Shown here piece by piece: positions 1-64,000 of a stretch of DNA of 64,000 nt. Each line of letters starts with the position of its first letter. Positions within the stretch are counted from its first letter, which is position 1. The stretch lies in NCBI GenBank assembly GCA_030278955.1, contig JAOANR010000012.1:25847977-25911976 (forward strand), read 5' to 3'. This stretch comes from Hygrophila difformis. Taxonomy: Eukaryota > Streptophyta > Magnoliopsida > Lamiales > Acanthaceae. The translations under genes were made by a program, and so were the position numbers. The notes under the pieces are model-generated. The model was given only the letters and a program-made list of their open reading frames with translations, made no database searches and was not told the DNA's origin.

Positions 1-664
1 CAAAAAAAAGGATCGAGGCACAAATTTAACACTTTCGAAACAACCGATCCAAAACTATCCGAAACAATTTCGGACACCGTTGGGCAATCAAAAACAAAAA
101 CAAAAAAAATAAAATGATAGATAAAAATAAAAGGGGAAAAAGAAAAGAAAAAAAATGAATCGAATCGAATCGATTGCAACTTTCCAAAAATGTGATGAGA
201 ATCCGATCGGGGTGGAAAGAGAAGAAAGGGCGAGGGAGAGAGGATGGAGGAGAGGGAATAGGGATGGAAGATTTTCTCCCGGGTTATTTAGGTTAGTTTC
301 TTTCTTCCTTTCTTCTCTGGGGTGTACAGAGAGCGGGGAAAAGACAAAGTCTCTCTGGCCTTCTTGGGTCTGTCTACTCTCTCTATTCAACAACTAGGTA
401 TCTGTCCGATGCTTTGCTTAGCAATACAGATTACCTCCTACGGCTACAAACTTACCTTTTTCTATTTCATTTTTCATCCGATTTTATCGCGTGGTGAAAA
501 GTAAAAAAAAAAAAAAAAAAAAACCCTTGTTAAAATTGCAATAGTATGTGATACATGTTGCCATTGTTGGGTCGGATGATGCCGTCTACGGCCCAGTTTC
601 GGCAACCCACTTACTTATGGGCTAATTGGGCTTTAGGGCTTACTACCAATTTTTTTTAAACAAT
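1..664. other. Unassigned intergenic DNA
   Basis: No gene is recognisable. Positions 150-400 are strongly purine-rich on the plus strand (pyrimidine-rich on the minus), as in many plant 5' leaders. A run of 21 A lies at 503-523. Short ORFs on both strands are low complexity and look non-coding. A leader or promoter of a gene to the left on the minus strand is possible but unsupported. Confidence 0.3.
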
Positions 665-928
665 TACTCCCTCCGTCCCACCACACTTGTCATGTTTGAC
701 TTTTTTACACTGTTCATTGTTCAGCTTTGACTCGACTTTATTTCAAGTATATATTTAGAGAAAAATAGTCAAGTTGGGTCTTGTTAGAATCGTATGATCA
801 TGTAGTTTTATAATATATATTTTACATAATTTTTCATTGAACATATTTTGAAATATTAACAGTTGAAAAAGTGCATTGGATTGTGTGCAAAAGTGAAACA
901 AGACAAGTTAAATGGGACGGAGGGAGTA
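665..928. mobile_element. Stowaway-type MITE (Tc1/Mariner), copy 1
   Basis: The ends are perfect inverted repeats, TACTCCCTCCGTCCC on the left and GGGACGGAGGGAGTA on the right, with a TA at each boundary. The 264-bp length and the CTCCCTCCGTCCC terminus are those of plant Stowaway MITEs. There is no coding capacity. Near-identical relatives lie at 12179-12443 and 13744-14006. Confidence 0.93.
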
Positions 929-1250
929 TTAAATTTATAATTTTTTTAAAACTGTATTTATTAAATATAAATATTTCTCTTTTAGCCGCCGATGAGGCAT
1001 TGTTCACAAAAAAAAAATATAAATATTTCAATATAATTTTTTATATTTTATTTTTTTAAATAATCAAAATAAACAAATACGTATATTTAAAATTCACAAA
1101 CTTTTTTGCCGGAACAAGCCTAATGACGTCATAGCTATTGGTCATTGAATTAGTTTATCAAGTGCAATGTTGGAAACTTGGAATAAGTTTCGACCAGCCT
1201 CATGATGTGTAGCTATCATAGAGGTAATGAATATTTTAGGTCATTACAAG
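929..1250. other. AT-rich intergenic DNA
   Basis: No gene seen. The last 12 bases, GGTCATTACAAG (1239-1250), match the outer edge of the inverted repeat at 10206-10217. They include the 8-bp target duplication of the neighbouring hAT-like insertion. Confidence 0.4.
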
Positions 1251-1524
1251 TAGGGCTGTCAAACGGGCTGGCCCGGCCCGGCCCGGCCCTAACCCACCTC
1301 AGCCCACTTTTGAACGGGCCGGTGCGGGGCGGGCCTAATTTCTAACGGGCCGCTGAAATGCTAACCCAGCCCAACCCAAGGCGGGCTGCGGGCCAAAGTG
1401 GGCTAGCCCACTATAGAAAAAAACTGTTTTTTTATTATTTTTTTTATTTTGCTCTTTCTAATTTTGAACATGTTGACTATCTATGGACTGATATGCATAT
1501 ATTTTTTAGGATTACTTTACCAAA

Positions 1525-2884
1525 CACTACAAGAAAAAGTCAGTTTAGCGACCGAAATTCGCGACCGAAAATATTTGGTCGCCATTACCGACCGAATTAG
1601 CGACCGAATTTTTCTGTCGCTACTTTGCCGACCGAATTAGCGACCGAAATTTTATGTCGCAATTTACCGACCAAAATCGCGACCGAAACGCATTTGGTGG
1701 CTACTTGTTGACCGAAATCCAATTACCGACCGAAATAGCGACCGAATTTTCGGTCGCTAATCCAATTTCCAATTTTTTAATTTTTTTTTTTAAAAAATCT
1801 TATCAAATATACGTTTAGCGACCGAATTAGCGACCGAAAATATTCAGTCACAAATTAGCGACCGAATTCGCGACCGAAAATTCGGTCGCAAATCTTTTTA
1901 AATAATTTTATTTTATTTTTTTTATATTTTAATTAGTTTTTTTTATCTTTTAAATTTTAATTATTTTTCCTGAATTAAATTTTCTTTAATTTATTTTATA
2001 TTTATATATTAATTTTTATTTTAAATATTTAATTTAATTAATGTTGGATTTAATATGTAATTTTTAATTTTAATTATTGAATTAATATTTTTATAATGAA
2101 AGTTTTTAGTTTAACTAATATTTAATAATATTGATTTCAGGTTTTTTAAATTTAATTAGTGATTTAATTAATTTTATCCATTTAATTTAATTTTGTATTT
2201 TGTTTAATTAATTAATTATTCAATTATTTATTTAACTAATATATTTTTTTAATTTTATTATTTAAGTTATTAATTTACAAATTTATACAAATATATATTA
2301 TATATATAACACATTGCATCAGATAACATGAAATTGTGAGTAGCCGGACGGCATACGCGTGCGTGGGAGGTCTTTAGGTCCTTGGTTCGAATCCCCTCAT
2401 CAACACATTTGGGGAGGAATTAAAATATATGACATGTGGCAGGCTTCTATTGGTGATTCGGAGGGTCGGTACAGGTGGTTAGGGCTGGGGATGATGATGA
2501 TGAGGTCGTGGGTTCGAGCCCTCTTGGGAACATTATTTCTCAAATTTTGCACTTATTTAGCGACCGAATATTTTGGTCGCTAATTCGGTCGCTAAATATA
2601 GCGACCGAATTTTCGGTCGCTAATTCGGTCGCTAATATAAAAATTATTAAAAAATAAAAAATTTAAATTTTCGGTCGTAGAACTTAGCGACCGAACAATG
2701 CGGTCGCAGTTTCGGTCGCGAAAATCCGACCGAAAATTTTTTTAGTCGGTAGAATTTTTTCGACAAAGCTTTTACCGACCGAAAAAATTCGGTCGCGAAT
2801 TCGGTCGCTAACCCTGTTAGCAACCGAATTTTGAGGCTTAGCGACCGAATTTTTCGGTCGGTAAACTGGATTTTTCTTGTTGTG
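1525..2884. mobile_element. Non-autonomous CACTA (En/Spm-like) transposon
   Basis: The left end is CACTACAAGAAAAA (1525-1538) and the right end TTTTTCTTGTTGTG (2871-2884), one mismatch from a perfect inverted repeat. AAA flanks each end (1522-1524 and 2885-2887), the 3-bp duplication of this superfamily. Both subterminal regions are packed with copies of GCGACCGAA in both orientations, as expected of transposase-binding repeats. The 1360-bp element has no transposase gene. The AT-rich centre holds a tRNA-like segment. Confidence 0.93.
2336..2530 (+). repeat. tRNA-like (possible SINE) segment inside the CACTA element
   Basis: Two RNA polymerase III-like box pairs are visible. The first has an A-box-like TAGCCGGACGGC at 2341-2352 and B box GGTTCGAATCC at 2384-2394. 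The second has GGTGGTTAGGGCTGG at 2474-2488 and GGTTCGAGCC at 2511-2520. No cloverleaf, poly(A) tail or target duplication was found. It is either a decayed SINE captured by the transposon or chance. Confidence 0.35.
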
Positions 2885-2959
2885 AAAGCCCATCAATAAT
2901 TTAACATAAATTTTTAGAGCTTCACATCACAAAACACAAAATAGTTGACAAATTACAAG

Positions 2960-3141
2960 TAGGGCTGTCAAACGGGCTGGCCCGGCCCGCCCCGGCCCTA
3001 ACCCACCTCAGCCCACTTTTGAACGGGCCGGTGCGGGGCGGGCCTAATTTCTAACGGGCCACTGAAATGCTAACCCAGCCCATAAAAAATACCTCACGGA
3101 CTGGGCCGGCCCAACGGGCCTAGGCCCGTTTGACAGCCCTA
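2960..3141. mobile_element. hAT-like MITE
   Basis: A 182-bp GC-rich unit with 18-bp terminal inverted repeats TAGGGCTGTCAAACGGGC and GCCCGTTTGACAGCCCTA. It is flanked by ATTACAAG at 2952-2959 and 3142-3149, a perfect 8-bp duplication. It has no coding capacity. Confidence 0.85.
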
Positions 3142-3370
3142 ATTACAAGACACCATTTCCACATTTGGGCCATGATTAAATCAATTTCTAAATTTAGGCC
3201 ATTAGAAACCATATTTGACCAAATTAAGGCCATTTAGACTATTTTGACTTTTTCAAACTTCAATTAACCCTACTAACTTTTGTTTTATTTCATTTTGACC
3301 CCAGATTTTAGTTTCTTCATTACTATTAGTCCAATATCAACCCATCATGCTTCCGATAATTCAATTAAGC
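3142..3370 (+). repeat. Left arm of diverged inverted repeat flanking the pararetrovirus
   Basis: This stretch resembles the reverse complement of 9990-10217 over roughly 220 bp, with repeated blocks such as CCACATTT-GGCCAT. With 1239-1250 it forms the outer edge GGTCATTACAAG. The arms face each other across the viral insert. No transposon family was recognised. Confidence 0.55.
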
Positions 3371-3600
3371 ACTAAATTCCATACCTTGAGTTTGACCGCC
3401 TTGCTGCCGGGTTTCTCAAGCTCCGGGATTTTACAAACTCCTTCCAACCACGCAGTCGCAACCGATGGTTCACCGATTCTTGTCTCCTTCAGCAGCAAAC
3501 AACACAATCCTATTTCGTTTCCTACCTTAGGATGTATCAAGGTTTGGGGCAAAGGTTTTAATTATATATCAGAATATTTAAAATATTTGGAAGCCTGGAT

Positions 3601-3606
3601 TTTATT
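3601..3606 (-). terminator. Candidate viral polyadenylation signal
   Basis: AATAAA on the minus strand lies about 185 nt downstream of the transcription start predicted from the TATA box. That spacing fits the short terminal redundancy of caulimovirid pregenomic RNAs. Confidence 0.5.
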
Positions 3607-3786
3607 GAAGAAATATAAAAAATATTACAGAAATATTTTTCTCCTAATGGAGAAGACTGACACTTAGTTTCTCATATATGAGGATGCTTGACTCTGGGAG
3701 ACTGACCCCATATGAAAAAAAAAATACAGAAAGTAAATTTTTGCAGAAAGGAAATATACAACTTATTATTTTGAAGAGTTGGGAGG

Positions 3787-3897
3787 ATTTTTGATGCCTT
3801 CCATCTGCTTCAATCTCTTCTATTTATAGGCGTCCGTGGACTTCAATCACGGACTCCAAACAAACTCTAATTTCTTGTGATGAACGCAGTGACGTCA
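3787..3897 (-). promoter_or_regulatory. 35S-like pararetroviral promoter
   Basis: On the minus strand a palindromic TGACGTCA (3890-3897), an as-1-type TGACG site, lies about 62 bp upstream of a clean TATA box, CCTATAAATA (3821-3830). Start of transcription is expected near 3790. The promoter sits directly after the ORF4 region, where caulimovirids place their pregenomic promoter. Confidence 0.7.
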
Positions 3898-4060
3898 CTT
3901 GCCTTGGATTCCAGCCTACATTATTATTCTGCCAGAATTATTGCTAGTGGGCTCCTTTGTCAACTCGTCACATGCCCTTGCCAACTGCCGCTCTCTACTT
4001 TGTCGGCCATTATTGTAGGGTCTTTGCCGACACCTCTCTTTCTCTTACATCCAGCTGTTT

Positions 4061-5221
4061 TCACTTGGACTTGTGAAAGTTTTTTGGACGTTTTTTCCCT
4101 TTATCTTGTTCAGATTCGGCTTTCTTTTGGGTTACCCGAATCTTTGTACCGAATAGGGGTTTTTCCTGTTCCACACAATATGGGCATATGTGATTATCCC
4201 ATTGCCCAACAAGCATCATGTTGCATGCCTTTCTTTTGGTAGACTCCGTTGCTGGCAACTTATTTTCCCAGATGAGCAACCTTTTCTTTTCAAAAGAGGT
4301 TTCTGCAAACTCCGTGTTTTTCCCTGTTAAAGAATTAACCAGGAACGATCCATTTAAATTATTGAAAAAAATTTTAAATGGATATTTGACCTTTTCCATC
4401 TCTGTGAGACAGACCCAGAATCCCCATGCTCGTCTAGTGGAGATCTCATCTTCGCTGATTGAAGATACCAATGGCGCCTTCTCATCCATAGACTTAACTC
4501 TGTTTAAGGCCATCATATCAGGTCTTTGTAATTTAATAAAGTGAAAGACCGGATAAGAACCTTTCCCGACTATTTCTGGTGCTGCCGAAATGAACTTAAG
4601 CTCCAGAATATCTCCTCTTTGCAGGTGCGGGTTGTTCTGCCATGATTCGTGCATTGTGCTACTTATCAATCCCGGAAGTTTTTCAATTTCCGGAAACCCT
4701 GGTGATATAGTATGAACCGATGCTAATGAGCCAAAATCATACCACTTTCGAACCTCTTCTGACTTTGATCTCTCGAGCATCCAGACCCTGTTGTATCTTC
4801 CGGATGTTTCGATCACCGTCTTGCTGGGATTAATTCCCTTTTTGGAAACCAGTTGTTACCATTTTCCTTGGTAGTCCAGCCAGGCTATAGAAATGACCTT
4901 CTCTTCTGAATTAACCTTAGAGGTGCCTGTCATTGGCCTAAGGTTAATTTCTTCCTCTTTTACCCCAGAGGCAGTGGGTTGACTTGAACTTTCGGAAATA
5001 TGACTTTCCTCTTGCTCAACATTTTTGTCGGTATCCGGCAATGGTTCCTTTGAAGCAGTGCTTGAATCTGCTTCTTCATATGTGACCACCTTAGCTTTTT
5101 GGGCACATTTCTCTTTGTTTACCAGAGAGACTGATGCCTTCCTGATTGGCTCTAATACTGTTTCCCATAGCGCTGTCATTGCTTTATGGGAGGTTCGTAT
5201 ATTGTTGCGGACCATGTCCAC
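4061..5221 (-). pseudogene. Pararetroviral ORF4, candidate transactivator/viroplasmin
   Basis: One 387-codon frame is broken only by a single in-frame TAA at 4856-4858; both halves are in the same frame. The N-terminal third is acidic and low complexity (serine, glutamate, threonine). The C-terminal part is globular and contains WYDFGSLASVHTI and YPVFHFIKLQRPD. It lies after RNase H and before the promoter, the place of the transactivator/viroplasmin in caulimovirids, and its length suits that protein. I see no diagnostic motif, so the function is inferred from position. Confidence 0.6.
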
Positions 5222-5399
5222 ATCACTCTGTTGTATTTGGCCAGCTGCTCGTGCATTGATCTCGAGCTATCCAAAATGCTTTGATAGCTCCTCTAGGTTT
5301 TCTCTGAGGTGCCTGAATCTCGTAATGATGGAATCAACTTCAAATGCTTCCATCTCTCGTCAAGAAATTTGCAAGAACATTTTCATGAGATTTTATAAC

Positions 5400-6720
5400 A
5401 TCAATATCATAAGTATAATATTGACATTCAGCTTGCCATCTGATAATACGAGCTTTTTCAATTTTTGATTCAAGTTTATTTTTTAGAAAAGCTCTAACAT
5501 TAGTATATCAACTTTTAATACAAATTTCTTTGCAAGTAAGAATAAAGGACATTTTTTAAATGTTTTCCTTACTGCAAAGAATTCTTTTTCATTAATGTGC
5601 CAGAGTTTGGCTTGTTGTTCGGTGAACAACCCTTCTGTGTATCTACAGGGTTCTTGACCCGTAGTTGTTTTTCTCATGAGCACTCCTGCCCATCGAAACT
5701 CATTGGCGTCTGTGTAGACTACCAGCTCATCCTCATCTTGAGGTATCGCGAGTTTTGGCAAGCTATTGCAGACTTGCTTTAGTTTACGAATTCTTTTGGT
5801 ATGGATTTCTTCCCATTTTCATCTGGAGCTTTCAGTCTCTTTCAGGAGTGCTCTAAAATCATTTCTATATTTTGCAAGGTCTTTTATAAACATGCCTGCA
5901 AAATTTACAACTCCCAAGAAACTCTGAAGTTGTTTCTTGTCTTTTAATATGTCAGGAAAATTGCGGATTTTCTCCACAATGTGTTCCTGTAACTCTATCC
6001 CTGCTTCATCAATTTGAACTCCTAAGAATTAAATTTTATTAGCAGCGATAGTAGTCTTTATCTCAGAGAGAACAAGACCTTCCCTGTGACATGCATCTGA
6101 AAATATTTCAAGATGTTTAATATGTTCTTTTATATTTCGAGATGTAATTAGAATGTCATCTATGTAGACGAACATGAACTCTAGATAATCCTTAAATAGA
6201 TTATCCATCTTTCTTTGGAATATCTGAGGGGCATTGGAAAGCCCCATTGGCATAACATTCCAAATATATTGCCCTTGTGGGGTGGAGAATGCTGTGAATT
6301 TCTTCGACTCATTCTCCATCTTAATCTGATAGAAACCAGATTTACAATCAAATTTAGAAATCACTTTAGCACAATTGATGCAATCAATTAAGTGTTCTCT
6401 ACTCGAAATGTAATAACCATCAAACTGTATTATTTTATTAATACCTTGATAGTTTATTACCAACCTGGGTTTACGTCTTTTTATTTCACCATGGTTTCAT
6501 ACCAAGAATCCAGGGCTACTATAAGATGAGACTCCAGGCTCGATGAGTTTAAGATCGATATGCTCCTTGATAATTTGCTGCATATCTTTCTTATCCTGCA
6601 ATAATGGGTAATGATTCCATAGCTTCGCTAGGGAAAACTCCTGGTTTTTCCATGCAAATACCTGATCCTGAATCAATATAAGCTGCGAAATATTCTAACT
6701 TATATTCTTCATATATTATC
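5400..6720 (-). pseudogene. pol: Pararetroviral protease/reverse transcriptase/RNase H
   Basis: Fragments in several frames give the replication domains in order. Near 6680 is a protease-like YIDSGSG. At 6463-6029 lies reverse transcriptase with FDCKSGFYQIKM, FSTPQG, MGLSNAPQIFQR and the catalytic YIDDIL box. Connection-domain residues (SFLGVVNFAGMFIKDLAKYR) follow near 5900. RNase H follows at 5761-5483 with VVYTDANEFRWAGVLMRK and INEKEFFAVRK, ending near 5400 with NVLANFLTRDGSI. RT and RNase H are in separate frames with stops between. The family is unmistakably Caulimoviridae rather than Gypsy. The enzyme would copy pregenomic RNA to DNA; this copy cannot. Confidence 0.88.
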
Positions 6721-6751
6721 CCTACTGAGATATAAATGGAGAATGGACTTG

Positions 6752-7132
6752 TCATTTAATTCTGATGGTGTGACCCTTCAGATTAAATTCTATACCATTA
6801 TCCTTTCTTACCCATGGTTTATGATTTTCGAGAAAACTTAATCCCAAAATCATAACCCCATTGTCTTTTCCGGCGGTGCCTAAGACTCTGATCTCGTGTC
6901 CTGCAATTTCAATTGTTCCTTCATAGGTTCCAATTGATGGCTGCTGCAAGTAGTATAAGTCATCACATGGAAAACGGTTAATTTTTTCAGTGATGTCGAA
7001 TATTGCTCGTATTTCTTTCCATCCTTCAAGGCATTTAATTTTTATATTATCTACCCCAATGGATTGAGGAGTTAGATCTTTGATGAACTCCTTCCCTTTA
7101 TATGCCATAATTCTGTCTTCCGAAAAAGACAT
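6752..7132 (-). pseudogene. Protease-like region between movement protein and RT
   Basis: A 126-codon frame overlaps the movement ORF by 61 bases. Its C-terminal part has ILGLSFLENHKPW, like the hydrophobic ILG-x2-F segment near the end of retroviral-type aspartic proteases. The likely D-S-G active-site segment lies downstream near 6680 in another frame, which is the reverse of the expected order. Either the region is rearranged or this is a linker preceding the protease. Confidence applies to viral origin more than to the domain label. Confidence 0.5.
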
Positions 7133-7977
7133 ACGCTTGCGTACTCAATTCTAGCACTCGTTGATCTGTCTAGAATTTGATGATCTCTTATTTGTATGTC
7201 TACTCCTCCTAACCTTGGAATCTGGGTAGGATTTGGAGTCATGACATTAGCAAATTCCTTGAAAATTCTAGGAATTTCTATATATTCTTTCCTGAGAAAT
7301 AAGTCAGAATGATGACTATTGGAAAGTGCATAAGAGATTCTATAAGTTATAGAATATGGCCTGTTCCCTTCTTTCATCAGATCTTTTCTTTTAAAATCTT
7401 GATGAAGGGTTAGAACTCTACTAAAATATTGGTCAGCTAAGTTATAGGAAATTCTGGGATGTATGTCAAACATTAACTTCCCAGTATATAAATTTCCTAC
7501 CATAGTTCCAAGAAGACCATCTCTAAGGTTATTGATTCTTCTATCAGTGACTGATAGATGTAATTCAGAATCAATGTCTTCTTTGAAGGTTGCCTTAATT
7601 ACTACTTCAATGGCTCCTATGTGGATCCATTTCATAGTAATGGCGATTTCCTCCTTCATTCTGCTTAATTCCTCAAAAATTTCTTCTTTAGTAATTAATT
7701 GCATATCTATAACATTACAAGTAAGTTCCATAGGAATTGCAAACTCACCTGCACTTACCTTGTAGATGATGTTATGTCTTATCTGGTTGAGTCTCATCTG
7801 GTTAAGAACTCGTCCAATCCCGCCAATTTTGAATCCGTCATATGGGCTGAGGTTGGAATCTTGTCGCATTATTCTTTTCATGGTTCGATTCGAGATCGTC
7901 ATCCTTGAAAAGAATCCAGACAGGTTTTCAATGGTCTGAATCCTGTCTTCTTCAGTCAGACTCGGTTGAAGATTCAT
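7072..7977 (-). CDS. Pararetroviral movement protein (30K superfamily)
   Basis: An intact 301-codon frame. The core around residues 110-215, with KWIHIGAIEVVIKATF, LRDGLLGTMVGNLYTGKLMF and YQDF-like LTLHQDFKRK, matches the plan of caulimovirid movement proteins, which enlarge plasmodesmata for cell-to-cell spread. It overlaps the end of the coat frame by 26 bases and the next frame by 61, so it was probably part of a polyprotein or translated by reinitiation. It is the best-preserved viral frame here. Expression from the integrated copy is unproven. Confidence 0.8.
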   Translation of the reverse strand: MNLQPSLTEEDRIQTIENLSGFFSRMTISNRTMKRIMRQDSNLSPYDGFKIGGIGRVLNQMRLNQIRHNIIYKVSAGEFAIPMELTCNVIDMQLITKEEIFEELSRMKEEIAITMKWIHIGAIEVVIKATFKEDIDSELHLSVTDRRINNLRDGLLGTMVGNLYTGKLMFDIHPRISYNLADQYFSRVLTLHQDFKRKDLMKEGNRPYSITYRISYALSNSHHSDLFLRKEYIEIPRIFKEFANVMTPNPTQIPRLGGVDIQIRDHQILDRSTSARIEYASVCLFRKTELWHIKGRSSSKI

Positions 7978-9407
7978 CTGAATATGAGTCCGAGTTACTT
8001 ATTAATTCTTCCTCGTAGATGCTTTCATCCGAGAGGATGTCTTCAAACTGATAGACTGGTACCAACTTTCCATGGTAGACTGCTTCCACGATATCCTCCG
8101 TGGCTTCGTACATTCGTATCTCACGATTCTGAGGGCAATCGGGTGAGATATGATCTCTGGCTCCACACTTCCAACAGTTGCAGTCCTTGAAACTTTTGTT
8201 GGCTCGGGTATGGGCTCGTCTGAATGTTCTCTTGGACGTCGTTCTCCCCTTGCTCCTTGTTGCTGAGCTAGTTGAACCTTGGGATGAACTCTTCGTCGTT
8301 CCCGTTCTTTGTCCAGTTTTGTATGATCTGGCCTTGCCCTTGGACCACCATGCTCTTCTTCTTCGGAATGGAGGTCTTCTGAAACTCCTACTGTATGAGC
8401 CTCGACTCTTCTTCTTTCTCCTCTTTTCTTCTGATTCTCCTATAATGGTTGGAAAATCGTTATTTTCACAGCAAAGAGGGGTTCTTTTTATTTTACCTCT
8501 TAGTCTCTTGATGTTCTTTTGGGCTGCTGCCTGTTGACACCATTCTCTGAGCTTATCTTTTAAGAAGGACATTCTCCTGGCTATTGAGTCCACTGTACCA
8601 GGGGGTACTGTGTACGATTGGATCAACATCTCTTTCCATGGGCTGCAGATCTTTGCAAAGAACATGGGACATGTTACTTCGGCTGTCATCTTACTCCAAA
8701 AATAGTATTTACGAAACCAGTAGATATATTCGTCTACTGCGCAAATACTTCTTAACTCCATACCCAACAGTGCTTGGGTATAGACCTTGTTTTTTTTTTT
8801 TTTCGGTTCTCTGTTCTTCAAAATAACCATCTTCTACAAAATGGGTTTTGAATAAGAGACCAAATCTTTCGAAGATTGTGCTTTTGAATTCTCCTTCAAA
8901 TATTTTCTCTTTTAGAGCCGCCGTGGAGATTTTCCAGCCTAACTTTGCCGATCCTTCGAGACTTAGCTCTATTAATCTGACAAAGTTTTCTTTATCGAGA
9001 TCCAGAGTGGTTGCAGCAATCTTCATTGAAGCTACCCATTCGTCGATCAGATCTTCGATGTTTCGGAAGTCGATAACATCGAGGTTCAGTGTTATGCCAT
9101 ATGGATTTAATGGTTGTAACATCGTCTTGGCCCATGGTGTGGATTCTGGTGCTCTACTCGGGTTCCGTCCTGGGTTTCGTCTTGCATTGAGATGCACCTC
9201 AGGATACCTGTTCATGTGAAAGTCTGTACTTTCTCTCATTGGGACATCAGGCGGTCCATCATGGGTCACGTTGGATCCTGATTCTTCCGCATAACCCAAT
9301 TGAAGAACTTCATTGGGTTTTACATTAACTAGATCCATAATCCCAAGTTGGGAAAATGATTCTGCTAATACTTGTAGATCTGGTAGATCTGCCCTGGAAA
9401 CACTCAT
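7952..9407 (-). pseudogene. Pararetroviral coat protein, frameshifted
   Basis: Two overlapping frames (9407-8709 and 8830-7952) join into one coat protein interrupted at a run of 14 T (8790-8803), a typical slippage lesion. The C-terminal half has a very basic stretch rich in Arg, Lys and Ser, then a CCHC knuckle CWKCGARDHISPDC and an acidic Ser/Glu/Asp tail. This is the order seen in caulimovirid capsid proteins, where the knuckle and basic patch bind RNA. It lies upstream of the movement protein. Confidence 0.75.
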
Positions 9408-9779
9408 TCGACTGTTTTCAGGAGATCGATCATAAGCTCTTCTTGTGATTTCTGCTTTGGAACCATAGTTGCTTTACCTTTTTGATGTAAAGCTTGTACG
9501 GGTCCGAATGCATCTCTAATATTGGCTTGGTTATTCTTGGAAGATCCAGGAATATCTTTCTGCCTTTTCTTGATATCCGAAATATCAAATTTCAGATTTA
9601 AAATTTCTTTCTTTAGATCTTGAAACAATTTCAAGATTTCCTCTGTTGATTTCTGCTTTGGAACCATAATCTTGAATTGTCTTTTGGATTTCTCTTAAGT
9701 CTTGTGAGAACTTAGAGCTATCCGGATCAATTTCTTTCCAGTCAGTTACTCTCATTTTCATGAAAGAAATTACTTTCAA
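9404..9779 (-). pseudogene. Small pararetroviral ORF1, coiled-coil-like
   Basis: Two frames (9779-9585 and 9667-9404) lie between the primer site and the coat gene. The second is Lys/Glu/Leu-rich with heptad-like spacing (EILKLFQDLKKEILNLKFD). It contains an internal duplication: MVPKQKS-x-EE occurs at both ends of the frame. A short coiled-coil virion-associated protein would suit this position, but no family motif is visible. The frames overlap by 83 bases, so a shift is likely. Confidence 0.45.
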
Positions 9780-9961
9780 TAAAATCTTGTCTTATAGACA
9801 AGTTTAAGAATTTCCTTGGGAAATTTCTATTTTTTATTTCCAAAATTTGGAAATAACTTGTTGGTTTCAAATTAATTGAATCCATTAAATAATTAAATCA
9901 TCTCCATTAAAAAATAAAATATTATAAATAATATAATTAATATGTTCTTCATTAAAACCTA

Positions 9962-9974
9962 GGCTCTGATACCA
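9962..9974 (-). other. Primer-binding site for initiator Met-tRNA (viral)
   Basis: The minus strand reads TGGTATCAGAGCC, complementary to the 3' end of plant initiator Met-tRNA. Caulimovirids use this site to start minus-strand DNA synthesis. It is the conventional start of the circular genome and lies just upstream of ORF1. Confidence 0.88.
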
Positions 9975-9989
9975 ATTTTCAAGCGCATT

Positions 9990-10217
9990 GGGTGTCATTT
10001 ATATAATGAAAAATTAAGTATATTGAGAAAGGACTAAAGTAAATAAAGTCAAACTTTATTGGGGTTTAAGTGAAAGGAAGGAAAAGTTGTTGAGTTATTA
10101 ATTAATTTCAAATTGGTCATTATGGCTTAATTTCATTCAATATATGTTTGTAATGGCTCAATTCTGAAAATTCAACTTATAATGGCCTAAATGTGGAATA
10201 GGCTCCTTGTAATGACC
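9990..10217 (-). repeat. Right arm of diverged inverted repeat flanking the pararetrovirus
   Basis: It is the inverted counterpart of 3142-3370 and ends CTTGTAATGACC (10206-10217), mirroring GGTCATTACAAG at 1239-1250. The two arms put the virus inside something resembling a long-TIR element. No target duplication could be identified outside the arms. Confidence 0.5.
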
Positions 10218-10565
10218 CTTTTTATTACTTTCCCCTATATTATATGTTGGCAACATTAAATTTTTCCTGTTTTACAAATGGCAAAGTTGACTCAAGTTCG
10301 CAGGCCAACAAAATCGAGTTTTTAGGTTGAGGACAAAATCGAGTCTTGAGGTTGAGGATGATACTATACTCTTTGCAAGAACATCCATACACACCCGCCC
10401 TTACAAAGATTGCCAATGGAGGCGAATAAGGGGAAGTATATGTTCCATTAATGACATGAGGTGGTGGCAAGACGTATATGAATGACAAGCATTTAGGGTT
10501 TAGGGTTTAAGAGAAAAACTAAGAAAAGCTACACCAAGGGGTGAGAAGGAAGGATGTTCTTTTTA
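10218..10565. other. Intergenic segment with short unassigned ORF
   Basis: An 82-codon minus-strand frame (10488-10240) has no recognisable motif and ordinary composition; I do not support it as a gene. TTTAGGG repeats near 10491-10508 are too few to be an interstitial telomere. Confidence 0.3.
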
Positions 10566-11479
10566 GGGTAATTATTTATTTTTATACCCAACTTTTTTAA
10601 AGTATTCATTTATATACCTAAACTTATCTTTTGGAAAAAAAATAAACCTCAATTATTAAAACCTAGAAAAATTTATATTTTCCGTTAAGTTGCCGTTAAT
10701 TCAATTATTCCATTAAATATGCTTGGGTAAATTGGTCCGTTCATTATTTTTATAAATTTAACCCATCATCTCCAATCAACTCCGAATGCCGTGTTTTCGC
10801 TACCCGTACCCTAATAAACAGTTTCCGAAATAATTTCCGTTGAGAAATCCTCATCCCCGTCCCATCATAATTTTGCCCACGAAAATATAAATCCAACTAT
10901 AGAACTGCCATCACCAACGATGTGATAATTGGGCTAAATCAATACACATCCCCCGTCTGGGAAATTAAGTCACTTGCACTACCAACACAGGGAGTAATGC
11001 AATCAATTTCTTCTGATATTGGCGGTAGCTCATGGATGAAATATATAGTAGAATTGAGGTGTGGAACAAGGTTGGTCAAGAAGTGTTCCCTGGAACAAGG
11101 GATGTGACGATAGAAGAGAAGAGCCAGGCGGTGCAGTGGGCATCCCAATGAGATCCAAGAAAGTGAGTCGCAGTGAATCGGCTAGCCAGGCGGTGGGCAT
11201 TAGAAATTGGAATTGAACGAAGGCCAGTCAAGGTTTCATGAATTTGCGCATAATATAGGGATTTAAGAGGGTTAGTCAATTGGTTAAATTTATAAAAGTA
11301 TGAACGGACCAATTTACCCAAATATATTTAATTGGATAATCGAATTTAACGGCAACTTAACGGAAAATATAAATTTTTTTAGGTTTTAATAATTGAAGTG
11401 TATTTTTTTCCAACAAAAAAATTTAGATATATAAATGAATACTTTGAAATAGTTGAGGTATACAAATAAATAATTACCC
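10566..11479. mobile_element. Mutator-like element with 198-bp TIRs (Pack-MULE candidate)
   Basis: The left TIR (10566-10763) and right TIR (11282-11479) are each 198 bp and strongly similar, ending GGGTAATTATTTATTT and its complement. The 9-bp sequence TTCTTTTTA flanks both sides (10557-10565 and 11480-11488), as in Mutator-like transposons. The 518-bp core is less AT-rich than the arms and holds no transposase. It carries short ORFs on both strands without a recognised domain. Such structures are called Pack-MULEs when the core is a captured gene piece; the source here is unknown. Confidence 0.85.
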
Positions 11480-11532
11480 TTCTTTTTAAAAATTTAGTTT
11501 ATTTTGTAAGCTCCGGAGATATTTATATAAGT

Positions 11533-11675
11533 GGGTGTTTGGATGAGCAATATGAAATAAAACGCAAATAATCAGGTTTGCAGCACCATTTTTTAACGGT
11601 TAAACTGATTATTTATATTTTGAAAACATAATAATCAGATAATCAATTTTCTTGCAGCTTATCCAAACACCACCC
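11533..11675. mobile_element. Short inverted-repeat element (MITE-like)
   Basis: GGGTGTTTGGATGAGC near 11533 faces GCTTATCCAAACACCACCC ending at 11675. The roughly 140-bp unit has the GTGTTTGGAT ends common among plant MITEs. No clear target duplication was found. Confidence 0.5.
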
Positions 11676-12178
11676 TTTAAAAGTAAAAATTTTAGCTCAC
11701 AATTCGAGCTAGTACCAAAACACACCCATAGTATGTACATAAATGGAGGTTAGCAATAATGTAATCAACAAACCTCCAACTTGCTACCCAAATAGGGATA
11801 ACTTTCGGCCAAGTTGAATCAAACTTCAATGACTTCTACAACGGCAGTGTTATTGAGACCAACACAATGAAAAAGGGACAAGGACAGCGCATTTCAGTGA
11901 ACCCAATGAAGCAAATACTTTTTTAGTAGTAATACTAAAAATGTTAATCATCATCGAAGAAGTTAACTAAGAGACCACGAAGTAGAATGATATCGGTGGG
12001 GGCTTAAGAAAAAAATTTAAATGTATCACAAAATTATATATAAAATATAAAATAAAAATAATTTTATTAAATATAATAATAAGGGATCGAGGTTTAACGT
12101 AGTAATCAACCCTTCATCTTTTAGATTTGGAAGTTCAAACCCATCGGCCCGGCCTATCCCTCTATGATTAATAACAAC
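11676..12178. other. AT-rich intergenic DNA
   Basis: No gene, RNA or repeat recognised between the small MITE and the next Stowaway element. Confidence 0.3.
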
Positions 12179-12443
12179 TACTCCCTCCGTCCCACTTAAC
12201 TTGTCTTGTTTCATTTCTGCACACAATCCAATGCACATTTTCAATCGTTTATATCTCAAAATATATACAACATAAAATTAAATAAAATATATATTCTAAA
12301 ACTACATGATGTTACGATTCTAACAAGACCCAATTCGACTACTTTTTTTTTAAATATATACTTGCAATAACATTGAGTCAAAGTTAAACAATGAATAATG
12401 TCAAAAAGTCAAACAGGACAAGTATACTGGGACGGAGGGAGTA
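12179..12443. mobile_element. Stowaway-type MITE, copy 2
   Basis: It has TACTCCCTCCGTCCC and GGGACGGAGGGAGTA termini, TA boundaries and about 265 bp. It lies roughly 520 bp downstream of the ROP stop codon. Similarity to the copy at 665-928 extends through the interior, in opposite orientation. Confidence 0.92.
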
Positions 12444-12649
12444 TTAATTATAACATGAAGGAGTAGTTCTCTTTTTCTATGGAACACATTAAAAATCATT
12501 GTAAATGGTGCCACAAAAAATTTTAAGTATTGTCTTGTGGCCACACTGGAACACAAATGGCTCCCATGAATACCATATCCTCTTACTTTCAAATCATTCA
12601 TACTACTACATTCACAAAATTTATCTAAGTTGCCAGTATAATTAACCAG

Positions 12650-12850
12650 CGGTGAACCACAAACATAGTAGAGAAGAATAATATAAGTACTATAATTGTA
12701 AAAACCATGAGCATAGCAGAGAAGCACAATAACTGTTACAATTGTAAAGTAAAGGCAAAACAATGTTTAAAAATTGTAAACCAAAGCCATAATATAGAAG
12801 AACAAGAGGTATAACAATTGTAAACCACAAAAGCATAGTGGTGAAACCAT
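12650..12850 (-). repeat. Degenerate ~46-bp tandem repeats downstream of the ROP stop
   Basis: Three to four imperfect units share a core of CATAGTAGAGAAG followed by ACAATTGTAAACC (plus-strand reading). They start near 12652, 12704 and 12781, with a partial unit near 12825. The array lies 110-310 bp downstream of the stop codon, so it probably falls in the ROP 3' untranslated region. Confidence 0.55.
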
Positions 12851-12963
12851 CACAAATAAGATCAATGTAGAACTGGAAAACCATTAATATCAGCCAACAT
12901 CACAAATTTATGTTTGATGAAGGCGTAGAAAAACAAACAAAACAGAAAAGGGCATAACGGCGA

Positions 12964-17083
<4,120 letters not shown>

Positions 17084-17803
17084 CCTTCCCAAATGAAAAT
17101 TCTTCCACTCCTTTCACTCAGCTCACAGGCAAATTAAACAACACACTTTAGACTTTCTAAAACAGACAAAGAAGAAACAAAATCATTCTGTAATAACCGA
17201 ATCAGACATAAACGGAGACGACGACAAGGACAGAGGCGATCTTGAGCTTGGCCATTGGTCCACCCATAGACGATGGCATTGAAATCATAACCCTAAAGGG
17301 AAACATAAGAGAGAAATAAGATGAATCATGATGTGGGTGGAGAAATGGGAGATGGGAATTAGGGAGAAATTTTTTTATCACAGAGACAAGGGAAAACGAT
17401 GGGAGAGAAAATTGGGCAGCCATGCATACCCCAAAAATAAGGAAAAGTCAAGTTTAGATCAGGGAAATGATGCTGTTGAAGCGCTCCTCCATTGAAACAT
17501 TTTCCTTCTTCTCAAATTTTATCTCTGCCTTCAAAAAATAAAGATATACAAATACATTTATATTTTCAAACATCCCTATCCAGGTGTCATTTTGCCCCAC
17601 TATTCCTTACACAATAAATAAATATATATAAATATATTATAAATATAAACACGAACTTCAATTTGAATTTTTTTGGTGAAGGACTATCCAATTTAAAATA
17701 GTAACAAAAATAAAAACAAGATTGCCACTAGACAATAAAGATTTGTATAAAGAATTTGTTGGCTCACGATTTAATTTGTTGGCTCCCATGTATTGCATTT
17801 AGC
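17084..17803 (-). promoter_or_regulatory. ROP leader and promoter region, with upstream ORF
   Basis: This is the 720 bp between the ROP start codon and the Copia 5' LTR. The leader contains an ATG at 17423 opening a 73-codon upstream ORF (17423-17202) that ends before the ROP start. AT-rich TATA-like stretches lie near 17560 and 17620-17650. The transcription start is not defined, so whether the upstream ORF is in the mRNA is unknown. Confidence 0.4.
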
Positions 17804-18096
17804 TATTGAGCATGAGGAGATGAAGCCAAGAAAGGTTGCAGAGCTCGATGGCAGCAGCATAGGAGATGAAGCTTTTGTTTTGTTGTTTTTTGTCTTTTGG
17901 GCTTATGTCTCATACTGGGCTTATTTTCCTGTTAATGGGCCATTCCTGTTACTGGATCCATTCATTAGCCTTAGCCCATTAGTTTGAGTGTATATGTTCC
18001 AGTATTTTCCTTTTGCAAAGTGTAACAAACTTATTCTTTCGCACTCATCAATGGAACAGCATTTCCCTTCTTCCTCATTCTCTCTCGAGTTTCACA
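17804..18096 (+). repeat. Copia 5' LTR
   Basis: 293 bp, ending GTTTCACA directly against the primer-binding site. Its first bases are TATTGAGC, so the 5' terminus is TA rather than the usual TG; the 3' LTR agrees. The LTR lies 720 bp upstream of the ROP start codon and is transcribed away from it. Confidence 0.9.
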
Positions 18097-18108
18097 TGGT
18101 ATCAGAGC
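18097..18108 (+). other. Copia primer-binding site (initiator Met-tRNA)
   Basis: TGGTATCAGAGC follows the 5' LTR with no spacer. This is the usual plant Copia primer site. Confidence 0.93.
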
Positions 18109-18187
18109 GGTTTCGCTCCTGAAATTCATCTTCCGCACCAAAATCTGAGCTGAATTTGTTCGATTCAGCTCATCTACCTCAAATTCA

Positions 18188-18610
18188 ATGTCTACTGACA
18201 CCACAGAAGCTACAGAAACTACTCCGGCACCATTGTTGGCTTCTCGCCCTGTGGAGCTGAACTTATCTGTAGCCGATCAACCTCATCTCAAACTTGCTCC
18301 TGTGCTATTTGATGGAACTAATTGGAACTCATGGCGGATCGCTGTTCGCAATACTCTTCGGATAAAAGGAAAAATCAAATTCATCGAAGGTACATATCCG
18401 TGTCCTCCAATTGATGATCCTCTTCGCGAGGAATGGATTCAAGTAGACTGTATGGTTCTGGCTTGGCTGCAAAACTCTTTAGTTCATGATATCACTTGTC
18501 AATATCTCTATGCTGAAACGTCTCATAACTTGTGGACTGAGCTAGAAAATTGTTATGGTCAGACAAACGGACCTCAAGTTATTATGCTTCAAAGGAAACT
18601 TGTTAATCTT
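18188..18610 (+). pseudogene. gag: Copia gag, N-terminal part
   Basis: 141 codons from the ATG at 18188 to the insertion point. FDGTNWNSWRIAVRNTLRIKGK and LWTELENCYGQTNG are typical of the UBN2/gag domain of plant Copia elements. The frame ends at ATCTT, the target duplication of the nested element, and resumes in frame at 30738. The apparent C-terminal extension after 18610 is read into the inserted LTR and is not real. Confidence 0.92.
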
Positions 18611-21600
18611 TGTAACACCCCCATTTTCTCTAGAGATGCAGCGGAAGAAAAGTGCACAAATCAATGGGTGGGGTGCTACCGCCACGTATCCCGGACCGCC
18701 CGAAATACGCTAAGGCTAAAAATAATGGGTGCAGAACACCAGAGTTTAATGCATATGCTAACCACTTCCCGGGCAAGTTAGCATATACTCTGCACAAAAG
18801 CTTATAATACCGTAACAAGTATAAGCTTAATAAAAATGTTTGGTATAGCGGAACCAAACGGAGGAACGCATTCCTCAAAGGAGCTCAATAATAGGAATGG
18901 AATAAATCCATGGAAATTTTTATTTTAAAAGAGGTTGTACCTCGCATTTCAAAAATATAATAATAAGGGGCTATCTATCTCGCATTTCAAAAATAACACT
19001 GCTAAATGCAAAAATGCATCGTTTAAACAGTAGGGCACAACGTTTGCATAAACGGGATAAAACCCAAATAATCATCCATTCTTGATAAATAATTTCCCAT
19101 GCTTTATAAAAATTATCTTTGCCTCATAAAAGAATGATCGATCTATGCCAAGAAATAAGTTCTATCCCCATAAGGGATTTTAGAAATATTCATTCTTATA
19201 ACTATTACCCCGTACCGTGCCCGTGCAAAATATGCTCTAACGAACCTTGCAGATCTGAAACCTGAAAGGAAATGGTGACAAGTGTAGAGTCAGCGAAAAC
19301 AATCGCTGAGTAAGTAGAAGTTTACTCCCGGAGGAGGTAGGGTAGCAGAAATAATTTAAAGACAACAGTTATGATAATGGTATGCTAAAAACGAGAATAA
19401 TTTGTACATAAAGTCAATATTAATCTAACCCGGGAATAGTTAATACAGCAATATGCGTTACCGAGATGTAAAATCCCAGCCACTGTGATGTGCAGGATCC
19501 CAACGGGCTCAAACTGCACATACACGCAAGGGTGTGGGGGAGGTAAGAAATTTCCTCGAAACCCACCACTGGAATCAGATATGGAACCGCCTGGATAGCC
19601 CCAAGAGTCCCCGTGTGGCGATTAAGTGCACAACAACGTAGGAGTTGGGCAGCCAGTCCATACCCAGACCCAGCCCCCGTAACAATGAGCTCAAAAATCC
19701 GTAGGATTTGAGAATAGTTGCGAATAGTATAAAGCACAGTAAAATGGCATACCAATAATCCAAAAGCAGTAGGGAGCAATAAGCATAAATTTAAAATATA
19801 ATAAAGCGGTTTGTAATTTATGCTTAAGCTAAAATAAATTTGGGCTTACTCCCCAAAGAGTAAAAATCTACTTACAGTCACCGAAGACGGGATGGGGATG
19901 ACACACGCACAGGCTACGAGCAGAATCCTTTACAGCTACGTGACTAAGAAAAATACTCTAATATTAATTTATACGCTATAATGGCTCTTTAACTAAATTA
20001 ATAATAATAACTAGAATAATATCTAAATAATATTTAAAAGTTCCATTTAAATAAATCTTACCGGAACACTTCACAGCTTCTGCGGACTAGTTATAACATT
20101 CCACTAAGCTCCTAAAAATCTTTTTATGGAACTAGTAGCAAAAATGGGAAAAGTGAAATAGAAAAGAAAATAGAGAGGACCGAAGAAGAAAATAGTAGAA
20201 CAAGAAAAGAATGCAGGACAAAACTCGCGAAAGCAGATAAGAGAATAGAGGACGAATAAACGATAATGAAAGAAGAAAATTAAGAAGCAGAGTGGAGAGA
20301 GAGACGTGTGAGAAGTGTTGGGAAGGAGGTTTATATAGAGAAATTGTAGCTGGCTTTGGTCTGGGCAATCCACAGTCTTCCTTAACTCTGTAAAATACCT
20401 CACAGACATCCGTAATAGTCTATCCAACTGATTGAATTCCCAGGCTTCCATTATTTCTTTACGCAACAGCTAATCCATTCTGTTTTTGTCCCTTCTACCC
20501 GTCCCACAACCCTATTACTTTTGCAGCGGTTCTCTAAATCCCAAATCTCAGATTTGTTTCCTTCATTCCCCCTTGTGCAACAGCTTGCTCCTCATCCCTC
20601 TTCCCTTTTACCCATCCATTTCGCCCCTCCCCTTCTGTTCCCTTCCAATCACTTCAAGGTCCAAATCTCCACAGGCTTTTAGTCCCCTCATGGAGGCATT
20701 GCAGTGCAGTCCCGGGCGGCGGCGGCGACGGGCGACCGGCGATGGGATGGCAGCGGCGAGACAACAGCGGCGGCGGTGGCAGGCGACTGATTCCCCTCCC
20801 TCACTCTCGGATCTCTCTCTCTCTTTCTATTCTTCTTCTTCTTTTTATTTTGATTTTGGTTTTTGATTTGTGGTTGGGGATTTGAGGGGTTGTGGTGGTC
20901 TTGACTCGATTTTGGAGGGAGGCGAGGGAGATGATGGTGGCGCGGCGGAGCAGGGGCGCGGTTGGTTCGTCCGGAAAATGGAGAGGTCGGAAATGGCGAA
21001 ATGGGAGAGGGGCGGAGGCGGCGGACGGTGGCCGGCGACAGGCGGCAGTCGGCCCCCTTCCTTCTATTTTATTCTTCTTTTTGTGGTTTTGGTTTTCTTT
21101 TTTTTGATTTGGTGTTGGTTTTTGTTGGAGGATTGAAGAAAAATATGAATGGTGGTGTTGGATCTGTGAAGGGGGGTGGCGTTTTGGTGGTGGTGGCCGG
21201 AAGGGCGTGGAGATGACGATGGTGGCTCGGTGGTGGTGATTTTTGGAGGAAAAATGGAGGGTGGCGGATCTGGGTGGCTGCCGGAGGTGGGCCGCCGGCG
21301 GTGGTGGCGGCGCCGGAGTGGCGGCGGCGGCGGCGGCGGCTGCAACCTTGTTTTAGGGTTAGGGTTTGGTTGGGTTGGGCTTGCTCCAAATGGGCCTAAG
21401 TCAATGGTATTGGGCTATTGGTACTAGACTTGTTTTAATTAAATGGCCCAATTCCAATACTCCAATCCATTCACTTAATGGACTTAATTGATTTAACTCA
21501 TCATAATTATGGACTTAATCAACTAATTAGTTTCAATTATGGACTTAATAATTTTATAACACTTATCTCTTATGGACTTAATAATTTTATAACACTTATC

Positions 21601-22913
21601 TCTTAACATAATAGATTTAATTGATTTAAATTATTTATTAATTGGCACCGTTAGCCAAATAAATTCAAATTTCCAAATTTCCCAAACCGGGACAATTGCT
21701 AGTCAAAGTTGGACAATTCATCAATTCCCAACAATGAAATGATCATCTATTTTAATATAATTTGTAGGGACTTAATCTTATAATCCAATCCACCTTTAAT
21801 GTTATTTACTTCAATACTTACGAATTATTCGAAACCCTATTTTCTCCAATTCGGGACAATCGCAATTTAACGGCCGGACAATTCCTAATAATTACATGGG
21901 TTTAGTGTTTTAATTTAATTACACGGACCTAATTTTATGGCTTAACTCATAAATTGTGCTATTTAATAGATTAGTCCATCTATTAATTTATCACCTTTAG
22001 TGAAATGACTCACCACTTCAAATTCCCTAATCCGGACAATTAATCGTTAAATGGGTCGCTAGATAATTTATTCAATTGGTCAAGTATTAATATTAATGAT
22101 TAATTTGTAATATAATTTGAGTCCAATTTCATTTAGTATAACATTAACTCAAAAATTCCTAACGTTTGCCCATTACGCGAGTTTAGGATTTAAATTATCA
22201 TTTGTCATGAACTTAATTAATACTTTCTAGATTTAATATTTAGTCTTACTACCATAATCTTATTTAGTGGACTTATGGATTTAGATTATGATTTCCTTGT
22301 CACAATAATCAAGTGTATTGATATTTAACCTAATTACTTATAAATCATTCAATGGGTTTAGCTTACTTAGTAATTAGCTCCAGTAGGCAAATTGGTCGAG
22401 GTCTCGGAAAATATTAATTAAATGTTTCGCTAATTAAAAATTTGTCTGTCCTCTAGTTCCAAAATTTAAGTAGCTAAGTATTTTATTCCGACCATTATTA
22501 TTCATTTCATCATTTACTCATGTCTAATAATATTTATTTAGAGTCCAATAGTTCATAAGCTCGTCTACTTTGGCCATTCAATATATTTCTATCCGGTACC
22601 CTCGTCGGATAATTTGGTTTAACTTAATTTGCCTTTGGCAATGTTTAATCCAGCTCGTATACATAAACTGGGGAACTTAATTAAATTTTTGATAATTTAT
22701 AAATTAATACTTATATGCTAATTCAATAGTTTCATACTTAAAAGTTTTTAACTCCTAAAATTTAATTCTCAGCTAAGATTGATTTGAATAAATTCGCACT
22801 TTAAAAGTAAATATCTTTTCCTTTCATGTTCTAAAAATTTTATTTATGAGAAATTTTGAATATTTATTTATTAAAATTTAAATTTCTATTAAAAATTTTT
22901 ACGGGGTGTTATA
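18611..22913 (-). repeat. LARD 3' LTR (element sense)
   Basis: In plus orientation it runs TGTAACACCCCC to GGGGTGTTATA, so in element sense it begins TATAACACC and ends GTTACA. A TATA box (TATATAA, minus strand, 20331-20337) separates U3 from R. A GC-rich block with CGG runs (20710-21345) lies upstream of the TATA box. A donor-like CCG/GTAAGATT at 20061 and an acceptor TTTCAG at 19262 suggest a leader intron. A 33-bp unit is tandemly doubled near 21537-21603. Confidence 0.88.
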
Positions 22914-22952
22914 GTCTACCCTCCTTAAAATAAGGCTTCGCCCTCGAAGCCT
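22914..22952 (-). other. LARD polypurine tract and adjacent hairpin
   Basis: On the minus strand TAAGGAGGGTAGAC directly precedes the 3' LTR, the expected plus-strand primer. Just upstream is an 8-bp hairpin, AGGCTTCG-AGGG-CGAAGCCT (22933-22952). The same core with different outer pairs occurs at 60054-60073 in another element. Confidence 0.75.
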
Positions 22953-24717
22953 CTAGGCAGGACTAAGGTACAGTTATAACTAGGGGATATTTCCTAAATT
23001 TATATCCTTATAGAAAAATATTCCAAGGTCCTATCATTTTTAATTCTCTTCAAACCGCCTCAGGCGTCTATCCTTGATATCCTCTTTCAACCTTTTATGT
23101 TAAATCCTTCACGTTACTGGTACCATCTTTTCATTATTATCGAATTTTAATTCGTCATGAACCTAAGTAATTTTTTCCTATGGTCCTCAGTCATTAACGC
23201 CCGTCGGTCCGTTGTTATTCTTGTGTCGCCTCCCTTAGCGGAATGTACTAACCGCATTGTGCTTTACTATGTCATTAATTATTCCTTGATTACTTGCTTC
23301 TATTTCACCCTAAAGGGATTCAAATGACTAGTTAATCTTTCGGGCGTGCTCTCACTCCTTAATAAATCCCACCTTTCTTGTTGGTACAATGTCGCTCTTA
23401 GGAAAAATTTATTTATTCGTGACGAAACACTTTGTCAATCTTGTTTTATATTTGGTTCAACAATTATTTATTATACCTGAGGTGTTCTCAAATCCAAAAA
23501 TACTGCGGTGAATTCTTCGAGCTCGATCCAATGAATTTTCTTTAACCCTTAGGATATCCCACTCAACTTGTTTTTCATATTACGCATGTCCTTTAGTCGG
23601 TTACCTACGAGAGTTTTCCAATTATTATCATGCTCCTATATTACCTAGAGATTACCCATGTCTCTTTTTAAATTACTCATCCAAGGGTATGTCCATTTGA
23701 ATTAGGTGTTCTTGTCGATATTTCTAAATGATTTTATGTGTTGGTTAAACATAGGTTGGTCCATTTTTCTTTCGACGCTTTCTCTACCGGGATATACTAG
23801 CGACTACGTGATTTTATTCTTTTCATAGAGGATGAAAATAGACATCTCATTTACCCGCTTCTTAATTTCTCGTATCTAATACTTCTCCAAAAGGTATTCG
23901 GGGTAAGTCTTGGACAGGAATTCATTGGTTACACTATTTTTTTAAGACTTACGATAACTTGGTTAAACTAACGGGTTTCCTTTAAGTACCTTATCAATCC
24001 TTAACAGATCCCACTCTTCTAGTTTGTAATGCGTCGCCCTTAGGAAATTTATTTATTACCTATGAACCATGTGGTCACTCTTGTTTTGTTTTTGGTTCAT
24101 TATTTATTTATTATACTTGGAGTGTTCTCTAATTTCAAAAGTAGTGTGGTGAGTTTCACGGGCTCAACCTAAGATAGATAAAATTTAAATCATTTGGAAG
24201 ACCCAACTCCGTTCATCCTTAATCCGGAAATATTTATGTCTCAAGTCAATCAACTAATCGTCTTAGTCATGCCCAAGAGGATCTTTTAATTATTACTAAG
24301 TTCCCATCACTTTGAAATTTCCAAATGTTAGTCAAACATTCTTTATGCATACCCGACCATGGGTTACACGAAAGTTATTTTGGTCCAATTGCTTGGCCTA
24401 TAAAATTTATAATGAATATCCTTCTCACTATGTCTTTTTATTAGCTCTCTCTTAAATAGGCCGTCTTGATAGGTATTCATCATTTTTATGTAATGATTTC
24501 CATGAAGAATTTCCTTGCTTGGTGGGTTATCACCTTGATAAATTACATTTTGCACTAAGAATTATCCACCATATTTTGGTAATTATGAATCTTATATTTT
24601 ATGGGTGTGCAATCTTTCGTCCTCAATCATAACTTCGTCCTTGGTGATCCATAATATTTAATTCATCGTATGATATCCCTTGTATATTTTTATTTTTGTT
24701 GTTGTTGTCGTCAATAC

Positions 24718-24766
<49 letters not shown>
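24718..24766. repeat. (ATT)n microsatellite
   Basis: About 16 uninterrupted ATT units in the non-coding core of the LARD-like element. Confidence 0.9.
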
Positions 24767-24767
<1 letters not shown>

Positions 24768-25511
24768 GTGAAGGAGAATCCTTTTACATATCATATTTGG
24801 GAAGATAATTTCTAACGATACCATCGAGCCTTACTTAGCATATTATTCTAATCAAGGATTGGGTTCCAAGTACTTAAACCTAAAGGAATAGAATTTAATG
24901 ACTTAAGTTATTCCTTTAAGTGGTCATTGAGGCAATTGCTCCCTCAAGAATATTCTCGATAAATATTCAATTTCCCTTGCCAATTTGGCATATGAATTTA
25001 GGGAAAATTCGTGAATATTTTATAGAACTCGTGGTGAGTTTAAAAATTTCTTTGGTGCCCTTACATGACATTCGCGTCTTATCTTCAAGCCCATATGAAA
25101 TTTAGGAAAATCTTATTCTTGGTTATCCGTGTGATTATCGTAGCTATCATATAAATCGTGTTCTCACAATCCTAAGGCATAACCTTAATTTAGTCCATAA
25201 TTACCCCGAAGGCAAAGCATAATAGTAGAAGTTCAGTCATATATCCGAAACTGAAAATGGCTCAAGGCCGGTTCGATACAACGCCGTGATTTGGTAGATC
25301 TACTGTTGGGGTAAACGTCCCCGAGATCTTACCGATGATAAAAGTAAAACTAAGTGCAAATACCGTCATCTCCTGTAGGCATCGTCTACATAATAGGTCC
25401 TAAATAAAGCGACTAGGTTCTGGGAACTAGACACTAAGGAAATGTGATACGTGAAGGTAGCTAGAGATGGGTGGAAGACGGCTCATGACGGAAACGATCG
25501 AGTCCCTCATC

Positions 25512-25958
25512 CTACTCGTCGGAACCCTCGGGGTCTGACCCCTCTTGCGCGGGTTCCTCAGCTGCCGCTGCACTGGTGGACGCGGGCGCGTTCTCCATAG
25601 TAGTGTACTTATGGATACGGTCTAGTATGTCCGTGCGCATCCACCCCTCGGGTCCCCACTCAGTCCTAAGATGGTGAAGCTCCTTGAAGAGCGAGATGGT
25701 GTGTGTCTCCAGCGCAGCGATCCGCTTTCGCTGTCTCGCAATCTCGCCATCCTGTCGCTGAGCGACAGCCTCGAGGTAGTCCTGCATTAGCACCTTCAGG
25801 CGCAACTCGGTCTCCACCTGAGCTTCCACCTCTTTCAGCCTTACCCTCAATTGGGCTTTCCTGGCCTCAAGGCCGCAGACTTCGTGCTCGAGCTTGGCCA
25901 CGTCCCTAGTCAAGTGGGCCACGGTGTCACTAAAGGCCAAAAGTGCCGGGTCCGACAT
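25512..25958 (-). CDS. Coiled-coil protein of the LARD-like element
   Basis: A 148-codon frame starts about 460 nt downstream of the primer-binding site in element sense. It is the only ORF in the core with ordinary codon structure and is much more GC-rich than its surroundings. Residues 10-105 have leucine/alanine heptads rich in Glu, Arg and Gln (VAKLEHEVCGLEARKAQLRV, RQRKRIAALETHTISLFKEL), predicting a long coiled coil. The tail is acidic with Ala, Ser, Glu and Pro. There is no zinc knuckle or enzyme motif. The position is that of gag, so a reduced structural protein is possible; I do not recognise a family. Confidence 0.6.
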   Translation of the reverse strand: MSDPALLAFSDTVAHLTRDVAKLEHEVCGLEARKAQLRVRLKEVEAQVETELRLKVLMQDYLEAVAQRQDGEIARQRKRIAALETHTISLFKELHHLRTEWGPEGWMRTDILDRIHKYTTMENAPASTSAAAAEEPAQEGSDPEGSDE

Positions 25959-26414
25959 CTGGGAAAAACCCTTGTCAGAATAACTTATAACAACTAAAAT
26001 TCTGCTCGTGCCTATATGTATAATGTGCGTGTGTTCCCATCCCCAAATATAACTTTATAACTTTTAAAACACTTGGCATAGTCTTTCCAAAAATTATTTT
26101 AGTGCAAAAATTGCAATAATTTAAATGCACCACTTCCTTGGAAAAATGCTTCAAAAATAATTTCTTCGTGCACAAATTTTAAAAATTTTAAATGCACTAC
26201 TAGCATAGCAATCATGCTTTAAAAATAATCCCTAATGTGCAAAAATTTAAGTAATTTAAATGCACATTTTTCCATCGCAAAAATACTTCCAATGCTTTTA
26301 GTGTAAAAATTTAATAATTTTGAATACACTACTTGCATAGCCATAGAACTTTCAAAATAATTTTTGGTGCATAAATTTTAAATAATTTAAATGCACAAAT
26401 TCCAAGAGCAAAAT

Positions 26415-26426
26415 GCTCTGATACCA
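26415..26426 (-). other. LARD primer-binding site (Met-tRNA)
   Basis: The minus strand reads TGGTATCAGAGC, three bases after the end of the 5' LTR (26430-30732). This sets the orientation of the element. Confidence 0.9.
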
Positions 26427-26429
26427 AAC

Positions 26430-29400
26430 TGTAACACCCCCATTTTCTCTAAAGATGCAGCGGAAGAAAAGTGCACAAATCAATGGGTGGGGTGCTACCG
26501 CCACGTATCCCGGACCGCCCGAAATACGCTAAGGCTAAAAATAATGGGTGCAGAACATAAGAGTTTAATGCATATGATAACCACTTCCCGGGCAAGTTAG
26601 CATATACTCTGCACAAAAGCTTATAATACCGTAACAAGTATAAGCTTAATAAAAATATTTGGTATAGCGGAACCAAACGGAGGAACGCATTCCTCAAAGG
26701 AGCTCAATAATAGGAATGGAATAAATCCATGGAAATTTTTATTTTAAAAGAGGTTGTACCTCGCATTTCAAAAATATAATAATAAGGGGCTGTCTATCTC
26801 GTATTTCAAAAATAACACTGCTAAATGCAAAAATGCATCGTTTAAACAGTAGGGCACAACGTTTGCATAAGCGGGATAAAACCCAAATAATCATCCATTC
26901 TTGATAAATAATTTCCCATGCTTTATAAAAATTATCTTTGCCTCATAAAAGAATGATCGATCTATGCCAAGAAATAAGTTCTATCCCCATAAGGGATTTT
27001 AGAAATATTCATTCTTATAACTATTACCCCGTACCGTGCCCGTGCAAAATATGCTCTAACGAACCTTGCAGATTTGAAACCTGAAAGGAAATGGTGACAA
27101 GTGTAGAGTCAGCGAAAACAATCGCTGAGTAAGTAGAAGTTTACTCCCGGAGGAGGTAGGGTAGCAGAAATAATTTAAAGACAACAGTTATGGTAATGGT
27201 ATGCTAAAAACGAGAATAATTTGTACATAAAGTCAATATTAATCTAACCCGGGAATAGTTAATACAGCAATATGCGTTACCGAGATGTAAAATCCCAGCC
27301 ACTGTGATGTGCAGGATCCCAACGGGCTCAAACTGCACATACACGCAAGGGTGTGGGGGAGGTAAGAAATTTCCTCGAAACCCACCACTGGAATCAGATA
27401 TGGAACCGCCTGGATAGCCCCAAGAGTCCCCGTGTGGCGATTAAGTGCACAACAACGTAGGAGTTGGGCAGCCAGCCCATACCCAGACCCAGCCCCCGTA
27501 ACAATGAGCTCAAAAATCCGTAGGATTTGAGAATAGTTGCGAACAGTATAAAGCACAGTAAAATGGCATACCAATAATCCAAAAGCAGTAGGGAGCAATA
27601 AGCATAAATTTAAAATATAATAAAGCGGTTTGTAATTTATGCTTAAGCTAAAATAAATTTGGGCTTACTCCCCAAAGAGTAAAAATCTACTTACAGTCAC
27701 CGAAGACGGGATGGGGATGACACACGCACAGGCTACGAGCAGAATCCTTTACAGCTACGTGACTAAGAAAAATACTCTAATATTAATTTATACGCTATAA
27801 TGGCTCTTTAACTAAATTAATAATAATAACTAGAATAATATCTAAATAATATTTAAAAGTTCCATTTAAATAAATCTTACCGGAACACTTCACAGCTTCT
27901 GCGGACTAGTTATAACATTCCACTAAGCTCCTAAAAATCTTTTTATGGAACTAGTAGCAAAAATGGGAAAAGTGAAATAGAAAAGAAAATAGAGAGGACC
28001 GAAGAAGAAAATAGTAGAACAAGAAAAGAATGCAGGACAGAACTCGCGAAAGCAGATAAGAGAATAGAGGACGAATAAACGATAATGAAAGAAGAAAATT
28101 AAGAAGCAGAGTGGAGAGAGAGACGTGTGAGAAGTGTTGGGAAGGAGGTTTATATAGAGAAATTGTAGCCGGCTTTGGTCTGGGCAATCCACAGTCTTGC
28201 TTAACTCTGTAAAATACCTCACAGACATCCGTAATAGTCTATCCAACTGATTGAATTCCCAGGCTTCCATTATTTCTTTACGCAACAGCTAATCCATTCT
28301 GTTTTTGTCCCTTCTACCCGTCCCACAACCCTATTACTTTTGCAGCGGTTCTCTAAATCCCAAATCTCAGATTTGTTTCCTTCATTCCCCCTTGTGCAAC
28401 AGCTTGCTCCTCATCCCTCTTCCCTTTTACCCATCCATTTCGCCCCTCCCCTTCTGTTCCCTTCCAATCACTTCAAGGTCCAAATCTCCACAGGCTTTTA
28501 GTCCCTTCATGGAGGCATTGCAGTGCAGTCCCGGGCGGCGGCGGCGACGGGCGACCGGCGATGGGATGGCAGCGGCGAGACAACAGCGGCGATGGTGGCA
28601 GGCGACTGATTCCCCTCCCTCACTCTCGGATCTCTCTCTCTCTTTCTATTCTTCTTCTTCTTTTTATTTTGATTTTGGTTTTTGATTTGTGGTTGGGGAT
28701 TTGAGGGGTTGTGGTGGTCTTGACTCGATTTTGGAGGGAGGCGAGGGAGATGATGGTGGCGCGGCGGAGCAGGGCCGCGGTTGGTTCGTCCGGAAAATGG
28801 AGAGGTCGGAAATGGCGAAATGGGAGAGGGGCGGAGGCGGCGGACGGTGGCCAGCGACAGGCGGCAGTCGGCCCCCTTCCTTCTATTTTATTCTTCTTTT
28901 TGTGGTTTTGGTTTTCTTTTTTTTGATTTGGTGTTGGTTTTTGTTGGAGGATTGAAGAAAAATGTGAATGGTGGTGTTGGATCTGTGAAGGGGGGTGGCG
29001 TTTTGGTGGTGGTGGCCGGAAGGGCGTGGAGATGACGATGGTGGCTCGGTGGTGGTGATTTTTGGAGCAAAAATGGAGGGTGGCGGATCTGGGTGGCTGC
29101 CGGAGGTGGGCCACCGGCGGTGGTGGCGGCGCCGGAGTGGCGGCGGCGGCGGCGGCGGCTGCAACCTTGTTTTAGGGTTAGGGTTTGATTGGGTTGGGCT
29201 TGCTCCAAATGGGCCTAAGTCAATGGTATTGGGCTATTGGTACTAGACTTGTTTTAATTAAATGCCCCAATTCCAATACTCCAATCCATTCACTTAATGG
29301 ACTTAATTGATTTAACTCATCATAATTATGGACTTAATCAACTAATTAGTTTCAATTATGGACTTAATAATTTTATAACACTTATCTCTTATGGACTTAA

Positions 29401-30732
29401 TAATTTTATAACACTTATCTCTTAACATAATAGATTTAATTGATTTAAATTATTTATTAATTGGCACCGTTAGCCAAATAAATTCAAATTTCCAAATTTC
29501 CCAAACCGGGACAATTGCTAGTCAAAGTTGGACAATTCATCAATTCCCAACAATGAAATGATCATCTATTTTAATATAATTTGTAGGGACTTAATCTTAT
29601 AATCCAATCCACCTTTAATGTTATTTACTTCAATACTTACGAATTATTCGAAACCCTATTTTCTCCAATTCGGGACAATCGCAATTTAACGGCCGGACAA
29701 TTCCTAATAATTACATGGGTTTAGTGTTTTAATTTAATTACACGGACCTAATTTTATGGCTTAACTCATAAATTGTGCTATTTAATAGATTAGTCCATCT
29801 ATTAATTTATCACCTTTAGTGAAATGACTCACCACTTCAAATTCCCTAATCCGGACAATTAATCGTTAAATGGGTCGCTAGATAATTTATTCAATTGGTC
29901 AAGTATTAATATTAATGATTAATTTGTAATATAATTTGAGTCCAATTTCATTTAGTATAACATTAACTCAAAAATTCCTAACGTTTGCCCATTACGCGAG
30001 TTTAGGATTTAAATTATCATTTGTCATGAACTTAATTAATACTTTCTAGATTTAATATTTAGTCTTACTACCATAATCTTATTTAGTGGACTTATGGATT
30101 TAGATTATGATTTCCTTGTCACAATAATCAAGTGTATTGATATTTAACCTAATTACTTATAAATCATTCAATGGGTTTAGCTTACTTAGTAATTAGCTCC
30201 AGTAGGCAAATTGGTCGAGGTCTCGGAAAATATTAATTAAATGTTTCGCTAATTAAAAATTTGTCTGTCCTCTAGTTCCAAAATTTAAGTAGCTAAGTAT
30301 TTTATTCCGACCATTATTATTCATTTCATCATTTACTCATGTCTAATAATATTTATTTAGAGTCCAATAGTTCATAAGCTCGTCTACTTTGGCCATTCAA
30401 TATATTTCTATCCGGTACCCTCGTCAGATAATTTGGTTTAACTTAATTTGCCTTTGGCAATGTTTAATCCAGCTCGTATACATAAACTGGGGAACTTAAT
30501 TAAATTTTTGATAATTTATAAATTAATACTTATATGCTAATTCAATAGTTTCATACTTAAAAGTTTTTAACTCCTAAAATTTAATTCTCAGCTAAGATTG
30601 ATTTGAATAAATTCGCACTTTAAAAGTAAATATCTTTTCCTTTCATGTTCTAAAAATTTTATTTATGAGAAATTTTGAATATTTATTTATTAAAATTTAA
30701 ATTTCTATTAAAAAATTTTACGGGGTGTTATA
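26430..30732 (-). repeat. LARD 5' LTR (element sense)
   Basis: 4303 bp, the same length as the partner at 18611-22913 and nearly identical. The TATA box lies at 28150-28156 on the minus strand. Predicted leader-intron signals are at 27880 (donor) and 27081 (acceptor). Short ORFs in the GC-rich block (28530-29165) are low complexity and not supported as genes. Confidence 0.9.
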
Positions 30733-30737
30733 ATCTT

Positions 30738-33137
30738 ACCCAAGGAAATAGATCTATCACTAGCTATTATAATGATCTCAAATCTCAGTGGCATGCTCTA
30801 AAAGCCTTGAAACCCTTTCCAAAAACTTGTAGTGCAGAAACACTAAAGGCTCTTAAGGATTCAGAGGAGTATGAGTTGTTTGTACAGTTTTTGATGGGGG
30901 TTAATGCTGACTTTGAGCATGTTAGCAATCAGATTCTCCTAATGGATCCTCTTCCTCATGTTAGTTGTGCTCATGGGATGCTGTGTGGTATTGAGCAAAA
31001 GGGCAACAATGGAGGAGACAGTTCAAACACATCTAACTTTGCTCTAGCAGCTGTTGATAGAGGAACTGTGGACAAAGGTGTTGGTCGAGGGAATAGTGTC
31101 ATTTGCTCCTACTGCAAGAAGACAGGTCACACAAGGGAAAAGTGTTATCAGTTGGCTAACAAAAATGCCTATTGTGACCATTGCAAGAAGAGTGGCCACA
31201 GTAGGGCTAATTGCTTCATGGTCTCAGGTGTAATACCAGACTGGTACAAGACCTTAGCTGAGAAAAGGAAGAACAAATCTGTGGTTGGTGCTGTGATCAC
31301 AGGGCCTTCCAAAGGTGTCAGTGGTGAGGACTTGGAGGTCAGAATACTCTCCAAGATTGAAGCCAAATTGGATGAGTTTGCTAAGAATCAGTCTGTGAAT
31401 CTTCCAACACCAATGGACTTTGCTGGAGGAGTGTTTGACAGAGAGATATTTGAACTTGCAGGTAATACTTCGGACTCCAACTTTCTCAGAGGCTCTTGGC
31501 TATTAGACTCAGGTGCTAGTAGTCATCTTTGTGCTGATATTACCTACTTGATTGACCCTCAGCCTTTTAGATTCAACAAGTCAATATTTCTGCCAGATGG
31601 CTCTATCAAAACCCCTACTCACATTGGTTCAGTTAGATTATTGAAAGATCTAATTGTTCCAAATATTTTATTTGTTCCTGGATTGATTCTCAATCTCCTG
31701 TCTATTAGCCAACTCACTAGAGAGCTGCAATGTCTAGCTATTTTTGATCCAACCTCATGTCTTTTGCAGGACATGAAATCTAAGAAGACTTTGCTCAAGG
31801 GTACTCTCCTACATAACCTTTACTCTTTCTGCTATGATAGAAATATTGCTCAATATTGTTTTCCTACTCTCACTACTGTAAGCAAGCCCAGTAATTTTGA
31901 TCTTTGGCACAACATTCTTGGGCATCCCTCCCCCTTAGTTATGTCTAAATTGGGTTTTAACCCTGAGGACAAGAATAAATTGCCCTGTAATACCTGTTCT
32001 ACTTCAAAACTGCATAGATTGCCTTTTTCATCCAGTGATTCTCATGCTTCTTCATGTTTTGACTTGATACACTGTGATCTCTGGGGACCATTCTCTATAG
32101 GAGATAGATCCAATTACAAGTATATTCTAACCATTGTTGATGATTGCTCTAGAGCAACTTGGTTGTATTTGTTGCATCATAAATCTGCTACCTCTGAACT
32201 GCTATCTTCCTACTTCACTTATGTTAAAACTCACTTCAATAAGCTGGTTAAGGTGGTTAGAACTGATAATGGTAGTGAGTTTTGTAACAAATCCTGTTTG
32301 AATCTGTTCACCTCTCTTGGGATTGTTCACCAAACTTCATGCATATACACACCTCAGCAAAATGGTAGAGTGGAGAGAAAACATAGACACTTGATCCAAG
32401 TTGCCAGAAACCTCCTTCTCACATCTTCTGTTCCAAAAAGTTACTGGGGTGATGCTATGCTTTTAGCAACCCATCTTATCAATAGACTCCCTACCTTAGT
32501 CCTTGATTGGAAATCTCCCTGTGAAGTCTTACTTGGTCAAAAACCTGACATCTCTTCACTTCACTGTTTTGGTTGTTTATGCTATGTCAAAATTCCTCAT
32601 CCTTCAGGGAAGCTTGATGCTCGAGGCCTGAAGGGTGCATTTCTTGGGATGGCTCCAGGGAAGAAAGGGTATAAAGTCTTAGTGCTTGATAGCAAAAAGG
32701 TAGTTGTCTCAAGGGATGTAGTATTTCATGACACTATATTTCCCTTTGATCCTAGCCAATCCTTGTCTCCATCCAATATCAGCCCTTCCTCTCCTTCTTC
32801 CCAAGAACCTGCTCTTGATCTGCCTATCCTTCTCTCCTATCCCTCTACATCTCATCAAAATTCTCATGAAATCTGTGAGCAGCCCACTGCTACTCACCAT
32901 AAAGCTGACTCTCTTGGTGATCCCACTGATCATCATGATACACAGCACTCCCCTCTGATCTCTCACAGATCAGTGAGTCATACTCATGATGTCTCCTCCT
33001 CCGTCTCTCCTACTGAGAGACATGACTCATTACACTCCATTGAGTTGCCTGCTAACAACTCAATCTCAGATTTTCCATCTCCTATGGGAAATCCTCCTTC
33101 ATCTAATTCTTTTTTCAGCACTAGAGAAGCTACTTAA
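30738..33137 (+). pseudogene. Copia gag C-terminus, protease and integrase
   Basis: It continues the frame broken at 18610. Two CCHC knuckles occur, CSYCKKTGHTREKC and CDHCKKSGHSRANC. Protease follows with LLDSGASSHLC, then the pre-integrase LWHNILGHPS with CNTCSTSK, and the integrase core with HCDLWGPF, VVRTDNGSEF and PQQNGRVERKHR (the D, D and E residues). A TAA at 33135-33137 ends the frame in the low-complexity Ser/His/Pro linker before RT, where most Copia polyproteins read through. The enzymes look otherwise whole. Confidence 0.93.
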
Positions 33138-33143
33138 GCACCT

Positions 33144-34755
33144 GTGGCTCTTGCCAGACCAAAGAGAAATATTAAGAGGCCAGCTAAGTATAAAGACTAC
33201 ATCTGTACATCCATTGATAGCATTGATCAAGTGCCCTCCTCTTATGATCAAGCTCATGGCATCCCTCACTGGGATAAGGCCATAAATGATGAAATTGCTG
33301 CATTAGAAAAGAATGGGACTTGGGATGTTGTGTCTTTACCTGCAGGGAAGAAACCCATAGGATGTAAATGGGTGTTTAGAGTAAAGTGCAACCCTGATGG
33401 ATCAGTTAACAAACATAAAGCTCGTCTTGTGGCAAAAGGGTTCCATCAGAGGTTTGGCAAAGACTTCTTTGAGATATTTGCCCCTGTTGCCAAGACTATC
33501 AGTGTAAGACTGATTATTGCTCTTGCTGCCTCTCATCGATGGAGTCTCTCTCAAATGGATATCAATAATGCATTTTTACATGGCAAGTTAGAAGAAGAGA
33601 TTTATATTGTTTGCCTTGAGGGACTTGCCTCATCCTCAGGACAGGTCTGCAAACTAAAAAAAATCCCTATATGGCTTGAAGCAAGCCCCCAGGCAATGGT
33701 ACACTGCCCTTAAAACTTTCCTCCTTACCTCAGGTTTCAAGTGCACTTACTCAGATCCATGTGTGTTCTTCAAGTTTACCTGTGTTGGAATCATTATCCT
33801 AGTGGTCTATGTGGATGATATTCTGATCACAGGAGAAGACACAGATGCTATTACTGACATCAAGAAGAGTCTGCACAGAGAATTTACCATTAAAGACCTT
33901 GGTGATGCCTCTTATTTCCTTGGGCTTGAAATCTCCCAATCCTCTTCAGGTATCTCTGTCAGTCAACATAAATATGCTATGGATATTGTCTCTGAAGTTG
34001 AGCTCCCTGCAACTTCCAAAGTTCACATCCCCTGCATTCCTCATCATCAATATGACACCTCTGGACCTCTCTTTGATAGACCTCAGTTGTTTCGAAGGCT
34101 AGTTGGAAAGCTTCTCTACCTAGGCTTCTCAAGACCTGATATCTGCTTCAGTGTGCAGCAACTAAGCCAACACATGCATGAGCCCACTGTCAACCATTGG
34201 AATGGAGTGATCCAGGTTCTGCAATACATTAAAAATACCCCTCACATTGGGCTCCATTATCCTTTTGGTCTCTCTCTTGAATTAAAAGGTTATTGTGATG
34301 CTGATTGGGGCAATTGCCCTACCACTCGAAAATCTCTCACTGGATTCTGTATCTTTCTTGGAGACTCCCTCATCTCCTGGAAAACTAAGAAGCAAGACAC
34401 AGTCTCAAGAAGCTCTACTGAGGCTGAGTATCGCAGCCTTGGAGTCACTGCAGCAGAACTCATTTGGGTTGGTTCCCCCTTCAAAGAGTTGCACCTGTCT
34501 CTACCTACCCCTTATCCCTTGCACTGTGATAACATGTCAGCAATCCAACTTGTCAAAAACGCCATTCATCATGAACGAACTAAGCATCTTGATGTGGGAT
34601 GTCACTTTGTCAGGGATCACTTCCAACAAGTTCTCATTGATCCCCTTTATGTTCCTACTACCCACCAGCTTGCAGATGTGTTTACAAAAGGCTTAACTCC
34701 TCGACATTTTCACCTCTTTTGCTCCAAGCTGAAGCTGTGGAATGCTCCAGCTTGC
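33144..34755 (+). pseudogene. Copia reverse transcriptase and RNase H
   Basis: RT begins with CKWVFRVKCNPDGSVNKHKARLVAKG-type sequence (33360-33450) and DINNAFLHGKL. The frame shifts by one base in an A-rich run near 33655-33665, and the second frame carries QAPRQWYTAL, the catalytic YVDDILITG box and DLGDASYFLGLEI. RNase H follows with GYCDADWG, SSTEAEYRSL and HCDNMSAIQL. It ends just before the polypurine tract. Confidence 0.93.
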
Positions 34756-34783
34756 GGGGGGGGGGGGGGGGGGGGGGGAGGGG
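34756..34783 (+). other. Copia polypurine tract with 23-G run
   Basis: 23 consecutive G followed by AGGGG, directly against the 3' LTR. It is the plus-strand primer site. Length may be affected by slippage in the genome or in sequencing. Confidence 0.85.
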
Positions 34784-35080
34784 TATTGAGCATGAGGAGA
34801 TGAAGCCAAGAAAGGTTGCAGAGCTCGACTGGCAGCAGCATAGGAGATGAAGGCTTTTGTTTTGTTGTTTTTTTTGTCTTTTGGGCTTATGTCTCATACT
34901 GGGCTTATTTTCCTGTTAATGGGCCATTCCTGTTACTGGATCCATTCATTAGCCTTAGCCCATTAGTTTGAGTGTATATGTTCCAGTATTTTCCTTTTGC
35001 AAAGTGTAACAAACTTATTCTTTCGCACTCATCAATGGAACAGCATTTCCCTTCTTCCTCATTCTCTCTCAAGTTTCACA
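34784..35080 (+). repeat. Copia 3' LTR
   Basis: 297 bp, matching 17804-18096 except for one substitution near the end and four inserted bases. It is followed by the TTAGC target duplication. Confidence 0.93.
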
Positions 35081-35228
35081 TTAGCCCAATTGCCAAATGA
35101 AGAAAGAATTCTATGACCTTATCACCCATTAAACAAATGCAAAGTTGTGAATGATTCTTTGAAGAGTAGCTTTCTAAATTTAGATATCATGTATAGTTTT
35201 AACTTAAGAATTACGTATTTTAACTGAA

Positions 35229-35930
35229 TTTTTTTGGTGAGGGGAGCCGAAGCTCAGCAAATAAGAGAAACAAGACTACAGAAAAAAGAAAAGGAAGGGG
35301 AAAACCAAAACAAAGAAAGAAAAAATCTAACAATCAAAACCGAGGGTACCAAGTGGCTGCCATATCATGGCCGAACATCATTCGGGGAAAGGCCCAGGTC
35401 GTAAAGAATTCCACCGAACGCGATCCATGCTTAGCCAAAGCATCAGCTACAACATTGCTTTCCCGAAGAATATAGAACCATTTGTAGCCTGGTCGAAGAA
35501 TAAGGATGTCCTGGATACGTCGAATCAAAGCATAGAGAGGGTGGCCGGATCTCAAATCGTGCCGAATGAGACGAAGAGCCTCCATTGAATCAGAGTAGCA
35601 ACAAATGGATTCAACACCCATAGCATGGAGCCGTTTCAAACCATTCCAAATACCATAGAGTTCTGCCAAGAGATTAGTAGACATGCCAATCGAGCCAGAA
35701 AACCCTTCCAGCCAACGACCATCCCTATCACAAAGAACTCCACCAAACTCTGCACGCCCCGAGTTCCCAAGTGCACTGCCATCAACATGCAACATGCAGC
35801 ACCATACCATTATGACTCCGGGGTTCCACTGAACTTGGTGCAATTCCCTAACATGAGGTGAGCGGCTGCAGGTCCTCTCAAAAGCTTCACCGAGTAATCT
35901 GGCCCGACGAACGACTTCCTCATTATTCCA
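35229..35930 (-). mobile_element. 5'-truncated LINE with RNase H domain
   Basis: A minus-strand frame (35843-35334) encodes an RNase H-like domain with HVDGSALGNSGRAEFGGVL, LAELYGIWNGL, YSDSMEALRLI and ESNVVADALAKHG, as at the C-terminus of plant L1-type LINEs. A short A tail (plus-strand T at 35229-35235) marks the 3' end. TATTTTAACTGAA (35216-35228) and TATTTTAACAGAA (35931-35943) are a 13-bp duplication with one mismatch. Only the last 0.7 kb inserted, typical of abortive LINE integration. The RNase H frame itself is open. Confidence 0.85.
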
Positions 35931-35943
35931 TATTTTAACAGAA

Positions 35944-36390
35944 TTTCTTTTTAAAAAAGATATATACTTAAATTATTCCATATTTCTAATTTCATATATC
36001 AATTTTAAGAAATACACATCAATTTCAAAATATTTGAAAAACATAAGCATACATTCAAATTCAACAGTTTTCAATTCACTATTTTTTTTTTTTTTTTTTT
36101 TTGTGGGTAATGACTATTTTTTACACCTAAACTATTTGGACATGTCTATTTATGTCCTTAAACTTTTTTTTGGAAAAAAAATACCCTTTAATTATCTAAA
36201 TGTAAAATTTACTACACTTATGTCCAATTTGAACGTTAACTCCCCTAATGGACGTTAAGTTGCAGGGATAAAATTGTATTTACACTTTTTTTATTTCATT
36301 CATTCAACTTTTTTTTGCAGGGTTAATTTGTAAAATTTAGGGTAAATTAGGAGTAATCTATATATATATAGAGGATGAGTATATATATTA
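35944..36390. other. AT-rich DNA with Mutator-TIR-like fragment
   Basis: After a T run (36082-36102), GGGTAATGACTATTTTTTACACC and the following text resemble the TIRs at 10566-10763 in layout. No second arm was found, so it is probably a fragment. No gene seen. Confidence 0.3.
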
Positions 36391-37336
36391 TCTATATATA
36401 TATATTAAAGCATTAGTGAACAACCCATCCTAAATTTAATGTGGTGTCTCCATTTCAAATTTCTAATTTTTTATAGATTTTTGCATTTTTAATTGTGTTA
36501 ATTTTAGATTTCGCATTTATGTATTTATTTATTCATTAATATATATTTTTATTTTTTGAAATATATGATATTTCCAATTTATATGGAATTCCCACAATAT
36601 TCACTTTTAAAAAAATTTGAAAGATTTGAAATTTAAAATTTTGCATATTTTATTTTATCTATATCATTTTGCATTTTCTATTTACTAAATTTAGATTTTC
36701 GCATTTACTTATTTATTCATTATAAATTTTATCGTATTCTGTATAAAATATATCATTTACTTATAAATTTCCGCTCTATCCTATCGTGTCACATATATTC
36801 ACTTTTAAGAACATTTGAAAGATAAAATTTGAAATTTGCATTTTTTATTTTATCTATTTTGGATTTTATTATTTTGAATTTTTTTTTATCTATTTTAGAT
36901 TGTATTATTTTACATTTTTGTTTTAGATTTTATTGCTGCATTTATTATTTATTTATAGATTTCAAGGTTTTACACAATAGGATTATTATGACATGAATAC
37001 ACATTTCAGTTTTTGCACCATATAATTATTATGTTGAGGTTCTGTACCAGCAACTAAAAATTATGTTGCGTTTATGTTTCAATATAGTGATCATATATAA
37101 TGCCGGTAATTTTGTGTAGGTTTGGTATCACTCTTTGGTTATATTTTCCGGGGTGTGGTAAATGGTGTAATCAAAATGTACATTGCACATCATATTTATT
37201 CATTCATGTTAATATATTAATGTGTATATAGCAATCCCAATTTTTAGTTTTTAAAAAATATTTAATTTCCAATTTATATGGAGTTCCCACAATTTTTAGT
37301 TTTTAAAAGATTTTGGAATTTCAAATTTATATAGAA
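36391..37336 (+). mobile_element. Possible Helitron 5' segment (plus orientation)
   Basis: A|TCTATATATATATATTAAAG at 36391 has the TC start and AT-rich head of plant Helitrons. A plus-strand PIF1-type helicase relic lies beyond the nested Helitron. The two may belong to one decayed autonomous Helitron. The simple sequence makes this start weak. Confidence 0.3.
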
Positions 37337-39877
37337 CTAGCATTTTTTGCCCGCGCGTTGCGCACGGGCGTATTGCTTTCTTATTATGAATAGAACTAAT
37401 ATATATTTTTTTTAGTTGAATGAACAAAATAAATACGTAGAAGTATACAATTTGGAATTCATAGTCAATGATAATTTTAGAGATAATGGTTTAGAGTTTA
37501 GAGATATAAAGTTAAAAGTTAAGGAGGAATAGAGTTTATAATTTAACAATCAAATTTAGGATTTCATTGTTAAAATGAAACATATTTATTATAAATTAGT
37601 TATTTTAACATCCCATTATCCCTCGACCCTCCTCCCATTATGTGAATTTTCTTGAATGATATAACAATTTTCTAATAATTCAATTCCCTCTCCTATCCAC
37701 ATGATCTATTAAATAATTCGATTCCACAATACTAAAGCTAAATAAACTCGAAACTTAGCCTGCTTGGTTGAAAGTGGGAACCAAGTATTTTCTCAACCAA
37801 CTTATAGAGTTTTTGATACAACTTCTCCACCTGCCATCAACAAAACATTCATTATCACTCCTAAATGATACAATTTCATATCAGAAATGTTTTTAGTTGA
37901 TATTTAGTGAAAACAATCATCAGGACAACCAAAAATTCTGAACACAGGCTAATTCCTATCTCCACTCCAGGTAGAGCAATTCAAGTTATGCTTATAATAA
38001 TAGTATAGTTTTTGTAATAGTTAGTGAGAATTTTGTGTGAATGTCAATCATCAACTCTCCAAGGATAAAAGGAAAATCAATAATTACATTAATGAGATTT
38101 GGCACACACCTTATAAATCAACTCCTCAATTTGTTCATCGTGATCAATTGAATCTTTGGCCATTCAATCGACGGAACAACAGAAGTGAACACTAATGCAA
38201 TGCCTTTAGCTGTAAAAGAAATAGTCAATTTAGCATTTAAGAAAACTTTTTACCCATTTACTCCATTGGACCAAGCAATTGGTAAAGCTTAACATTTCTT
38301 TGTTCAAATTATGTTCCTGCAAGAGGGTGGTAGAAATTAGAATTACTACATTATCCAATATTTTATGTTTATATGCTCCAAGGAAACTCACTATTAACAT
38401 GTAGCTACTTTGTCGAGCATGGCTTCAATGGTGAAGCTGCATCTTTTGTAGAAAGTTCATCAAATTTTGAATATCCGTTCTACTCAATTCTTTGATTTTA
38501 TTATTCTGAATAAAATTAAGAGGTTGTTCTTTGGGGCATTAAATCAAATACAATGATAGGAATGCCAATATAATACCCTTAAGTGTAAAAATCGGGAGTA
38601 TGCATGCATAACCAGAATGAATTATCCAAGCAATCCACACAGCTCTTGAAGCGAGTCACTATTGGCATTGAAGTAAAGTTAGTAGAGAAAACCTCGGATC
38701 GTTTGGTGAGGCAGAGGATGAGAGGAACATAGAAAAGAACAGATGAATTTATTGATGTTTATTTATTTATTATTTTTTTTTGCTGATGACGTGTTTGATT
38801 ATATGGCATTACTCAGCAGCTATCAATCTACCCGCTTGTTTTAATAAGAGCATTTGATCTAAAAATGAGCGTATAATGATTGAACTTATATGAGGATATA
38901 AAATGAGAATATAATTTTTTTTTCTTTGAATTACATGAGATTCAAGTCTTTTGTTTATGTTTTCGATTTTTTTTCTTTTTTCTCTTTGCCCGCCTTCTCA
39001 GACTTGTTCACCAAAAAAAAGGCTTTTGCTTAAAATAGTGGTTGGAATGCATGTAACAAAAATTTAAAAGGGAAATAAATGAGAGAATAAGATGATTGAA
39101 GAAAAATTCAAAGACACAACCAAATGAACATAACATAAAATAAATTATTTTTAATCTTAAAAACCTAAATATAAATAGTTTCACTTTCATATCTAAAATA
39201 ATGAGCGTAAGTGGAAAACTTGATAAGTTTAGTATTGTATGTTTATATTTATGATAAATGTTCACTTTAGATTATTCTTTGTAAAAAATAAAATGGTTAA
39301 TATGTTTGATTGAAAGTTTATATTCACATGTTTTGTATCATGTTTGAACGTCATGATCACTTAAAAAAAATATTAGAGCTTTTGGATAAAAATATTGCTA
39401 CAATCCAAAACTAATTATGATTCCCACAAATCTTCACAATTATTTATACTAAAATACTTCTTATATCCTTTTACAATACAAATTATTTATATATAAAAAA
39501 TTTGTATAAAAATTTACTTTGAATTTCATATACATATATATTTATATTGAAATAAAATAAGGATTAAGGATATTATGTCTAAAAGTTAAACTATGATACG
39601 TGTTAGTCTTTTTTTTTCATTTTCTTTCTTTTCTTCTTAAGAAAGAAAGAAAAAATTATGTAGAATTTGGCTAAAATGGTATGGAATTTTTAAGTGATTA
39701 TTTATTTTATATTATCAATTTTTTTAATGTCAGTTTAATGTTTACACCATATTTTTAATGAAATATTTATATTTAAAATATGTCATTGATTAAAAATGTT
39801 TGAAATCTATTATTTTAAATTCCTTATATTGATATAGGATTCTATTTTAGACACATATTTTTAACCTAATTATATTT

Positions 39878-42800
39878 TGTAACATCCCGAATAATTAATT
39901 CATGGTTAAATTAATTTAATCATGATTAATTAACTAAGTTGGCTTAATTAATCAAATTGGTGCTTGATATATTATTTAAGTAGCCCAATGAGATAAATTA
40001 AGAGCCCAACTCATTAAATGATTAGTGGAAGAAGAAGCCCAATTTCCTAGTCCAAGACCAAAACATTTGATACAAGCCCATTAACCCCTTCTATTTAATG
40101 AATCGGGAGTTTGAGATTTGGGGACAATTCTCACCCTTTCTCTCGTCCCTTTCAAGAAGAAGAAATTGGGGATCTCATTCTCATTCTCCAATTGCTTTTT
40201 CCCGTCACTTGCAAGAAGAACAAATTGGGGTTTTGGAGCTTAAATCGGCAGCCATGGAGTGATGGAGCTACAAATCTTGAGTTCGATGAAGATTTCCCAG
40301 GTAAGGATTTGGAGTATTTCTTTCTTCTTCTTCCAGCTTCGCTCTTCCGTTCCTTCTTCTTTTCTGCCGATTGGAGCAACAACCGAGGGGGGTGGGGCTG
40401 CCGGAGTGAAGTCGGAGGGAGGAGATGAGATGGTGGAGCTCGCCGGGAGGCGAGCTGCTGCTCGGAAGAGCAGCGCGCAGATGCGCGCTGCTGTGCAGCG
40501 GCGTTCCGCCGCTGCTCCTGCTGACGGCCGCCGGCCTTTCGCCGGTGGCTGGGGGCTGCGCCGGAGCAGGAGGTGGCGCCGGAGTTGGAGGAGACGAGGA
40601 TGGCGAGGTGGTGGCGCCGCGGTGGCGCGACGCCGGAGGGGCAGCAGCAGCTGCTGCTGCTGCTGTGCAGCGGCGATTTCGCCGCTGCTGTTGGCGATCG
40701 CCGCCGGCGTGTCGCCGGCGGCCAGGTGGTGGTTGTGATGGTGTCGTGGTGGCGGTGATGTTGGCAGAGGTGGTGGTGGCCGACAGTCATGGTGCGGTGG
40801 ATTTGGGTGTTTTCTTATTTTGTGTTCTTGGTATTTTGGTTGATTTCTTTTTCTAAATTGTAGATTTGAGTATTAGAAATGCATTTTAATTATTGATTAT
40901 TGCTTAAATGATAAATTGTAGAAGTTACATGGTTTTGGGGATTAGATTGGTAAATTGATGAAATTGAGATTTGTGATAGATTGTGAATTTGGGGATTCTT
41001 GAGTTAATAAATTTGATCCTTATATGTCAATGTTGGATAAAGTATTGGTTGCCTAGTGGGTAAATTGGCTTGGTGAGCATGTTGTAATTGCTTAATTTTT
41101 CTTATGCATTCAAAATGTGTAACTTGAAGAGATTTTATTGTTTTTAAGTGTTCTATGAATAGGTTGAATACTTAGTGGAGTATAAAGATTTGAAAATCAA
41201 GTATTAAATGGAATTGTTTTAATTACTTGATAATGAGGAATATTGAACATGTTAACTTTGCTTGGTTATAATGTGACTTATGGGTTAAATGAATTTTTGA
41301 AAGAGGTTCTTTTGAATAGACATGTTGTGATATTAAATTGAGGATTGTTGGTGTTAATATTTCAAGTATGGTGTTGGTTTTAATTAAATTGGATATTTGG
41401 TTATGTTAAATAAATTGGGAAACCTTGTTAGTATTTTAATGTTGTGATACTTGAATGCTTGGAGAACTTGTAGTATATAGTGTGGCATGTTGGATTGAAT
41501 TATTCTTTATATTATTGATGTTGTTGGGTTATTCAATATTAATCAATTCTATGTTGATAAACATAGAATTGGAAGTGTTGGGTGGTTGATTTGGAGGGAT
41601 TATAAAAAGGGGATTGGAGGTGGTTGTTGGTGTTGGAGATAAGAGGAGATGATGAAATTGGTATTGTTAAATTATTTTAATTCTTATGATGATATTATTG
41701 TACAGGGAACGAGTGTGGACTTGTATTGAAGCCACGTGAAAGTTGAAGTTGTACAAAGGGAGCTTGAAGATTTATAATAAAGGCAAGGTTTAGAATAGCA
41801 AATTAGATCGGGGTTAGGAATAGACTAGTATAGTCTATGTTGCCTTAGTATTGGGAACTCTCGTGTGTACGGATTCCCTGCGTATAATGAGGATGCCTTA
41901 GAATTAGGCTAGAACTGCTTGCGAATATCTCACTAATTATTATGCTCATAACCTGGAACTTAGTTGCAATTAGAGAAGATCTACCATGCCTTAGTTTAGG
42001 ATGGAATCTTGCGTTGCTTCTATTTTGATGTTATGAGTTGAGTGCCGATACGTGGGACTTGGCACACCCCTGATTACACTTAACTCGAGATGAGTTGTTT
42101 ATTTTGTCATGACGCGTAATTTACGTATTGACATGTGATTGAATTGAATCTGAATATCTGTGATGATATGTGAATATCTGTGATGATATGAAATGCCACG
42201 ACGGTAGGATACGCTATGCTTACGAGTCGGTATCCGATTGGGCATAGTGGGGTCTCTACCCAGAAGCATTGATACTGAAAAATTATGCCACGACGGTAGG
42301 ACACGCTATGCTTACGAGTCGGTACCCGATTGGGCATAGTGGGGTCTCTACCCAGAAGCATTTTGGCTAGAAAGGGCTCATGACCCTTAGCCTGACCCGC
42401 TTGCCGTAAGCCACGATCTCAGCTGTTAGTGTCCGCGGCGGGGGCACTGTGGGTATATCTCTCGACCATTAAGGGGAGTGGACCCTTATATGGGAGGGAA
42501 TACCGACCATGGTACCTAGGTGCGCGCTAGACATGCTTATGTGCTGCATTTAGGGTAGATAGACATCTTAGGTCATAACATATCATCTCATCATCCATCA
42601 TTCATTTTATCTGCAGTGGTTGAAGCACCGGTATGGGACGGTGTGATGTTTACTTTCTGTATTTATTTTATGTCCTTAATTATTGTTATCATTATTGTTA
42701 TTATTATTGTTATTATTATTGTTATTATTATTTATATAGTATAGTGTTATCATTAGTGTGCCTCGTTTCCAGCTATATCTATTCCTTGCCAGTACGATGT

Positions 42801-43250
42801 ACTGACACCTTGTTGCGGTTATCTGTTTTATAGATCTTCCTACGGATGGCGCAGAACACGATGTTGGGGTACGGGTTGAGCGAACTAGCTAGGCTGCATC
42901 CATTATATTTATTGTTTAGAATAAATATTATATGCTCTTGCCTGGCCTTTGATGAAAATATATGTTATTCCTTAAATGTGAGCGGTTGTCACATATGATT
43001 TATTTATTGGTCATTCCTGGTATTGGATGTGCGACCATGTCATTATGTTATTTCAGGGCTTGTCGCCCGGATATGCCATGTATTGTTCCTGGGGTTATAT
43101 ACTGCTTTGTTGGCATTTAATTGAGTGTGATACAGGTTTGTATTTATACCTCGCTTCGTATTGACTATCTAAGCTGAGTGATCAACAGTTTAGAATAGTT
43201 AATACGGCGATGACGTCACGAAAATGGTTTTAAATTTTCGGGGCGTTACA
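39878..43250 (+). mobile_element. Solo LTR 1, chromovirus-like Gypsy
   Basis: 3373 bp from TGTAACATCCCG to CGGGGCGTTACA, flanked by TATTT on both sides (39873-39877 and 43251-43255). No primer site, polypurine tract or coding region is inside, so it is best read as a solo LTR. It has a GC-rich block (40390-40790), a donor-like CCCAG/GTAAGG near 40301, a 92-bp-period repeat (42194-42361) and a branch-point/acceptor at 42802-42833. Short ORFs in the GC block are low complexity. Orientation is inferred from the splice-like signals. Confidence 0.85.
42194..42361 (+). repeat. Two-copy 76-bp repeat in solo LTR 1
   Basis: Copies at 42194-42269 and 42286-42361 begin TGCCACGACGGTAGGA and end CCCAGAAGCAT, with few differences. 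A 20-bp unit is also doubled just upstream (42152-42192). Confidence 0.9.
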
Positions 43251-43856
43251 TATTTATTTATTAATATTATAATATGTTAATATTTCTTAAATACTCCTAT
43301 ACTATTATATATTTGATCAAAGAATTAATATTATATAGTTTTATGTTCATAAATATTTGATATGATAAATATATTTACTATAATTTAAAAACATATATTT
43401 ACTTCATTTATACTGTTTAATTCAATATTAAGCTAGGTAAAAAAATTGGGATATAAAATTTATTAAATTTTTATAGTTCACAACATTTCTTAAATTTAGT
43501 TATTCAATATATTTTGAATGAAATACTTTTTAAAAAAATATCATAATTATATTCCTTTTATTGATACAGGATTATATATTTTATACAGACTCAGTTTCAA
43601 GCAATTCACTCTTCTTAGTGAATCGAGTCTTAGTCCCCTTTCAAGAGTAGCTGACGACTTTCGTTTTCCCCTTACGCCGTAAAGGGGGTAAATTTTTAAT
43701 CTAACTAAATTTATTTAATTATATTAAAATATTATTTTTTATAAAATTATATGTATAAGAAAAGTATACATAAAAAAATAATTTATATTATATGTATCAG
43801 AAAATAATTTATATTATATGTATCAATATTATTTGATACAATATTATTCAATATTT
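43251..43856. other. Helitron DNA between the two solo LTRs
   Basis: AT-rich sequence with no gene. A less AT-rich patch at 43588-43692 contains small inverted repeats (TTCACT-AGTGAA, CCCCTTAC-GTAAAGGGG); its origin is unknown. Confidence 0.3.
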
Positions 43857-46792
43857 GTAATACCCGAGAATTTTGTAACATAAATAAATAAATACAATAT
43901 ATAAATAAATTAAATAATTTAAAGATAAAATGAGAAATGGAATTTAATTCCAAGAGATGAAATGAGAAATGAAATTTAATTCAAGAAGGAATTAAATATC
44001 CAAGAACCCGTGAAGTCGAAAATAATTTAATTAAATAAATTATTGCACGGGAGCCAAAAGACGACGAATTAGAAGCCGACGAACCCAAACGCGACGGACT
44101 CAAGATTTCGAATACGGGATTAATTCGAAACGAGATAAATTTAAGATAAGAATTTATAATCCAAGGATGACCCGAAAAATCGAGCCCGAAAAGGTATGTG
44201 GATAGAAACCCGAAAGAGAGGAGAAAAGGCCCGACGGGATCGCACGGCCCAGTCCGAACGCACGGCCCAGACCAGGCCGCGCGCCCGCCGCGCGCCCGTT
44301 GGCCTAGCACCGCGCCACCACAGAGGCAGCTGCACACTTGCACGTTTTGGCGATTTCTTGCCTTATTTTCGACCTCCGACTATGGAAACTCAATCACGAA
44401 TGGGGGAAAGGTATTATGGACGAAATTTGGTTGATCCTTATATACCAATATTCAGATCCTAACCCTTTAATTCATTCCTCAACACCCCATATTCTCTCTA
44501 TTGTTCTCCCAAAACCGAAAACCCCAAAATCCCTTGTGTTCTTGAGTTCCCGACGAGCAACCGGAGCAAGAGGGCGTTGGAGAAGAGAGGTCAGACCCTT
44601 TAGGACGTGGGTAAGTGTTTCTTAAGTTTTCCTACACATTTTCAAACCCGAAAATTCGATCTAACACTAGATTTCTTCTTTCGAGTCGAATTCGTGGCCA
44701 AAGTCGGAAGCTTCGCGTTGAGGAGATCCGTTCGTAGCCATCCGTAGATTCCGGACGAACCAAGGGCTGTTTAGAACTCATATTATGTAAGTTAATTCTT
44801 ACATACGGTTTTTGGTGGCTAAAATTTAACCCGAACATGAGATCTAACGGAAAACTCGATGAAATCTGTCAACAAAAGATTCACACGCGCGCAGTGTTCT
44901 TGGAGGAATTTTTCGAACCCTTAAAAGTCTTCAAACGAGAAAACTCAAAACATAAAAAGTGTTCCTAAGACATAGATATACATGCTGTAAAATTTTCATA
45001 ATTTTTCGTGAAAGTTTGATGCCCGAAAACCGAGTCTGAACACCTCTGAAATTATTTTCGCACTTAGAACTTGGCAGATTTCACTCTCGATCTTGTTAGC
45101 CATTTTGACCTTGGATCTAGGCCGAATTAGGACTTGTGCAAAACATGCAATTTGTAGATCTATGAGTATTGAATACCCCTGTAAAATTTCATGCATTTTC
45201 ATTAAGATTTGCTACCCCAAACCGCGTCGAACATATTCTGTTGCGCGTGAACTTTTCGAAAACTGAGACAGATTATATGATCGAACTTGATGTGCATATT
45301 TCTATCACTTGTGATCAAAACTAATCTTTGGTATAAACATAAAAGTTGTAGATAAATGTCTTGTCAACATGCCTGTAAAATTTCGTGCATTTTCATTAAA
45401 GTTTGTATAGTCAAAACCCGTGTTGAATACACTGTGTCCAAGAAGGAAAAATCGACAGATTTTTAAACCAAACTTAGTGGATTAATCTGACTTAATCCAT
45501 GATGAATTTGCATAATTTGCCTCTAATAAAACTTGTTTATTTTGGTGTCTTTTAAGTGCCTGTAAAATTTCATAAATTTTGGAGGTCGCTTGCTATGTTA
45601 AAAACTCTTGTGAAAATCAGTGCTCTGTGTAGACAATTATGGCAGATTTTGGCTTGTGTAAAGATTGTAGAATTTCACCCGTTTCCTCACATAATTTTGG
45701 AAAACTTAAAACACGAAAGTTGTTCATTAGCGTGTTTTCGATCTACTGTAGAAAATTCAAGTCGATTGCCTTTGAAATAAATTTTTAAACTGAGATGGCG
45801 TAAACTGTGGAAATGGCTTGGTTGAAATGTTGAAAAACTCGTCTTTGAGAAACACATGATTTGCGAGATATGTCTAAACAAATAAAAACATTTTTTTAAA
45901 TTATTCTGAAACTTTGGTGAATTGTGACCAAGTTAGATATTATCAATATTGACTATGTGGCTTGTGGACATAAGGGCCCAAGCGTATGTCTAGCGGACGT
46001 AAGAGCCCTAGCGCGATATTGATTATGTGACTTGTGGACATAAGGGCCCAAGCGTATGACTAGCGGACGTAAGGGCCCTAGTGAAATATTGACCATGAGG
46101 CTAGTGGACATAAGAGCCTTAGCGAATGGTGATCTATAAAGGAAACGAAACGAGAAATTTATACGAGATTTAATTAAATCCTTGCTAGATTGTGTTTTGG
46201 CTTATATCAATTTATTTAATCGCCTTGCAAGTTATATGTGATTATTTCGTATGCATACCCTTGATCTTTACAATTAAATTCCATTATCTTGACGAGTTAA
46301 TTTATATAGTGCCTGCGAACATGCTAAATGTAAGTCAATTCTTTCTTAAATAATTAAAGGCTTTGAAACCCCATTATTGTATGCTAGGGGTTAACTTACT
46401 CAGCATGTTTATGCTGACAAACCGTTGCTCTCTTTTTCTTTTCAGAGTATGAGGCTTACACATGAGCATAGCATGCATTGGGATTTGGGAACGTTTACTC
46501 TCGTTTTTATACATGACTTGCATAACGGGCCTGTATAACCCGTGTTTTGGTCGTGTTGGCCCTATTTATATTTCCGCTGCTATATCTATATTTAAATATT
46601 ACTTTCCGCTGCAACTTAGATAATACTATGTAATGATTTTTGTTATATATTTATAAATGGGCTATTTGAAATGTTTTAAATTCTGAAAAACCATAGCCTT
46701 GCATCTCTCTAACAAGCTCGGAGAAACCGCGTCTTGCTAGGGAGGTGTGGCGGTGACATCCCGGTCTGGGTTATCAAATCCGGGGTGTTACA
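43857..46792 (+). mobile_element. Solo LTR 2, chromovirus-like Gypsy
   Basis: 2936 bp from TGTAATACCCGAG to CCGGGGTGTTACA, flanked by ATATT (43852-43856 and 46793-46797). A TATA box (TTATATACC) near 44437 precedes a pyrimidine-rich leader. A donor GG/GTAAGT at 44611 and acceptor TTTTCAG at 46445 bracket a predicted intron holding a 70-bp repeat. The last 150 bp closely match the end of the element at 59749-63232. Confidence 0.88.
45948..46125 (+). repeat. ~70-bp tandem repeat in solo LTR 2
   Basis: About 2.5 units carrying the phrase GTGGACATAAGGGCCCAAGC alternating with AGCGGACGTAAGRGCCCTAG. Confidence 0.88.
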
Positions 46793-47628
46793 ATATTATA
46801 TATAGGTCACCAAAAAAATAATTTATATATATGAAGTATGTATCAAAAAAGTTGTTATATTAATAGATAGATTTATATATGCAATCAAAATAATTTATAT
46901 AAAAAGAATTATATCTTTTAAAATATACATGAAGATTTTCACACGAATTTGTTATATTAATAGATTGATTTGTTTTCTAAACTTAGATATTGGTGACGTG
47001 GTCGATGACATGGCATTACTGGGCAATTACTCAGCATCTATGTGTCTTTGCAAGAGCCGTTGATTTAAAAATGAGTCCATAATGACTGATTAACCCCTGA
47101 AAATTAAGAAGGATAGATTAATTTTAATAAGGACAAAAGAGTCTGCACATACCAAAAAGTATTCAGGATTTATTATATAGATTCGCAGTGTATATATCGA
47201 ATTTATATTAAAAGATACATTAATGAATATATGGAAAATATTTATATACATTAATTAATGTATATATAGCTATGTTTTCACAAAAATATGCCACTTTTCC
47301 TAAAAGTAATATACAATTATATAGTTGCTAATAGTTAAAAAGAATATATTTTATAATTACATCATTCATTTGTATATAAATATATACTAAATAATATAAA
47401 TTTTATATATGTTTTATTATATAAAACCTAATACAAAACAATTATAATTATTAATTGGATTGTGAAAATTTAAAATCTATGGATAAATTGGTTTGGAGTA
47501 AATTAATTATTTTTGTAAAGTATATTATGAATAAAAGATCAGATATATAAAGAGTTATTGGGGTGCGAATAGATCCATGAATAAATAAAGAATGAAAATT
47601 TAATTTTTTTAATATATTTTTTAAGAAT

Positions 47629-47924
47629 TACTCTCTCTGTTTTATAATAAGTGTAACAATATAAAATGACATGGGATCTAGGTAAGTTAATAAAATTGAT
47701 TTAGTTGAAATTCAATAATTAATTAAATAGAATAAGATGAGTCACATTTGACTTTATTCCTTTCGAGTTTTGTTTTAATGAATATCAAAAAATTATTAAT
47801 TTAAGTATAATTAGTAAAAATTATTAACATTCAAAACATTCCAAATATGTAACGTAACACCTATTTCCAAACACCCAAAAAAGGAAAGTGTAACACTTAA
47901 AAAAGGTAAAAAATGGAGGAAGCA
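47629..47924. mobile_element. Stowaway-like MITE (second family), intact copy
   Basis: About 296 bp with TACTCTCTCTGT at the left and degenerate GGAGGAAGCA at the right. Its interior is the reverse complement of the element at 13618-14181 without the nested insertion. Confidence 0.78.
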
Positions 47925-47989
47925 ATTTATTAATCTATATTTTAACAGATTTACAATTGACGAAAAAATAAATATAAATCTAGCTTTCT

Positions 47990-49596
47990 TAAAAATTGAA
48001 AGGATAATTGTTGCAAATTCTATAAGTTTGAAAATTTTATCTGGAATGCCGTACTGAATAAAGTTTTAACGTCTGAAACAGATAATCTATTGATACTAGA
48101 AGAGATATATTATGATAAGGAAGAAATGAAGACGGATCATGCTAAGTTATTACATTTGTTGATTGATGAGCAGAAGAATGTTTATAATAAAATAATATAT
48201 GTAGTTGATAGTGATGGGGGTTGATAATTTATCTAGAAAATACTATGTTTTAGCCCTTAATAGGAGATGTGATATTATGTTGCCTGTAGCATCAAGTGGA
48301 ATAGCACACCTACTTCTTCCAGGAGGTAGGACTACAGATTCTAGATATGATATTCCACTAGATTGTGACGAAAATTCTACCTGCAAAAAATTACCCCAAA
48401 AAATATTTAACATCTCTTCTCATTAAAACAAAGCTCAATATTTGGAATGAAATTTTTGATTGGTAGAAGCCCGTCTGAATTAACCAAATTCTCCATTCGT
48501 TTTTTGAGGAAAAAATTCATACTCGCAGTTTGTTTTACTATGACTATAAGGAAAAAAAAAGTTAATACCAATCTTTAAAGAATATTTGATTCTATCTTGA
48601 AAAATCAGTTTTTACCCGTATCAGTGATTTGTTGCAATATCTTGTGTCACTGGAAAGAGATGACTCAAAGTATTAATGAGGTATATAATTAATAAGATTA
48701 ACTCAAGATACAATAAGAAATGTTGTTTACAATAAAAATTATATATGACAGAAATTTGCACAATGAATACTTTAGGTAGGTGATGGAAATTGGTAAAGTT
48801 GGTATTGATATTGGAGATGTACAATTAGATGTGATATTTCTAGATGATAATTTTATAAACTCTTCGGGAGATCTTATAGTGGCAATTGTTGAGAGACTTA
48901 TATAAATATAAAGTGCACTACTTCATATGCAAACATTGTTACTATATATTAACCCCTACCAATTAGATCGTTGATACGATCAATAATTACGTCATGGAAC
49001 GTATGTTTGCAAATGAAAAATACATATATATCAGTTCTAACAATATTTGTCAAGACGATGAAAACATGGCAATGAATTATTTTCACTGGAATATCTAAGT
49101 ACGATCAATTATTTGGTCTACCAAATCATGAAATATAGTTGAATGATGGCTGCATAGTCATATTTCTTAGGAATATAGATCCATCAAATAAATTATGCAA
49201 TGGAAATAAGTTGATAGTAACCAAGATGCAGAACCATATAATTAAGGTTAAATTAATTTTATGGAAACCATGAAAGTAGAAAATTCTTGATTGGTAGAGC
49301 CTATTTGATTTTACCAAATTTCTCATTTGATTTCAGAAAATTATCACTCGCAGTTTGTTTTGCTATGATTATAAACAAAATTCAATGTAAACATTTAAAA
49401 AATGTTGGACTTTATCTTCCAAAACCAATTTTTAGCAGTTATGTTACAATATTTCGTGTCACAAGCAAAATGTGACTCAAAGTATTAATATGCAATTAAG
49501 AATGACTAACTTAAGATATCACAAGAAATGTTATTTACAATGAAGTTTATATATGACGGAAAAATTGCAAAATAGATATTTGATGTAAGTGACAGT
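47990..49596 (+). pseudogene. Helitron PIF1-type helicase relic, partly duplicated
   Basis: Translations in shifting frames show helicase pieces in order: EQKNVYNKI near 48170, CDIMLPVASSGIAHLLLPGG at 48262-48320 and IPLDCDENSTCKK near 48350. Later pieces are IDPSNKLCNGNKLIVTK near 49170 and AMIINKIQ followed by LKNVGLYLPKP near 49350-49430, ending FRVTSK. These are motifs of the DNA helicase domain of Helitron transposases. Many stops and shifts make it non-functional. A segment of roughly 0.8 kb is present twice (48440-48990, and 49240-49596 plus 63793-64000). The second copy is split by the Gypsy element. Confidence 0.82.
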
Positions 49597-50523
49597 TGTA
49601 AACACGTGAAATTTATTCGCCACTAAAAATGCGACACGTGCAAATTTAAATATTAATTTAATTAATTTTAGGCATTTTAAATAAATTAAATGCTTGAAAT
49701 AATTATTAATATTTATTGGGCCATTTGGATCCATCAAGCCAAATGGATTTAATTGGGCCAATGTGGACAAGTCCAAATGAAAGACCCACAAGCCCCATGA
49801 CTCAATAATGGATGCTCGAAGCAGGCCAGCCCATGAGAATTAATCAATGTGCTTAAGTCCAAATGAAAGACCCACAAGCCCTATGATCCAATGGACACTT
49901 GAAGCAGGCCAGTCCATGGAATGCAGTCAATGTGAACAAGCCCAGATGAAAGGCCCACATGACCCGATAAAAACGTGGATTGGACCAATCCATCGATTGG
50001 CCCATCACCCACAATCCCTAGGGTTTTCCCTCTATAAATAGAGGTGTCCCTTGCACACATTGGGACGACTACTTCACTTCCGGAAGTCTCCATACACTAC
50101 TCACTCTCAAGACTCATATACTTGAGATTCTACAGCAACAAAATGCTGCAGAAATATTAAAGAGGCGAAGAAAAATCAAATACACTTCTGCAACCTCTAA
50201 ACAATCATACTCTGAGACTCATACACTCAGACACATAGAGAGACGACTCATACACGTCTACTCATTCTCAAGACTCATACACTTGAGATCCTATAGCAAC
50301 AAAACGCTGTAGAAATTCCGAGAAGCCGGAGAAGAAGCATAAAAGCATCTCGACGTCTTCAAAGTTGGAGAAATCAAAGGAGTACCAGAAGTCAAACCCA
50401 TATTGTTTGATTTTCTATATATTCTTTGATATTAAAATTTCTCTGTAATTTGTAGACGATTTTATTGTGAAATTAATAAAAGTATTTTGCAGTTGCTGTC
50501 TACGCATTTTTTTTGCACCTACA
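49597..50523 (+). repeat. Gypsy 5' LTR
   Basis: It runs TGTAAACACGTG to CACCTACA. A TATA box TATAAATA at 50033-50040 puts the RNA start near 50065. Downstream, the leader contains six hairpins (50105-50312). Confidence 0.93.
50105..50312 (+). other. Array of six leader hairpins with two shared loops
   Basis: Four stem-loops share the loop ACTCATAYA. They are TCTCAAG/CTTGAGA (50105-50127), TCTGAG/CTCAGA (50211-50231), AGACG/CGTCT (50241-50259) and TCTCAAG/CTTGAGA (50266-50288). Two others share loop AACAAAAY on a CTACAGC-type stem (50130-50151 and 50291-50312). Stem sequences vary while pairing is kept. The array follows the predicted RNA start by about 40 nt and precedes the primer site by about 215 nt. 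It is repeated in the 3' LTR from 63366. Confidence 0.8.
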
Positions 50524-50526
50524 GAT

Positions 50527-50546
50527 TTTGGCACGCCCAGTGGGAC
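50527..50546 (+). other. Gypsy primer-binding site candidate (not Met-tRNA)
   Basis: TTTGGCACGCCCAGTGGGAC lies three bases after the 5' LTR. It resembles the TGGCRC-type primer sites of Tat-like elements; the tRNA was not identified. Confidence 0.65.
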
Positions 50547-50589
50547 TCTTCTGCCTTTCATCTCCTCCAGACGTCGTCAATGAAATCCA

Positions 50590-52350
50590 ATGGCTTCAAG
50601 GAACACCTCCAAGAGCAACTCTTCAACATCCGGTGCCGCTATGCCCAATGTCACCACAAGGAACATGAAGAAAGCAATGGAGGCCGCCGATGCTGCGCGG
50701 GGAAAAGAAGTTGATGCGGATATGCCGCTGCTAGAAGAAGGAAACGACCATAGATCGGGATCTTCCACGCCGTTGTCAAGCCCGCGGGGAGATCAAGAAG
50801 AGACATCCGCCCTGCGTCATGCTGCTGCAATGACAACCCAAGCCAGCACTCTTGAAGAGCAAATGGCCAACCTGACAAAGATCGTGGAAATGCTTGCGAA
50901 GAGATCCGAGTTGCAAGATGCACGTATGGAGCAAATGATGAACAGACTGGATGGCTCTAACGGCGGCCAAGCGGTGAACAAACCCGTGGAGATCCGCGAC
51001 GATGGAGAGACTTCCCGGCAAGGCGCTTCGGCAAAAGGAAAAACAACCGCTGACGTCCAAGTCACTCCTGACGGCTTCATCTCGGCTGATCAACTGAAAG
51101 AGTTCATCACGGGAACGCTGAAGGAAGAGGTCTCGGCAGGATCAAAATCCTCCTTGACGTATCTCAAGCCATACAGCGCCCGCATCGACTCACTGAGGAT
51201 GCCGGCAGGCTATCAACCGCCCAAGTTCCAACAGTTCGACGGCAAAGGGAATCCCAAGCAACATATCGCCCATTTCGTGGAGACATGCAACGAAGCGGGT
51301 ACGTTTGGGGATCACCTCGTCAAGCAGTTCATTCGTTCACTAAAGGGAAATGCATTCGAATGGTATACTGACTTGGAACACGGTAGCATCGACAGTTGGG
51401 ATCAACTCGAGCAAGAGTTCCTGAACCGTTTTTACAGCACTCGGTGAACCGTCAGCATGATGGAATTGACGAACACGCAACAATCGAAGGGCGAGCCGGT
51501 GATTGACTACATCAACCGCTGGAGGAGCCTAAGCCTCAACTGCAAGGATCGTTTGTCTGAGACGTCGGCAATTGAGATGTGCATCCAAGGCATGCAATGG
51601 GGTCTACGATACATCCTGCAAGGCATTCGTCCCCGAACATTTGAGGAGCTTGCAACCCGTGCTCACGACATGGAGCTAAGTTTGGCGTCAAGTGGAGCCT
51701 ATGGTCCGCCCGTTCAACAAACTCGTGCAAACAATCGAGTCGAATGGGAGAAGAGAGGCGAACCACCGTCAAAGCCGCCAACAAAGGATGCGATTGCAAC
51801 AAACGCCAGTTTCGTGAAGGTACGTGGGAAGGAGCCGGTGACAAGCGACAAGCCAAAGCCACCACAAGCTCAACGTCAAAGGTCGTCGTTGGAAGATAGA
51901 CGGGCTAAGACGTACCCATTCCTTGACTCCGACTTACCGGGCATCTTCGATGACTTGATGAAAGAAGATCTCATCGAGCTACCAAGGATGAAACATCCCG
52001 AGCAAGCGGGGATGACCAACGACCCACTATACTGCAAGTACCACCGTTTGGTGAGCCACACGACCCAAGATTGCTTCGTTTTCAAAGACAAAGTCATGGA
52101 TCTCGTCAAACAAGGCAAAATCACCTTGGCAAACGAAGCAGAGACGGCCAACACTATTTCCATCCAAGTTGGATCGATCGAGATCAAAGTTCCCGACAAG
52201 TCCACAACGTGCAACACTGTCTTCGAAATCGGGAGCACGTCAAAGCAAAACCACACCAAACAAGTTGTGGATCATTCACATCTCAACGAATGCATGCTTT
52301 CCATCATGTTCAATGACGACGACATGCCGATTGAGCTGGAGAATTCGAAG
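50590..52350 (+). pseudogene. gag: Gypsy gag
   Basis: The frame begins at 50590, runs 285 codons to a TGA at 51445-51447, and continues in frame. The N-terminal half has a coiled coil (LEEQMANLTKIVEMLAKRSE). The capsid-like domain spans the stop, with PKFQQFDGKGNPKQHIAHFV, FEWYTDLEHGSIDSWDQLEQ and [20 protein letters not shown] non-canonical zinc motif, [20 protein letters not shown], follows near 52030. These are hallmarks of Tat-lineage gag proteins. Confidence 0.88.
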
Positions 52351-53856
52351 GCTCATAACCGACCATTGTTCGTCGTTGGATACGTAGACAACAAGCGAGT
52401 AAATCGCGTCCTGATAGATGGAGGTTCTGCCGTCAACATCATGCCACTTCACACCCTGAAGGAATTGGGCATCTCGGAGGAAGAACTATCCAATAGCAAA
52501 ATGTTGATACAAGGCTTCAACCAAGAGGGGCAAAAAAAAAATCCCTTGGTGCAATCCGAGTCCGGCTGCAAATTGATGACATGGCTGCAAGCACGTACTT
52601 CCACGTCATTGATGCAAGGACATCATACAACATGCTTCTTGGTCGGACATGGATCCACGAGAACGGCGTCGTCCCTTCAACATGGCACCAATGCTTCAAG
52701 TACGTGCACAACGGCTTCGTCAAAAGGGTTATCGCCGATGACAAACCATTTGCGGTGGCCGAGTCTTATTATGGGGATGCTAAGTACTACCTTGAGGCGT
52801 CCAAAGCTAAGGCACCTTCGTTGGAGGAAGAAGAACGTAAAGAGAGTCAACCAACCCGTGAAGACAAAGGAAAATCCATCCTGGAAGAAGCATTCGAAGG
52901 ACTTACACTCCCGCTAACGCCAATTGATCCCGGCACATCACAGAAAGTGTTGAAGATTCAACTCAAAGGCAGTGAGACACGTCGACTGAAGAACGATAAA
53001 GAATTCGGTCCGAAAGCATTCAAGCTGCTCGCCAAGTCTGGCTTCAACCCAAATGAGCCATCGCCGTTGGGAAAGCTCCCGGACAACAATCGGAGAAAAG
53101 GTGATCGGAGTGGACTTGGGTATGTTGCGAAATTCGACACGGCGCCCCAAGCATCGAAGGCACCCATATTCGTCAAAGCTGAACAAACAGTGAAGGCACC
53201 GGTTCGTATCATCATAAAACGAGCTACGACCAATTACATCACCGAAGAAGCAAATCAAGAGGATCATGCTCCAAAGGACCAAACTGCAAGAAAGTCAGCA
53301 TTTGATCGCATCAGTAGTCCGTCAAAAGGAGAGCCAAAACAGAGTGTCCACAATAGACTTGGGTCAACAGAGACGGCCGAACACAAAGAATCTGTCTCCC
53401 GCCGGCTTGGAGCAAACGAAGAAGCGAAGCCAAGTGTTTTCGATAGACTCGGGGTTGTTGCCAGACTCTGCAAAATTCGTCTTCAAAAGGCTAGGTTCTA
53501 CAAAACGCCAATCACAAAACAAAGCATCGGCAAGCGAAGAGCGGTCTCTAGTAAAGCAAGGAATATTGGACGACTCGAACTACGACAACAATGTGAGAAG
53601 CATAGTGCCGTCCCGCATGAAATGTCAAGTTGAATGGACTATCTCATCTGACGAATGGCTGAAGCTCAAGAAGCGGACCATCATCTTCACAAAGCATGAC
53701 GAAGATGACCAAGCTGACGGAGTTGAATCCATCAATCATATCACTGTTGGACGTGACGAGTCAAAAGAGGAAGATGCTAACGCAGCACCAATGCAACTTG
53801 AAGAAGAAATCAAGGTCACGATGGATGAACTGCATGAGGTGAACTTTAGGCGATGA
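52350..53856 (+). pseudogene. Gypsy aspartic protease and linker
   Basis: The protease active site is [13 protein letters not shown] (near 52410-52445). A run of ten A (52532-52541) shifts the frame, and the next frame has [20 protein letters not shown], the conserved C-terminal protease segment. A long Lys/Glu/Ser linker follows with repeated RLG phrases (VHNRLGS, VSRRLGA, VFDRLGV, VFKRLGS). Another shift lies in the overlap near 53460, and the frame ends at 53856. Confidence 0.8.
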
Positions 53857-53878
53857 AAATGAGCCTCGCCCAACATTT

Positions 53879-54390
53879 ATGAGCACCCTACTGACCGTAA
53901 ATGAAGCAAAGAAGTATGTGCCGCTCCTTCAAGAGTTCAAAGACGTCTTCGCATGGCCCTACAAAGGAATGCCCAAGCTGGACCCCAAGATAGTCGTCCA
54001 TCATCTCGCACTCTTTCAAATCTTCAAGTTTCCAAACTCTTCAAGAGGATCAAGCTCAAAAGCCCCTCATGAAGCCTTCAAAACGCTATTTAAAGCAGCT
54101 GCAAGTGCCAAATCCCTCAAGAGGATCAAGCTCAAAGTCCGTCCTGAGGTCCTTCAAATCTTTAAGTCGCCAAGCTTTCAAGAGGATCAAGCTCAAAGCC
54201 CCTCATGAGGTCCTACAAATCTTTAAGTCTCCAAGCCTTCACGAGGATCAAGCTCGAAGCCCCTCCTGTAGTCTGTCAAATCTTCGAAGTCCTTAAGCCC
54301 ATTAAGAGGATCAAGCTCAAAAGCCCCTCTCGAAATTCTTCAAAAGTTCATGCCTTCAACAGGATTAAGCACAAAAGCCCCTATTGAAGT
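53879..54390 (+). pseudogene. RT N-terminal stump followed by 60-bp repeats
   Basis: About 42 codons (LLQEFKDVFAWPYKGMPKLD, then VVHHLA) match the start of Tat-type RT. The sequence then switches abruptly at about 54004 into about six imperfect ~60-bp repeats with the core AAGAGGATCAAGCTCAAA (54034-54375). The RT fingers, palm (YVDD) and RNase H are absent. The same repeat occurs after integrase at 55880-56055. Confidence 0.85.
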
Positions 54391-54465
54391 AAGCAAATGC
54401 ATTCTTGAAGAGTTAAATCACCTCCAAAGATGTCGAAAGATCATCTCAAAGTTCTTCATGGTCCA

Positions 54466-55419
54466 TGTCAAACATGTCTTGTGCGGATCTTCATCAAATT
54501 GAGGCCATTCACCAACGTCCTGAGCCGTTGCATCCGACTATGGCATCATGACCGTTTGACAACGCATGGGAATGGACATCGCCGGACCGATGCCAAAGTC
54601 TTCCGGGGGTATGTCTACATCCTTGCCGCAACCGACTACCTCTCCAAGTGCGCTGAAGCTGCACCCCTTAGAGAAGTCAAAGGGGAACATGATGCAAGTC
54701 TCATCTGAATCAACATCCTCTACCGTTATGGCATCCCGCATTACATCATGACAGACAACGGACGGTCATTTGTCAACAGCACCATCACCAAGTTGTGTGA
54801 GAAGTTTGGATTTATTCAACGAAAGAGCTCAGCGTATTATCCACCAGCAAATGGACTAGCGGAGGCCTTCAACAACACCTTATGCGGATTGTTGAAGAAA
54901 GTTGTCTCCAAGTCAAAACGAGACTCGCATGAAAGAATCAATGAAGTTCTATGGGCATATCGAACAACTTTCCGCACACCCACAAAGGCAACGCCATACT
55001 CGTTGGTCTATGGAGTGGAAGCCATGTTGCCACTGGAAACTAAAATCCCCTTGCTAAGAGTCGTCATCCGGTAAGGGCTCACTGAAGAGGACAACGCCCG
55101 GCTGCGTTTGGAAGAATTGGAAGCCCTTGATGAAAGAAGGCTCGAAGCGCAATAAAGGTTGGAATGCTACCAAGCCCGTTTGTCCAAGTTCTACAACAAG
55201 AAAGTCAAAGCACGATCGTTCTCAGTCGGAGATCTCGTCCTTGCAATCCGAAGACCCATTGTCATCAACTACCGCAGTGGGAACAATTTCACCTCCAAAT
55301 GGGATGGACCGTATGTCATCACGGAAGTCTTCACAAACGGAGCCTACATGATGATTGATAACGATGGAGTGAGCGTCGGACCGATAAATGGGCGGTTCTT
55401 GAAGAAGTTCTATGCTTGA
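54466..55419 (+). pseudogene. Gypsy integrase
   Basis: Core pieces in two frames: GMDIAGPMPKSSGG and YILAATDYLSKCAEAAPLRE (first catalytic Asp region), then IMTDNGRSFVNS and SSAYYPPANGLAEAFNNTL (second Asp and Glu). The C-terminal segment (55159-55419) has FSVGDLVLAIR, WDGPYVITEV and INGRFLKKFYA. Stops at 54706-54708 and around 55072 and a shift near 54600 inactivate it. Confidence 0.88.
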
Positions 55420-55650
55420 AGAATGGACAAGGAAAATGCTCCTTGACGCACGAGCCTAAACTGCACGTCACACACACAAAAAAAAATGCAAAAAAAATGT
55501 AATACTCCTGGCCCGCAAGAGTATAAACTGTGTACGGCTCAAAATAAACAAATTCAATTTGTTTTGAACTACGTAATGGCTTGATCCCTTCACAGGGTAC
55601 GTAGGCAACTTGGATATCAAAATTCTAAGTTCAGTCACGGCAAAAAAAAA

Positions 55651-55875
55651 AGTAATTGGGTTAATTAAATTTAATCCTTTACTTGAAAAAATTTTGAGTA
55701 ATTGGTCAATAAAGTTGATCCATTACTTTAAAAATTTTGAGTAATTGGGTTAATTAAGTTGATCAATTACTTAACAAAAAATGAAGTAATTGGATTAATT
55801 ATACCGATCCATTACTTGACCAAAAATTGAGTAAATGGATTAATTAAATTTGGTCCATTACTTAAGAAAAAATTC
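55651..55875 (+). repeat. Five-unit ~45-bp minisatellite
   Basis: Units start at 55651, 55697, 55740, 55785 and 55830. Each begins AGTAATTGG and contains ATCCATTACTT-like text; lengths are 46, 43, 45, 45 and 46. It lies 230 bp after the integrase stop in the Gypsy 3' non-coding region. Within a unit AGTAAT and ATTACT can pair. Confidence 0.92.
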
Positions 55876-55879
55876 TTCA

Positions 55880-56055
55880 GAAGAAACAACTGTCAAAGTC
55901 CCTCTGGAAGTTCTTCAAACTTTTATGAGGATCAAGTCAAAAGTCCTTCAAATCTTCAAGTCTCTAAAGCTTCAAGAGGATCAAGCTCAGAGCCTCTCTC
56001 GAAGGTCTTCAAATTCATACCTTCAACCGGATCAAGCCCAAAGCTCCTGTTGAAG
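55880..56055 (+). repeat. Second block of the 60-bp repeat
   Basis: About three imperfect copies of the AGGATCAAG-CTCAAAG repeat also found at 54034-54375. A flanking unit (GCACGAGC-TTAAACTGCACGT, GGGATACGTAGGCAACTTGG) also occurs twice, near 55445-55610 and 56360-56520. Confidence 0.8.
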
Positions 56056-57349
56056 CAAGGAAATGTGTTTTTGGAGAACCAAATCACCTTCAAGAATACC
56101 AATAATCCATCTCGAAGTCTTCATGGTACGCGTCAAGTGCATATCACGTGGATCTTCATCAAATTGAGGCCCGTGATACAAAATTCCAAGGTAACACGTT
56201 GAAGACATAATTCTGGAGACCAAACGCATCTTCAACACAGTCCAATTGTCCAACGGGAGCTGACTGGGGGCAATGGCCTAAAGTTCATGCGACGAACCAT
56301 CAACATAGAAGGTAGTTGACATGATCGTTGCAAAGTCTTGAAAAAAGATCAAAGAAAATGCTCCTTAACGCACGAGCTTAAACTGCACGTTACTCTCTGC
56401 CTACAAGAGTATAAACAAAAATAGGCAAAACAAAATAAGTGATGTAAAAGAAAAAAAATGCATCATTTGAACTACGATGTGGCTCGATTCCCAAAAGGGA
56501 TACGTAGGCAACTTGGCCAAATTCCTAGAACAGCTCAAGTTCCATCAAAATTTAATCCCCCGAAGTTTCTAAAGGTGGTTTTCTTCGTCAACATGTATGC
56601 TATGCAAGACATTCAAGATTGAAAAAAAACAGTAAGGCAAAGAGTGAAGACGAAAACAAAAGTAGTCTTCATTACATCAAAGTTCTGATTACAAATACAT
56701 CGGAGGATTACAAGCCATCAATGGAAAATATTAAAACAACAAAGGAATTCAAGCGCGCCCGCTACAATAAAAACTTGTTGACAGTTGCTTCTTTGTGGTG
56801 CTTCCCATAGTCCACCAACATGACAACAGCTTCAAGTTGATCATCCAAATAATTTTCAAGTTGATGCCAATGATGCCACTGCAAAAAGAAAAAGGGGAGG
56901 GATTATTTCCTTGAAGAGAAAAAAAAAGGAAAAAATACATTTGCAAGATAAATGCAATGTTATTTTTTAATGACATGAAAAAATATTGCAAGATGAAGGC
57001 AATTAAAAAAAAATACATGACAAATTTGGAAAAATTAATTTTAAGTTCATTTTAAATTTTTGGACTTAGAATTAAATTTCCACAAGATCAAGATTTGGGC
57101 AGTACAAAAAAAAAATAATAATATTTACATGTAAACAAAAAAATACATGTTAAATATTGTTTGAAAATAATTTTAAGTTCATTACTAAATTGTGGACTTA
57201 AGATTAAATATTTTTGGGACCTATTCTCAAATACCAAATATGTTGAGGATAAAATTGGGTCTTAAAAAAAAATCTAGGGGTTAACCTTGAATTATCTAAA
57301 CACTAAGGATTAAATCCTAAGATTTAGAAAACCTAGGGGGGCAAAATCT

Positions 57350-58160
57350 AATTACCAAAATATTGGGATTAGAATTATAGGGTTTGGAAGATTTGGGGCA
57401 AAGTGGAATAAAGAAGAAATTGAGTCTTCTTCCTCTCTAAAACCAAAAACAAACGCAGCAGCCCAAATGGAAGAAGAAAACGCAGCAGCCCCATATTTTT
57501 TTCTTTCATCCCCAACCGATCTCCCTCCCTCCGACGCAAGCAGGCGGCCTCCGAGCAGCAATTAACGACAGCGGCGACGGCGCTGGGCTCCAGCGGCGAC
57601 GGGCGGCGGCGCAAGCAGTGGCAAGTGCGGCGGGCACGACGGCGAGACAGCGGCGGCATTCCAGCGGCTCTCCGGCCTTCCTCTCGGCGCGGCGGCGGTG
57701 CAAGCAGCGGCGGCCTTCCCCTCTCTTCCTACAAGCGATGGCGGGCGGCGACGGTAGACGACGGCGGTGCTTCTACGGCAGCAAAGCGGCAACGACAGCG
57801 TGTGGCGGCCCTCCTTCAACAGCCCCAGCGGCGACTCCGGACAGCGGTGGCCTCTTCCCTCCGGCGGCGTCTCTCTCTCTCTCTTCTCGTCGACACTTTC
57901 CATCAGCGGTGGCAGCAGCGCGGCGACGTTCTCCGGGCGCGAGCGGCGGCGGCGTGGAGCGGACCAGCAAGCTGAGCGGCGGACGGCGTCCCTCTCTCTT
58001 TCGGATAGCAGCGGCGGCGGCGACTCTCCTTTCCGGCGACGCGAGCGGCTTCCGACAGGAACAGGCGTGGCAGCGATGGTCTCCGGGATGCGGGCAAGCA
58101 GCGGTTTGCTCTCCTTACAGCGGGACGAATACGGCACGGTGATGCCTCGATGACCATGAC
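57350..58160. other. GC-rich (CGG)-type block in Gypsy 3' non-coding region
   Basis: A sharp island of CGGCGGC-like sequence in an AT-rich element. Overlapping long ORFs on both strands (largest 58314-57562, minus) are Arg/Ala/Pro/Ser-rich and simple, so I do not call a gene. A captured plant 5' exon or leader is possible. Confidence 0.4.
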
Positions 58161-58167
58161 GACTTGA

Positions 58168-58394
58168 TGGCGGGTAGGTTAAGGATTGAGGCCAACGGCA
58201 GCGCCGTGTGACCAACATCCCGTCTACCGAACTCTGTGACGGCAAAAGCGTGGCGGGTAGGTTAAGGATTGAGGCCAACGGCAGCGCCGTGTGACCAAAC
58301 ATCCCGTCTACCATGACGACTTGATGGCGGGTAGGTTAAGGATGGAGGCCAACGGCAGCGCCGTGTGACCAAACATCCCGTCTACCATGACGAC
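58168..58394. repeat. Three-copy ~61-bp repeat
   Basis: Copies start at 58168, 58251 and 58325. Each begins TGGCGGGTAGGTTAAGGAT and ends CATCCCGTCTACC, with variable spacers. They are nearly identical, so the amplification is recent. Confidence 0.92.
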
Positions 58395-59376
58395 AACCAG
58401 GTACCCTCTCTCGCTTTGAATTGATGATAATGTCGGAGATGGAGTCGAAGCATTGTGGTTTGCTCACTGTTACGGAGTTGACAAGAAAAAAAAACCAAGG
58501 AAAACAAAGAAAAACGAAACAAGAATGCAGAAACAAAAAGAAAAATGCACACAGAGTAAAAGAAGACTCATACAAGCAGAAAGAAATCAGGCTTACCTAT
58601 GTTGTCTTGATAATTTCCTTGGGTCACTTGGCTGGAGCTGCCCAAATTAGTAGTATTAATTTACTAATTGGTTGATTGCCTTCCTATGTGCACGAAAGAA
58701 AATGTGTGTCACCTCTGTCTTATTGCTTGTTAATGAGGGGTAATTTATAGAAGCAAGATTAAATCAAATGGAAAAAAAGATTTGATCTTGATCTGTCATA
58801 TGAAATCTTTAAGTATTTTATTTGGATACGATTGGATTATGGATTTGGGAGTTTGAAATCTTTAAATCATGTATGACTGTGGAATTCGAGAAATTGTTTA
58901 TCAAATCCATTCGAATTATTTGCAGAAGATTTAAGATTTGAATCTTCACAAATATTTGGAGCATCCATAATACCAAATTTGAATTAGATATGAATCAAGT
59001 CATATGTGAATCATAATCTGATTGCGATATATTACTTGATATTTGGAGCATACAATATTTGGTGCATCATATATCTGGCATTGATGTGCATACAAGATCA
59101 GATATTGGGCGAATTCAAAGGAAGGAATCCAAGAAAAAAAAAATAGGAAAAATGTTTGAAGAAAAACGAGAGAAGGAAAAAAAGGAGACAAAAAAAAAAA
59201 AGAAAAGGATGAAATAAAAAAAGTCATGAGCCCAACGGGTACAGCAGAAGATGGCAACGAGTGAAAAAAATATTCCAAAGCCAAACAAAATGGGATAGAA
59301 AAAAATATACATATTTCGAGACTCGTTCACGTCTCAAATATTTTATTTCGCCCTAAACAAGTCTCGAGGGGGCATC

Positions 59377-62300
59377 TGTAAACACGTGAAATTTATTCGC
59401 CACTAAAAATGCGACACGTGCAAATTTAAATATTAATTTAATTAATTTTAGGCATTTTAAATAAATTAAATGCTTGAAATAATTATTAATATTTATTGGG
59501 CCATTTGGATCCATCAAGCCAAATGGATTTAATTGGGCCAATGTGGACAAGTCCAAATGAAAGACCCACAAGCCCCATGACTCAATAATGGATGCTCGAA
59601 GCAGGCCAGCCCATGAGAATTAATCAATGTGGATAAGTCCAAATGAAAGACCCACAAGCCCTATGATCCAATGGACACTTGAAGCAGGCCAGTCCATGGA
59701 ATGCAGTCAATGTGAACAAGCCCAGATGAAAGGCCCACATGACCCGATTGTAATACCCCAGATTTTTATCAACGCCCAAATGAATAAAAATTTATTCCGA
59801 TCAATGTCGAAATATATCCGAGAAGAAGAAAATAATTTATCACAATAAATTATTGCTCGGATATGAAACGCCGATAGATTTAAATTCAAAATGGAATAAA
59901 AGAGGGAAAGGAAGCCCGAAGACATTCCATGAATTGAGTCAAGATAATTGGAATTAAATTCAAGAAGGAAAAGAATTTTAATTCCAAGAACCCGTGAAGT
60001 CGGAAGAAATTTAATGATACAATCGCAATCAATCAATCGGTCAATAAGTCGCGCAACTTCGGGGACGAAGTTGATTCTTAAGGAGGGTAGATTGTAATAC
60101 CATAGAAATTGCCCGAAATATATATATGAATATATATTTTTGATTAATTCACTAAGTAGATTTTTAATCAAATCTATATATATTTATATGTTCAAATATG
60201 TGCTTAAAGATTAGTATATTATTTTCTACAAAACATACTTTGAAAAATTATATATATTTGTCTTTTCAAATAAATATATGGATTTCAATATCAAGTGTAA
60301 TAAGTATATGGTTCATAGAATATTTTAAATCCATATACAAGTTTATATACACATATATACCTTGGTCTTGAAATAATCTTTCCAAACATGTACACATGTA
60401 TATACATGTATATATTTACATGTTTAAATTATAATGAGAATTATCTATTTTCTATATATCCTTGATTAATCATTCTACCCATATATTTTTTTATTATGGG
60501 ATTATTCTAGAATGCCATAATATAATTGGGAATAATTTGACTATGGTTTGAAATTGTAGGGTGGAATATTAATCATATCTTGTCATTTTCAAATAAAGAA
60601 TATATTCCTTTTTGAAGCTATGTATGACTTACAAGATCACAAAAATTCCCACATTATGATTTTTTTTTAAGATAAGTCGGGCATTATGCATTTTGGGTCC
60701 CAAGCTATGTATGACTACTGTAGCAGTCGGGCATTATGCATTTTTGGCGACTTTTTGCCATTTTTTGGGTCCCAAAGGTGGGAATCTTGATCTATCACGG
60801 GGGAGGCATATTTTGGATGATTATAGAGGTCCCTAACACTCCATTGTCAGCCATTTTCATCAATCATTCACCCCAAAACTCTCCCAAAACTCTCCCAAAG
60901 CCAAACACTCTTCCGACGAACTTCCGGCGACTTTCCGACGAGTTTCCGGCAACCAAATCCAACCAAAGAAGTGTGTAGATCAAGGATTGCAGGCTTTGGA
61001 TTGTTGGTAAGATGTTATTCAAGTTTCCTTATGATTTTAAGATCATAAACATCATCCTAACTTACGAATCTTCGTATTCAAACACAAATCGGAGCCAAGG
61101 GAAGAATAAATCGGGTGGAAGAGATTCGTTCGTGACATCCCGTGGATTCCGGACGACCCCGTGACTTCCTAGACATCATCCCCACTGTAAGTTAACCTTA
61201 CTATGGTTTTGGGTGACTTAAAATGCAACCAAACATAGAGATTTAGAAACTCTAAAATCTGTCAACAAGAAAAACCCCCGGCGCAGCGTTTTCATATGAA
61301 TTTTTCGAACCCTTAAAAGTCTTCAAACGGAAAAACCCAAAAAATGAAAAACGTTCCTAAGACTTAGGTCTAGCTTCTGTAAAAATTTCGGAATTTTTCA
61401 TGTTGTTTTGAAACCTGAAACCGACCCAAAACCGAAGAGTATTAAATCTGGATCTTAGAACTTTGGCAGATTTCACTCTCAATCTTGTTGGTTATTTTGA
61501 CCTTGGATCTAGGCCGATCTAGGATTGGAGTTGAACATAAGAATTGTAGATCTATGAGTTTAGAACATCTCTGTAAGTTTTTAGAATTTTTCATTGAAAT
61601 TTGAACCTCCAAACTCGAGCCGATCCGATCTGCGTTAGAACCGATGTCAAGAACCTTGACAGATTTCATAATCAAACTCGACGAGCAAAACTCTTACTTC
61701 GAGTGTTCAAACCTGAAAACTCAAAACTAAGATTTTGATCCAAAGATCATAAGCTATATTTTGTAAAAATTTCAGAAATTTTCATCAAGTTTTGATACCC
61801 CAAAACGTGTCGGACATATTCTGCGTCTTTAGGAATTGTCAAAGGATGACAGATTTCATATCCAATCTTGATGAGCTTATTCCTATCATTTCTAGGCCGA
61901 ATCAATCTTCATGATCTAAACAAAAGTTGTTGGAAATCATGTCTAGTATGTCTCTGTAAAATTTCAGAATTTTTGGAGTCCATTTGATATGATAAAAAGT
62001 CGAATCTTTTAACGTTGTCAAACCTGAATCCTGACAGCTTTTTGTTTCTGTCGAAAACTTGATTTTTGACATGCTTCCCATCGTTTTTCCGAAAAACTTA
62101 AAACATGAAAGTTGTTCATTGGGATGTTTTTGAGTTGCTGTACAAATTTCAGAACAATCGCCTAAGAAATGGATTTTTAAACCAAAAAGGCGCAAACTGT
62201 GACATCGATCGATTTTTGAAATCTTTTAAACAACGATCGAGACGTTGGAATTACGATAAAGCTATATTTTTTAAAAATCCCGTTACACCAAATAAAAACA

Positions 62301-63792
62301 TTTTCTTTAAAAGAATTCTTTTGAAACATTGGGGACTTGTGACCAAGTTTGACGTTATCAATATGATTCATGCGGGTTTGATTCCCAATGATGTATTTGA
62401 GTTCTTGCGGGTTAGATTCCCCAAGGGCGATTGTATGTTTTCCTGCGGGTTAGATTCCCCAGGATGTATTGAGTTCTTGCGGGTTAGATTCCCCAAGGGC
62501 GATTGTATGATTTCCTGCGGAAATATTGGTTATGAGGATTGCGGTCACAAGAGCCCTGGTGAATGGTGAACTATAAAAGAAACGAAAAATATTTTGAGAA
62601 GTGATATTTTTGAAATTGGCTGAGGCCGCCGGATCACCGGCTAAATGATACTTTTGATATTGGCTGCGGCCGCCGGATCACCGGCTAAATGATATATTGT
62701 TGAGATGATGGCGTAACGGGAAATATATTAAAATGACATGATACTTATGAAATTGGCTGCGGCCGCCGGATTGCCGGCTAAACTAAACATTGTTGAGCAA
62801 GAAATGTTTTTATAAAATTTAACTAAAGGCTTTGAAACCCCTAACCCATGCTATGTGTTAGCTTACTCAGCGCGTTTTTGCTGACCCAAACCATATATCT
62901 CCTTTTTCTTACAGAGTACGAAGAATATGCATCGTCATATGCATACATGGGAACATTAGGGGAAATCTCTATTTTAAATCCCTGCATTAAATTACGACTT
63001 GCATGAACGGGCCTGTTTAACCCGTGTTTTGGCCATGTTGGCCCTATATTTAAATTTCCGCTGCAACTCTGATGTATTATTTTTAAATTATCTATGAATG
63101 GGCTGTTTGAATATTTTAAATTCTGAAAAACCATAGCCTTGCATCTCTTTAGTGAGCTCGGAGAAACCGTGTCTTGCTAGGGAGGTGTGGCGGTGGCATC
63201 CCGGCCTGGGTTACCAAAACCGGGGTGTTACACCGATAAAAACGTGGATTGGACCAATCCATCGATTGGCCCATCACCCACAATCCCTAGGGTTTTCCCT
63301 CTATAAATAGAGGTGTCCCTTGCACACATTGGGACGACTACTTCACTTCCGGAAGTCTCCATACACTACTCACTCTCAAGACTCATATACTTGAGATTCT
63401 ACAGCAACAAAATGCTGCAGAAATATTAAAGAGGCGAAGAAAAATCAAATACACTTCTGCAACCTCTAAACAATCATACTCTGAGACTCATACACTCAGA
63501 CACATAGAGAGACGACTCATACACGTCTACTCATTCTCAAGACTCATACACTTGAGATCCTACAGCAACAAAACGCTGTAGAAATTCCGAGAAGCCGGAG
63601 AAGAAGCATAAAAGCATCTCGACGTCTTCAAAGTTGGAGGAATCAAAGGAGTACCAGAAGTCGAACCCATATTGTTTGATTTTCTATATATTCTTTGATA
63701 TTAAAATTTCTCTGTAATTTGTAGACGATTTTATTGTGAAATTAATAAAAGTATTTTGCAGTTGCTGTCTACGCATTTTTTTTGCACCTACA
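59377..63792 (+). repeat. Gypsy 3' LTR, interrupted
   Basis: It is preceded by a polypurine-like CGAGGGGGCATC. Removing 59749-63232 and one CCGAT copy leaves 927 bp, the exact length of the 5' LTR. The TATA box is at 63302-63309. The hairpin array is preserved; its one base difference from the 5' LTR turns a G-U pair into a G-C pair. Confidence 0.93.
59749..63232 (+). mobile_element. Internally deleted chromovirus-like element in the Gypsy LTR
   Basis: CCGAT flanks both sides (59744-59748 and 63233-63237). The left part (59749 to about 60012) is an LTR head, TGTAATACCCCAG, matching solo LTR 2 in places. Then come about 80 bp of internal tail with a hairpin (60054-60073) and polypurine tract TAAGGAGGGTAGAT, then a full right LTR (60093-63232). 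The right LTR head (TGTAATACCATAG) differs from the left. It has a donor TTG/GTAAGATG at 61017, an acceptor TTACAG at 62914, and repeats at 62350-62575 (TGCGGGTTAGATTCCCCA) and 62605-62790 (GGCCGCCGGATCACCGGCTA). It is non-coding. Confidence 0.85.
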
Positions 63793-64000
63793 ACAGTAAA
63801 GCAGGTATTGATTTTGAAAATATATAATCAGATGTGACATTTTCGGAAGAGATATTTATCAGCTCTACGAGTGATCTTATAACGGTCATTTTTTAGAGTG
63901 CATATATAAATATAAACTGCACAACTTCAAATTCAGACATTTTTAAAAATGTTATTCTACCCCTACCAATGAGATTTTCAGCAAATTGTAAGGAATTTTT
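63793..64000 (+). pseudogene. Helitron helicase relic, continuation
   Basis: Beyond the Gypsy element the sequence resumes the helicase duplication. It aligns by eye with about 48795-48990, including GTATTGAT, GATCTTATA and CCCCTACCAAT in the same order. It runs off the window. Confidence 0.7.

Follow-up and report, generated by a model that had tools for sequence, protein, structure and literature searches.

The 5' leader of a young LTR retrotransposon in the window (the whole 64,000-nucleotide stretch of Hygrophila difformis DNA analysed) carries four hairpins in which one nonamer loop, ACTCATAYA, is closed by three different, fully paired stems. The best reading of this array, to which we give about as much belief as doubt, is that weak hairpins in a ribosome-scanned leader repeat a single-stranded candidate protein-binding motif.

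The element is delimited by a 5' LTR of 927 bp (TG...CA; 49597..50523, plus strand) identical at 922 of 927 bases to the 3' LTR (59377..63792, plus strand), which contains the same array from position 63374 and is interrupted by a 3484-bp insertion (59749-63232) with CCGAT on each side. The insertion has the ends TGTAATACCCC and GGGGTGTTACA, and may be the solo LTR of a different element. The pentamer ACAGT lies directly outside the element at both ends (49592-49596 and 63793-63797), so that a near-identical TG...CA LTR pair, a short target duplication and a primer-binding stretch 3' of the 5' LTR, the marks of an LTR retrotransposon, were all found. The last of these, TTTTGGCACGCCCAGTGGGAC (50526..50546, plus strand), which we take to be the primer-binding site, has 288 exact copies in the genome (915 Mb in 246 contigs), against none for its reversed control; a variant, TTGGCGCGCCCAGTGGGAC, was found at seven places, and a comparison of the stretch with viral contigs gave no matches. 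A gag frame starts at 50590 and remains open to a stop at 51445-51447 (50590..51447, plus strand; PF03732, E 2.3e-05); 809 of 2064 candidates were relatives, with the best, among 120 listed, in Sesamum and some named Ty3-gypsy. The integrase match was weak (E 0.0028, under the cut-off) and no reverse-transcriptase domain was matched in the frames scanned, which were part of all frames. The Ty3/Gypsy superfamily is marked by a related gag and by an integrase that follows reverse transcriptase; the element is probably a plant Ty3/Gypsy-like one, putatively of the Tat lineage, no reverse-transcriptase domain having been found for placement in a tree. This copy looks defective, though young. A 61-bp tandem repeat (3.7 copies, 54103-54329) takes the position expected for the coding sequence of reverse transcriptase. 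Transcription would start about 30 nt downstream of a TATA box, TATAAATA (50033..50040, plus strand), and R, of about 440 nt, would lie between the TATA box (50033) and the AATAAA (50475) and include the array.

The hairpins with a 9-nt loop (in brackets), all on the plus strand, are hairpin A, of the H1 type, TCTCAAG[ACTCATATA]CTTGAGA (50105..50127); hairpin B, TCTGAG[ACTCATACA]CTCAGA (50211..50231); hairpin C, AGACG[ACTCATACA]CGTCT (50241..50259); and hairpin D, also of the H1 type and a second copy of A, TCTCAAG[ACTCATACA]CTTGAGA (50266..50288). The nonamer thus occurs once as the first form and three times as the second. Folding of 50063-50590 placed all four in both the MFE structure (-134.4 kcal/mol, z -5.6) and the centroid, and none of 100 shuffles folded as low. 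Set against the four same-loop hairpins on three stems of the window leader, dinucleotide shuffling of the 461-nt leader yielded not even two same-loop hairpins with a 9-nt loop in 5000 trials (one mismatch allowed), and, when only the sequence outside the loops was shuffled, no trial in 200000 closed at least three of the four loops with five Watson-Crick pairs. The description of these four hairpins in the sequence-only reading is therefore borne out at the positions given above and far exceeds chance, and so is its view that an RNA-level structure of the LTR leader, with one loop motif over several stems, goes beyond tandem duplication alone. Hairpins A and D lie in one duplicated block (50097-50155 and 50258-50316, with 6 of 59 bases different), so that only three of the stems are independent.

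Two interleaved hairpins with an AACAAAAY loop had also been proposed. The second of these H2 copies, CTATAGC[AACAAAAC]GCTGTAG (50291..50312, plus strand), is paired, whereas the first, CTACAGC[AACAAAAT]GCTGCAG (50130..50151, plus strand), has one A·C mismatch; since this mismatch is also found in 56 of 89 related leaders, the first hairpin is less certain than was stated. One of the five LTR-to-LTR differences in 927 bp falls within the array, in the second H2 copy (50294 T against 63563 C), and it does preserve pairing, as U·G or C-G. The H3 region between H2 and B (50161..50198, plus strand) consists of AGAGG/CCTCT around GAAG/CTTC with ATCAAATAC in the loop, and its inner pairs are lost in the window copy. 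Farther downstream lie H5, TCAAAC[CCATATT]GTTTGA (50392..50410, plus strand), and the poly(A) hairpin H6 (50452..50503, plus strand), in which the stem GTAGAC...GTCTAC encloses AATAAA (50475-50480). No Rfam covariance model matched positions 47000-64000 at E values up to 1.

Related leaders were taken from 100 listed places of the 288 with the primer-binding stretch. Ninety were used (30 as loci and 60 fetched), leaving out the window's own copy, L006, L013 and L018 (already included) and the last six; one, L098, is not a leader of the family and was excluded. The resulting 89 leaders do not include the window. One set of loci examined contains both LTRs of one element as well as places taken twice. 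No hairpin of this kind was found in five leaders, one in 29, two in 31, three in four, four in 18, five in one and seven in one; leaders with two often have H5 as the second, the stem GTCGAAC/GTTTGAT at this position carrying the loop ACTCATATC in 29 of the 89. In a tree of the shared 3' part, the array was confined to one clade of 26 rows (support 100/98), with four hairpins in 18 rows, three in four, one in three (L053, L064 and L095) and seven in one (L035). The leader with five hairpins, L073, lies outside this clade and is a chimaera, with an array 5' part joined to the 3' part of another subfamily, as template switching would give. These counts and their placement in the tree suggest that a single H1 followed by H2 was probably the ancestral state, and that the array is derived. 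A further stem for the array loop, CACTGAG[ACTCATATA]TTCAGTG, was found in a leader of another clade (L059). Genome-wide, TCAAGNCTCANNNACTTGA occurs at 839 places (control 0) and ACTCATAYA at 206 places 18-48 nt upstream of TCTCAAGACTCA (control 2), and the pattern for the B-to-H1 junction gave no matches. An unusual additional expansion or rearrangement is seen at G000:C7:23066378-23069361, where 3 kb hold three B-type hairpins with loop ACTCATATA, two of them separated by just 519 bp.

The earlier proposal that the loop is constant while the stems co-vary holds among the hairpins of a single array, but not by descent. At the orthologous H1 of the 89 leaders, the mean minor-letter frequency was 0.034 for the stem, 0.106 for the loop and 0.114 for the whole core, the stem being near-fixed and the loop variable at positions 6 and 7 (0.46 and 0.24, against 0.08 or less at positions 1-5, 8 and 9), so that a constant loop on changing stems describes the comparison within arrays and not the history of one hairpin. 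Within the loop, ACUCA and the final A are the fixed bases. Free variation of the loop, to the extent of the stems, had been named as an outcome that would tell against the proposal, and it is seen in part: taken as a whole, the loop is more variable than the stem, but its ACUCA core is not. The 23-nt segment over H1 ranked 54 of 247 for conservation. The top-ranked segments cover CAAGGTTGGAGGAATCAAAGGAG, which relatives have at the place of about 50362-50384, outside the array; conservation in the leader core is highest there.

Covariation is present but limited, being seen at the outer pair of hairpin B and in the poly(A) hairpin and otherwise weak. At 100 listed of 222 places, with the two LTRs of one element counted apart, the outer pair of hairpin B was U-A in 92, A-U in five and U·G, C·A and A·G in one each; neither U-U nor A-A occurred among these 100, though the search pattern allowed both. 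The A-U state may represent few elements and one event. For H6, 56 distinct rows of 86 were aligned, three with ends corrected by hand, leaving out L067 (no AATAA) and L066 and L113, in which two mismatches in the 3' arm count against pairing. Its outer pair was G-C in 40, G·U in eight and A-U in seven of the 56 rows, and the covariation score was 0.133, against 0.099 for shuffled alignments (0/500 as high), a kind of score inflated by the kinship of rows; the counts of pairs with double changes and of pair types were reached in 448 of 500 shuffles, and sliding the alignment by +3 (three pairs) gave 0.127. The sixth pair of H3 was A-U in 21 of 22 hairpins of the array clade and G-C in nine of 14 in clade 2, and the inner pair was lost in 17 of the 22. 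The RNAalifold covariation term was only -0.31 for 40 leaders hand-picked from the tree; 97.5% of cells were paired for H1 and 84.3% for H2, and double changes at three H1 pairs were traced to the L032 clade, in which the arms are shifted by one base in the alignment. Folding exceeded that of shuffles by a modest margin in the nine leaders examined that have one or two such hairpins (z -1.3 to -4.5), and the z values for two array leaders were -5.1 (L103) and -8.5 (L035).

Departures from Watson-Crick pairing were also compared between R and U3. Copies with G·U outnumbered those with a mismatch 20 to 6 in the R arms, against 66 to 86 in the arms of U3; without L067, the R ratio becomes about 14 to 5 events, and further mismatches in C and B lie outside that count. 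Hairpin C reads CATCT at three places and CGCCT at four (seemingly two elements), and the same survey revealed one mismatch in B and two more wobbles. Five interrupted palindromes were found in each region, a number reached in 3 of 300 shuffles for U3 and in none of 300 for R; the arms differ at 4-5% of sites in the U3 palindromes, 0.7% in H1 and 1.4-1.7% in B and C, the matching cut-off capping all these values. One of the U3 palindromes, CCATTTGG[ATCCATCAAG]CCAAATGG (49721-49746, plus strand), is common to relatives and, because it lies in untranscribed U3, is a feature of the DNA level.

The triplet ATG is strongly avoided in the leaders. In the 82 of 89 with a TATA string (excluding L040, L051, L062, L067, L074, L079 and L115), it was the rarest of the 64 triplets relative to composition (O/E 0.16; 69 in 27,985 nt), averaging 0.84 per leader where dinucleotide shuffles gave 3.85; in the hairpin part, the O/E was 0.08 and 74 of the 82 leaders had none. 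The corresponding values were 1.23 for CAT in the leaders and 2.43 for ATG in the U3 stretch, the latter arising partly from tandem repeats. The leaders are akin and so share one history, and the avoidance spans clades and stops at the TATA box. The window leader has one ATG in the first H2 (50143) and one ahead of gag, at 50580. These observations support the view that R of this family is under RNA-level constraint, to which the conserved poly(A) hairpin also points.

The chief sober rival to the favoured reading, improbable on balance and yet to be taken seriously, is that a G-poor, AUG-free leader simply grew by tandem duplication and template switching, and that its hairpins and their shared loop are a side effect with no binding role. 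The hairpin part of the leader has 14% G, the seven-hairpin leader L035 has a 161-bp tandem spacing in both its LTRs, L073 is chimaeric, copy number has also dropped to one (L053 and L064), and U3 has its own interrupted palindromes. Such a process would account for growth, but not for three different perfect stems around one nonamer, and it leaves the near-fixed H1 stem, the ACUCA core and the U-A/A-U exchange in hairpin B unexplained.

The reading that weak hairpins repeat a protein-binding motif runs as follows. An ancestral single H1 would have multiplied in R, within the 5' leader, and B and C would have joined it, presenting the same loop. Hairpins of such energy are weak enough for a scanning ribosome, and the single hairpins of the leader lie in this range (-3.3 to -9.2 kcal/mol), so that in the RNA they would be weak, separate and openable by a ribosome scanning the leader. 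The ACTCA sites were predicted to be unpaired with a mean probability of 0.79 (206 sites), and the hairpins would display a single-stranded ACUCA, then three less constrained bases and an A. This motif would be a putative docking site, for which Gag or a host protein of the KH/STAR type are candidate binders, more copies would give more avidity, and docking might withdraw this RNA from translation so that it is packaged or stored. In its boldest form, which we regard as rather doubtful, the leader would be a tunable multivalent RNA dock, in which ACUCA...A is multiplied on any stem that holds it, a copy number of 1-7 sets the capture of RNA by Gag or a host KH/STAR protein from translation into packaging or storage, and lineages evolve by adding or losing docks.

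Gag is a candidate because of the position of the array in the leader and because this young, defective copy was probably helped in trans. The sequence-only reading had named a Gag packaging signal as an example of such docking. The version specific to packaging, with the loops as putative sites for the Gag nucleocapsid in a multi-copy psi-like signal, is one that we consider unlikely. It fits the location of the array in the 5' leader, upstream of gag, and the element, being young and lacking a reverse-transcriptase domain in the frames scanned, has probably been copied in trans, for which cis signals would be needed; Ty1, for its part, needs 5'-terminal RNA for packaging (PMC4974528). However, the motif fits other binders too, and its position in R puts the array at the 3' end of the RNA as well. 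In psi, the Ty1 leader and the packaging and dimerization signals of BARE, a structured RNA likewise precedes gag in the 5' leader (PMC4974528, PMC3735527). The likeness of the array to psi is positional; the array differs in having one loop on several stems, in one to seven copies, and its loops are not palindromic, so that no kissing dimer is expected.

For binders of the STAR/KH type, the likeness is in sequence. GLD-1 recognises UACUCA, and its binding is improved by a second hexamer, best at a spacing of 6-12 nt (PMC2905418); the core of the array loop with its closing base reads G-ACUCA, which resembles this site (the Quaking element being UACUAA), but with G rather than U as the first base of UACU(C/A)A, in a plant host and with loops about 20 nt or more apart. 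The cauliflower mosaic virus leader, involved in RNA export, is also structured over several hundred nucleotides in a plant retroelement (PMC12786077), whereas the array consists of many small hairpins in an AUG-poor leader. Leaders that are structured and serve in packaging or export are known from retroviruses, Ty1/Ty3, BARE and plant pararetroviruses; in the literature searched, we found no description of a plant Gypsy-like element in which one loop recurs over several stems in a varying number of copies.

The core motif is locked to one strand. ACTCA occurs in 81 of the 89 leaders (8/89 without it) and its reverse complement, TGAGT, in none; ACTCAT occurs at least once in 70 of 89, with about 4.4 copies each in the array clade, and ATGAGT in none. 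The 89 U3 stretches contain ACTCAT in none, ATGAGT in one, plain ACTCA in 21 and TGAGT in five. These U3 counts of ACTCA and the outer-pair counts of hairpin B point opposite ways, and the balance between the readings stays unchanged. This distribution bears on the idea that the array acts as DNA, ACTCAT being the ACT motif of S1-group bZIP factors, in downstream promoter sites with incidental stems. The ACT motif is usable in either orientation, and here it was found on the plus strand only and in the leader only, being absent from U3, where promoter sites would be expected; in many relatives the motif is broken in the H1 loop by the reading ACTCAA, and the avoidance of AUG speaks for a role in RNA. 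This explanation is thus very unlikely, despite the abundance of ACTCAT in the leaders, the interrupted palindromes in U3 and the known S1-bZIP site of this sequence in the ProDH promoter (PMC8795868).

It is similarly improbable, to a marked degree, that the R hairpins serve to arrange the ends of the RNA for strand transfer or for the choice of poly(A) site, with no binder for the loop: all would lie in R, next to the conserved poly(A) hairpin, and CAACAAA in H2 resembles a poly(A) motif of Sire and Tnt1 (PMC3601003), but for such a function different stems would not have to share one loop sequence. In the long R regions of retroviruses AATAAA likewise lies within a conserved stem, as in H6, and stem-loops have been linked to the conservation of long R regions in a study in which length variation prevented the modelling of plant Metaviridae LTRs (PMC3601003); the hairpin array is additional to this poly(A) hairpin. 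Three further candidates were rejected: loop-loop kissing, as neither ACTCATACA nor AACAAAAY is complementary to itself or to the other loop and only five minus-strand matches to the former with one mismatch occur in the element, four of them in the nested insertion; a strong block to scanning, for which the single hairpins are too weak; and mimicry of the tRNA-Met anticodon loop, presumably CUCAUA, since the CAU of the array loop reads CAA in many leaders.

The way an LTR element divides one RNA between translation and packaging is unsettled even in yeast, for which a review of Ty1 and Ty3 describes packaging sequences as not clearly defined (PMC4974528). The compact repeated motif of this young plant family of high copy number, whose individual copies bear one, three, four or seven hairpins, provides a ready series for testing what recognises RNA of this sort.

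Two other elements were observed in the window. Remains of an endogenous pararetrovirus (7072-8830, minus strand) contain a viral movement protein domain (PF01107, E 2.3e-31), adjoined by a weak Caulimovirus coat domain, just under the cut-off (E 1.4e-05), and a weak zinc knuckle. A Copia-type element (30675-34803, plus strand) has integrase core, SH3-like and RVT_2 domains.
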